This document shows positions 1 to 64,000 of a stretch of DNA of 64,000 bases, piece after piece (position 1 is the stretch's first letter; every line of letters starts with the position of its first letter). The translations under genes were made by a program, and so were the position numbers. Origin of the DNA: Chiridota heheva (taxonomy: Eukaryota > Echinodermata > Holothuroidea > Apodida > Chiridotidae); the NCBI GenBank assembly GCA_020152595.1, contig JAIGNY010001174.1, positions 1,196,001-1,260,000 of the forward strand, given 5' to 3'. Below the pieces are notes generated by a model. It did not search any database, was not told the origin of the DNA, and saw only the letters and a program-made list of their open reading frames with translations.

Positions 1-308
1 ATTGTTGTCACTCAGTTTTACTCCCAACATTGATATGGGGGTGTGGGACAAGAAGTGTTCCAATGTATACCTTCCACTGAAAAGCGAATACCAAAAATTG
101 GTTCTGCATGGGAATAAAAGCTTCTTGATTTTAAGGGGAACAAAATTTGATTCTTGGGTTTCCTCCCCCTCTTCTTCCTCACATACTTGATTGACTACAG
201 TCAATCAATTGACTTTGATTGACTCAGAAATCCGGCATTATAGGGAGAAAAATCTAGAAGGTCAATGATGCTCTCGCTCAACAGGACAAACTGAAACCTT
301 CAACTTAC
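1..308 (-). other. intron 3 (partial) of SLC37A-like gene
   Basis: This stretch follows the exon 3 donor (GTAAGTTG on the minus strand) and should be the start of intron 3. I looked for the next expected SLC37 block, the NYxxLLGxxD-type segment before transmembrane helix 2, and did not find it, so that exon probably lies beyond position 1. No repeat or RNA was recognised here. Confidence 0.5.
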
Positions 309-429
309 TAAATGGCTTCCAACAACACCAGCAGTCATAATTTGAGCCGTTCTTGGTGGTATTGAAAACTGGAAATAATGGTGTTGATCCTCCATCTGGT
401 ATCTCAGAGCAATTTCTATTAAGAACGCC
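309..429 (-). CDS. SLC37A-like exon 3 (first luminal loop)
   Basis: This 121-nt exon has an acceptor ending CCCATAG after a T-rich tract and a donor GTAAGTTG. It starts in phase 0, directly continuing exon 2 (VVK then GVLNRNCSE), and encodes 40 codons plus one base. It contains NCS, NTT and NGS, three potential N-glycosylation sequons, and ends in a CWCCWKPF block. In SLC37A1/A2 the same place holds an xLHxNCS start, a variable Asn-rich loop and a C-x-W-x-PF end. That is known for the family; the alignment here was made by eye. The extra Cys and Trp residues near the end differ from the usual CSWAPF or CGWAPF. The variable loop fits the region between transmembrane helices 1 and 2. The next exon is not in the window. 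Confidence 0.78.
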
Positions 430-1050
430 CTATGGGTTGAAAAAAATAAAGAAAACAAAACACCCTTTAACAAAATTTTAGCGAGTTCTCTCTTCTATTT
501 CACACTGAGATGATGATAAAGAAAAAGAAAAATTGTCTTTTATAATCCTTCGCTCGGAACACAGCTGACTACTGTATAATTAAGCAAACTAGCTATTTAT
601 CAGTGTTCACACTAATGTGCATGATTGCAGCATTGCAGGATTCCGGCACATATTATCGAATTCCCTTTCAAAAATGATTGAAGGTGGAATTCCACCAAAA
701 AATAATAATAATAATAATAATTGGCCCAAAAAATGCAAAATTTGGCCCTTTTTTGTATAAAAGAAATCCCCCTTTTTAAAATCCCAAAAAAATTCAACAA
801 GGGGGGAAATCCTCTCCCCTCCCCCATTTTGAACTCTATGTGTTCCCACTGCTATTTATATTATAGAATTTAAAGACTTCGTTTCATGAATTTGACACTT
901 TTTGGCACAAGCATGAATTTGTGGTATCATCAGATCAGATCGTTAACTCACTTCAAATCAACATCAAACTGGGAAAATACACTTTCATCATCATTGAAAT
1001 AATTATAATACCAAATTACTATACAGTGCTTTTCCACTGTTTTTGAAATC

Positions 1051-1490
1051 TTAAAGGATTAGTTCAGTGGTGAAGCATGTTCATCTTATATGAAAATAGG
1101 ATTTCAAACGAAACAAAATGGTGAAGAAAGCATTCAAAAATCTTATTTCCATTAAGGAGATATATATTAGTTTAAAGTTTGGTAAAACTGAATCTATGAA
1201 GGGTATTTATGATATACCACCTGAAGAAAGTTTAAGGAAAAAAAAATCATTTAAATAGTGAAAAATTAAATAAACTCTCTTTAAAATTCATAAAGACTTT
1301 GAGGAATCTGAGGCTGTGACATCACAACTAGTGTGATTTCAGTTGTTTATACCAACATGATACTAAAATTTAAATTTGAATATCTCCTTAACGGAATAAG
1401 ATTTTGCAATGCTTTCCTCACCATTTTAATTTCTTTATAAATCCTGTTTCGTATAAGATGAACATGCTTAACCCTGAACTAATCCTTTAA
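1051..1490. mobile_element. foldback MITE with long imperfect TIRs, TTAA-flanked (copy 1)
   Basis: The left end reads TTAAAGGATTAGTTCAG and the right end reads CTGAACTAATCCTTTAA. The first about 120 bp (motifs CATCTTATATGAAAA, GTGAAGAAAGCATTCAAAAA, TTAAGGAGATAT) reappear as the reverse complement in the last about 120 bp. TTAA at both edges fits a TTAA target duplication, as made by piggyBac-type transposases. There is no coding capacity, so it is non-autonomous. Related copies lie at 30746-31318 and 51300-51955, and fragments at 34745-34860 and 48890-49030. Confidence 0.75.
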
Positions 1491-1573
1491 GGTATGACTT
1501 GACCGTGGATTGAACTCACAACCTTCCGGCTGGAAAGCTGGACGTGGGTGCTCTACCAATTGAGCTGACCAAA
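1491..1573 (-). mobile_element. tRNA-derived SINE fragment
   Basis: Read on the minus strand, it has a tRNA-like D arm (AGCTCAATTGGTAGAGC, a good box A) and a box B-like GAGTTCAATCC about 35 bases later, followed by AAGTCATACC. The T stem pairs poorly and no clean anticodon arm forms, so it is the tRNA-related head of a SINE rather than a working tRNA gene. It abuts the right TTAA of the foldback element. Confidence 0.6.
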
Positions 1574-1848
1574 TTATTTACAATAATAATTTACCAGTGT
1601 TTTTGTAAATAAGTCTACCACCTTACAAACAAAAAATTGCACTTTGCATGTTCAGTACCTGCCCTTAAAGTACCTAAAACCTCTCTTTGCATTATGACAG
1701 AAGTTCATAAAATTATCTTTCATCAACATTTATATCTATCTTCTGCATTTTCCATCTGTTTAAACTATTAAGATAAAACTGTACTTCTGCTTATAAGTCA
1801 ATATACCTTTGACACTCCAGCAAGTAAATAAAAAACTGTAAGTCTCAC

Positions 1849-1930
1849 CTTCACAACACCTATAGGCTTTCTTGATATATGGTAACTCGTGTATGCAAAA
1901 AATGTCAAAACCAGAATGAAACCTTTATAC
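1849..1930 (-). CDS. SLC37A-like exon 2 (transmembrane helix 1)
   Basis: This 82-nt exon is flanked by an acceptor TTTTTGCAG and a donor GTGAGAC on the minus strand. The first base completes a tryptophan codon from exon 1 (TG|G), and the remaining 27 codons read YKGFILVLTFF then AYTSYHISRKPIGVVK. In SLC37A1/A2 this block is W-Y/F-R-x-F/L-I-x-x-LTF...Y-x-S/C-x-H-x-SRKP-I-S-I-VK, the first transmembrane helix and the conserved RKP turn of the phosphate-linked sugar-phosphate exchangers. The hydrophobic run, the H-x-SRKP motif, both splice sites and the phase all agree, which makes this the best supported coding segment of the window. Confidence 0.9.
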
Positions 1931-2511
1931 CTGCAAAAATAACAGAAAGAGAGACAATGTGAATGGAATATTTTGATTTTCTTACAAACATATCAAAATT
2001 CATGTATCACAAATTGTTATCATATTAATACCAGCTCATTTTCACATAAATTGTCTTTTTATGAATAACAAATATGTCTTGTGAAGATCAGAATATCCAA
2101 CTACCAGTTTTTCAAAGCAATTGGAAGCGAAATGCACACAGATAAAACCAAAATGATTTCACAACTATTAAGACACAGAAAATGAAGTTTTAAGACCAGG
2201 TTAAAATTTTCAAAGGATTTCCACAAATCTGAGATCTAGTGGGCGAGAATTCTGAAGTCAGGGTGCCATGTTCAGAGTGAAGGTTCAGTCAACGAAACAG
2301 CTGTCCTGAAGTTGATATGTTAGACGAGCTTGATATCATGGCCGAGGCAGAGGTGAAGACAGATTTCAAAAAGTGTGTGGAGTGGGGTGGGGGGGGGGTC
2401 CAAATGTGACTTCTAATGTCAACATCCAAGTGGGGGATTCTAGGGACCTTCATAATGTTTTTTTTTGGAAAACTGGGGGTCCAAACTTCCTACATCTTCA
2501 TGAAATCTCAT

Positions 2512-5298
2512 CTTCATGAAATTTCTAACTGTGAGATTGACTTCATCAGGAGAATGTAACTCTTTTGAATTTTCAATATGGGTTTTAAACTCAGACAATC
2601 ATAGATTTAAACTACTAATTGTTTACCGCCCACCTTATTCAACAAATCACCCAGTTACTTGTAATGTATTTTTTGATGACTTTAGTGATGTACTTGAACA
2701 GTTCCTTGATACAAATGAGCCTGTTTTAATTACAGGGGATTTTAACATTCATTTTGAAGACAAACTGAATCATGATCAAGTGAAAGTTTGTACCCTAATC
2801 CAAAGTATGTGCCTTGAACAACATGTTGTCACTCCTACTCATATCAGTGGTCACACTTTAGACTTATTTATAACATGCTCAAATATTGAACTCCAGTTAT
2901 CATTCCCTACATCAGTTTTTACATATCAGATCATTGTTTCATTTCAACTTTCCTAAGATTCCCTAAACCAAAACTTAATAAAAATACAATTGTTGACAGA
3001 AAATTCAAAACCATATCCCCTCCAACATTTCAATGTTAATTGGATTTGTCTAGAAGCTTTGCTTCAATGTCTGAAATAGAGGATGTTGAAGAGGCGGCCT
3101 GCATGTGTGACTCATGTATAAGACAAGTAATCGACAATCATGCACCTGAACATGTTAAACCATTGGTAACTCGTCCAAAAATACCCTGGTACAATGATCA
3201 GATCAAGGATCTAAAAAGAGAGAAACGCAAAGCGGAAAAGATTTGGCGCTATTCAAAATCTAATGTTAGCTGGATTACTTACAAAGAAAAGCATGACATC
3301 TACACAACCGAATTGAATAATGCCAGACATCAATTCTACTCTAATGCTATTGCTGAAACAAATGGTGATCAAAAGAAACTTTTTAGAATCATGGATACTC
3401 TGCTTGATCAAAAGCCCATCACCCCACTACCTCCTCACAATGATGCTTCTTATCTTGCCTGAGAATTTGGCGAGTTCTTTGTTGCAAAAATTGCCAAGAT
3501 TAGACATGAGCTGGATAGAAAGGTTGTGATCACACCCTTTGAGTTCTGAAGAAATGTTCCCATATGGACTTCATTTCAGCTCTTGACAGAGGAGGATGTA
3601 CAAAATCTGATACTAAAAGCAAAATCTACTCAGTGCATCCACGACCCACTATACCCACTTGGTTATTAAAGGAAAATATCAATGTTTTCCTTCCAACTCT
3701 TACTAAACTGGTTAATCTTTCTTTGCAACAAGGGAAATTCCCTAAGCAATGGAAAGAAGCTGTAGTAAAGCCATTACTGAAAAAACAAGGGCTTGATGTA
3801 ACATATAATAAGTATCGACCAGTAAGCAATCTTAGTTTCTTGTCTAAAATAGTTGAGTGTGCTGTTGAACAAAAGATTAAGCATAGTCAGCAGCATGACT
3901 TATTACCTTCCTGTCAATCAGGGTTTCCCCCATTCCATAGCACAGAAACTGCTGTAGCTAAAATTCAGTCAGACATACTGATGCAACTAGACAAACAAAA
4001 ATGTGTCATTCTAGTACTCCTTGACTTAAGATTGGCATTTGACACAACTGATCATGGTATGCCTCTCACAACCTTAAATAGGCGTTTTGGCATTGATGGA
4101 ACCGTCTTAGGTTGGTTTAAATCCTATTTAGTTCAAAGGAAACAAAAAATCCTTATCAGCAATGCTGAATCAAGGGCATTTGATGAAGAATTTAGTGTGC
4201 CTCAGGGCTCTTGTTGTGGACCCCTCTTATTCACATGGTATGCATCTTCCATTTTTGATGCTTTAAAAGCCGCTTCTCTCAGTATTCATGGTTATGCTGA
4301 TGACCACAGCTTATACATGTCGTTCAATACTAATGATCCATCAAATGTGATCTCAGTCATAGCTGAAATTGAAGGTTGTTGGAAAATAGTGAAAGATTGG
4401 ATGATTTACAACAAATTAAAAATGAAAGATTCAAAAAGTGAAGTCATTATTTTTTGATCCAATTACCAACTGAAAAAATTAAATATTGGCAGTATTGCTA
4501 TTGGTAACGACAGTGTGAAATTATCTTTCACTGTCAAATATTTAGGCGCTTGGTTAGATCAAGGAATGACAATGGCTGACCATGTCAATCACAAATGCAA
4601 AACTGCATTTTACCATTTATTTAACATTAGAAGGTGCATGAAGTTTCTGGACAGAAGCTCTGCAATATCACTTGTAAATGTACTTGTGCATAGCTGCATA
4701 GATTATTGCAATATCCTCCTTGCAGGGGTGCCAGGTGTTACAGTAAAAAAGTTGCAGCGCGTTCAGAATTATGCTGCAAGGCTCGTCACAAGAAGTAACC
4801 GTTTCACTCTATCACTTTATCTACTGCAAAATCTTCATTGGCTAACTGTCTCATATAGAATTAAATTTAAAATTTTAATACTCATTTTTGAATCCCTTCA
4901 TAACATGGCCCCGTTATATTTGACCGAAATGCTTCATTATAAACAAACTAGTTACCCCCTTCACTCTCAAAACCACCGCATCCTTTATGTTCCAAAAAGT
5001 AAACCTACATATGGCAATCACTCTTTGCAAATATTTGGCCCAAAACTTTGGAATGACTTACCTCTTGCAATCAAGTCTGCTCAATCCCTTAAACAATTTC
5101 ATACCTTGTTTAAGACTCACTTATTTAATTGTGCTTTCAAGTCCTCTTCATAATTTTCTTGTTCTTTGTTTTCTTTATATTTCATGCTTATCTTATTTAC
5201 ACATTTTTATTTATTTTCTTTAAATGCATATTTTGTAAGATGCATTAGAATAAGTTATTAAGATAATGCGCCATATAAGTGTAATAAACTTAAACTTA
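2512..5298 (+). mobile_element. CR1/L2-like non-LTR retrotransposon, 5'-truncated (copy 1)
   Basis: The element carries the C-terminal part of an apurinic-type endonuclease, a linker, a full reverse transcriptase and a C-terminal domain, ending in a short 3' UTR that finishes GTGTAATAAACTTAAA. The 3' end is defined by identity with the inverted copy at 13865-16613, after which the flanks differ. The 5' end is truncated inside the endonuclease. In-frame stops and frameshifts make it inactive. It lies antisense to the SLC37A-like gene. No target duplication was found. The clade is judged from domain order and motifs only. Confidence 0.9.
2516..5153 (+). pseudogene. LINE ORF2 remnant: endonuclease, reverse transcriptase, C-terminal domain
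   Basis: Segment 2516-2956 gives the endonuclease end with VYRPPYS, GDFNIH and HISGHTLDLFIT; the usual SDH motif is lost through a frameshift near 2930. Segment 3040-3462 is the linker (NHAPEH, IPWYNDQIKDLKREKR), stopped by TGA at 3460. Segment 3564-4457 is the reverse transcriptase, with SLQQGKFPKQWKEAVVKPLL, the RPVSNLSFLSKI block, motif A as LLDLRLAFD, VPQGSCCGPLLF, and motif C as GYADDHS with YADD encoded at 4293-4304. Segment 4515-5153 is the C-terminal domain (KTAFYHLFNIRRC, HSCIDYCN, LQRVQNYAARLV). The catalytic aspartates of motifs A and C are kept, but at least two stops and one frameshift interrupt the frame. Confidence 0.9.
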
Positions 5299-5886
5299 CA
5301 CCAAAGTATTGGGCCAAGATGATGAGGAACATCGCAGTACAGTATGTTTCTGTTATGGGACAATAGCTAATAAGGGCTTGGATGTACAGTAGCATTAACA
5401 TACCACCCTTATTTGATTAGAAGGAGGAAAATTCATTATCACACAATTTCTATTCAATTTTCAAATCAAAGCTGTGAAAACAAACTAATCGTGTGTAATC
5501 AAAGTAAAAGTAAACATTGTTCAACTTTATATCTACATTTTATTTAATTCTACATTTCACAAGCCTTCCAAAAATTTGTTACAATTTGTATCCTTTTCTA
5601 CATGTAATTTCCACGGAATAGGTTTGTTTACATTGCAGTCGGCATATCACCTGCAACCAGAGCTTCACATCTGTCCTCTACTGTAAAACTTTTTTCTAAA
5701 CATCTCCATCTAGAATGTGACAAGCTATCGTTCTGCTTCACTTCTTGCTTCATTGCTTTAAACATTCAATTCTGCCCATTGCCTTTCTGAGAAACATAAA
5801 CACAGACCGACAAACAGAAAGACAGGCAGACAAAGAAACAACTCCATTTATCACCAAAAGTTAATCACTTCTTACTTAAAAGGGTT
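5299..5886. other. unannotated intronic stretch
   Basis: AT-rich sequence between LINE copy 1 and a SINE fragment. I see no exon, RNA gene or repeat that I can name. Confidence 0.5.
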
Positions 5887-6095
5887 TTGGGTTGGGTAGA
5901 CATGCCAGTGCACCACAACTGATTACCAAAAGCCGCGGACATTGGACTTGGTTGTCGATGTTATGTCTGTCTGTACGTCGTACCTGTGTTCTCATCCGGG
6001 TTGTATTAAGCATTTCGTAATAGCATTGTTACTATCATACCCGAATACGCAGGCAACGGCCCGTCATTGTAATTGTGTGTTCACTCATCGTCGTT
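5887..6095 (+). mobile_element. SINE fragment, 5'-truncated (same family as 25771-26045)
   Basis: From GGGTTGGGTAGACATGCCAG through GTTCACTCATCG this matches the body of the SINE at 25771-26045, including CTTGGTTGTCGATGTTATG and CTGTGTTCTCATCCGGG. The tRNA-like head upstream of GGGTTGGG is missing. Scattered mismatches suggest an older copy. No target duplication was found. Confidence 0.75.
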
Positions 6096-6485
6096 GTCAA
6101 GCCATGCACAAAATTGTAAAATCCATTCAGTACAAGTGTTCCTAACAAACAGACAAATGAACCCAACCAGGAAATAACCTCTATCCCAAATTGTATACAG
6201 TGTTTACAAAACAAAGCAATTATTATAGAAACTTGGAGATGTATTTAAGCATGCACAGGAATGTATAATCATAATAAATGTAAAGAAAATTTCTTGCTTT
6301 ACACAAAATTTGCTTGTTTCTGATTTGCTAACAAGAAGTAGTGAATGCATATGTACAATTCAAGTAATAAATTATTGAGGAAATAACAATTTTCACTTCT
6401 ACTGTAAGAACCGAAAGAACTTTTGATCGTAAATTGTTTTGTGAAAAATGACAGTGAAATCTGGTCCGGAACAGTGTTATTTGAA
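6096..6485. other. unannotated intronic stretch
   Basis: AT-rich sequence with no gene, RNA or repeat recognised. Confidence 0.5.
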
Positions 6486-6510
6486 AAACACTGTATATAA
6501 ATTAGTACCT

Positions 6511-6826
6511 CAGTATGGACAAGAAATCTCAATATGGTCTCAAATCCCTAATATGGACAAAAAATCCCAATATACATGTAGACAAACAAAATCCCAATAT
6601 GGACAAGAAATCCCAATATGGACAAGAAATCCCAATATAGACAAGAAATCCCAATATGGACAAAAAATCCCAATATGGACAAAAATCCCAATATGGACAA
6701 GAAATCCCAATTTGGACTAAAAACCTGAATATGGACTAAAAACTCCAATTATCCAATGTAAACTCAAAATCCCAGTGTTGATTATGGACAAAGAAAATTC
6801 TTATATGGACTAAAATTCCCAGTATG
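6511..6826. repeat. 19-bp minisatellite (CAATATGGACAAGAAATCC type)
   Basis: About 15 units of roughly 19 bp, most regular at 6593-6720 and decaying on both sides. The array is bracketed by the same 13 bases, AACACTGTATATA, at 6487-6499 and 6833-6845, so the array and its edges may have been duplicated or inserted together. Confidence 0.85.
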
Positions 6827-6845
6827 AATAATAACACTGTATATA

Positions 6846-7902
6846 TACATTACAGTATTTCTCGAGAAAAAAACAGAGAACAAAATATCAAATACAATCA
6901 AAATGGATACAGCTAAAAACCAGATAACTAAAGTGTTTAGTGGTTCTGATGCATTCTTTGGTTGATTTTCAAATTTAATACTAACTGGCATTACATACAA
7001 TAGAATTGGCACATATACGGACCATAATGCACCTGTTCACCACATACATTACGACATGTATGCAATGTGTTTTACAGGTTTTTTGGAGCATTTTCACATT
7101 AAGGCATATACACTAGCTAACAACATAAATATATCAAGTATGAAACAAAACAGACATGGTAGTTGTTAAAATACGAGCATTTGACAATTGTTACATTAAG
7201 CCCCGCCTACTCATTAATATGCATGACATCACCACCAAAACCAATATGACACATATAAAAATAGGCACTGCGTGTGTGTGGGGAGGAGGGAGGGGGTCTC
7301 ACATGTAGATGTAGATTTTACCTTTTTTTTTTCTTCTTTCTTTTATTTTCAATGCAGAATTTTAAGTATTGTTTATTGTCCAAATAAAATGAGCAAGTGC
7401 TCAAATCTTATCTTATTTGATATTCATCTAAAACTAATTAACACCACCAGCAAAGGGAACTGTCCTATCTCAAAGGGAAAAACAAACTTAACTTTTAGTG
7501 CATTTGCCTTAGGATGAATCGTTTGCATGGTGAAAACTTGATTTATTTTCAACTTTAAAGGAGACATAAAGTCTGACATAATCCTTATTTCATGTGAGAG
7601 AATTGAAAATAACAAATTTTATGACTAAGTTTCTGACTAAAGATGTGCACTTAAAATCGAAAGTCTGTGCATAGAACTTTGCACCAAAATCATGAAAATA
7701 ATTTCTTCCCCATTCAAAAATAAACACGGAAGATCTTCCCCGCTAGAAAGAAGCTATGCAATCTGGCACTCCACTTGCTCTTCGATTATATGTGTACACT
7801 TGCATCTATCATACATTTGGTAAATCTGATTATGCGATTCTCATGCTGTTGAACGGATTTGAGTCCATTTCATAATAAAAACCTTGCTTTTTTTTCTTCT
7901 AC
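6846..7902. other. unannotated intronic stretch
   Basis: AT-rich, with a G-rich patch at 7275-7300. No supported gene or named repeat. Confidence 0.45.
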
Positions 7903-8465
7903 ATTATGCACCTGCCGATTGAATGTCCCACCCCACTATACCCCCGGCAAGGTGAGTCAAAGGTGGGTCATTGCAATTTAAAATGTGACTCACACGTGCG
8001 TCATTTCACCTAAAATGTCAGTCATAAATGTGACTGTCGGGTGAGTCATTTTACCAAAGGTCATTTCAATGACATAGGGTTGGGTAAATGTGGGTCACTT
8101 GCTTAATCTGTTTGTTGTGTGTGATTAAATGTACAATTTGTGAAGGCCAATGATTATACCCTCAAAAGATTCTATTAACACTATTTTATTTTAATTTTAA
8201 ATTTTACTTTTTTGGTGCGTCAATATGTGCATCAATGTTAATGTGATGTTCCTAATTTACGTGACTGTGGTGTGCTTCAATTACACTGAAATATGTGTCT
8301 TTTGTGACCCAGTCACCCAGGTACAGTCATTTTGAGACAAAATGTCAGTCATTTGTGTGACTGGAGGGGTGCGTCAAAATACAACACTTGCATGATCCAG
8401 GTCGTGCAATGATGCACCTTGTCCTGGGTATAGGGGGTGGGACATTCAATTGATAGGTGCACTGT
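7903..8465. mobile_element. TIR element, non-coding, about 0.56 kb
   Basis: The left edge (TGCACCTGCCGATTGAATG, then TCCCACCCC) recurs as the reverse complement at the right edge (TGCACCTATCAATTGAATG, then TCCCACCCC, on the minus strand). The interior is built of GTGAGTCA/ATGTCAGTCA-like short repeats in both orientations. There is no open frame of note. This looks like a non-autonomous DNA transposon of about 0.56 kb; the superfamily and target duplication are unclear. A diverged single end lies at 9848-9965. Confidence 0.6.
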
Positions 8466-8905
8466 AGGAACAATTTTGATTGGCCTACTCAGTTCACCAG
8501 CCATCCAGGTTATGGAACATTTTAAGTGCAAGGTAATGTAATTCCTTAACATTCAAAGATATGGGAAACCAGTTAGGCATGTACATGTAGTCTGAGATTC
8601 CTCTGACAGTGGACAGGGCATCCATTTTCATTCAATTTTTGCATTTTTTGACATTTTGCACTTGTTTGTTATTAGGCCATATCACAGAGGCAGAGAAAAT
8701 TACGATCTCAGCCTATACACTTTCCATATGGAATTCCCACCGGACATTGGGTGAGAATTAAGAGCCACATTTTGTAACAAAACATTCCCATTGGAAATTC
8801 TCTATTCACATGGAAATCATATGAATGTCTGCCTAGAGATGTTAACTTTGTACCAGAGATCGCATTAACGACAAATTTGTCGTATATTACGCCATGGCTG
8901 AAATT

Positions 8906-8938
8906 TCTTACGACACAGGTTGTACCTGCGTCGTAAGA
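8906..8938. repeat. short perfect-looking hairpin
   Basis: TCTTACGACACAGGT, a 3-base spacer TGT, then ACCTGCGTCGTAAGA form a 15-bp stem with one mismatch. The surrounding sequence also repeats CGACAAATTTGTCG just upstream, so this may be the core of an old palindromic element. Confidence 0.6.
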
Positions 8939-9670
8939 TTTAGATATAGCATGTGGAATTTTACGCCAGAGTTTTTCATTAACATAAATACAAATCATGA
9001 ACATCTTACCTCTCTGATGCGATTCAAAGTTTTATTTCACACAAAAATGATTTTGAATTACTCATAAATAAAAAATTAAAAAATGACACAACTACGAGAC
9101 TAACGGGCGAATGATCCAACATGCTCGTAGTGCTGTACATAAACACATATACACTGTAGGCTAGTACATAGGCCCTATGCATAATGTACATAATCTGTAC
9201 AGTGTACGTGAAAGTTTTGATGTTGTTTTGAATGCAGGCTGGCAATTGTCAACAATATTATTAGCTAGGATTCTACTTTCCTTCTGTACTGTGTTGATCA
9301 TGTATTTGTGAAGTGATCACAATCAGCAAGTCAAGTTACTATACTGTAAAGAAGTAGGCATGTTCGAGATCTGAATAGTACATTATTGTAGACAATTGGT
9401 GAAAGTTCACTAAAACCTCATGAAAGTTTGGATACGATAAACTAAAGTATTTTCTAGTTATTTTAGGATTGTTAACCCAAATTTCATGATTCAACAATCA
9501 ACAATATACAAGGAATGGGCATCAACTTTTTCTTGATATTTTTATGATAATAATAATAATCCGATTTTTTAATGTTTATGGCATTTTAAGCACCTTTTTC
9601 ATTAACTTTAGCAAAACAGGCCTACACAAGTGTGTGTGATAACAATTACTTGCATGCTTCGCTAGCGCGC

Positions 9671-9725
9671 AGTGCCCTGTACATTATGCAATGCCCTGTA
9701 CATTACACAGTGCCCTGTACATACA
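9671..9725. repeat. three-copy 19-bp direct repeat
   Basis: AGTGCCCTGTACATTATGC-like units begin at 9671, 9690 and 9709 with one or two differences. Confidence 0.75.
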
Positions 9726-9847
9726 ACAGCAAATTCACAAAATACGCCAAAATTCAAGGGCTTGTCGTAACCAAATACTCCAGGCAAAAAATTATAACAC
9801 AACCTCTGCTTTGTATGAATCCTCGCAAAAACAATTATGATGAAGGT

Positions 9848-9965
9848 AATGCACCTATCAATTGTATGATGCACCCTCCAGCCCCGAGATATGACATCAA
9901 TGTTCATGGATGCGTCATACATTCATACTAATTGACGCACCCCTGCGTAGTATTTTTGACTGACG
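9848..9965. mobile_element. diverged end of the 7903-8465 TIR element family
   Basis: TGCACCTATCAATTGTATG followed by CCCTCCAGCCCC and later TTGACGCACCCCTGCG match, in order, the right terminal inverted repeat and subterminal sequence of the element at 7903-8465. Only one end was recognised, so it is a fragment. Confidence 0.45.
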
Positions 9966-10675
9966 ATTGCCAACTTTTCACACACCTCAAAATGATTTTC
10001 TGATGGACATATTGGTGAAAGTGACTGTCATTTCATAGAATTGAATTTTTTTCAAACCTAATAATCTTAATCAACCTCACAAAAACAAAAACAAAAACCT
10101 TACATGTACTGTACATGAATACAGAACACAGAATGATAGAATAGAAAGCAATTATCCTGTTTGGCTCATGAATGGTCAATATCAGTCGGGATAGTTTCAT
10201 TTGAGGTATGATTATAGCTAAAAATCCAGAGCTTTTTACCAGGGGATTGAGCCTGAAGGGGGACTGGACTCCACGCCAAAAGACGCAGCGCTTCGCAATC
10301 TAGTGCGCAATAATGTGCCCCTCGACAAGTCTAGCACCCTGCCCCTTTTTAAGCTAGGGGCCTGCTGTCCTTGTGATGCTGTAGCAGTTTATAATGCTCG
10401 GCTTATAAACCAATACTATTACTTTTAGTAGTAATGACAGAGTATTTTGATTGGTTCTTAGTCCTTTGCTTTTTATTCAGTGTGTGGGTACATGCACATG
10501 TGCATTCTTATCTCATTTCTGACTGCAGCAGAATAGGGAGAACAAGGCTTGTCTTGGAGTTAATTAACCAGCTTGCCAGCTGTTGCTTTAGTTTCTCTAA
10601 ATACTTTGATCTTACCTATCAGCTTGATCATCTAAGTACCTGTGCTTTCTCTGTGTGCCTCTACTGTGTACTTAT
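9966..10675. other. unannotated intronic stretch
   Basis: No exon or RNA gene seen. A G/C-richer patch at 10230-10360 contains no motif I recognise. Confidence 0.4.
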
Positions 10676-10909
10676 GGTTATTATGTCTTTATTATACCAT
10701 GCACTTTTGCCTTATATTACCTTTGCAAGTTATATTATATTGTGTATGTAGGTTATTATGTCTTTATTATACCATGCACTTTTGCCTTGTGATTATATTA
10801 CCTTTGCAGGTTATATTATATTGTGTATGTAGGTTATTATGTCGTTATTATACCATGCACTTTTGCCTTGTGATTTTACCTTTGCAAGTTATATTATATA
10901 GTGTATGTA
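10676..10909. repeat. three tandem copies of a 75-81-bp unit
   Basis: Units start at 10676, 10751 and 10832, each with GGTTATTATGTCTTTATTAT or one mismatch and ending GTGTATGTA. Copy 1 lacks a 6-bp TGTGAT stretch present in copies 2 and 3. Confidence 0.85.
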
Positions 10910-12866
10910 AATCAATCATGTGTACCATACATTATCTACAGTATCAATGCATTGTGTGTGCCAAAGCTAGCTCACCTGCTTGGTATACATTACTTAAATC
11001 ATATGCTTTGGCTATGGCAATACTGCCTACGGTAAAGCCTATGACCCAATGAATGCAATCTTATTTTGATAAGTAATGTATACTAGTGATTATGATTTGC
11101 CATTCATTTACTAAACGTTTAATTGCCAAAATTTGCGAGCGTTGTGCGATTAGTCGCAACCAAGCTTCACTTAAAAATCTGTAAAAAAAATAATAATTGG
11201 GGAACTGGTCCAGTTCCCACTAACATAACATGCATTTTTTGACCACAAATAGGTGTGTGTATGTGGGTTTTTTTTATTGAGTTTATTGCATTTGGAATGG
11301 GTGATGATTACTGGTGAGTCACTGTAATAAGTATAGAGGTTACAAATGGCTTCATTTTGTGAACTATTGTTATTTTGCAAAAGTTTTCTACTTTAATGCT
11401 TATACTTAATTGTTGCAAGTTTTAACAAGCTTGACTTCCTTCTTAGATAAGGGTGCACTAGATAGCCATTAGGCAAGTGACGATAGTTTCATTATTATGC
11501 AAAAAAAGTCAAGGTTAACCAGATTAATGCTATAGTTCAGACCCAAAACAATTGGAGTGATTGGCTCAGATCATGTATTCAGTGATGAAATTATTAGAGT
11601 TTCTTTCTCCCTTATTTCTTATTGAGTCCCGTATGTTATTAAACTAATTTTACTTGATAAGCACACTTGTTTGATTAATTTAACTTGAACTGCACTATCT
11701 ACTTTTAGTCATAGCTATATTATATATAATCAGGTGATTTTCAGTTAAAATTCATGAGTTTTTAATATGATGTAAAATTGTAATTATGTGAATCCAAAAT
11801 AGTTTTTTTGTGATTGAAAATGAAATGCCATTTATGAAACTCCTTGTTAGGTGTATATTTGTACCTTCTGTTATATTGTTATCCTGCTAGAAGAGGATTT
11901 TTCTTTTCCTGTACATGTTGCATTTTCATGCTACAAGAATGTATTCCTTTTTATGGTCTGCATGATAGTTAGTATAAGAACAATTGAACTGATCGTGATT
12001 TGTTGAATTGTCATTATTTTTCTTTTAATCATTTGGATAGCTGCAATGAGGAGCAGTGGTTTTCTTGATTTGATGGGTGTATCATCTTTGTTATTTGTGT
12101 TTCACCTTTGCTTTGTTTCCTGATTCTATACTGCATATATTATTCTTGCTTGTGTGCCATCCATCCATAATGATTATATTCTATATTTAGTTAGTATTAT
12201 AGCATTTATACGATTTGTAACTAATGTATTCATGTATCCGTATTATTATAACTTTTTTTGCCCTTCACCATTGTCCCGAAGATGTGACAATATTTGGCAG
12301 GGAGAGTTGTAAGAGATATATTCTACCTCATGACCCATCTTGATCTTTTCTCGTTATGTCCCTTTAACCATAATTATTTACCAGCTTATATCCTACAGTA
12401 GCAGCATTATCATTCAGTGATTACTCCTCCTAGTGATATACTTATTCATTCATGCAAATTATCTCCTCATTCACCTATTTTGTACCTTATATCATGGAGC
12501 TATTAACTATGACTAATAGCTCCATGCTTATATGGATCATAATGATACCTCTTACAATGTACGTACTCACTATTCAAAGAAACGTACTTGTGGTTGACCT
12601 ACCTGTATCCTTCACTGACCAGCCAATTCCTCACTTTCTCTCTTTGTTAATGTTTTTACTTGGTTTTATAATACAGTATTGTTCACTTAATTTTATAATT
12701 TTGTTAAGTAAAGTTACATCTGTTTGTGATTTGGAGATCTGAGTTAAAAACATAAATTAAAATTTTGAATTTAATTTGTTTGCTGTTTTTGTTATTAAAG
12801 TGTAATATTCCATGTACATGTAGCTCCCCACCCTAGCCTCCATCCTGACAATGTGAGTCTGAAGAT
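10910..12866. other. unannotated AT-rich intronic stretch
   Basis: Nearly 2 kb of AT-rich sequence. Short open frames exist but show no domain, splice pairing or codon signal that I can defend. Confidence 0.45.
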
Positions 12867-13864
<998 letters not shown>

Positions 13865-13920
13865 TTTAAGTTTATTACACTTATATGGCGCATTCTCTAA
13901 ATAACTTATTCTAATGCGCC

Positions 13921-16600
13921 TTACAAAATAAGCATATAAAGAAAATAAATACAAATGTTGAAATAAGATAAGCATGAAATATAAAAAAAACAAAGAACAA
14001 CAAAATTATGAAGAGGACCTGAAAGCACCATTAAATAAGTGAGTCTTAAGCAAGATGTGGAATTGTTTAAGGGATTGAGCAGATTTGATTGAAAGCGGTA
14101 AGTCATTCCAAAGATTTGGGCCAAACATTTGCAGAGAGCGATCACCATATGTAAGTTTACTTTTTAAAACATAAAGGATGAGGTGGTTTTGAGAGCAAAG
14201 CGGTAACTAGTTTGTTTATAATGAAACATTTCTGTTAGATATAACAGGGCCATGTTATGAAGGGATTTAAAAATGAGTATTACAATTTTAAATTTAATTC
14301 TATATGAGACAGGTAGCCGAAGAAGATTTTGCAGTAGATAAAGTGATGGAGTGAAACAGGTGCTTCTTGTGACGAGCCTTGCAGCATAATTCTGAACACG
14401 TTGCAACTTTTTCACTGTAAAACCTGGCACCCCTGCAAGGAGGACATTACAATAATCTATGCAGCTATGCACAAGTACATTTACAAGTGATATTGCAGAG
14501 CGTCTGTCCAGAAACTTCATGCACCTTCTAATGTTAAATAAATGGTAAAATGCAGTTTTGCATTTGGGATTGACATGGTCAGCCATTGTCATCTTTGATC
14601 TAACCAAGCGCCTAAATATTTGACAGTGGAAGATAATTTCACACTGTCCTTGCCAATAGCAATACTGCCAATATTCAATTTTGTTAGTTGGTAATTGGAT
14701 CCAAAAATAATGACTTTACTTTTTGAATCATTCATTTTTAGTTTGTTGTAAATCATCTAATCTTTCACTATTTTCAAACAATCTTCAATTTCAGCTATGA
14801 CTGAGATCACATTTGATGGATCATTATCATTGAACGACATGTGTAAGCTGTGGTCATCAGCATAACCATGAATACTGGGAGAAACAGCTATCAAAGCATC
14901 AAAAATAGAAGATGCATACCATGTGAATAAGAGGGGTCCACAACAAGAGCTCTGAGGCACACCAAATTCTACATCAAATGCCCTTGATTCAGCATTGCTG
15001 ATAAGGATTTTTTTGTTTCCTTTGAACTAAATAGGATTCAAACCAATCTAAGATGGTTCCATCAATGCCAAAACGCTTATTTAAGGTTTTGAGAAGCATA
15101 CCATGATCAATTGTTCGAATGCCGCACTTAGGTCAAGGAGTACTAGAATGACACATTTTTGTTTGTCTAGTTGCAGAAGTATGTCTGATTAAATTTTAGC
15201 TAAAGCAGTTTCTGTGCTATGCTATGGAATGGGCGAAACCCTGATTGACAGGAAGGTAATAAGTCATGCTGCTGACTATGCTTAATCACTTGTTCAACAA
15301 CAGCACACTCAGCTGTTTTAGACAAGAAACTAAGATTGCTTACTGGTCCATAGTTATCATATGTTACATCAAGCCCTTGTTTTTTAGTAATGGATTTACT
15401 ACGGCTTCTTTCCATTGCTTAGGGAATTTCCCTTGTTGCAAAGAAAGATTAGCCAGTTTAGTAAAAGTTGGAAGGAAAACATTGATATTCTCCTTTAATA
15501 ACCAAGTGGGTAGTAGGTCGAGGATGCACTGAGTGGATTTTGCTTCTAAAATCAGATTTTATATATCCTCCTCTGTCAAGAGCTGAAATGAAGTCCATAC
15601 GGGAACATTTCTCTAGAACTCAAAGGGTGTGATCACAACCTCTCTATCCAGCTCATGTCTAATCTTGGCAATTTTTGCAACAAAGAACTCGCCAAATTCT
15701 GAGGCAAGATGAGAAGCATTATTGTGAGGAGGTAGAGGGGTGATGGGCTTTCGATCAAGCAGAGTATCCATGATTCTAAAAAGTTTCTTTTGATCACCAT
15801 TTGTTTCAGCAATAGCATTAGAGTAGAATTGATGTCTGGCATTATTCAACTCGGTTGTAAAGATGTCACGCTTTTCTTTGTAAGTAATCCAGGTAACATT
15901 AGATTTTGAATAGCGCCAAACTTCTTTCTTTTTAGATCCTTGATTTGATCATTGTACCAGGGTATTTTTGGACGAGTTACTAATGTTTTTACATGTTCAG
16001 GTGCATGATTGTCGATTACCTGTTTATACATGAGTCATACATGCAGGCCGCCTCTTCAACATCCTCAATTTCAGACATTGAAGCAAACACTTTTAGGCAA
16101 ATCCAATTGAAATTGAAATGTTGGAGAGGATATGGCTTTGAATTTTCTGTAAACAATTGTATTTTCATTAAGTTTTGGTTAAGGGAATCTTAGAAAAGTT
16201 GAAATGAAACAATAATCTGATATGTAAAAATCTGATGTAGGGAATGATAACTGGAGTTCAATATTTGAGCGTGTTATAAATAAGTCTAAAAAGTGACCAG
16301 GGAATGATAACTGGAGTTCAATATTTGAGCGTGTTATAAATAAGTCTAAAGTGTGACCACTGATATGAGTTAGAGTGACAACATGTTGTTCAAGGCACAA
16401 ACTTTGGAGTAGGGTACAAAATTTCACTTGATCATGATTCAGTTTGTCTTCAAAATGAATGTTAAAATCCCCTGTAATTAAAACAGGCTCATTTGTATCA
16501 AGGAACTGTTCAAGTACATCACTAAACTCATCAAAAAATACATTACAAGTAACTGGGTGATTTGTAACTGGGTGATTTGTTGAATAAGGTGGGCGGTAAA
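13921..16600 (-). pseudogene. LINE ORF2 remnant (copy 2)
   Basis: On the minus strand the order is: endonuclease tail with GHTLDLFITRSNIELQLS (duplicated), linker with NHAPEHVK and IPWYNDQIKDLKRKK, reverse transcriptase with the RPVSNLSFLSK-like block, SGFRPFHS, and GYADDHS encoded around 14853-14864, then the C-terminal domain with KTAFYHLFNIRRC at 14164-14607 and a shifted frame at 13921-14148. The usual PQG of motif B is PQS here (VPQSSCCGP), and several frameshifts separate the pieces, so it is dead. Confidence 0.88.
16241..16360 (-). repeat. exact-period 60-bp tandem duplication inside LINE copy 2
   Basis: GGAATGATAACTGGAGTTCA begins at 16241 and again at 16301. The period is 60, so the reading frame is kept and 20 residues of the endonuclease (LDLFITRSNIELQLSFP region) are doubled. 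LINE copy 1 has a single copy, so the duplication arose after the two copies separated or in the source of copy 2. Confidence 0.95.
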
Positions 16601-16613
16601 CAATTAGTAGTTT

Positions 16614-17689
16614 TTAGTCGCTAGTGCAATATTGCTTGTACTTTTTTCCTTTTCTGTTATTTTTAATTCCAACATTTTGTAACCTACATTTGTGTATGTA
16701 AATTCAATCTCGGTGAAATAGATACATGTATAACCAACAATTTTAAAGCAAACATTTTTGCTATATAATTGATCCATGGAATATTTCGAAGGCATGTCAA
16801 GTTAAAAAAGGTTTTCCAACCTCAAAAAATGCAATTCCTTGGACGAGAGAAAAAAGCTGCGCAATGTTTATTGCAGAAGAACAGCAATTTGTTAAGACTT
16901 TAAAATTACGGGAAAATATGTACAAAAGCGCACTTGAAAATAGTATGGGATAATACACAACGAAATTAACAACATCAAGTTACTCAGATATTTATAATCC
17001 GAATATTTAGTCCTGGTCAAAAAAATTGTGTATAACTTTAACAAAACAAGTTTCTAAAGATAAAGACAATTTTGTTAAAACTTCTCCATCATAGAAAATA
17101 AAGGAAAACAAAAAATATAAAAGCTGTAAAACTGGAAACAAATGCTATTTCCTTGTTTTGAAAACGTATGTTTTACTTCCATCTTCCAACTTTGCAAATA
17201 ACAAAGAATGAAAAAACTTCCATAAACCAGTGGTACATTCCTTCCAAACAGGAAGCTGTCGCCCCAGTAAATGGCCGCCAAGTTAATGTATAGCAAATTA
17301 TTACCACATATCACATCGCATCAGCATAAATTCTACTTTTTAATGCAAAATCATTAGATCTGTGTCAGAAAAACAACAAAATATCTCGTTCAATGATAAG
17401 CCGCCGCGTCCCCCTTCACATGTTACTACTTCTGGGTGGTTTATAACCTGGCAACAGGTTTCCTCGAACTCCTCGGCCATGCAGCGCTAAGTTGTTGAAA
17501 GACATACTGCATGCATGACACTTTTATGTAAACATTCAAAATGCAGGAAAGCCGTAAAAAAAAAAGACAATACCAAAACCGGGAGGGGGAGTGGACATCT
17601 AGCATTTTGTGAGGTGAGAAATATGAGGAAATTCAATGAGCACGGGAGAGGGATGATGGAAGCATCGCCTTATCTTCATTCAGGAAAAT
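16614..17689. other. unannotated intronic stretch
   Basis: No supported exon. A minus-strand ATG in fair context at 17480 opens a frame (MAEEFEETCCQ) running to about 17341, but there is no homology and no convincing donor, so it is not called. Confidence 0.4.
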
Positions 17690-18210
17690 AAATCATGAAA
17701 ATGAGGAGGGGGAAGGACAATATCATATACCAAGAATATTTTCACTGTAAAAAGAATTCCCTCACCTCAAATTTGGTGATCAAATTTGCCATTTGAAACC
17801 TGAAACGAGGAGATCTTAACAAAAAACCATGGCACTGCTGCCCCCACCCTGCCCCTATCCACCCCCTTCTTCCTATTCATAATACTTCTATTTTTTGTGG
17901 AGAAATTTAAGAAAATGGGGGAGGGGACGATACAATCTACAAATTATGTTTTCATAAAAAAAAATGCCCCCACCCCAAATTTAATAGTTCAACAATCTCA
18001 GTTTGTCGCATCAACTTGCAAACGAGCTAGGAGAATATAACAAAGATCCACTCCCCCGCCGCCCTTGCCTTATCCGCTCTCTTCTTGCTGTCGTAATACT
18101 TTAATTTTTGTGGAGAAATTGAAGAAAATTGCAGAGGGGACGAGATAATCTACCAAATTACTGTATGTTTTCAAAGGAGAATGCCCCCACCCTTAATTTG
18201 ATAGCCTGAA
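17690..18210. repeat. degenerate tandem repeat of about 200 bp
   Basis: Blocks sharing TTTTTGTGGAGAAATT, then AGAAAAT with a G-rich GGGACGA segment, then ATGCCCCCACCC and AATTTGATAG recur with about 210-bp spacing (near 17893 and 18105). A weaker related block starts near 17690. Confidence 0.6.
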
Positions 18211-18659
18211 TATATTAACTTAAACATGTTGAACTTGTAATGTTGTTAAGTGCATTAGAAAAGATTCATACTTTGCTTAAATTTTTATATGCATATTGAC
18301 ATCTGACCATCAGAAATCCAATACTTGTATCCGGTAGATGATAAACAGTCTCACCACCAAAATTAGAGGTGAAAACACATACCCACTTTGCATGTTTTAC
18401 TAGACAACAAGCAGTATTGCTTCTATATGGCTGAAATGGCACCATTTTAACATATTAGCATTGTTCTTACTGAACAGGGATTTGTATGGAGGCACTGTAT
18501 TGGGATTCTCACCACACAAGCCAGGGAAACCCAAGGTCATAAACAGGAAATTGCAAGTTTGCTTTGGTGAGTGCAAAATGCAAACACAGGAAAGTCTACA
18601 GAAAGACAATAAAAAAGTAAAAAAGAAAAAGTGTAGTCTCTTCTCGTAATCATTTATTT

Positions 18660-20540
18660 CTTGCAGTTTCAGTTTATAAAATAAGTTTATTTACAATGAA
18701 TAAATACATTTCGGTGATGATTCATTTTCATACACAAAAGTTTACCTATTAGTGGTAGTTACAGCCACTTACAATCATGAGTTTTTATTGTTTTTAACAT
18801 GTACATGAAAATCTGTGTCATAATTCCAAGCCTTCACAAATTTTGGTGAACAATCCAACTATATCAGAGAAATCTGTTTCAAAAAGCTCTTTTCAAAGAA
18901 TCAGAAACACACAAAAAAATTGATTTACTGAAAGAAAGTTAAAGCAATGATTTTCAAAGAACCCAAGTAATATTCAAGAAGAGGATATTCAAGAAGAGGA
19001 TATTCAAAGATTTCATTTACAATTATTAAATACATTTCGGTGATGAATCATTCATTTTCATATACAAATGTTAGACCATTAGTGGTAAACACAGACATTT
19101 CAAATCATGTGAGAATTTTCTTTGTTTTTTTACCAATTTATTCGAAAAAAGTTCAATCCTCAATAACTTTCAAAGAACCTTCCAAGTACAGTAGTCTTCC
19201 AGAAGAGGATATTCAAATATTTTCTTACACTCATTTGTTAACACAAATATAAAATATGTTAACAAATTATTATGATCAATTTGCATTTTTGCAATACATA
19301 AATGTAATTTGCCTACTTGCAAATTTAAGTAAGAACAGGAGTATCTTCGCTGCTGTTATAAGACTTGGGCAGCCATATTGAACAGGGTACTACAACTATT
19401 ATCTGATAAGACTTGGGCAGCCATACTGAACAGGGTACCACAACTATTATAAATGTAATTTGAACAGGGTACTTGCAAATTATCTGATAAGACTTGGGCA
19501 GCCATACTGAACAGGGTACCACAACTATTATCTGATACGACTTGGGCGGCCATACTGAACAGGGTACCACAACTATTATCTGATAAGACTTGGGCGGCCA
19601 TACTGAATAGGGTACCACAACTATTATCTGATTATGAATTCCATTCAATATCAACTAAACCAACTTATGTGAAAAAGACACCGACAATGTTTATAAACTT
19701 TCTTAAATCATGTTTCTTATAATATTTTGATATGAACAATTAAAAACTACAAATCGTGAAAACTTGAAAAACATTTAAAATAATACAAACAACTACTTGA
19801 TAAAATTGATACAATTAGAAACAAATGTAGCCTAAAACAAATGATGATGAGAGTACATTGCAAACAATCACTGCCATAATTTACAGCTCGAAGCCCGATT
19901 ATCGACAGAATTGTGAAGCAAGCACCGATGATACTGAAATGAATAAGAGAAATGAATAAAACATCTTTACACAAACAAAATCAATATAAATATTTAAATA
20001 CTTATAAATTGATAAAACTACAAATAAATGCCCAACGAAATGAAAATACAATGCAAACAATCACTGCCATAACATAGTGCCAATGATACTTTGCTGAAAT
20101 TCAAACATGAACAAAATCTGACTCAGTGCCTTATAACTTTGCTGTTTCACGACCACCCGTCGTGAAACTTTTGTTATCGCGAGATTTTGCAAACCTAATT
20201 TTGGTTGTGTTGAGTTGGCTAATACACCTAAGTAATATTCAAGAAGAAGATATTCAAAGACTTCATTTACAATTATTAAATACATTTTGGTGATGAATGA
20301 TTCATTTTTATATACAAATGTTAGACCATCAGTGGTAAACATTGCAATCATATGAGAAATTGTTTTTTCATTTATTCAAAGAAAGCTCAATCCTCAATTT
20401 TCAAAGGACCTTTTTGTAAGTTTTTATTCAAAGACTTAATTTACAATTATAAATACATTTTGGTGAAATGATTCATTTTTATATACAAATGTTAGCAGTG
20501 GTAAACACAGACATCTGCAATCAAGTGTTTTCATTGTTTT
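18660..20540. repeat. locally amplified degenerate repeat family of about 100 bp
   Basis: Four diverged copies (about 18680-18790, 19010-19115, 20255-20360, 20430-20530) share AATACATTTCGGTGATGA, then ATTCATTTTCATATACAAA, then AGTGGTAAACACAGACAT. Several are preceded by AAGAGGATATTCAAAGA. No coding potential. Confidence 0.75.
19362..19634. repeat. 48-bp minisatellite, five units
   Basis: Units starting GACTTGGGCAGCCATACTGA begin at 19362, 19410, 19491, 19539 and 19587. Unit 2 is 81 bp because of a 33-bp insert that repeats the unique sequence just upstream of the array (TAAATGTAATTTG and ACTTGCAAAT, near 19300-19325). Confidence 0.9.
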
Positions 20541-21019
20541 TAACGATTTAAAAAGGACCTTCTAAGTAATCTTAGATACAAAAGTGCACAAATAATATAT
20601 TTCATGGTTACACAAAAATCTAAAATGAAAACAGGATATGTTACTTTGCATTTACTGTAAAGAGGGAAACGATACATCCGGATTGAACTTAGAATCATTC
20701 TAAAATACACCAATAAAATAATTTATAAAACAAAAGATTTGTAATGTCTCTGATTAAGGAAAAAGAGAGATCTCCAAAATCCTATAAAGAGAAAAATTAA
20801 TCCAAAGCTAAATGAAAAAACATGGAAGTAATGAACATTCTAATTGCTATACTGTGTCTTAAAAATAGGATATTCACTCAAAAATACAGTCAATCATTTT
20901 GCTAGAAGAAAACATATTTCATTCAATGATAAAAATAATCACTAAACATATCTCTACATTTATTTGTGCACCACTGCACATAGATACAAATTCTGGTTAG
21001 AATTGATAATGGAAAATCC

Positions 21020-21510
21020 CCAAAAATTGGGCCTACTGGGGAGAATGGGATAAAATAAAAAAAACCTGCATAAATTACAGTAGTTCCCCATTATAAAAAG
21101 AAAATCTGCAAATTCCCATAATAAAAAAAAAAATGTATTTCTGTATTATTTTTGTACCTAGATAAAAAAAAAAGAGAAAAAAGACTGGTTAAAAGAAATC
21201 ATCTGGAGAAAAAAACAAAAATAGGGCCTACGAGAGAGAATGGATCAAATCTAAAAGGAAAATAAATTAACAAATTTCCTTCATAAATTATGTACTTCTT
21301 CATATTTAAAAAAAAAAGGTCAATTGCTGTTAAAAAAGTTAACAAATGTAAATCAATTAAAACAAATTAAATTATATCTATGAAAAACAGTTTTCAGTTA
21401 GGAGAAAAAAATCATTTAAAAAAATAGGGCCAACAAAGAGAGAATGGATCAAATTTAAAAAGGCACAATAAAAAAAAAAAAAAAATAGTTTCACTTAAAT
21501 TACATAATTT
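21020..21510. repeat. A-rich degenerate tandem repeat of about 200 bp, three copies
   Basis: GGGCCTACNNNGAGAGAATGG followed by ATCAAAT and A-rich tracts occurs near 21028, 21224 and 21425, with CATAAATTA downstream of the first two. No gene. Confidence 0.6.
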
Positions 21511-24500
21511 TGAAGAAATATACGATAAAATGTTCTTGATTTTCTTTTAATAAAAATACATTAGCCCACAGAAAGCACTACAGGCACACAAACCCATGCT
21601 GTAAGTTCGTAACCACAATACAAAATTGTTATGAAAAACCTTACGATTTGCATTTTACAGATTGCACTACAGTAAGCGCATTACAAATGTGTCTACCATC
21701 TTAATATTCCAATGCGTTCTCTAAACCACACTATAATTTCTTTAAAAACAGGTGCATAATTATAACTAAAAAGATATCAAATTTTAATGTTTTAACACTT
21801 ACCAGCAAGAACTCCCACAAAAATACTGATTTTTTTCAGTCTTTAAAAAGTTTAATTTGACAGAACTTTCAAACCACATAGAGTATCACAATGTTTTCAA
21901 TGCCATAATGAAACCAAGAATGTCTTCTAAAACATCCTGCTATTGGCTGAATCCAAAAGTTTACCGGATGAAAACGGAATCCCATTCATAAAATGGAAGT
22001 AAACAACTCAAATTGTAATCACGGAGTCTACACACTGAGTATACAGTAGCTGTTTGGTCCGGTCAGATTTTTCAGTCGATTTCCAGCGCAAAATATTCAC
22101 AGGAATATGGTAAAAACGACAAAAATATTATAATATTAGCAACAATCAATGTTTCTACCACCTTATTTTCAAAGATTGTGAGAAGATGCGTAATTATAAG
22201 AGAGAAATCATAAGATGAAAATCTAGTATCGATCTGAGATTTTGTCCGTCGCAATTACCAACGCTGTCCAGCGGGTCACGTGATTAGTTGTAACTAACTT
22301 AGTAGAAGAAGGAATCACTCTGGAGTACCTCTCCAAATCACTGTTAACCGCTGTGATTCCCCGTCCCTTTAATACCCATAACCACCAAACTCAAGTTTAT
22401 GTCTTTAAGACTTCAAAATTTGAAAGACAACATGAAAATGGGAGGGGGCATATACCTTTTAAGTATTTCCCTTTAAATGTGCCAATCGTAAGTATTCCCC
22501 TTTAAATATGCCAATCCTAATTAATTCAACCGCGCTAGGCCAAAGTCCAGACGCAGCTAGCGTCAATTTGTAAACAAATCTGTCAAAGGTGCTGGGAATG
22601 GGGAGAGGCATTATTTATGATTCTTTAGAAAGTTTGCCGTGTTTTTGCAGTATGTGTTTCATAGAGATTACTGTTATTTGAGTTTAATGTTCATAAGTTT
22701 CAGGTAAGAATTATAATATATCTGTTGGAAGGAAAGTCATTTTACACGATCTATTTTATAAAGAAATAATTCTGCACCTGGGCTTATAAATAGTAGGGGC
22801 AACATGTATGTTTCTGTTTACTTACGTCTCTGATTTTGAACTTTCGGACATAGATTTTGAAGTGTTGAAGTGTCTGTACCTAATTAATTGAAAAAACTGT
22901 GAGGTCTTCAACATTGGAGGTCTACACAGAGCAAAGAGTGCTTAGTTCAGAATTGTATTTGTTCTAATGTTATTTTTTTTTCTATTCTTTTTTTTTGCGT
23001 TTTACTTTTACTGTATATGGAACTACATAATAAAAAGTTTTTGATAACGTTTCTTAATATTTTGGTGGATATATTTCCTGATTTCAAATTTTACTCAACT
23101 ATTTGGAATATTATATATTTCAAAATAAAACATAAAAATCTTAGTAAGTTAAACTTGTTTATTTTTATTGCACGATCCTTTTTATTACTTTTTTAATTTT
23201 TATTTTATGATTTACAAAAATGGCCAAGCCCGCCATGACAGTGCAGACAAAAGTTGCGTTGGGGCCACGGTTCCTTACTTTTCAGGTTGTAATTTTTTGT
23301 TAAACTTATTGAAAATAAATAATGATCATAAATCTCTGTGGTACACTCTGCATTGTCGCTACCAATTTATTGTGGGCTGATCTGTGTCCTTTAAAAAGAC
23401 ACGCGAAATGAAATACTTAATTTTGCCAAAACAGCAATTTGCATCAGTTTTAAAGTATCTGAACTAAAGAAATTTGTAGGTTCGCTACATGTGCAGGCGT
23501 TAAATGTTACACACAGTAGACCGAGGACTTTCCTCACTGTAAGAAATAAGAGTTGTGATTGGAAAATAACGCTCGTGATAGTATCTTTGTATTTAAAAAT
23601 TAAATCACAATATGCATGAAAACTAATACCACGTTTTTGGCTTCGAGAGTGGGTTTTTTCTTTGGCGCTTACCGGCAGCATTGGCGGTGTTTTACCAGCA
23701 GTTTACCGGCGCTTTACCAGAGTTAAAATTACCGGCGCAATTGTCAAACTGCTCGCATCAGTACTGTATATACGTTGCCATAACGCTAGTAACACCTGTG
23801 ATCAGAACCATATCAAAACTAGACGATTCTCGAGCTAAGGCTAACATTACATGTAACGTTAGGCCTAGGCTACTCAAAATTATTTCCAAGATTCCAAGAA
23901 ATTTGTAAACAAAAATCAAGGGAGGTTTCCCCGTATACAGTAGGCCAAACATACTGTATTATACAGTAGCCTATGTCACAAAAGTTGGAAGCAAATATTG
24001 ACTTTATTTGATTTTGAGCCTAACATTAGTATGAATAACAGTGACACAAAGACAATACATAGGAAGGACAAGGGGCCAACAAGTTTGCCACTTCCAAATA
24101 TTCTAACTTGTGTCAGTGCATGCTAGCCTGCAGTTAAAAGTCAGTGCTTCGTAATAGGGGCCTACATGTACTGTACATAGTCAGATAATATATGACTGTG
24201 GACTGTAGCCATATGCATCAGCTGTACACAGTCAGAAGTCATTGTGCAAATTATAAGGTGAAAAACAGTTTGCATTGCTCAACATAATAGCGTAACTGAA
24301 TATTGAAGATGCATGCCTTTCTGCAACGAATTTGTGGCTGTTGCCTTTTGTAATTATAAGTTAAATTTTTTTGTCCAATTATGTAAAAATAGCATGAACA
24401 TATTCAAAAAGACATAAACTTAATAGACACCTACGTTTAAACCTCAATGGCTCTTGTAAATTGGTTAAAACAAGAAATTATTTCACTAATCCTTCTCCGC

Positions 24501-25757
24501 GATGGTTCACTGTACAAAGCGTTAAAGTGTCCTTACCTAATTAATTAAAATCACTGCGAACGTCCAAGCGTCAAAAAAAACCACAGGCGAACACCACTAA
24601 ATCGGACAACTAGCGTGCGTACCAATAATAAGAAAGCTTGGATTTTGAAAGTATAAACGAGATTAGACAACAATATGTAACATATACCACATGGTGAATG
24701 TAAACGAGAATAGCAACCATATCGGTCACTGTTGTTCATGTACACAGGCAGGATTTGAGAGGAAAATTGAAAGAAAGGCTACCCCCTCCCCACACACACA
24801 CACACACACACAAACTGATCCCAAATTTGTACCTTTTGTAAGATTATTTTTTAAATTTTAGAGTGATTTTGTCCATCCAAACTTTTGATTTTGCCCCACT
24901 TTCGATAGGAAAATTCCGCCCACTATTCATGTTGGTATGCGTCATGAGGCTGAATTGGTCTGGGGTAAGGAGTATGGCAATTACTGAGCCAAAATATATT
25001 AATTTTGTTTGAACGAAATATTTTGTTACAGGTCTATAATTTAATTGACAAAACAGTTATCGTCTTAATTTCATTTTTTTAATTAAATGGAAATCTCCCC
25101 CCCCCCCTCCCACACCCAGTAGGTAGAATTTCTGAGCCCAAGCGGTATTCATTAAGAAAAGGCACTTTTGTAATATTTGTTTAAAAGTATCCACAAATTC
25201 CGCCACAAATTCTTGCACCTTTGACAGTAATTGAGGTGAACTTTTCATTTTCAAAAGGGGCACTTTATTCATTTTTTGTATGGGGCACCGTTCCCCTGCC
25301 CTTCCCGTTCCTACACTTATGTATTGAGCATCACAACATGGACATGAAATTCATTCAAACAAATATGCAATAACTGCCTGAAGAACAATTATTGACTAAG
25401 CTAGACTGTCTTTTAGTTGCATAGGCCTAAATTCTTTTCCCAAATATTTGTTTTACCGTTTTGCCACTTTTCTTTATTTCGCTTAAATGATTTTTTATTG
25501 CATATCAAACATGCTCCCCCATCGTATTATGTAATATAAACTTTTTTTGCGCTGGTGACTTGTTGTCTCTCGAAGAAGATTGAAAGTGCAAATATTTGAA
25601 AACTAACACTCGCCAGCGTAATCTGGCCTGAGCTGTACGTTACTTTTGTACGCCCATTGCGAGTCAGACGGACAAAGTTGTCAAGGTAAACGATTAGCTC
25701 CGAAATGATTCAATTTATTCCTTTTTGTTGTAGGCCTATATCAGGAGATAAAAATGT
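21511..25757. other. unannotated intronic stretch
   Basis: Mostly AT-rich sequence with no exon recognised. It includes the inverted counterpart of the GATGCGAGCAG block at 23660-23762, a (CA)n run near 24791-24813 and a C-run near 25098. A weakly similar pair, AGTGTC-TACCTAATTAATT, occurs near 22868 and 24528. Confidence 0.4.
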
Positions 25758-26058
25758 ATTTAGTAAGTTGTCTACCAACTGTGGTGTAGCGATTATCATA
25801 CTGTACATGTCTACAGACCACGAGGCCCTGGGTTCAAGCCTGGGTTGGGTAGACACGCCAGTGCACCACAACTGGTTATCACAGGCCGTGGACATTGACT
25901 TGGTTGTCGATGTTATGTCTGTCCGTACGTCATACCTGTGTTCTCATCCGGGTCGTATTAAGCGTTTCGTGATAGCATTGTTACTATCATGACTGAATAC
26001 AGAGGCGACGACCCCGTCATTGTAATTGTGTTCACTCGTCCATCAATTTAGTAAGTTG
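25758..26058 (+). mobile_element. complete tRNA-derived SINE with 13-bp target duplication
   Basis: The 275-bp body (25771-26045) is flanked by ATTTAGTAAGTTG at 25758-25770 and 26046-26058. The head has box A-like GTGGTGTAGCGATTATCAT and box B-like GGGTTCAAGCC with tRNA spacing, resembling a Glu/Asp-type tRNA leader. The tail is not poly(A) but ends GTTCACTCGTCCATCA. An intact target duplication and clean promoter boxes suggest a fairly young insertion. Orientation is antisense to the host gene. Confidence 0.88.
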
Positions 26059-26245
26059 ACAATATAATTGTCATTCAATTGGAAGCTCGTCAGTACTATT
26101 TTTAATGGTTTTGCCATCATAATTTGTTAAAGTGTTAAACATATGATAGGTCAAAATGAAAACCCCAATGGAAGTTTGTGTTGAGTTGTCTCACTCAGTA
26201 TTGCAAGTAGGGCCTAGTAATTAGTATGTATCGCATAGAGTGAGT

Positions 26246-28780
26246 TCTGAATCTGAATCGGTTAAGTCGGCAAAAATCCTTCAAGAGGACATGAACGCCA
26301 ACCGAGCGTAAATAGTATGAGTAAAAATAATATAAAAAAACTAGTTAGCAATACAGGTGTTAGTAAGTTTAGCTTTGAAACAGTTGAGACCTAGTGCATG
26401 AACAATGTCTGTGGGTAAAGCATTCCAATCCTTTAGTGTGTGAGGGAAGAAAGAGTGTTTATATACATTCTTTTTAGCATAGGGAACCTGGAAATTAAGG
26501 TCATGATTATTTCTTGTATCAGTTCTAACGGTGGGGATAAGTTCATCTTTATTGATGGCGACAAGATTGTTATTGATTTTATATAGCATATGCAGCCGGG
26601 TGTTGTATCGTCTTGTTTTAAGCAGGGGCCAATCTAATTTATAAAGCATGTTTTTTACACTAGATTTATAAGAGTAGTCTGCCATACAGAACCTGGCTGC
26701 TCTCCTTGAATAGATTCAAGTTTATCCACATCGCACTGGTGATGGGGGGTCCCAGACTGCAGATGCGTGCTCAAGTACTGGCCTGACTAGAGCTTTATAG
26801 GCAGTGGATTTAACGTCGGTGGGACAGTTTGAGAGGTTACGTTTTAAAAGGCCAAGTATAGAGTTAGCTTTCTTGGTTATGTTATGTATATGTTTATCCC
26901 ATCTAAGTTTATTATCAATTTCAACACCTAGGTATAGGTGGGAGTTGACATGTTTTAGTGGCTGGTTGCATAAGGTATAAACAGGTGATTTAAAGCATTT
27001 CTTAGAGGAAATTAAGAAGATGTAGCATTTAGAGGTGGAAATTCATTTGCCATTTGTTTTGCCATTGTTCAAGTTTGTTAAGATCATCTTGGAGGATTTG
27101 TTGGTCAGAGGGGTTATCAATTGTTCTGTACACAAGGCAGTCATCAGCAAACAGTCTGACTGTGCTGTTTATATTATCAGGGATGTCATTTACATATAAG
27201 AGGAAAAGTAATGGACCCAAGACAGTACCTTGTGGTACACCGGATAAAACCTGTTTAGAATCAGAGATTTCACTATCGCAAACAACACGCTGGATGCGGT
27301 TGTTGAGGAATGATGCAAACCAGGCCAGAAGATTTCCATCAATGCCATAGGCGGAAAGTTTGGATAACAGGCGCTGGTGGGGGACTTTATCAAAGGCTTT
27401 TGAGAAGTCAAGAATAGCCATAGAGACGTTACTGTTTTGGTCAATTTGTTTAGAGATATCATTTATTGTTAAGAGGAGTTGTGTTTCAGTCGATCTTTTG
27501 CACGGAAGCCATGTTGTAAATCAGTTAAGATATTATGCTCATCAAGGAATTTCATCACATGTGAGTGGATTATATGCTCAAGGATTTTACTACAAACGAG
27601 GTGAGGGTAATAGGTCTATAATTAGCTGGGTTTTGTTTATCACCTTTCTTAAAAACACTACATATGTTTGCTTCTTTCCACTTGTTAGGATAGTACCATT
27701 ATCGACAGAGGTTTGAAAGAGATCAGTTAGAATTTCATAGAGGTCATCAGCATGTGCTTTTAGAAACCATGGTGGTATTTGGTCAGACCTGAGGCTTTGT
27801 TGGGGCCTAGGTTATGCAGTTGCTTTTTGACACCTTCTGGGGTAATTATAAGTTGGTTTATTTTGCTGTTGGTAAGTGGTTTAGTTACAGGAATTTGGGA
27901 GGTGTTTTCTACTGTGAAAACACTGAAAAACTGGTCATTTAGAATGTTAGCTTTAGTTTTACTGTCACTGCAGAGTTTACTGTTATTTAGTAGATCAGAC
28001 ACACCTACAGAGTTACTTCTTAATCTTTTGATATAGGACCAAAATGCCTTTGGGTTTTCAAGTTAGTGAGTTTTTAAGTTTATCACAGATGAAGGTGTTT
28101 CTAGCTTCTTTGAGGTTTTTATGGACAGCCTTTCTAAAGCTTTTATAGGTAGTCCAGTCATTGGCTTGTTGATTAGTCTTAGCTTTTTTAAACAGTTTAT
28201 GTTTTTTCCTGCAGAGACGGCGTTGGATACGGGTAAACCAGGGCAGATTTAGTTTAGTTGAGGTGAATTTGTGAGGCGTGTTTTTATCTATAATCAATTT
28301 AATTTCTTGTTCAAAGAAATTCCATTTTTCATCAACATCAATGGAGGAATTAAATTGAGTATAATATTGCAGTTTAAATTTGGTCAGGTCTTCTTTTATT
28401 CGTGTTATGTTGGCTTTTTTCTTTAAATAGATTTTACGTTTAGGTAACTTTTTACGAGGGGGAGATATTTAGGGTCAATTCAACAATATCATGGTCACTT
28501 ATACCGGGAATGACATTAGCTGAGGTAACAGCTGGTGAATTGTTAGTAAAAACAAGATCAAGGATGTTGTTATCTCTGGTGGGTGACTGCACCATTTGAG
28601 TGAGATTGAATAAATTAGTCACTTCAAGAAGAATTTTGGCTGCTTCGGAGGAAGCGTTAGTTCCTGAAATAATGTTTTGACTCCAGTCAATATTAGGTTG
28701 GTTGAAATCACCAGCAAGAATAACATTGTTTTTGTCAGCATTTTTACTGAGTTGTTTATCTCACTAACACTAACAGTAAC
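26246..28780 (-). mobile_element. second-family non-LTR retrotransposon, 5'-truncated
   Basis: A minus-strand element with endonuclease C-terminus, reverse transcriptase and C-terminal domain, ending in a 3' UTR whose tail is GATTCAGATTCAGAA, a short TTCAGA-type repeat typical of CR1/L2/Jockey-like tails. Its protein and 3' end are unrelated at sequence level to the LINE at 2512-5298. It sits in sense orientation in intron 1 and its truncated 5' end is only about 80 bp from the exon 1 donor of the SLC37A-like gene. Confidence 0.88.
26341..28775 (-). pseudogene. LINE ORF2 remnant (second family)
   Basis: Reading the minus strand from 28775: endonuclease segment with NNVILAGDFNQPNIDW, NILDLVFTNN and GISDHD (28470-28760), so the GDFN and SDH catalytic motifs are present. 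Then a linker with LNLPWFTRIQRRLCRKK (28297-28058) and PEGVKKQLHNLGPNKASG (28002-27760). The reverse transcriptase at 27421-27029 has motif A as ILDFSKAFDKVPHQ, LSGVPQGTVLGPLLFLLYVN and LFADDCL (FADD near 27140-27154). The C-terminal domain at 26685-26341 has TRRYNTRLHMLYKI and HTLKDWNALP. Frameshifts separate these blocks, so it is non-functional. Confidence 0.9.
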
Positions 28781-28861
28781 ACGTACAGTACTTGGGCATA
28801 TGGCCTAAAACTTTATTGGACTGAAGTGCAAGTGAAAACAAATAACGTTAATCTTCCTTAC

Positions 28862-28929
28862 CAAACATCTTTCTTGGGTCCTCTAAAAATTTTCCCCAAG
28901 AGCCAAGCACCAAGTGGTACGCGCGCCAT
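28862..28929 (-). CDS. SLC37A-like exon 1 (start codon and N-terminus)
   Basis: The minus-strand ATG at 28929-28927 opens 22 codons plus TG and stops at a strong donor, GTAAGGAAG. The peptide starts MARVPLGAWLL and ends RGPKKDV with a split Trp codon completed by the first base of exon 2. Vertebrate SLC37A1/A2 proteins also begin with a short basic and hydrophobic N-terminus ending in W-Y/F just before helix 1, which supports the pairing of these two exons 27 kb apart. The frame stays open for about 37 codons upstream of the ATG (to a TGA) but has no earlier in-frame ATG, so this start was chosen. The transcript start is not determined. Confidence 0.75.
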
Positions 28930-30745
28930 GATCGATGGATTTCTTGGTTGGTCTTCCAGGTCATCTAGTTTCCATTCTGACAGTTTTTTAATACATTTTG
29001 TGAAAACTTTGACGACTGTATCGGATTTTGATCAGCTAGTGCTAGCCACAGATGAATGTTGAAGAAATGCAGGTGCAGATTATGCGAACATCACATAAAC
29101 TCAAAGTCACAGTGTTTTGTTGCGTTAATTTCTACCAGCCTGCGAAAAATGGTTACGACAGTACGACGGTGATTTTTGGACACATATTGAACCAAATAAT
29201 TCAAAAAAGTTTTGTGCATCTTAAACACTTTCTAGTAAAAAGAAATCCTGAGTGTCACAGTGTAGGTGTGTTTAGGTCGGTGCTGTAAACTGATTGGGAA
29301 GGGTCACTTAGGGCGTAGGTGGCACATTCCTAACCCCTCCTCCATTGCTTCCTCAACCCAGGCACGTTGTCAAAAACAATTTTTTTTTTTTTTTGAGGGA
29401 ACGAATTGTTGTAGCGGTTATGCTTCTGAGTTTGTCTGCTTGATGTAGTACAAAAATGATGCAAAGGCCTACTGCAACACTCTTATCAACTTTTGTTCAT
29501 TCCTAATTTCTGCACAAAATATATTAATAAGATAAATCTCATTTGCTCCGGTCACTCAGGTGCAAATTATTGTTCATTTAGGTCTGCCCCCTCCTTAAAC
29601 TTTGAAATTTATACAGGCTACGTGTTTTATCATTAGCTTTCTTCCTTTCTTGATTGATAACAGATTTATCAAACTTTGCTATATAAATTGAAGACTTAAG
29701 TTAGAATATTTTACATATTTCTACAATGACTGTTTGAGGAAGCTATCACTACCACTATGCTGTGCATGTTCTTCTCACAAATAAAAGAGTTTTTCCCATC
29801 TGATATGCTGATATGAATAATTACGGATTTGAATGAAATTATAATGTTCCATAGATCTGGAACCGGGCCCCAACACAGGTTTCAAATTGAGGGGCCAAGA
29901 CCGATGTTATTATTTCAAAAATAATTTAGGCCTATTTAAAAACCATTGCTTTGAAAATCATTGGGACCATGCCCCCCCCCCCCCTCTTCCTCCCCCGGCC
30001 CGGTGTCGGGGCCCTGTAGAGACATAGGAGGCCTGGCATGAGGCCAACATTTTCAGGGGTAATGGTTCTGCCCATTTTTTTAATTGATGTACATCCTTGA
30101 CCATCCATGGGGAAATTAGGTTGCTGGCCCGAAGGTTGTTCTTATTTTCCGGTTTTTAGCCTTTTTGATCCTGCCCTCATCATTGTGGCCCACCAGTCAC
30201 TTACCTTTTTAAAAAGTGTATACTGGTGGGCCAACTTGCACTATTTCATTAGCAATTTTCATATGAATTGGAGTGGAACTGTACTTTTCAAGAGAACTTT
30301 GGCCAATTTTGCCAATAAGCAATAACAATCTAAAGGACCCTTTGTTTTTTAGAAAAGTGAGGGATAATTACCCTCTCCTACCACACGTGGCAACGCCGCT
30401 GGGTGAAATTCACTAAGTTTCTACCGAGTTTCGCCATCATTACCTTGGCCAGCAATAAAAATTCCTTAAAAAAAACACTGCCTCATCAAAGCGCAAACTG
30501 CCAAAACCGAAGCGTTTATTGTTTTTGCACAAATTTCAAAGATCTTTAATCTATCAACGGTTGGGGCTTAATTCCCCTTCTGCACACCAGCAAACGTTTG
30601 TGGTCCTTTCGAAATGTTTTCAAACATAAATCCGAAATTTCGGAGGCGAATGCTGTTTGCGCAGCATATACGCATCTTTTTTTCTCAGCTTGTCAAGCGC
30701 TAACCATTTGCTGAACAAACATCTGTTTGATTTAAGAACAGGTAA
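28930..30745. other. upstream flank of the SLC37A-like gene
   Basis: Should include the 5' UTR and promoter of the minus-strand gene. No TATA box or other promoter motif could be assigned with confidence. It contains a T-run near 29381-29394 and a C-run near 29974-29984. No other gene recognised. Confidence 0.4.
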
Positions 30746-31318
30746 CTTTGATTTTAGAGGATTGGTTTAGGTTCAAGCAAGTCTATCTTATATGAAAGAG
30801 GTCTCAAAAGGAAACAAAATAGTGAAGAAAGCATTTACAAATTTTATTCCGTTTTAAGGATATATCTAAATTTAAAGTTTCGTATCATTTGTGTAAAAAC
30901 GACTGAAATCAGACTAGTTGTGATGTCATAGCCTCAGATTCCAAAAAGTCTTTATGTATTCATCATATTTTGTCCTGTGACAAAAAAAGAAAGAAAAAAA
31001 GTAGTAAGAATAAATGTAGGAAGGGTATTTATAATAAACCACCTAAAGAAAGTTTGAGGAATAATAATTCAAATAGTGAAAAATTAAATAAACTTTCTTT
31101 AAAATACATTAAGAATTGTCAAGAATGTGAGGATGAAGACACCATCTTTCCATATTAGACTTACTACACCAGTCATTTCTATACACAGATAAGACAGAGC
31201 TTTAAACATGAATATGTCCTCAACATAATTAAGATTTTCTTTTCTCACCATTTTGCTTCTTTTGAAGTCCTTTTTCATATAAGACGGACATGCTTGACCA
31301 CTGAACTAATCTTTGATT
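30746..31318. mobile_element. foldback MITE (copy 2)
   Basis: Left part AGGATTGGTTTAG, CTTATATGAAAGAGG and GTGAAGAAAGCATTTACAAA; right part, on the minus strand, AAAGATTAGTTCAGTGG, CTTATATGAAAAAGG and CAAAATGGTGAGAAAAG. The interior (GGGTATTTATAATAAACCAC, GAAAAATTAAATAAAC) is shared with the copies at 1051-1490 and 51300-51955. CTTTGATT flanks it on both sides (30746-30753 and 31311-31318), which may be chance. The outer TTAA seen in copy 1 is not preserved. Confidence 0.65.
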
Positions 31319-33219
31319 ACATTATGATAACGTTCAGGCTTATCACATGCACATGTACTTAAAGGACTGGTGCCATGTAGCAATTTTGGTATCAACTGAT
31401 GTATTTTTTGATTTCGAACAACTTTTAATACATATGTACCGGTAGTTCAAAATGTGTCTATTATTTTATTTATTTTTTCAAACAATCTTACAAACCTTTA
31501 ATGGCCGCTAATACAAACGACTTATCTTCCTATTTTAATTTATAATTATTAAACTTTTGTGACGTGTCAAGTTGGACAGTATCACTGATCTGCGGCTGGC
31601 CGTACGTATAAGTCAGAATGCTGACTACACCGGATGCGTTTTTGAAATTTAAAGAGCCAACTTAACAGGTTAAGAAATTGTTAGCGTCCATCACGTATAC
31701 ACTGTATCTTGCAACCTGTCAATTCGGCGTGGGTATTATTTATTTTAGGAGAACCAAGTTGCAGATTGTCTTTATTTTTGTATCTTTCTGTTTTATAATG
31801 AATAAATTAAACCCTACATAACTTTGTTCTCTTTCTTTAAGGGTCGTGTATAGCTTTTCGTTTTTGAGGGGCTTAAGCTACCCCCTCCTCCCTTAAAAAA
31901 AAAATAATCGCGAAGACTTTGGTGAAAGTGTGAAATTAATAACATAAATTTGAAGGAAAGTGCGTAAAATTGTTGGAAATTTTGTTCGATTTTCGCAACA
32001 CTTCACTCAGAATTTCTCGAATTGACAGCTTGCTTCACTGGAAAGTGAATTATTTTCCAAGAAATTAAAGAAGATTTCACCAAAGAGCTTTAAGCTCTTT
32101 GCTTTCACAAAAATGAAGGAAATTTCCCCCAAAATGAAGGAGAATTCCCGAAAATTGACGAAGATTTCCTTAAAATTCATGGAAGTATCGCAGAAGTTGA
32201 ATAATGTTTTTTGTTTTTTTAAGGGAAGGGTCTATGATTTTTTAGGGGGCGAAGCCCCGCTCCCTTAAGATACGCCACTGCTTTCTTTATTACTATCCAT
32301 ACAAACAAACAAAATGCCACGACAGCCCCTTTTTAAAGGGTGTTTCTATCAAAACTTAGGTTAACCGCAACTAGAAAGAAATCTCTTCAGCCAACGCAGT
32401 CAATAGCTCATTCGTCGGCTGTGTGTAACATGCGCTCAGTTTAAACTGATAATGGTTGTAACACATGTTACACAAGCCAGTTTTTACTGATGTATGCTTG
32501 ATGATACTTAAAACGCAAGGTGCTCAACTTCAGGAACGCACCCCTGGAAATTCCTGGTTACTGGATAACAACGGATTGTATTACCTCTATCTATTTGGTT
32601 ATGTGGTATCACCTGGCACCTGCCCCAAACTGCCAAATGCCTATCAATTCATGGTCACATGCACAAATCTAGTTATCTGGTTATTGTCACATGTTTCTTC
32701 AATGGCACACGAACACTGCCTCTTATCAGGATCTAAATGACAACTTCCTGCTCTTTTGTCATCTTATTGTCACACGGCGAAACATGTCGGAAAGATCTTC
32801 TTAACACACACGTATGCCGATATATCTGAAGAAGATCAATTCGTGCGAAAATGAGAAGCGGGTGTAGAAGTTTTAGAATTAACCGAAAAAATGGTCTGAA
32901 ATTCAACAATAGTCCCTATTAAATTGACCAAATTTACAAAAGGTGGTATTACATCTATAGCAACACACACCTTTCATTTAAGTATCAATTGTATTCATAA
33001 GTCGATGCCTGTCTGGCTGTTACAGTTTGGGCATTGATGGTAAAATATTTTTTTGGATAAATACGTTCGTATAAATGGGCAATTTCAGATAGTATTTATA
33101 CCTTCCGCTAAGGAACTAAGTTTATAACCCCTCCCACCAATTACCCTATCACGGCACTTTCAACCTCCCACAGTCATACCAAAAGCTTCTCTGTAGAAGC
33201 TCTTTGATTAATGTCGCAC
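31319..33219. other. unannotated intergenic stretch
   Basis: No gene seen. A GGGGCGAAGCCCC hairpin at 32246-32258, of the type found in the U4-unit spacers, lies in a decayed sequence rich in AAAATGAAGGARATTTCCC-like words at 31980-32200. Confidence 0.4.
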
Positions 33220-33224
33220 ACGTG

Positions 33225-33640
33225 ATACAATAAAGCACGTTTCGTGTGACAATAAGAAGCATGCATGCATCGTGTGATAATAAGAAGCGTGCATGTTTCG
33301 TGTGACAATAAGAAGCATAAACTTGTTTCGTGTGACAATAAGAAGAATAAACTTGTTTCGTGTGACAATAAGAAGAATAAACTTGTTTCGTGTGACAATA
33401 AGAAGCGTGCATGTTTTGTGTGACAATAAGAAGCGTGCATGTTTTGTGTGACAATAAGAAGCATGAACTTGTTTCGTGTGACAATAAGAAGCGTGCATGT
33501 TTCCTGTGACAATAAGAAGCGTGCATGTGTTATGTGACAATAAGAAGCATGAACTTGTTTCGTGTGACAATAAGAAGCGTGCATGTTTCGTGTGACAATA
33601 AAAAGCGTGCATGTTTCCTGAGACAATACGAAGCAAGAGG
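33225..33640. repeat. 28/30-bp minisatellite, unit 1 (about 15 copies)
   Basis: Repeats of GTTTCGTGTGACAATAAGAA joined by GCGTGCAT (28-bp form) or GCATAAACTT (30-bp form). The same minisatellite opens units 2, 3 and 4 (near 37062, 39860 and 43546) with only 2-5 copies, so unit 1 is expanded. Minus-strand frames rich in SYCHTK are by-products. Confidence 0.93.
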
Positions 33641-34187
33641 ATGGAAAACAAGTAAAGGATACTCTTTGAATGGAATTTACACGAATGTGAGCTGTCGATT
33701 ATGATAAAGAATTTGTGTAATCTTTCTCCTCGCCCTGTCAGCCTGGTCCAACCAAATATTAATGACATCCTGGATTATCCTTTTCACTAATTTCAATTCA
33801 AGAAATAGAATAACAGTCACCCCATATCAATATATTCAACTCAAAATATTGATGTTGGGAATGGAAGGGGGTGGAGTGGGGTGGTAATGAGGTAGGTCGG
33901 GTAATGTGATAACATCTGTTCACCTAAAATTAATAGGGGATAAATCGCCAGCACCGGCTCCGCCGCCCTGTCTTAAAACGGTTGTGGGTAGGTGGAGGCA
34001 AACTGTTTATTTTTTTCTGGTCCAAGTTGGAGAAATTTTCGTTTCGAATTTCTAGTTTAGTTGCTCAAAAAGATTTTTGATTTGCGCTCCTTGACTGTTT
34101 TACATTTATACATGCTTTAATCATGTCAATGGTTTTGTCATGAACCAAAGGCACACTTTATGAATTAATGCTCGAGCTTTATTTCTA

Positions 34188-34316
34188 GACAAAAGACTGG
34201 TAAACAGCCTGCCAGCCAATCATAAAACTTTTAAGAGGAAAGGCATTTAAATATTTTACCGCTGAAAGTTTCAATTCGATATATATATATCCTTTCACCA
34301 GAGTTATATTCTAGTT
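34188..34316 (+). promoter_or_regulatory. U4 snRNA promoter, unit 1
   Basis: About 130 bp upstream of U4 is conserved in all four units while more distal spacer varies. It holds a CCAAT box at 34216-34220, a block TTTACCGCTGAAAGTTTCAA at about -62 to -43, where animal snRNA genes carry the proximal sequence element, and an AT-rich (AT)n stretch at about -40 to -26. The assignment as PSE is by position only. Confidence 0.6.
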
Positions 34317-34460
34317 ATCTTTGCGCAGAGGCGATATCGTAGTCAGTGAGGTTTAACCGAGACGCGATTATTGCTAATTGAAAACTTATCCCAATACCCC
34401 GCATTGGCGACGTGAAATACCGTCGACAGATGCAATTTTTCTCGGTTTCGAACGAAACCT
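34317..34460 (+). ncRNA. U4 spliceosomal snRNA, unit 1
   Basis: This 144-bp gene encodes the RNA that pairs with U6 in the U4/U6 and U4/U6.U5 snRNPs. It starts ATCTTTGCGCAG, has the 5' stem-loop (GATATCGTAGTCAGTGAGG to CCGAGACGCGAT), then the U6-pairing stretch TTATTGCTAATTGAAAACTT, the near-invariant CCCAATACCCCGC, an internal stem, the Sm site AATTTTT and a 3' hairpin GGTTTCG-AAC-GAAACC. Length and order match animal U4 (about 145 nt). Differences from the other units: GTTTAACCGAG in the 5' loop region (shared with unit 4) and CATTGGCG instead of CACTGGCG. All core elements are intact, so it could be functional. Confidence 0.95.
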
Positions 34461-34744
34461 AATTTATCAATCTAAACATACTGCAAACATAATTTATATA
34501 ATAGAAATCAAGGAGGTTGTATTTGCATTCATTCATCTTTCACTTTGTTTGATGTTGCAAGATAACTCAATTGGCTGCATTGTTGAGTATTTTGCGTGCA
34601 AAATGTAATAAAGGTATGGGCCAAAATTTTACAAATGGCTCCTTTTTAAGCTTCCCCATTGCTCAGGAGAACTGTTTTCAAATCCATTTGTTTTCTGCAA
34701 ATCTTTGTAAGCTTTGTATTTATACCCAGCTGATTCATAACCTT

Positions 34745-34860
34745 CTTGCAAAGGACAGAGCTTTAAACTTGAATATCTCCTCAATGGAATACACTATTTG
34801 AATGCTTTCTTCAGCATTTTCTTTCTTTCAATGTCCTCTTAATGAATTTTAAAATAACTT
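34745..34860. mobile_element. foldback-MITE end fragment inside the U4 unit
   Basis: On the minus strand this reads GAGGACATTGAAAGAAAG, AAATGCTGAAGAAAGCATTC and GAGGAGATATTCAAG, matching the terminal inverted repeat of the elements at 1051-1490 and 51300-51955. Equivalent fragments follow U4 in units 2 (near 38355-38470) and 3 (near 41215-41330), so it was present before the array amplified. Confidence 0.6.
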
Positions 34861-34899
34861 ATATACTTACGTGAACTCTGACCTAGCCTGTTATTTGAA

Positions 34900-34974
34900 G
34901 CGATAATTGCTAATCATACTTATCCCAATACCCCGCACTGGCGATGTGAAATACCATCGACATTAGCAATTTTT
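34900..34974 (+). pseudogene. truncated U4 pseudogene, unit 1
   Basis: A partial U4 copy from the end of the 5' stem-loop to the Sm site: GCGATAATTGCTAAT, ACTTATCCCAATACCCCGC, ACTGGCGATGTGAAATACC and AATTTTT. It lacks the first about 50 nt (all of U6 stem II and most of the 5' stem-loop), and in this unit also lacks the 3' hairpin. It cannot form a normal U4/U6 duplex. Confidence 0.88.
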
Positions 34975-36514
34975 GCAAAATTCCCGAAAATTTGCTTCAA
35001 GTCCTTATAATTAGCCGGCAGCAGACTATAGTTTTCCATCTACCAGGTTTTGGGGAGGCTCCGACTGAGCCTCCTGTATCCTGATCTCATAACATTTTGT
35101 CAATATGCGGGGCGATGTTCAATGGTCAACGTGTCGGATCCAGGGGCGTAACTAGATTTCGAGCACAGGAGAGTGTAAGACAAATTTGCCTGACGAAAGT
35201 TTGCACTTGTCTACAATCACACAATATAAAACAATTTGGAGAAGATTTCGCCCCCTTCCCTTTCCCCCCCCCTCCCCTATCCCAAAAAAAGCAATGTCAT
35301 CGCCAGACATATTGGCTTAGGACACAATACTCAAGTAGCAAACGCGGAAATGCAAAACAGCGACGCATTTACCCGCTTAACAGCTTAAGGCTCCTGGCAA
35401 CGTCCAGAGGTGAAACCTTGGATGCTTGGTAACAGGCTGAAAAGGCCTTGTTTTTGTTGGTCCAAAACGGCTGAAAATCAACACAAAGTTCGAAAATGTA
35501 ATTGATGAAAAGAAGACAATTCTAAATCATGTTATTGTCTAGGTTACCAGTTAAGAACAGGAAGATGAGAAATTCCCCCTCAAAATTGAGAGGAATTTGG
35601 GCAAAAATGTAAAGTTCGTGGAGCAAAGATTTGCCACCAAAATGTCTTAAAATTTAACACAAAGTTCCGAAATATAAATGAAAGATTCTGGAGTTCTAGG
35701 GCAAATCATGGGTATGGATTCAAAAAGGCACTATTGGAAAGGGGTCCAGGGGCGAAGCCCCAAAGTCTTTGAAGGTTTCTTGTCTTTGCTGCCCCAAAAT
35801 GGCTGAAAATAAATACAAACTGACAAGGTTGGGAAAAATTAGTGAAGATAAGAAAAATATATTCATGCGAAAATCAAGCATGATAAGCTTACCATATCTA
35901 AACAGGCAGAGAGAGAAATTTTTCCTGAGAATTAAGAGAACTCGGGAAAAGTTGCGCAGGTGTTCATGTGTAAAGCCTTGGTCTGAAGCTGTCTTGTTTT
36001 TCATCCCCAATATAGCTTAAAATCAACACAAAGTTCCCAAAATGTAAATGAAAAATCGTGGGTCCTGGGGCGAAGCAAGGGTAGAGAACCAAGAGAGGAC
36101 CCTTTTAAGGGGTCACAGAGCGAAGCCCCCGGAAACTTTTGATGTCCCAATATGGCTTAAATTTAAGATAAACTGACAATTTGAAAGTTATAAGAAATGG
36201 TTATACTGTTATAAGAAGACAGTTTGAAATTCTAATGCTAAAATCCACTCAAGATATAAGCATTATCAGATTATAGGGTTATCATTTCTACACAGACAAA
36301 AAGTGATTTTTTTTCTGAAAATTGAGAAAATTTGGGCAAAATTGTGCAGGCTTTGGGGATCAAGCCCCCTGTCCCCTCCCTCTCTTCTGGCTACGCCCCC
36401 TGTTTTTGATGCCCAAAACTGGCCCATGGTAATTCTGGCTCTGGATTTTAAACGTGTGTAGACAGGTAGACGGCATCTTTCATATAGTCCAAGTTGCCCA
36501 AGTCGAGCATGCCA
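34975..36514. repeat. U4-unit spacer with degenerate repeats and GGGGCGAAGCCCC hairpins (unit 1)
   Basis: The spacer begins with GATATGCGGGG-type sequence (CAATATGCGGGGCGATGTTC at 35100), then several diverged copies of a block with AAAATTGAGGAAATTYGGGCA-like, CCCCAATATGGCTTAAAAT-like and AACACAAAGTTCCGAAAAT-like words, often joined by the palindrome GGGGCGAAGCCCC (for example 35749-35761). It closes with a pyrimidine-rich tract near 36370-36385. No gene recognised. The equivalent region in unit 2 is about 0.8 kb shorter. Confidence 0.7.
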
Positions 36515-36970
36515 ATCAGCATCATGCAGAGTCGAGGGGAGGTGATTGTTATATCTAGCAGTTTAGACGATTCGGGAAACATTGCGACATATCTCTGATT
36601 TAAACAGTGCATCCAACATTTTAAATCTCTGTCTGACTAAGTGCCCCAGCAGTCAAGTATGATGTTGTGATAGCATCATGATGCCGAGTCGGGAGGACAT
36701 GATTGTGATATCTATAGACGATTCGGGCATGATTGAGATATTGCTCTCAAACAGTACATCTGACATTTTACATCTCTGCCCGACTAAGTGCTCAAGTACA
36801 AAATGTACAAGTATGATGTTGTCAGAATCATCAGATCATGCCGAGTCGGCGGTCGGATTCGAGGATATGATTCTGATATCTAGCTGAGTCGGGCATGGCT
36901 GACATGACTGAGAAATACTCTGATAAAAGTGCATCCGACATGTCTACAATTCTGCCGACTAAGATCGGTG
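36515..36970. repeat. about 150-bp subrepeats of the U4 unit (unit 1)
   Basis: Three diverged tandem blocks share ATGCCGAGTCGGGAGGACAT-like openings, ATGATTGTGATATCT, then CATCTCTGCCCGACTAAGTG. Equivalent blocks occur at about 39335-39765 and 43015-43440 in units 2 and 3. Confidence 0.8.
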
Positions 36971-37369
36971 TCCAATCAACAAACCAACTAATGTTATTAC
37001 CCAGAACAAGTATTTGGTCTTTTTTGCGAAGAAACAAAAACATAAAGGTATAACAATATTAATAACAATAAGAAGCATAAATGTTTCGTGTGACAATAAG
37101 AAGCGTGCATGTTTTCTGAGACAATACGAAGCAAGAGGATGGAAAACAAGTAAAGGATTCTCTTTGAATGGAATTTAGGCGAATGTGAGCTGTCGATTAC
37201 GATAACGAATTTGTGTAATCTTTCTCCTCGCCCTGTCGGCCTGGTCCGACCAAATGTTAAAGACATCCTGGATTATCCCTTTCAATAATTTCAATTTATG
37301 AAATAGAATAACAGTCATCCCATATCAATACATTCAACTCAAATTATTGACACTTATATTGTGATGGGG

Positions 37370-37430
37370 AAGGGGATGGTGGGGGGAGGGGATGGTGGGG
37401 GGAGGGGGGGGGAGAGGGGTCCGGTAACAT
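37370..37430. repeat. G-rich tract in unit 2
   Basis: Runs of GGGGAAGGGGATGGTGGGGG type. The same site in unit 4 (43930-44010) is a longer GGGGGTGGAGGGTGG tract, and in unit 3 a GTGTGTGTG run. This is a length-variable part of the unit. Confidence 0.8.
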
Positions 37431-37767
37431 AATGAAGAGTGTTCACATAATATTGGAGGGGCTAATGAGGTCGGGTAACGTGATAACATATGTTCACCTA
37501 AAATGAATAAGGGATATATCCCCCGGCCAGCACCGGCTCCGCCACCCTGTCTAAAGACGGTTGTGCGTAGATGGAGGCAAACTGATTATTTTTTCTGGTC
37601 CAACTTGGAGGAAAATTCGTTTCGATTCTCTAATTTAGTTTTTCAAAGAGGTTTTTAATTTGCGCTCCTTGACTGTTTTACATTTATGCATGCTTTAATC
37701 ATGTCAATGGTTTTGTCTTGAACAAAAGGCACACTTCATAGATTAATGCTCGAGTTTAATTTTTAGA

Positions 37768-37895
37768 CAAAAGACTGGTCACCAGCCTGCCAGCCAATCA
37801 TAAAACTTTCAAGAGGAAAGGCATTTAAATATTTTACCGCTGAAAGTTTCAATTCGATATATATATATCCCTTTCACCAGAGTTACATTCTAATT
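37768..37895 (+). promoter_or_regulatory. U4 snRNA promoter, unit 2
   Basis: Conserved upstream block with CCAAT at 37794-37798, PSE-position motif TTTACCGCTGAAAGTTTCAA at 37833-37852 and the AT-rich stretch next to TATCCCTTTCACCAGAG. Confidence 0.6.
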
Positions 37896-38039
37896 ATCTT
37901 TGCGCAGAGGCGATATCGTAGTCAGTGAGGTTTATCCGAGACGCGATTATTGCTAATTGAAAACTTATCCCAATACCCCGCACTGGCGACGTGAAATACC
38001 GTCGACAGATGCAATTTTTCTCGGTTTCGAACGAAACCT
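37896..38039 (+). ncRNA. U4 spliceosomal snRNA, unit 2
   Basis: A 144-bp U4 gene with intact 5' stem-loop (GGTTTATCCGAG form, as in most animals), U6-pairing region, CCCAATACCCCGC, Sm site AATTTTT and 3' hairpin. Identical to unit 3 by eye over the whole length. Confidence 0.95.
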
Positions 38040-38514
38040 AATTATCAATTTAAACATACTGCAAACATAATTTATTTATTAGAAATCAAGGAGGTTGCAT
38101 TTGCATTCATTCATCTTTCATTTTATTTGATATTAATAAGTTAGCCATGTTGCAAGATATCAACAAAAAAAACAGATTGGCTGCATGGTTGAGTATTTTA
38201 CCTTTAAAATCTAATGGAGGTATGGGCCAAAATTTTACAAATGGCTTCTTTCTAAGGTTCCCCATTGCTCAGGAGAACTGTTTTTAAATCTATCATGTAT
38301 TTGTTTTCTGCAAATCTTTGTAGGCTTTGTATTTATATCCAGCTGATTCATAACCTCCTTGCAAAGGACAGAGCTTTAAACTTGAATATCTCCTTAATGG
38401 AATACGCTATTTGAATGCTTTCTTCAGCATTTTCTTTTTTTCAATGTCCTCTTAATATATTTTTAAATAACTTATAAACTTACGTGAACCCTGACCTAGC
38501 CTGTTAACCGAAAA

Positions 38515-38603
38515 GCGATAATTGCTATTCATACTTATCCCAATACTCCGCACTGGCGATGTGAAATACCATCGACAATTTTTCTCGGTTTCTAAACAAA
38601 ACC
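38515..38603 (+). pseudogene. truncated U4 pseudogene, unit 2
   Basis: Same truncated U4 as in unit 1, but keeping a decayed 3' hairpin (CTCGGTTTCTAAACAAAACC). It has TACTCCGC where functional copies have TACCCCGC, and ATTGCTATTCAT in place of ATTGCTAATTGA, so the U6-pairing part is damaged. Confidence 0.88.
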
Positions 38604-39334
38604 TGCAAAATTCCCGAAAATTTGCTTCAAGTCCTTATAATTAGTTGACAGCAGACTATAGTTTTCCATCTACCAGGTCCTGGGGAGGATCCGACTGAGC
38701 CTCCTGTATCCTGATCTCATGACATTTTGTCAATATGCGGGGCGATGTTCAATGGTGAACGTTTTGGATTCAGAGGCCTAACTAGATTTCGAGCACAGGA
38801 GAGTGTAAGACAAATTTGTGTGACAAAATTTTGCACTTGTCTACAATCACACATTAAAAAAAAGAGAGAAAATCCCCCACCCCCCAATCCCTCCCCCCCC
38901 CCTTCCACCCCCACCAAAAAAAAGAAGCAATGGAAGCCCCTGGAAAATGTTGATGCCCCAATACGGCTTAAATTCAAAACAAACTGACAATTTGAAAGTT
39001 ATAAGAAATGGCTATACTGTTATAAGAAGACAGTTTGAAATTCTAATGCTAAAATCCACTCAGATATAAGCATTTTATGATTATCATTTCTACACAGACA
39101 ATGAGGAGAAATTTTTCCTGAAAATTAAGAAAATTTGGGCAAAAATGTGCAGGCTATGGGGATCAAGCCCCATGTCCCTCCCTCTCTCTCTCTCTCTCTC
39201 TCTCTGGCTACGCCCCCTATTTTTGATGCTTAAAACTAGCCCATGATAATTATGGCTCTGGATTTTAAACGTGTGTAGACAGGTAGACGGGCATCTTTCA
39301 TATAGTCCAAGTTGCCCAAGTCAGACCCAATCAG
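38604..39334. repeat. shortened U4-unit spacer (unit 2)
   Basis: Compared with units 1 and 3, the sequence jumps from AAGCAATGG (near 38932) directly to AAGCCCCTGGAAAATGTTGA. This removes about 0.8 kb corresponding to about 41802-42605 of unit 3. It contains a (CT)n tract near 39178-39206. Confidence 0.85.
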
Positions 39335-39858
39335 CATCATGCAGAGTCGAGGGGAGATGATTGTTATATCTAAACGATTTGGGAAACATTGCAATATATC
39401 TCTGATTTAAACAGTACATCCAACATTTTAAATCTCTGTGCGACTAAGTGCCCCAGCAGCCAAGTATGATGTTGTTATAGCATCATGATGCCTAGTCGGG
39501 AGGACATGATTCTGATATTCGGGCAAGATTGAGATATACTCTCAAACATTACATATGACATTTTACATCTCTGCCCGACTAAGTACTCAAGTACAAAATG
39601 TACAAGTATGATGTTGTCAGAATCATCAGATCATGCCGAGTCGGCAGTCGGATTCGAGGATATGATTCTGATATCTAACTGAGTCGGGCATGGCTGACAT
39701 GACTGAGATCTATTCTGATAAAAGTGCATCCGATGAGTCTACAATTCTGCCGACTAAGATCGGTGTCCAATCAACAAACCAACTATGTTATTATCCAGAA
39801 CAAGTATTTTGTCTTTTTTACGAAGAAACAAAAACCCAAAGGTATAACAATGTTAATA
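39335..39858. repeat. about 150-bp subrepeats and unit end (unit 2)
   Basis: Equivalent of 36515-37051. The middle subrepeat has lost CTATAGACG-type sequence after TTCTGATA. It ends at the AACAATGTTAATAACAATAA junction that leads into the next minisatellite. Confidence 0.75.
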
Positions 39859-40020
39859 ACAATAAAAAGCATGCATGTTTCGTGTGACAATAAGAAGCGT
39901 GTATGTTTCCTGTGACAATACGAAGCATAAACTTGTTTCGTGTGACAATAAGAAGAGTGCATGTTTCGTGTGACAATAGGAAGCGTGCATGTTTCCTGTG
40001 ACAATACGAAGCATGAGGAT
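39859..40020. repeat. 28/30-bp minisatellite, unit 3 (about 5 copies)
   Basis: Five units of GTTTCGTGTGACAATAAGAA / GTTTCCTGTGACAATACGAA. Near-identical to the run at 43545-43690 in unit 4. Confidence 0.9.
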
Positions 40021-40628
40021 GGAAAAGGAGTACGGGATACTCTTTGAATGGAATTTATACGAATGTGAGCTGTCGATTATGATAAAGCATTTGTATTATC
40101 TTTCTCCTCGCCCTGTCGGCATGGTCCAACCAAATGTTAAAGACATCCTGGATTATCCTTTTCAATAATTTCAATTTAGGAAATAGAATAACAGTCATCC
40201 CATATCAATACATTCAACTCAAATTATTAACACTTATATTGTGATGGGGAGGGATGGTGTGTGTGTGTGGGGTAAAAAGGTCCGGTAACGTACTGAAGAG
40301 TGTTCACATAATATTGGAGGGGCTAATGAGGTCGGGTAACGTGATAACATAGGTTCACTTAAAATGAATAAGGGATATATCCCCCGGCCAGCACCGGCTC
40401 CGCCACCCTGTCTAAAGACGGTTGTGCGTAGATGGAGGCAAACTGATTATTTGTTCTGGTCCAAGTTGGAGGAAATTTCGTTTCGATTCTCTAGTTAAGT
40501 TTCTCAAAACGGTTTTTAATTTGCGCTCCTTGACTGTTTTACAATTATGCATGCTTCAATCATGTCAATGGTTTTGTCTTGAACAAAAGGCACACTTCAT
40601 AGATTAATGCTCGAGTTTAATTTTTAGA

Positions 40629-40756
40629 CAAAAGACTGGTCACCAGCCTGCCAGCCAATCATAAAACTTTCAAGAGGAAAGGCATTTGAATATTTTACCG
40701 CTGAAAGTTTTAATTCGATATATATATATCCCTTTCACCAGAGTTATATTCTAGTT
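40629..40756 (+). promoter_or_regulatory. U4 snRNA promoter, unit 3
   Basis: CCAAT at 40655-40659, PSE-position motif TTTACCGCTGAAAGTTTTAA at 40694-40713 (one T for C change against units 1, 2 and 4), AT-rich stretch, then the U4 start. Confidence 0.6.
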
Positions 40757-40900
40757 ATCTTTGCGCAGAGGCGATATCGTAGTCAGTGAGGTTTATCCGA
40801 GACGCGATTATTGCTAATTGAAAACTTATCCCAATACCCCGCACTGGCGACGTGAAATACCGTCGACAGATGCAATTTTTCTCGGTTTCGAACGAAACCT
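40757..40900 (+). ncRNA. U4 spliceosomal snRNA, unit 3
   Basis: A 144-bp U4 gene with all structural elements intact (5' stem-loop, TTATTGCTAATTGAAAACTT, CCCAATACCCCGC, AATTTTT Sm site, 3' hairpin). It matches unit 2 by eye, so these two are the most recently homogenised pair. Confidence 0.95.
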
Positions 40901-41375
40901 AATTATCGATCTAAACATACTGCAAACCTAATTTATTTATTAGAAATCAAGGAGGTTGCATTTGCTTTCATTCATCTTTAATTTTATTTGATCTTGGTTA
41001 GTTAACCATGCTGCAAGATATCAAAAACAAAAACAGATTGGCTGCATGGTTGAGTATTTTACCTTTAAAATCTAATGGAGGTATGGGCTAACATTTTACA
41101 AATGGCTTCTTTCTAAGGTTCCCCATTGCTCAGGAGAACTGTTTTTAAATCCATCATGTATTTGTTTTCTGCAAATCTTTGTAGGCTTTGTATTTATATC
41201 CAGCTGATTCATAACCTCCTTGCAAAGGACAGAGCTTTAAACTTGAATATCTCCTTAATGGAATACGCTATTTGAATGCTTTCTTCAGCATTTTCTTTTT
41301 TTCAATGTCCTCTTAATATATTTTTAAATAACTTATAAACTTACGTGAACCCTGACCTAGCCTGTTAACCGAAAA

Positions 41376-41464
41376 GCGATAATTGCTATTCATACTTATC
41401 CCAATACTCCGCACTGGCGATGTGAAATACCATCGACAATTTTTCTCGGTTTCTAAACAAAACC
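41376..41464 (+). pseudogene. truncated U4 pseudogene, unit 3
   Basis: Same form as in unit 2, including TACTCCGC and the decayed 3' hairpin. Missing the 5' about 50 nt of U4. Confidence 0.88.
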
Positions 41465-43014
41465 TGCAAAATTCCCGAAAATTTGCTTCAAGTCCTTATA
41501 ATTAGCTGACAGCAGACTATAGTTTTCCATCTACCAGGTCTTGGAGAGGCTCCGACTGAGCCTCCTGTATCCTGATCTTATAACATTTTGTCGATATGCG
41601 GGGCGATGTTCAATGGTCAACGTTTTGGATCCAGAGGCGTAACTAGATTTCGAGCACAGGAGGGTGTAAGACAAATTTGTGTGACAAAAGTTTGCACTTG
41701 TCTGCAATCACACAATATAAAATAATTGAGAGAAAATCCCCCACCCCAACCCCTCCCCCCCCCTTCCACCCCCACCAAAAAAAAAAAAAAAAAGCAATGG
41801 CATCGCTAGACATATTGGCTTGGGACACAATACTCAAGTACCAAACACGGAAATGCAAAACCGCCGCACTTACCCGCTTAAGCTCCTGGCAACGTCCAGG
41901 GATGAACCTGAAAAGTTCTTTTTTGTTGGCCAAAATTGCTGAATACCAACACAAAGTTCGAAAATGTTTTTGATGAAGAGAAGACAATTTTAAATCATGT
42001 TATAATCTAGGTTACCATTTATAAACAGGCAGATGAGAAATTCCCCCTTGAAATTAAGAGGAAGTCGGACAAATTGTAAAGTTCGTGGGCAAAGACTTGC
42101 CACTAAAATGTCTTAAAATAAACACAAAGTTCCGAAATATAAGTGAAATATTCTGGAGTTCTGGAGCAAAGCATGGGTATGGATCCAGAGGATCCAGAAG
42201 GGGACTGTTGAGAAGGGATCCAGGGGCGAAGCCCCGGAGTCTTTGAAGGCTTCTTGTCTTTGCTGCCCCAAAATGGCTGAAATTCATCACAAACTGACAA
42301 AGTTGTGGAAAATTAAGTGAAGATAAGAAAAAAATGTTAATGCTTAAATCAAGCATGATAAGCTTACCATATCTAAACGGGCAGAGAAGAAATTTCTCCT
42401 GAGAATTAAGAAAATTCGGGAAAAATTGCGCAGGTGTTTATTAGTAAAGCCTTGGTCTGAAGATGTCTTGTTTTTGATCCTCCAATATAGCTCAAAATCA
42501 ACACAAAGTTCCCAAAATGTAAATGAAAAATCGTGGGTCCTGGGGCTGTGGGGCGAAGCAAGGGTAGAGAACCAGGTGGGGCCCCTTTGAAGGGTCCACA
42601 GGGCGAAGCCCCGGAAACTTTTGATGCCCCAATATGGCTTAAATTTAGAACAAACAGACAATTTGAAAGTTATAAGAAATGGCTATACTGTTATAAGAAG
42701 ACAGTTTGAAATTCTAATGCTAAAATCCACTCAGATATAAGCATTATATGATTATCATTTCTACACAGACAATGAGGAGAAATTTTTCCTGAAAATTGAA
42801 AAAAATTTGGGCAAAAATGTGCAGGCTATGGGGAACAAGCCCCATGTCCCCTCCCCTCTCTCTCTCTCTCTCTCTCTCTCTGGCTACGCCCCCTATTTTT
42901 GATGCTTAAAACTGGCCCATGATAATTATGGCTCTGGATTTTAAACGTGTGTAGACAGGTAGACGGGCATCTTTCATATAATACAAGTTGCCCAAGTCAA
43001 ACCCAATCAGCATC
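41465..43014. repeat. U4-unit spacer (unit 3)
   Basis: Full-length spacer like unit 1: GATATGCGGGGCGATGTTC near 41594, C-rich and A-rich tract at 41740-41795, repeated GGGGCGAAGCCCC (42223-42235) and related blocks, and a (CT)n tract near 42854-42882. No gene recognised. Confidence 0.7.
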
Positions 43015-43544
43015 ATGCAGAGTCGAGGGGAGATGATTGTTATATCTAAACGATTTGGGAAACATTGCGATATATCTCTGATTTAAACAGTACATCCAAC
43101 ATTTTAAATCTCTGTCTGATTAAGTGCCCCAGCAGCCAAGTATGATGTTGTTATAGCATCATGATGCCGAGTCGGGAGGACATGATTCTGATATTCGGGC
43201 AAGATTGGGATATACTCTCAAACATTACATATGACATTTTACATCTCTGCCCGACTAAGTACTCAAGTACAAAATGTACAAGTATGATGTTGTCAGAATC
43301 ATCAGATCATGCCGAGTCGGCAGTCGGATTCGAGGATATGATTCTGATATCTAACTGAGTCGGGCATGGCTGACATGACTGAGATCTACTCTGATAAAAG
43401 TGCATCCGATGAGTCTACAATTCTGCCGACTAAGATCGGTGTCCAATCAACAAACCAACTATGTTATTATCCAGAACAAGTATTTGGTCTTTTTTACGAA
43501 GAAACAAAAACCCAAAGGTATAACAATGTTAATAACAATAAAAA
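43015..43544. repeat. about 150-bp subrepeats and unit end (unit 3)
   Basis: Near-identical to 39335-39858, supporting recent duplication of this part between units 2 and 3. Confidence 0.8.
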
Positions 43545-43690
43545 GCATGCATGTTTCGTGTGACAATAAGAAGCGTGTATGTTTCCTGTGACAATACGAA
43601 GCATAAACTTGTTTCGTGTGACAATAAGAAGAGTGCATGTTTCGTGTGACAATAGGAAGCGTGCATGTTTCCTGTGACAATACGAAGCGT
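43545..43690. repeat. 28/30-bp minisatellite, unit 4 (about 5 copies)
   Basis: Same order of variant units as in unit 3, which supports copying of the whole block. Confidence 0.9.
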
Positions 43691-44361
43691 GAGGATGGAA
43701 AAGGAGTACGGGATACTCTTTAAATGGAATTTACACGAACAGACAAATGTGAGCTGTCGATTATGATAAAGCATTTGTGTTATCTTTCTCCTCGCCCTGT
43801 CAGCATGGTCCGACCAAATGTTAAAGACATCCTGGATTATCCTTTTCAATAATTTCAATTTAGGAAATAGAATAACAGTCATCCCATATCAATACATTCA
43901 ACTCAAATTATTAACACTTATATTGTGATGGGGAGGGATGGTGTGGGGGTGGAGGGGTGGGGGTGGAGGGTGGGGGTGGAGGGGGTGGGTGGTGGAGGGT
44001 TGGAGGGGGAAGGTCCGGTAACGTAATGAAGAGTGTTCACATAATATTGGAGTCGCTAATGATTTTGGGTAACGTGATAACATATGTTCACCTAAAATGA
44101 ATAAGGGATATATCCCCCGGCCAGCACCGGCTCCGCCACCCTGTCTAAAGACGGTTGTGCGTAGATGGAGGCAAACTGATTATTTTTTCTGGTCCAAGCT
44201 GGAGGAAATTTCGTTTCGATTCTCTAGTTAAGTTTCTCAAAGAGGTTTTTAATTTGCGCTCCTTGACTGTTTTACATTTATGCAGGCTTCAATCATGTCA
44301 ATGGTTTTGTCTTCAACAAAAGGCACACTTCATAGATTAATGCTCGAGTTTAATTTTTAGA

Positions 44362-44489
44362 CAAAAGACTGGTCACCAGCCTGCCAGCCAATCATAAAAC
44401 TTTCAAGAGGAAAGGCATTTGAATATTTTACCGCTGAAAGTTTCAATTTGATATATATATATCCCTTTCACAAGAGTTACATTCTAATT
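44362..44489 (+). promoter_or_regulatory. U4 snRNA promoter, unit 4
   Basis: CCAAT at 44388-44392, PSE-position motif TTTACCGCTGAAAGTTTCAA at 44427-44446, AT-rich stretch. The last bases before the gene, ACATTCTAATT, match unit 2. Confidence 0.6.
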
Positions 44490-44633
44490 ATCTTTGCGCA
44501 GAGGCGATATTGTAGTCAGTGAGGTTTAACCGAGACGCGATTATTGCTAATTGAAAACTTATCCCAATACCCCGCACTGGCGACGTGAAATACCGTCGAC
44601 AGATGCAATTTTTCTCGGTTTCGAACGAAACCT
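44490..44633 (+). ncRNA. U4 spliceosomal snRNA, unit 4
   Basis: A 144-bp U4 gene with two differences from units 2 and 3 in the 5' stem-loop: GATATTGTAG instead of GATATCGTAG (nt 22, base of the stem, changing a C-G pair to U-G) and GTTTAACCGAG instead of GTTTATCCGAG. All other core elements are intact. The unit ends 59 bp downstream, so this copy lacks the pseudogene and the rest of the spacer. Confidence 0.93.
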
Positions 44634-44692
44634 AATTATCAATCTAAACATACTGCAAACATAATTTATTTATTAGAAATCAAGGAGGTTGC

Positions 44693-45124
44693 AAAAAAAA
44701 CCTTGAACCATTCTAAGGACCCCTTATTTGCTTATCATATTATTTGGGACTGTCTCATTGAAGTTTCGGATTCATGCTAAACTGATAAATGTATTCTCCC
44801 AAATTTTGGTTCTAAATATCTTGATCTAAGAGTTTTGTGGTAGCAAAAAAATAAGGGTCACGAGAAATGTTCAGACCGATAAAAGTTGGAATTTTTTTTT
44901 GGAGAAGGGGTGGGTGTGGGGAGATTGCCTCTAAAGCTATAATGCTGTCGTGTATGCTTTCGAAATACGTCAATCGAAAAGTGTCTCTAATATCCTGTGT
45001 ACCCCCTCCCTTGCTCATTAGATTCACATATCTTCCGCCATCCCTGCCTACCAGGGCTTCGCCAATGGACTACAATTTCACCCGATTTTTCTCAATTTGT
45101 ATAGGAAATTTATTTCTACTCTGC
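44693..45124. other. unannotated stretch beyond the U4 array
   Basis: Sequence changes abruptly at AAGGAGGTTGC to an A-run and unrelated DNA. No gene recognised. Confidence 0.5.
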
Positions 45125-45365
45125 TGCTCTGCCTACTTAAAAGTGGTAATCCTAATATACGAGTAGATTTTAACATGAGAATTTAAAATAGTCTTCTTCT
45201 CATCAAGTATACATTGTTAAACTTTGTGTTGATTTTAAGCCAGTTTAGGGTATCAAAAACAAGAAATCTTCAGACCAGAGCTTCATGAACCCCACAATTT
45301 TGCCCGAATTGTCTCCCTTTTCAGGAAAATTCCCAGGCTCATGCCTGTTTATAAACGGCAGTAGC
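45125..45365 (-). repeat. inverted fragment of the U4-unit spacer family
   Basis: On the minus strand this reads GGGAATTTTCCTGAAAA, AATTCGGGCAAAATTGTG, GCTCTGGTCTGAAGATTTC, TTGTTTTTGATACCC and AAAATCAACACAAAGTT, the same word order as the spacer at 35930-36060 and 42390-42520. It is diverged and inverted relative to the array. Confidence 0.7.
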
Positions 45366-45529
45366 GTATCTATATAAGGGGATAAAGGGGTAAGGGAGAG
45401 GGGGCTATTCAAGGCAAAGTAAATTCCGTAGGCCCCTTCACCATGCTTTTTATATATATTTTTTTTATTAAAACCATAAATATAATTCAGTGAAATATCA
45501 AATGAAACAGAAATTTTAGATGTTGGCAT

Positions 45530-46200
45530 TTTTTATTTGTGTCGACTGAATTATTGTTAATTTTGTATCAAAAATCCTCAGTTTTAGATTGAACAACCTT
45601 CAATTTTGGACCAAAATTTTCAATTTGCGGTCAAAAATTGTTCAATTTTACATTTCAAGATCTGCTCCTTCAAACTTTTGCCACAACTCTATTCCTGTTT
45701 TTATCTATACTGCCATACCATAGTATGAAGGAGAAGGTGACACACATGCCAGCTGACCGGCCTTTGTACATGTCGTTAACATGGTCCCACATTTAAATGA
45801 CTGAGATCCTAGTGGGAGTTATGATTACATAACATTACACATGCCGCCATTTTGGTAAGGAATGACCTTGGGTGGTCTCTAAGTGGCAAGTCCCGTTGAC
45901 TAAAGAACAGATCTTGGAATGTGATCAAAAATCATACACATGCCGCCATTTTGGTAAGGAATGACCTTGGGTGGTCTCTAAGTGGCAAGTCCCGTTGACT
46001 AAAGAACAGATCTTGGAATGTGATCAAAAATCTCAAATTTTAAGTCAAAAATCTTCACTTTTGGACTACAAATCTTCAATTTTTCGACCAAAAGTTACAA
46101 TTGAGGGTCAACTGTTTTGAAGTTTGGACCAAAACCTACAACTTGGGATCCGCAAAAATCTTTAATTTTGTACCAAGTGTCCTTCCAAAATCTTCCTGTA
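45530..46200. repeat. degenerate 21-25-bp repeat tract
   Basis: Words of the type TTCAATTTTGGACCAAAA recur many times on both sides of the 99-bp duplication (45545-45665 and 46030-46190). Confidence 0.7.
45837..46032. repeat. 99-bp direct duplication, near-exact
   Basis: ACACATGCCGCCATTTTGGT starts at 45837 and at 45936. The sequence is identical through GTGATCAAAAATC (ending at 45933 and 46032), so at least 97 bp match without change, which points to a very recent duplication. Confidence 0.97.
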
Positions 46201-46436
46201 GGCGGTGTGTTTCATGATGATATTAGGTTATGTTTTCTTAATTCAAATTTAAATTTGAATTATGTCGGAAATTGTGTGCGTGTGGTTTAACATAAATTAA
46301 GGTCCTGGTTTTGATAATCCACATCATGTCTCTCAGATGAATATTTCGTCACAGTCGAAGTGTCATCGCTTTACAAGTTTTCCCCAACGGATTGACCTGT
46401 TGAATGCCTGACAGCCTGATCCATTTACACCTGCAT

Positions 46437-46545
46437 ATGCCAATGTGTATAGCCGGATAGCCAATGTGTATAGCCAACAGGCCAATACGTATAGCCAATG
46501 AGTATATAACCAATGCGTATAGCCAATATAGCCAATGTGCATAGT
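46437..46545. repeat. short tandem repeat (GCCAATGTGTATA type)
   Basis: Six or so units of GCCAATGTGTATA with variable spacers of 3-9 bp. Confidence 0.8.
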
Positions 46546-46559
46546 ATTTTTATTTCATT

Positions 46560-47470
46560 TTATCTCAACCTGCTATAGTGCAGATGACTCACAGGCCGTA
46601 ATAAAAATACCCCTTCTTGAGTTTCGTCCGTGGCACTATTAGATGGCGTCTATGTCCCTACCGACTGGATTTGCCCCACTCCAGGGTCATAAATCCTGGG
46701 GGTATTTAACATAATGGTTTTGAAGAAAAAAACAGTGTTGGTGAACACTGTCTGACTAATGGGGAAAATATATGCATAATTAATTAAAGTAAGGCATTAC
46801 AATTTTAAATGGTGGGTCAGCAGCCAGTGAGTTCACAACTAATTATCAAAGGCCGTGGGACATTAAACCTTGCTATGCTATGCTAAATGCTGTAAAATGG
46901 TCAATTGTTAATCCATCTTGATGGAATGTTCTACTGCATACTTTCTTCCAATTAAAGCTCAAGGTATTGCTGAAAGCCAGGGTTGTAGGGAGCTTTTGAA
47001 AAGTGCGTGTGCGTGAAGAAAAAGGGGAGAGGGGATGGGGGGTTTCAAGTCATATGCAAAAGTCCGCCTCTGTTTGTAGACAATAAAGTGACCTCGAAGG
47101 GCACTTTAGTTTTAGAGAAAGGCATTTTTCCAATGGGACCACATTCCCCCGTACATGGATGGTAAAAATCGCCATTTTCCTACTATTGGGTCAGTAATTA
47201 GGGGGAATTTCTGAGATTATAAGCTATCAACGAATCGATTAAGCGTTAATCACGGAAGATTGTAAAGTGCATACACGGCAACTAACTCTTGTAAGCGTGT
47301 GTGCACTTACACTGAGGTATATGGGGATATTTTGCTGCTACCAACTTTCCAGGCTACCGTATAATATATGGCAAAACCGATGTAATGAACGTGGGCAGCG
47401 GACCGATTGGTTTAATCCCTAAAATGGGCTTTCAGACAAAAGATTTAAAAAAATGGGAAAGAAAGAACGG
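46560..47470. other. unannotated stretch with a SINE scrap
   Basis: No gene seen. Around 46825-46867 GCCAGTGAGTTCACAACTAA then AGGCCGTGGGACATT resembles the body of the SINE at 25771-26045. Confidence 0.35.
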
Positions 47471-47704
47471 TTAAAGGTGAACTAGACCTATATTTCAGGG
47501 TGTCTTTATAGTGAATTTTCAAATCTCCATTTACCTGTTTTCCCTCCCTAAGTGAAAAATTTGTATTGTTTATAAATCTCAGAAAACTTTACTTCGTATA
47601 AATATTTGTGTTAGAAAAGTTTTGAGGCTCTCTAAAAGGATCGAAAAACATTTGTGAGTCTCTGGAAAATTATGTCCTCACTTTTCGGTGTAGTGCCCCT
47701 TTAA
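47471..47704. mobile_element. small TTAA-flanked TIR element
   Basis: Left end TTAAAGGTGAACTAGACC; right end, on the minus strand, TTAAAGGGGCACTACACC. The terminal repeats agree at 10 of 14 positions after TTAA. The body is about 226 bp without coding potential. The design (TTAA then AGG) is like the foldback elements, but the sequence is otherwise different. Confidence 0.45.
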
Positions 47705-47739
47705 TATGATTGAAGGAGATTGTATGAGGTCACGATGCA

Positions 47740-48553
47740 GGTGTCAAATGTCAATGAATGCAGGAAAGACGCGGGAAAATTTGGAATGTTTGTTATTCTG
47801 GATTTAATCAATGCACTTCGAAGACGTCTAAGGCTTGCTTGTCTATTAGGCGGGAAAATCAACCTCTTCGGAAAAGGTAATTAATGCTTAAATAATTTGT
47901 TGTTATATCATAATCTAAGAAAGAACGAGTTCCCATGTTTATTCATTGTAACTTACATGTGCTTTCCCTGGAATATGCCTAAAAAAAGTGAAATACAAGT
48001 GAAATGTTTTTTGTTAACATAATTCTGAGTATTAGACCTAATTAACGTTCATTGACAAATATCTTTGATTGTACTAATACAGCCTTTGATTCCCCACGGT
48101 TGCAGAGCTTTCGTTTACCCTAAATGTTTCCCTAAATTACCCATATTCTCCATCAAGCTATTTAACACTGATTTTAACCTTAAATTACCCATATTCTCCA
48201 TCAAGCGATTTAACACTGATTTTAACCTTTTCCATTTTTTCAGAGACGTTTTGCTGTCTGTTAGGCGGGACAATGTCAATGAATGCAGCAAAGTGAGTGC
48301 AAAAAAACAAAAAGACGCGCGAAATTTTGATCATTTGTTATTCCGGATTTGTTCATGGCACGATCGGACACAGTTTATCTGCATGCAGTCAGGCTGGGGC
48401 AATGTCAATACAATGATGCAGGAAATGAATTTTATATAGCAAAGGACGCGAGAAATTTTGAATATTTTTCTTATTTTGGATGATCATGGTTCTTTGGAGA
48501 CAGTCTGCAGGGCAACCAGGCTGGGAAAATCAACCTCTTTTGAAAAGGTAATG
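47740..48553. repeat. degenerate repeat of about 150 bp, three copies, with an internal 48-bp duplication
   Basis: Blocks at about 47740-47887, 48249-48403 and 48397-48553 share AATGTCAATGAATGCAG, GACGCG(G/C)GAAA-TTTTGA, TTGTTATTCTGGAT and, in the first and third, GGGAAAATCAACCTCTT. Between blocks one and two, 48134-48181 is repeated at 48182-48229 with one change. Confidence 0.75.
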
Positions 48554-48563
48554 CCTTTTTGTT

Positions 48564-48779
<216 letters not shown>

Positions 48780-48889
48780 ATAGCATGATCTAAGAAATAA
48801 TGATTGATTATGTTTATCAATGGTTTTTATAAAAGAAATTTGAAAAATATGTAGGCCTAAGTGTTATTTTTCTAAATACCATTGGATAT

Positions 48890-49030
48890 GTTAGAAAAGT
48901 ATACAGATTCTACTTTATAATTTACCACCTGAAGAAAGTTTGAGCAGAAATCAATTTTCTTCAACATACATTAACAATTGTTGACAATGTGAGGAAGAGA
49001 GTGCCAACATTATACAGTTCACTTTTTAAA
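48890..49030. mobile_element. foldback-MITE interior fragment
   Basis: TTTACCACCTGAAGAAAGTT, TTTTCTTCAACATACATTAA and AATTGTTGACAATGTGAGGA match the interior of the elements at 30746-31318 and 51300-51955. Neither terminus is present. Confidence 0.6.
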
Positions 49031-49040
49031 CCAGTCATTT

Positions 49041-50170
49041 TTAGCTTGACTATTCGAAGAATAGTAGAGCTATTCTACTACCCCTGCGTCGGCGCCGACG
49101 TCCGGTAAAGTTTTGGTTAAAGTTTTCATAACTTAAGTTATAAATGGTGTACATTCATGTGACTTGGCATATGGACAGACGACATGGGTACTGATCAAAT
49201 AAGCATGATTGGAAGGTTGTGTGTGCATACTAATTAGCTTATTTGCATAACAATGAAAATATTGTTCATGTTTTGCTTAAAGTTTTTGGTTAGAAGTTTT
49301 TTGTTAAAGTTTGCATAACTTATGAATGGTGTACATTCATGTTACTAGGCATAGGGTAGAGGACATGTGTACTGTTCAAATGAGCATGATTGCGGGGTTG
49401 TGTGTGCATACTAACTAGCTTATTCCATTACAATGTAAATATTTGTATCTATGATATCTCTTAAATTAAAGTGGATGTGGGATTTTGTTTGCACAAATGA
49501 TCATATATGTAAAGAGTATCGTCTACACTTAATGATGAGGTGAAGTGAGCATATTAATTAGATTATTTGCATAACAATAGACTCGTACAAAATGTTTAAT
49601 ATTCATGAGCGCATAACTTAAGTTATGAATGATGTACATTCATGTAACTTAGCACAGAGGTAGATGACATGGGTACTCTTCAAATAAGCATGTTTTGGGG
49701 TTGTGTGTGCTTACTGATTAGCTTATTTGCATATCAATCAAAATATTTGTATCTAAAAATAAAATGGGGGTGGAGATATTGTTTTACACAAAAGATCATA
49801 TGTGAAGAGCATTGTCAACACTCAATAGTGAGGTATAGTGTGCATATTAATCAGGTTATTTGCATTACAATAGACTTGGGTACAAAATATCTAACCTGAG
49901 ATAATAACTGCTTTTTGGTTCAGTGGTAGAGGGCATTGGTACTCTTCATTTCAGCATAATTGGGGGATTGTGTGTGCATAATTATTAGCCTATTTGCATA
50001 GCAATGAAAATATTCGTATATGTTGTATCTCTTAAATTAAAGTGGGTATGATGATTTTGCTTAAACAAATGATCATACAGTATACATGTATGTGAAGAGC
50101 ATTGTTCACACTTAATGGTGAGGTATAGGTGTGCATTTGCTGCAATATGTTTGACCGGAGATAAAGAATG
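49041..50170. repeat. degenerate tandem repeat (180-295-bp spacing) with a GC-rich head
   Basis: It starts with GACTATTCGAAGAATAGTAG and a GC-rich GTCGGCGCCGACGTCCGG. Then four diverged blocks follow with GTACATTCATGT, CATGGGTACT-TTCAAATAAGC, GGTTGTGTGTGCATACT and TAGCTTATTTGCATA, near 49183, 49363, 49658 and 49933. No open frame of substance. Confidence 0.7.
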
Positions 50171-50384
50171 TATGGCTTATGGCTTACTAACTTCACATTT
50201 CTAGTTTTGTTATGATATTGACATTCCTGACATGAATAGCAATAAAAATGTTTGTCTTCTCATGAACAAAGAAGCAAATAAAAGTGTCCTTGCTTCTAAA
50301 GAATGTTAAATTAGGGGCTCGGGAAATATAAACAATAAGCAGAATGTAGAGTAGAAGATGACATGATGATAAAGTAGCTGAAGG

Positions 50385-50760
50385 AATTAGGATGAGGTTA
50401 TGTGGGACAGGGTGAAATTGTATGTTATGGCAGGGTGCGGTGGGATGTTAAAGATGGTGGATTGGTTTGTAGAACAGGGTTGGTTGGCATGTGGAACAGG
50501 ATGGGTTGGCATGTGGAACAGGGTGGGTTGACATATGGAACAGGGTGGGTCGACATGTGGGACAAGGCGGAATAACATGTGGTGGGATGGCATCTGGATT
50601 TCAGTTGTAATGGCATATGGGTCTTGCAAAAGGTGTAATGACATACAGTATCTGGTTTTCAGGTGTGATTGCTTGGAGTATAGACGTGGGATGACATTTG
50701 GGACAGGTTGGGACGGAATGTGGGACAGTCTGGAATATGCATTATTAGCGGTGAGGGGAT
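50385..50760. repeat. GT-rich degenerate repeat (GGGTTGGCATGTGGAACAGG type)
   Basis: Irregular units of about 20-25 bp. Similar in style to the larger tract at 53160-56700. The open frames in it are repeat artefacts. Confidence 0.75.
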
Positions 50761-51299
50761 TTGTATAGTTTCCAATGTCTTGTTTGTCATACCTTAAGCA
50801 ATATTGTTTCGCATAATCTTGCTTTAATGTTATTGTACATTTTGACTTTGCTTGACACACATCTTAAATTGGAAGTTGTATTACAATCCAAGATGTAGTT
50901 CTGGGAATGTGTAGGGGCTTGGGGAGGGTACAGGTTGGAAAGGGGGTTGGATGTTATTCTTTCATTGGCATTGACAAGTCAGGGCCTCTCCTTTCTTTGT
51001 TATTCAATTGATAGAACTAAAAGAGGTGTTGTACTTATAAAGACTGCTAGGTTTTACATGTTTTCTGAGTTACTTTAACTTTTTTGTCTTAAAATATCTC
51101 GGAATATCTTAAAATATCTTGAAATATTTTGAAGCTTGTAGTGCAAATGAAAATGTAAGTGCATCTATCAAAGCTCAAGTAATTTGAAATCATCTGCCGC
51201 TGCTGCCCTATTTCTGTATATACTTTCCTCTATACGCCCATTCTCTACATTAGCTTTGAATAGTGAAGCATACTGTCCTTCCGACAGTTCTAGTTTTTT
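50761..51299. other. unannotated stretch
   Basis: AT-rich sequence without a recognised gene or repeat. Confidence 0.45.
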
Positions 51300-51955
51300 T
51301 CATATGAAAGAGGACTTTGAAGAAAAAATGGTGAAGAAAGCATTCAAAAATCTTATTCCATTAAGGAAATTTCTTAATTTAAAGTTTGGTATCATTTAGA
51401 AACGACTGAAATCAGACTTGCTGTGACATCACAGCCTCAGATTCCTCAGAGTCTTTATGTATTCTATCATATTTTGTCATGCGATCTTGTGGCTTAAAAA
51501 CCATTGCATATGTAAGGAAAGTAGTAATACAGAATCTTGAAAGGGTAATTATAATCTAACACCTGAACAAAGTGCGAGTAAAAATAACAAATAGTAAAAA
51601 CTTTCAATCAATTTTCTTTAAAACACATTAACAATTATTGATAATGTGAAGATAAGGACCTCAACCTTCTATAAAACGGAACTTTAAGTTTAATGACTGG
51701 GCTCCACAGCTGCAGGCCGTGCTACAAATTCACAACAAAGAGATACAAGCAGAAATGAACGAGGAACGAGCACGGACAAACCCTCTATAGTAGACTTACA
51801 ACACCAGTCATTTCTCCATAGATAAGACAGAGCCTTCAACTTGAATATCTCCTTAACCGAATAAGATACTGAAGTAATTTCTTCACCATTTGGTTTCTCT
51901 TCGATTCCTCTTTCATGTAAAATAAACTTACTAGACCACTCAACTAATCCTTTAA
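51300..51955. mobile_element. foldback MITE (copy 3), left end truncated
   Basis: The right end on the minus strand is TTAAAGGATTAGTTGAGTGG, with GTGAAGAAATTACTTC and TTAAGGAGATATTC. The left part keeps CATATGAAAGAGGAC, GTGAAGAAAGCATTCAAAAA and GACTGAAATCAGACTTG but lacks the outermost about 45 bp. At about 51690-51785 it carries an extra segment (CCACAGCTGCAGGCC, GAACGAGGAACGAGCACGG) absent from copies 1 and 2. Confidence 0.7.
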
Positions 51956-53159
51956 AGTCCGGTCTATATACACACACAGTTAAAGTATATGGGAAGTAGG
52001 GTGCATTATGGGAACATGCATCAAGTTAAATAAATTTAAATTTAAAATTTTTAATTCCAAAGAAGTGAGCCCTTCGAATTACTCCCTGACTGTTTCTGTG
52101 CCTCTACCTGCCCACAAAAAAAAGAAAAAAGTATTGATCAAAGATTTATGGACAGGTGTCATATAACAACAACATCAACCATGAAAATAGCACAAAAAAA
52201 AGTAACATATTCGGTAAAAAAAGCGACCATTTTACTACTGCATTTTGAATTTTCAGGCCTTATTATAATAAGTTATCTTATTCGGCTCCCCTGCCCCTCT
52301 CTGCCCCACTTGCAACATCGATTTCTCCATCAAGCATATATTCTTGGCCTGTACCCTCTACCAGAGCTCTAGATCTCTTTTCTCCTCAATCTCCTCAATC
52401 TCGGACCGATTCGGAAACAACTCAAACATCATCAACTTCCTTCGCTACAAGAACCTCTTCCACCATATATTATCTCCTCCCCTTCTACACCTAAGCTTAT
52501 ACACCCCTTTCTTTTCACCTAATTTTTTCTCCCATATTCAGCTTTTCCCCTGTATCTCTCTTACAAACCTTCCATCTCCTCACTATTCTTACTCTTACAC
52601 CATTATTTATTCACACCCTCTTGGCACATTTGACTTTAACTGTCGCGGTGCCGTTAAACATCAACAAACCAAATCAAACCTTATAATAAATTATGCAAAT
52701 TTACAGAAATTGAGACATAGTATCAAGTTAACCTATTGATTTTAATCCTCCAACAACCTTTATTAAAATTTAACAGAAGAAAATAGTCTTGATTTTCAGT
52801 GACTGACATTTTGGAGAGAAAGCATAACTTTAAAGATATTCAGCTGTCTTATATACATCAACACTTTTGCAAATATTTCAATTATAATTTGTTTTTGCAT
52901 ATATTTTAATTAGCCAAGTATCGAAAACTACGGGTGCTTTTGACATAATCAAAAGACATCCTCCTGTTCAGCATTTCAAGATCTTTGTCAGTTTGTGATG
53001 AATACAACATCTCTATCTGTTCATATATACATTTCCATCAGGTATTTGTTCTATAACACATCAGGCTAAGATCCAACATGCTATTATTCATAGTTTTTAT
53101 CATTAGTATTATTGCTGTTGAAAATCTTCTTAGGTTCTTTAATATGGAATGTGGAATAC
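51956..53159. other. unannotated stretch, C/T-rich in the middle
   Basis: The segment 52300-52640 is C/T-rich and ends TTTAACTGTCGCGGTGCCG then TTAAACATCAACAA, which looks like the 3' tail of a retroposed repeat, but I cannot name it. A 131-codon frame at 52344-52739 shows no domain and is not called. Confidence 0.35.
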
Positions 53160-53819
53160 AATGACATGTCGGTCATCAGATGGCATGTGGATCACAGGTG
53201 GGGTGGCATGAGGATCATAGGTGGGATGGCATGTGGGTCATAGGTGGGGTGGCATATGGTCATAGGTAAGATGGCATTCGGTCATTAGTGGGTGGTATGT
53301 GGGTCATAGGTGGAATGGCATATGGGACGTAGCTAAGATGGCATGTGGGTAATAGGCGGAATGGCAAATGGGGCGTAGCTGAAATGACACGTAGGCCATA
53401 GATGGGATGGTATGTGCGTCACAGATGGGATGGCATATGGATACAGTTTTGGGGGGGGGGGGCGGTATTGGACAACGGGTGGGTTTGTGTTTAAGAAATT
53501 GGGTGAGATAAAATGTGGGACATAGTGTAGAATGGCATATGGTACATATAATGTGATGGCACACATGATACATCACAGTGGACACGTGATGGGAGGGAGA
53601 GTTGGGTGGCCTATATGGTTCATAAGATGGAATGGCATATAGGACATAGAGTGGGACGTCATATGGGAATTGATTGGGATGAAAAGTAAAGAGTGGAATT
53701 GCGTATAATGGATTATCATATGGGTTATATGGGACATCGCGTGAGTCGGTATATGGGATGAAGTGGGATGGCATGTGTGAGATGGTGGATATGATGGCGA
53801 ACATGTAGAAAACAGAGTG

Positions 53820-54350
53820 GGTTTTGAGGCACAGCATTGTATGGAAAATAGATGCGATGGAATGCGAGGCACGATATTGTATGGGAAATGGATGAGATGG
53901 GATGCGAGGCACAGTATTGTATGGGAAATGGATGAGATGGAATGCGAGGCTCAGTATTGTATGGCATATGGGAAATGGATGAGATGGAATGCGAGGCACA
54001 GTATTGTATGACATATAGAAAATAGATGAGATGGAATGCGAGGCACTGTATCGTATGGCAGATGGAAAATGGATGGGATGGAATGCGAGGCAAGTATTGC
54101 ATGGCAAATGGGAAATGGATGGGATGGAATGTGAGGCACAGTATTGTATGGCATATGGGAAATGGATGAGATGGAATGTGAGGCACAGTATTGATGGCAT
54201 ATGGGAAATGGATGAGATGAGATGTAATGCACAGTATTGTATGGCATATGGGAAATGGATGAGATGGAATGTGATGCACAGTATTGTATGGCATATGAGA
54301 AATGGATGGGATGGAATGCGAGGCACAGTATTGTATGGCATATGGGGCAT
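53820..54350. repeat. 47-bp minisatellite with a 37/38-bp short form
   Basis: Units of GAAATGGATGAGATGGAATG + CGAGGCACAGTATTGTATGG + CATATGG. Successive GTATTG markers at 54141, 54188, 54234, 54281 and 54328 give periods of 47, 46, 47 and 47. Early units (53860-53960) lack the GCATATGG segment and are shorter. Confidence 0.9.
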
Positions 54351-55387
54351 AAGGTGGATTAGGTGATAGATTTGAATCACGTATACGCGCATAGGGAGCG
54401 ACGACATATGGTGGCTGCGTCGATGATGAATGTGAAATAGGCTGAGATGGGAAATATGAAATAATAAAAGTGGGGGATGCATGATAATGGATAGAGGGTT
54501 GGATTGCTATACGGAAAATGGTCGAGTATAACGTGGGACAGGGTGGGATGGTATAGTGGGTGTAATGGCAAACGTGTATAAGACATACAGTTTGCTGTCA
54601 TATGAGACATAATTTGGGGTGGCGTATGGGACAAGGGTGGTATGACTTATGGCGCATAGCATGGAATAGCATATGAGGCAAAGGTGAGATGGATGGCATA
54701 TAGTACATAGGTTGAAATGCTATGTGAACATACTGGCATGTGGGACATGTATGTTGAGCATAAATGGTAGATAGAAAATATTAGATAGAGGATGGGATTG
54801 ATTAAAAGAGAAAGGGTGGGATATCACGTGGAACATGAGGTGGGTTGGCATAAGAGACGTGGGGTGGCATAAAGGGGATAGTGCGCGTACGACATGGATG
54901 GCATATGGTACATAAGTTGAAATGTCACATGGAGCATGTGGGTCGTATACTGCGATGGAAAATATTGGATCGAGGGTGAAATTGATTATATGACACAGGT
55001 TGGGATATCATATGGGACATATAGTGTGGAATGTCATATGGGACAAGATTGAAATGTTACATTGTGAAATGTCTTTTGGAACAGAGTGATATGTATATGA
55101 TAATAAGTTTGGCGTACACTTATGCGACATAGCGTAGGTTGTCAATATGGGACATGTGTTGGGATGGGACATATGGTGAAATGGCAGATGGGACATACTA
55201 GTGTGATGTCTTATGGGACATAGGGTGGATTAGGGGCATATGGTGGGGATGGTATGCGGGACATAGAGTAGGATGGTATGTGAGACAAAAGGGTGGGATG
55301 GAACACACTGGATAAAGGTGGGATTGCGTATAAGAAAGAGATAAATACCATTTTGGACATTGGATATGGGATAAGGTGGCATGTGTA

Positions 55388-55626
<239 letters not shown>

Positions 55627-56700
55627 TAGAGAGAGAGAGAGAGGGAGCGATGGCGTACAAGCAAAGAAAGGGATGTGTGAAAGTATAACACTGGATAGTA
55701 TATGGGCATAAGATGAGATAAAGAGCTGGATGGTACATAGTTGGAATCGCATGTGGGGCATAGGGTGCGATGGAATGTGTGACATAGGGGTGGCATAGTG
55801 TTTTGGACATATGGATGGAAGGTATTGCGGAAGGGTGATAATTGCGTGTAAAAATAAGCCTAGTTTGAAATATTATCTGTGATATTGGGTGGATCGACAT
55901 TTGGAATTAGGTGATATGCATAGGATAGTGGGTTTGGCATACACGTATGCGACATACAGTGGTATGTCATATGGGAAATAGTTAGGGATGGGACATATTA
56001 TGAGATAGCATATGGGATATAGAATGGGATGACATTTATGACATATGATGGGATGGCACGTGGAACACAGGGAACAAAGTGGAGTGACATGTGTGAGGTG
56101 GTGGATATCGCGTACATGTATAATACAGAGGGTGGGTTGTAATATGAGTCATGGGTGGAATGGCATATGAGTCATGGGTGGAATGGCATATGGGACATGG
56201 ATGGGAGTGTATATGAGGCATGATATTGTATTGTAAATACATATATTGTAATACAATATTGTATATTGTAAGTTGGGACATATCGGGTTGGATGTCATAT
56301 GGTACATAGGTTTTAGTGATGTAAGGGGCATATAATGCGATTACACGGGTGACGTATTGTGGCTGCATCGATGGTGTATGCGACATGGGCTAAGATATCA
56401 AACAGGAAATAGGGTGGGATGGAAGATATTGGACATGTATGGGATTGCGTACAAATATTAAGATATAGGCAGGGGACCTAAATAGCAGGTCCCTGATAGG
56501 ACATAAGATGAATTGGCATATGGGACAGGGTGGGATGGAATAGTGGGTGTGATGGCGGACATGTCTAAAACAGAATAACCATATGGACATAGGATGGCTT
56601 ATGGCATAAGGTGGGATGGAGGTTCGGATTATATAGGGGACATAGGGTGGGATATCATATGGGTAGGGATGCTATTTGGTAGGGAGGTTGGGATGGCACA

Positions 56701-57060
56701 GCTTGTCTCTTATGCTCTCTCTTATGCCCAGTTTATTTTAAGGTATGAACAGGTATGATTTTAATGTTTACCAAAAGATCTTAAGAAACCTTGAATTTCA
56801 AAATTTGGAAATTTGTAATGAATGCAAAGTTGTTGTTTCAAATCCTCTTCATTGTAGCCAGATTCTCCCAATCAAAATACTTGAGGGAAGGACCAAAAAA
56901 GGAACATCACACTGTGCACAAACTTTAAAATGCAATTAGGACATTCCATATCTCCCTGAGTAGAATATGATATCAACTTGACTTTTGTACCAAATTGGAA
57001 GTAAAAGTATGCTTTTTCAAAAAGAATTTTACAAAAAACCATGGGAATAAATCTTTAGGT
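56701..57060. other. flank of the satellite array
   Basis: AT-rich unique-looking sequence with no gene recognised. The transition to the satellite at 57061 is abrupt. Confidence 0.5.
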
Positions 57061-60000
57061 TGCAGCCGACTGGAGGTTGCGAGCGACTGGAGGTTGCGAG
57101 CGACTGGAGGTTGCGAGGCGACTGGAGGTTGCGGCGACTGGAGGTTGCGGCGACTGGAGGTTGCGGCGACTGGAGGTTGCGGCGACTGGAGGTTGCGAGC
57201 GACTGGAGGTTGCGAGCGACTGGAGGTTGCGAGCGACTGGAGGTTGCGAGCGACTGGAGGTTGCGAGCGACTGGAGGTTGCGAGCGACTGGAGGTTGCGG
57301 CGACTGGAGGTCTGGCGACTGCTGGAGGTTGCGGCGACTGCAGGTTGCGGCGACTGCAGGTTGCGGCGACTGCAGGTTCGCGGCGACTGCAGGTTCGCGA
57401 CCGACGCAGGTTGCGACCGACTGCAGGTTGCGACCGACTGCAGGTTGCGACCGACTGCAGGTTGCGACCGACTGCAGGTTGCGACCGACTGCAGGTTGCG
57501 ACCGACTGCAGGTTGCGACCGACTGCAGGTTGCGACCGACTGCAGGTTGCGACCGACTGCAGGTTGCGACCGACTGCAGGTTGCGACCGACTGCAGGTTG
57601 CGACCGACTGCAGGTTCGCGACCGACTGCAGGTTGCGACCGACCGACTGCAGGTTGCGACCGACCGACTGCAGGTTGCGGCAGCGACTGCAGGTTCGAGC
57701 AACTACAGGTTGCGAGCGACTGCAGGTTGCGACCGACTGGAGGTTGCGACCGACTGCAGGTTGCTACCGACTGCAGGTTGCTACCGACTGCAGGTTGCGA
57801 CTGACTGGAGGTTGCGAGCGACTGGAGGTTGCCAGCGACTCAAGTTTGCGAGCGACTGGAGGTTGCGACCGACTGCAGGTTGCGACCGACTGCAGGTTGC
57901 GAGCGACTGGAGGTTGCGAGCGACTGGAGGTTGCGAGCGACTCGAGTTTGCGACCGACTGCAGGTTGCGACCGACTGCAGGTTGCGACCGACTGCAGGTT
58001 GCGACCGACTGAAGGTTGCGACCGACTGCAGGTTGCGACCGACTGGAGGTTGCGAGCGACTGGAGGTTGCGACCGACTGGAGGTTGCGACGCTGGAGGTT
58101 GCGGCGACTGGAGGTTCGCGACCGACTGCAGGTTGCGACCGACTGCAGGTTCGCGACCGACTGCAGGTTGCGACCGACTGCAGGTTGCGACCGACTGCAG
58201 GTTCTGGCGACTGGAGGTTGCGACTGACTGAAAACTGCAGGTTGCAACCGACTGCAGGTTGCGACCGCCTGCAGGTTACGACCGACTGAAGGTTGCGAGC
58301 GACTGGAGGTTGCGAGCTACTGGAGGTTGCGACCGACTGCAGGTTGCGACCGACTGGAGGTTGCGGCGACTGCAGGTTCGCGGCGACTGGAGGATGCGCA
58401 GCGACTCGAGTTTCGCGGCGACTGGAGGTTGCGACCGACTGCAGGTTGCGACCGAATTGCAGGTTGCGACCGACTGCAGGTTGCGACCGACTGAAGGTTG
58501 CGACCGACTGCAGGTTGCGACCGACTGGAGGTTCTGGCGACTGGAGGTTGCGGCGACTCGAGTTCGGCGACTGGAGGTTCGCGACCGACTGCAGGTTGCG
58601 ACCGACTGCAGGTTGCGACCGACTGAAGGTTCGCGGCGACTGGAGGTTGCGACCGCTGGAGGTTCGCGGCGACTGCAGGTTGCGACCGACTGCAAGTTGC
58701 GACCGACTGCAGGTTGCGACCGACTGCAGGTTGCCACCGACGGCAGGTTGCGACCGACTGCAGGTTGCGAGTGACTGGAGGTTGCGGCGACTGGAGGTTG
58801 CGGCGACTGGAGGTTGCGGCGACCGGCGACTGGAGGTTGCGAGCGACTGGAGGTTGCGAGCGACTGGAGGTTGCGACCGACGGCAGGTTGCGACCGACTG
58901 CAGGTTGCGAGTGACTGGAGGTTGCGAGCCACTGGAGGTGCGGCGACTGGAGGTTGCGGCGACTGGAAGTTGCGAGCGACTGGAGGTTGCGAGCGACTGG
59001 AGGTTGCGAGCGACTGGAGGTTGCGAGCGACTGGAGGTTGCGAGCGACTGGAGGTTGCGATCGACTGGAGGTTGCGACCGACTGGAGATTGCGACCGACT
59101 GAAGGTTGCGACCGACTGCAGGTTGCGACCGACTGGAGGTTGCGACCGACTGGAGATTGCGACCGACTGAAGGTCGCGACCGACTGCAGGTCGCCATCGA
59201 CGGCAGGTTGCGACCGACTGGAGGTTGCGAGTGACTGGAGGTTGCGGCGACTGGAGGTTGCGAACGGCGACTGGAGGTTCGCGGCGACTGGAGGTTGCGG
59301 CGACTGGAAGTTGCGGCGACTGGAGGTTGCGAGCGACTGGAGGTTGCGAGCGACTGGAGGTTGCGACCGACTGCAGGTTGCGACCGACTGAAGGTTGCGA
59401 CAGACTGCAGGTTGCGACCGACTGCAAGTTGCGACCGACTGCAGGTTGCGACCGACTGCAGGTTGCCATCGACGGCAGGTTGCGACCGACTGCAGGTTGC
59501 GAGTGACTGGAGGTTGCGAGCGACTGGAGGTTGCGAGCGACTGCAGGTTGCGAGCGACTGGAGGTTGCGAGCGACTCGAGTTTGCGAGCGACTGGAGGTT
59601 GCGACCGACTGCAGGTTGCGACCGACTGCAGGTTGCGACCGACTGCAGGTTGCGACCGACTGCAGGTTGCGACCGACTGCAGGTTGCGACCGACTCGAGG
59701 TTGCGACTGACTGAAAACTGCAGGTTGCAACCGACTGCAGGTTGCGACCGCCTGCAGGTTCGACCGACTGAAGGTTGCGGCGACTGGAGGTTGCGAGCTA
59801 CTGGAGGTTGCGACCGCTAGAGGTTGTGAGCGACTGGAGGTTCTGCGGCGACTGGAGGTTGGAGCGACTGGAGGTTCGCGGCGACTGCAGGTTGCGACCG
59901 CTGGAGGTTGTGGCGACTGGAGGTTGCGGCGACTGGAGGTTCGCGGCGACTGCAGGTTGCGGCGACTGCAGGTTGCGGCGACTGCAGGTTGCGGCGACTG

Positions 60001-63000
60001 GAGGTGTCGACCGACTGCAGGTTGCGACCGACTGCAGGTTGCGCGACCGACTGTAGGTTGCAAACACTGGAGGTTCGGCGGCTGCGAGTGCGAGCGACTG
60101 GAGGTTGCGACCGACTGGAGGTTGCGACCGACGGCAAGTTCGCGACCGACTGCAGGTTGCGAGTGACTGGAGGTTGCGGCGACTGGAGGTTGCGAGCGAC
60201 TGGAGGTTGCGAGCGACTGGAAGTTCGCGAGCGACTGGAGGTTGCGACCGACTGGAGGTTGCGATCGACTGACTGGAGGTTGCGAGCGACTGCAGGTTGC
60301 TACCGACTGCAGGTTGCTACCGACTGCAGGTTGCGACCGACTGCAGGTTGCGACCGACTGCAGGTTGCGAGCGACTGGAGGTTGCCAGCGACTGCAGGTT
60401 CGCGGCGACTGCAGGTTGCGGCGACTGCAGGTTGCGGCGACTGCAGGTTGCGGCGACTGGAGGTTCGCGGCGACTGGAGTTTGCGGCGACTGGAGGTTGC
60501 GACCGACTGCAGGTTCGCGACCGACTGCAGGTTCGCGACCGACTGCAGGTTGCGACCGACTGCAGGTTGCTACCGACTGAAGGTTCGCGACCGACTGCAG
60601 GTTCGCGACCGACTGGAGGTTGCGACCGACTGAAGGTTCGCGACCGACTGGAGGTTGCGACCGCTGGAGGTTCGACTGCGACCGACTGCAGGTTGCGACC
60701 GACTGCAGGTTGCGACCGACTGCAGGTTGCGACCGACTGCAGGTTGCGACCGACTGGAGGTTCGGCGCGACTGGAGGTTGCGGCGACTGGAGGTTGCGGC
60801 GACTGGAGGTTCTGGCGACTGGAGGTTCGCGACCGACTGCAGGTTCGCGACCGCTAGAGGTTGTGGCGACTGCAGGTTCGCGGCGACTGGCGGTTGCAAC
60901 CGACTGCAGGTTGCGACCGCCTGCAGGTTACGACCGACTGAAGGTTGCGGCGACTGGAGGTTGCGAGCTACTGCAGGTTGCGACCGACTGCAGGTTGCGA
61001 CCGACTGGAGGTTGCGAGCGACTCGAGTTTGCGACCGACTGCAGGTTGCGACCGACTGCAGGTTGCGACCGACTGAAGGTTGCGACCGACTGCAGGTTGC
61101 GACCGACTGCAGGTTGCGACCGACTGCAGGTTCGCGGCGACTGGAGGTTCGCGACCGACTGAAGGTTCTGGCGACTGGAGGTTGCGACCGCTGGAGGTTG
61201 CGGCGACTGCAGGTTGCGGCGACTGCAGGTTCGCGACCGACTGCAGGTTGCGACCGACTGCAGGTTGCGACCGACTGCAGGTTGCGACCCGACTGCAGGT
61301 TGCGGCGACTGGAGGTTGCGGCGACTGGAGGTTGCGGCGACTGGAGGTTCTGGCGACTGGAGGTTGCGGCGACTGGAGGTTGCGACCGGCGGCAGGTTGC
61401 GACCGACTGCAGGTTGCGGCGACTGGAGGTTGCGAGCCACTGGAGGTTGCGGCGACTGGAGGTTTGCGGCGACTGGAGGTTGCGGCGACTGGAGGTTGCG
61501 GCGACTGGAGGTTGCGGCGACTGGAGGTTGCGAGCGACCGACTGAAGGTTGCGACCGACTGCAGGTTGCGACCGACTGCAGGTTGCTAGCGACTGGAGGT
61601 TGCGGCGACTGGAGGTTGCGGCGACTGGAGGTTGCGAGCGACTGCAGGTGGCGGCGACTGGAGGTTGCGGCGACTGGAGGTTGCGGCGACTGGAGGTTGC
61701 GGCGACTGGAGGTTGCGGCGACTGGAGGTTGCGGCGACTGGAGGTTGCGGCGACTGGAGGTTGCGGCGACTGGAGGTTGCGGCGACTGGAGGTTGCGACC
61801 GACTGGAGATTGCGACCGACTGAAGGTTGCGACCGACTGCAGGTTGCGACCGACTGCAGGTTGCGAGCGACTGGAGGTTGCGAGCGACTGGATGTTGCGA
61901 GCGACTGAAGGTTGCGGCGACTGAAGGTTGCGAGCGACTGAAGGTTGCGAGCGACTGCAGGTTGCGAGCGACTGGAGGTTGCGAGCGACTCGAGTTTGCG
62001 AGCGACTGGAGGTAGCGACCGACTGCAGGTTGCGACCGACTGCAGGTTGCGACCGACTGCAGGTTCGCGACCGACTGGAGGTTGCGGCGACTGGAGGTTG
62101 CGGCGACTGGAGGTTGCGGCGACTGGAGGTTCGCGGCGACTGGAGGTTGCGAGCGACTGGAGGTTGCGAGCGACTGGAGGTTGCGAGCGACTCGAGTGTG
62201 CGAGCGACTGCAGGTTGCAACCGACTGCAGGTTGCGACCGCCTGCAGGTTACGACCGACTGAAGGTTGCGAGCGACTGGAGGTTGCGAGCTACTGGAGGT
62301 TGCGAGCTACTAGAGGTTGCGACCGCTAGAGGTTGTGAGCGACTGCAGGTTGCGAGCGACTGGCGGTTCGGCGACTGCAGGTTGCGACCGCTGGAGGTTG
62401 TGAGCGACTGGAGGTTGCGAGCGACTGCAGGTTGCGACTGACTGCAGGTTGCGACCGACTGGAGGTGTCGACCGACTGCAGGTTGCGACCGACTGCAGGT
62501 TGTGACCGACTGCAGGTTGCTAACACTGGAGGTTGCGGCAGGCCGCGAAAGTCGGCGACTGGAGGTTGTGACCGACTGGAGGTTGCGACCGACGGCAGGT
62601 TGCGACCGACTGCAGGATGCGACCGACTGGAGGTTGCGGCGACTGGAGGTTGCGGCGACTGGAGGTTGCGGCGACTGGAAGTTGCGAGCGACTGGAGGTT
62701 GCGACCGACTGGAGGTTCTGCGATCGACGACTGGAGGTTGCGGCGACTGCAGGTTGCGACTGACTGCAGGTTGCGCGCGCGACCGACTGCAGGTTGCGAC
62801 CGACTGCAGGTTGCGATCAGCTGGAGGTTGCGACCGACTGGAGGTTGCGACCGACTGGAGGTTGCGACCGCTGGAGGTTGTGGCGGCTGCAGGTTGCGAC
62901 CGACTGCAGGTTGCGACCGACTGCAGGTTGCGACCGACTGCAGGTTGCGACAGACTGCAGGTTGCGACCGACTGCAGGTTGCGACCGACTGCAGGTTGCT

Positions 63001-64000
63001 ACCGACTGCAGGTTGCGACCGCCTGCAGGTTCGCAGCGACTGGAGGCTGGCGGCGACTGGAGGTTGCGGCGACTGCAGGCCGCGAGCGACTGCAGGTTGG
63101 CGACTGCAGGTTGCGAGCGACTGCAGGTTGCGAGCGACTGGAGGTTGCGAGCGACTGGAGGTTGCGAGCGACTGGAGGTTGCGAGCGACTGGAGGTTGCG
63201 AGCGACTGGAGGTTGCGAGCGACTGGAGGTTGCGAGCGACTGGAGGTTGCGAGCGACTGGAGGTTGCGACCGACTGCAGGTTGCGACCGACTGCAGGTTG
63301 CGACCGACTGGAGGTTGCGACCGACTGGAGGTTGCGACCGACTGTAGGTTGCGACCGACTGGAGGTTCGCGACCGACGCAGGTTGCGACCGACTGCAGGT
63401 TCGCGACCGACTGCAGGTTGCGACCGACTGCAGGTTGCGGCGACTGGAGGCCGCGGCGACTGGAGGTTGCGAGCGACTGGAGGGTGCGAGCGACTGGAGG
63501 TTGCGGCGACTGGAGGTTGCGGCGACTGGAGGTTCGCGATCGACTGACTGGAGGTTCGCGACCCGACTGGAGATTGCGACCGACTGTAGGTTGCGACCGA
63601 CTGCAGGTTCGCGACCGACTGCAGGTTGCGGCGACTGCAGGTTCGCGAGCGACTGGATGTTGCGGCGACTGAAGGTTGCGGCGACTGAAGGTTCTGGCGA
63701 CTGAAGGTTCTGGCGACTGCAGGTTGCGGCGACTGGAGGTTGCGGCGACTCGAGTTTCGCGGCGACTGGAGGTAGCGACCGACTGCAGGTTGCGACCGAC
63801 TGCAGGTTGCGACCGACTGCAGGTTGCGAGCGACTGGAGGTTGCGAGCGACTGGAGGTTGCGAGCGACTGGAGGTTGCGAGCGACTGGAGGTTGCGAGCG
63901 ACTGGAGGTTGCGGCGACTGGAGGTTGCGGCGACTGGAGGTTCGCGAGCGACTCGAGTGTCGCGGCGACTGGAGGTTCTGGCGACTGGAGGTTGCGGCGA
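57061..64000. repeat. GC-rich 16/17-bp satellite array, at least 6.9 kb
   Basis: Over 400 tandem monomers in one orientation, running off the window end. Main forms: GCGACTGGAGGTTGCGA (17 bp), CCGACTGCAGGTTGCGA (17 bp) and GCGACTGGAGGTTGCG (16 bp). The centre varies as CTGGAG, CTGCAG (PstI), CTGAAG, CTCGAG (XhoI) or CTGTAG. Each monomer is an imperfect inverted repeat (GCGAC, five bases, GTTGC with a G-T pair). Forms occur in blocks: almost all CTGCAG at 57400-57640, almost all 17-bp CTGGAG at 63120-63260, almost all 16-bp at 61660-61800. It contains no start, splice or domain signals. Long frames on both strands exist because the monomer contains no stop in any frame. Confidence 0.97.

Follow-up and report, generated by a model that had tools for sequence, protein, structure and literature searches.

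The question raised by this locus is whether a repeated block in the middle of a 64-kb window of the Chiridota heheva genome (the whole stretch of DNA that was analyzed) is a set of working U4 snRNA genes, how its units came to resemble each other, and how far such an arrangement differs from those already known. An earlier note, made from the letters of the sequence, had described the block as four head-to-tail U4 genes. We consider it very probable that four functional U4 genes make up a short tandem array at this locus, with the unit layout and the history proposed below, a reading that is based on sequence comparison, RNA models and motif searches.

Four U4 genes and their upstream blocks

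The covariance search that the earlier note had proposed as a check was run over the whole window with Rfam cmscan. It returned exactly four matches above the gathering score, all of them to U4 (RF00015; gathering score 46 bits) and on the plus strand. All four are full length (model positions 1–138, E values of 5e-26 to 1e-25) and score 116.1–117.2 bits, which bears out the U4 identity claimed from invariant blocks. The start-to-start spacings of 3,579, 2,861, and 3,733 bp, with the genes head to tail in one orientation, agree with the described arrangement of four 144-bp genes in units of 2.8–3.8 kb, and the blocks, lengths, and coordinates given for it are correct (Table 1). Both self-alignment and repeat families show that the gene and its flanks are repeated together, head to tail and in the same orientation. 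The length of 144 nt is the span to ...AAACCT, with presumed RNA ends; the RF00015 model stops 3 nt sooner.

Table 1. Features of the array, with positions in the 64-kb window
Feature	Position	Strand	Remarks
28-bp minisatellite, unit 1	33235..33635		14 copies, TRF; left array edge
PSE-like + TATA-like block, gene 1	34254..34286	+	0 mismatches by construction
U4 snRNA gene 1, 144 nt	34317..34460	+	loop UUUAA; T at nt 88; RF00015 117.2 bits over 34317-34457
Truncated U4-like copy, unit 1	34897..34974	+	U4 nt 45-124; no 3' terminal stem-loop; probable pseudogene
28-bp minisatellite, unit 2	37065..37133		2.5 copies, TRF
PSE-like + TATA-like block, gene 2	37832..37864	+	0 mismatches
U4 snRNA gene 2	37896..38039	+	loop UUUAU; RF00015 117.2 bits over 37896-38036
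Truncated U4-like copy, unit 2	38504..38604	+	U4 nt 37-144; probable pseudogene
28-bp minisatellite, unit 3	39859..40015		5.5 copies, TRF
PSE-like + TATA-like block, gene 3	40693..40725	+	1 mismatch
U4 snRNA gene 3	40757..40900	+	loop UUUAU; RF00015 117.2 bits over 40757-40897
Truncated U4-like copy, unit 3	41365..41465	+	identical to unit 2 copy; probable pseudogene
28-bp minisatellite, unit 4	43535..43691		5.5 copies, TRF
PSE-like + TATA-like block, gene 4	44426..44458	+	1 mismatch
U4 snRNA gene 4	44490..44633	+	loop UUUAA; U22-G50 wobble; RF00015 116.1 bits over 44490-44630
Downstream flank of gene 4, to end of array homology	44634..44693	+	self-BLAST ends 44691-44693

When the four genes are aligned, their differences are confined to three of the 144 columns (nt 22, 40, and 88); genes 2 and 3 are identical, and the remaining five of the six gene pairs are 98.6% alike, with two differences each. 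All 11 pairs of the 5' stem-loop model are kept in genes 1 and 4. Genes 2 and 3 retain 10 of these 11; in both, U36 faces U40 instead of forming the pair that closes the loop, and the loop sequence is UUUAU, which we take to be the human U4 form. A U24-G48 wobble is present in all four genes, and gene 4 has U22-G50 as a second one. Stems I and II of the U4/U6 duplex were computed with a generic U6 core rather than this genome's U6, and in all four genes they yield -8.6 and -26.7 kcal/mol, with one mismatch within stem II. The Sm site AAUUUUU lies at nt 118–124 between two predicted 3' stems in each of the genes, and its U120–124 is the only run of at least four U in the RNA. Since a T5 run inside the RNA would terminate polymerase III, and one at the Sm site would thus cut the transcript short, we infer that each U4 gene is transcribed separately by RNA polymerase II; the product would then gain an Sm ring and pair with U6 in the U4/U6 di-snRNP.

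The conserved sequence that had been reported upstream of each gene was recovered as the 33-mer TTTTACCGCTGAAAGTTTCAATTCGATATATAT, taken from gene 1, where it spans positions -63 to -31, and found at -64 to -32 before the other three, so that its distance to the gene is constant within 1 bp. Allowing up to three mismatches, it has four matches in the 64 kb, all upstream of U4 genes and with zero or one mismatch, compared with none in 100 shuffles; the match at gene 1, the source of the pattern, is by construction. The inner 17 bases alone return the same four places, with 0.23 matches expected by chance. In place and look, TTTTACCGCTGAAAGTTTCAATTCGATATATAT is consistent with a PSE combined with a TATA box, labels that we assign from position and from what we take to be a resemblance to such elements. 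In Drosophila, both gene classes have the PSEA ~40–60 bp before the start site, and the TATA box affects efficiency rather than polymerase choice (PMC4227766). Taken together, the low variation, the 5' stem-loop, the possible U6 pairing, and the PSE- and TATA-like block make all four U4 genes look functional.

Truncated U4-like copies in units 1–3

Units 1–3 each hold, in addition, a 5'-truncated U4-like copy that starts ~0.6 kb past the gene start and that the earlier note had overlooked; unit 4 is without this region because its homology ends ~200 bp past the gene start. The resemblance to U4 was seen by BLAST, both for copy 1 (86.25% over 80 columns against U4 gene 2, E 6.9e-22) and for the unit 2 copy (80.7% over 109 columns, E 5.6e-23); in the alignment, the latter has lost bases ahead of its Sm-type run and also following nt 62. 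In the Rfam search, copy 1 is the next-best U4 match after the four genes, with 24.6 bits at 34874–34991 (E 0.17) and hence below the threshold of 46, copies 2 and 3 are absent from the matches listed at E values up to 5, and no truncated copy reaches a full-length RF00015 match above the gathering score.

These copies are most likely pseudogenes that were amplified together with the unit and are older than that amplification, a reading that follows from the missing 5' part, from the absence of a PSE-like block, and from conservation no better than that of the flanks. They lack the first 36–44 nt of U4 and with them U6 stem II and half of the 5' stem-loop. The best PSE-like match within 250 bp of them reaches 11–12 of 23 positions, below the median of 13 for 250-bp control stretches (maximum 16, n = 132). 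Between units, 11 of 84 columns vary in the copies and 27 of 396 in their flanks (p 0.07), the direction being that of less constraint. Further losses affect the 3' part, where copy 1 misses the terminal stem-loop and copies 2 and 3 miss bases just before the Sm-type run. As to how the copies arose, the longest word shared between their two sides is 6–7 nt and no clear target-site duplication was seen among the direct repeats around them, and retro-insertion is therefore neither shown nor excluded.

Some features point the other way. All three copies retain an AATTTTT run of the Sm type as well as the inner 3' stem. Where the four genes have C95-G106 in this stem, every copy has U95-A106, so that both partners of the pair differ. 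This paired change counts against the pseudogene reading, but it concerns a single pair and could be due to chance. If the copies were alive, they would presumably give rise to a short U4-like RNA with a role of its own, for example as an Sm-binding decoy; given the loss of at least U4 nt 1–36, the lack of a promoter-like block, and a variability that is, if anything, raised, we regard this as extremely unlikely. It is also very unlikely, though conceivable, that the ancestor of the copies was another U4 variant, formerly active and characterized by the U-A pair in the 3' stem. In that case the array would record the birth and death of U4 paralogues within a single repeat unit, and the copies might still yield a short Sm-bound RNA.

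Unit layout, divergence, and history of the array

With the truncated copies read as probable pseudogenes, a unit would consist, in order, of a minisatellite, an upstream region of ~0.7 kb that carries a promoter of the PSE+TATA type, the 144-nt gene, the truncated pseudogene (units 1–3), and a spacer. The 28-bp minisatellite heads the units, and the left edge of the array falls inside that of unit 1. At the other end, unit 4 can be compared with the other units only to about +203. A stretch of ~0.8 kb is common to spacers 1 and 3 and is absent from spacer 2, which lies between units 2 and 3.

Several other repeats were observed in and around the array. Short dispersed repeats occur in the unit spacers (35447–36035 and 41908–42510) and, inverted, just right of the array (45164–45351), at ~75–78% identity; a 99-bp unit is present twice with 100% identity at 45836–46032, just outside the array; a 47-bp minisatellite of about 9–12 copies lies at 53826–54346; and a G+C-rich 7-kb minisatellite with the 17-bp unit AGGTTGCGGCCGACTGG (~410 copies, 57057–64000) reaches the window end. 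The open reading frames listed were 240 of at least 60 aa for 1–56900 and 60 of at least 130 aa for the whole window. Pfam was run on eight, with reverse transcriptase or endonuclease domains in four, one of them (2504–2956) under the Pfam cut-off, and nothing in the other four. LINE-type retrotransposon fragments lie at 2504–5153 (+), 14164–16613 (-), and 27029–28468 (-), with Pfam reverse transcriptase at 3543–4457 and 27029–27520 and endonuclease at 16179–16613 and, sub-cut-off, at 2504–2956. A reverse transcriptase protein search had 2,651 relatives, and among the 120 listed a single one bore an animal name (Mytilus edulis). A tRNA search by ARAGORN under the bacterial code was negative, and a U4 core pattern had no matches in a scan of viral contigs, from which records of the same genome may be excluded. 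Other weak Rfam listings at E values up to 5, such as mir-297 on AT repeats and CrcZ, fell short of the threshold and were regarded as chance matches.

Compared with the three variable columns in 144 of the gene, there are 30 in 200 at -300 to -100 (Fisher p 2.5e-5), five in the first 58 downstream columns (p 0.045), and seven in 99 within the 100 bp upstream, the last difference not being significant (p 0.096); all of these p values are rough, because columns are not independent events. With no significant excess of variation in the upstream 100 bp, the effects of selection on gene and promoter are inseparable from those of recent homogenization of the whole core. Purifying selection and conversion together would hold the U4 genes alike.

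Outside the gene, the units are 69–100% alike per block between -900 and +1010, and the closest pair changes along the unit. At -1130 to -900, unit 1 fails to align with the rest (45–48%). Units 3 and 4 are nearest at -900 to -450 (94–99%), units 2 and 3 at -450 to -300 and again at +250 to +712 (95–100%), the latter region being absent from unit 4. Farther downstream, pairs 1/3 and 2/3 tie at +712 to +800 (95.5%) and are about equal at +800 to +900 (95.0% and 94.0%). Such mosaic divergence fits unequal exchange or conversion between units. In addition, units 1 and 2 align with units 3 and 4 in a two-unit register (33481–38099 with 39859–44693, 85.5%), and because this register exists, the history of the array is likely to include a step in which two adjacent units were duplicated together. 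We propose unequal exchange as the way in which the array expanded, possibly with the aid of the minisatellite.

The same observations have to be weighed against an assembly artefact, in which the units would all derive from a single locus or from two, as when a pair of haplotypes is joined end to end. Both the two-unit register and the distribution of the ~0.8-kb stretch could result if a two-unit locus had been falsely duplicated in this way. However, such a duplication predicts that units 1 and 3 and units 2 and 4 are nearest to each other throughout, whereas the nearest pairs are 3/4 upstream and 2/3 at +250 to +712, and spacers 2 and 3 are closer (96–100%) than spacers 1 and 3 (85–95%) where all three align well. 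Nor are the units likely to be machine copies of one locus, given block identities that range down to 69% and the stretch missing between units 2 and 3. The mosaic divergence thus speaks against a simple assembly artefact, which we judge unlikely and which would still leave at least two tandem U4 genes.

Comparison with known snRNA loci

The U1 and U2 genes of sea urchins form tandem arrays likewise, but of other snRNAs than U4, and U4 snDNA has reportedly been mapped in fish. The same likeness and difference hold for human U2, most genes of which (RNU2-1) lie in large tandem arrays, in which each chromosome has from 6 to more than 80 copies (PMC13083260), compared with four copies here. U4 itself is represented by three isoforms in Drosophila, one of them a likely pseudogene (passages of PMC4291461), and appears to be single-copy in the tunicate Didemnum vexillum (passages of PMC5006418). 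U4 copy number and linkage thus vary widely, and the four-gene array belongs to a known type of organization.

Interest in U4 genes and isoforms has followed the link between RNU4-2 variants and a neurodevelopmental disorder (PMC11030480), and an array with four genes of three sequence types, in which pseudogenes are part of the unit, lends itself to studying how U4 genes stay alike. In the part of the literature searched, we found no tandem animal U4 unit of this form. The suggestion in the earlier note that the U4 unit may be undescribed stands at most for this particular pseudogene-bearing unit, which may indeed be so; it does not extend to the organization, which is not new in kind because linked U4 genes have been published for human and Arabidopsis.

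According to passages of PMC11030480, human RNU4-1 and RNU4-2 are contiguous U4 genes on chromosome 12, four nucleotides apart. They resemble the present genes in being neighbors with few differences (here two in five of the six pairs and none in the sixth), but there are two genes there and four in a repeated unit here, and a pseudogene within the unit, as in units 1–3, is not mentioned in those passages. In Arabidopsis, U4 likewise occurs in repeated snRNA clusters, but as U1-U4 pairs, with seven such clusters on two chromosomes and pair members 180–300 nt apart (passages of PMC545797). Set beside these loci, the array is real but ordinary, a normal RNA gene family in an ordinary arrangement, and it leaves the general picture unchanged.
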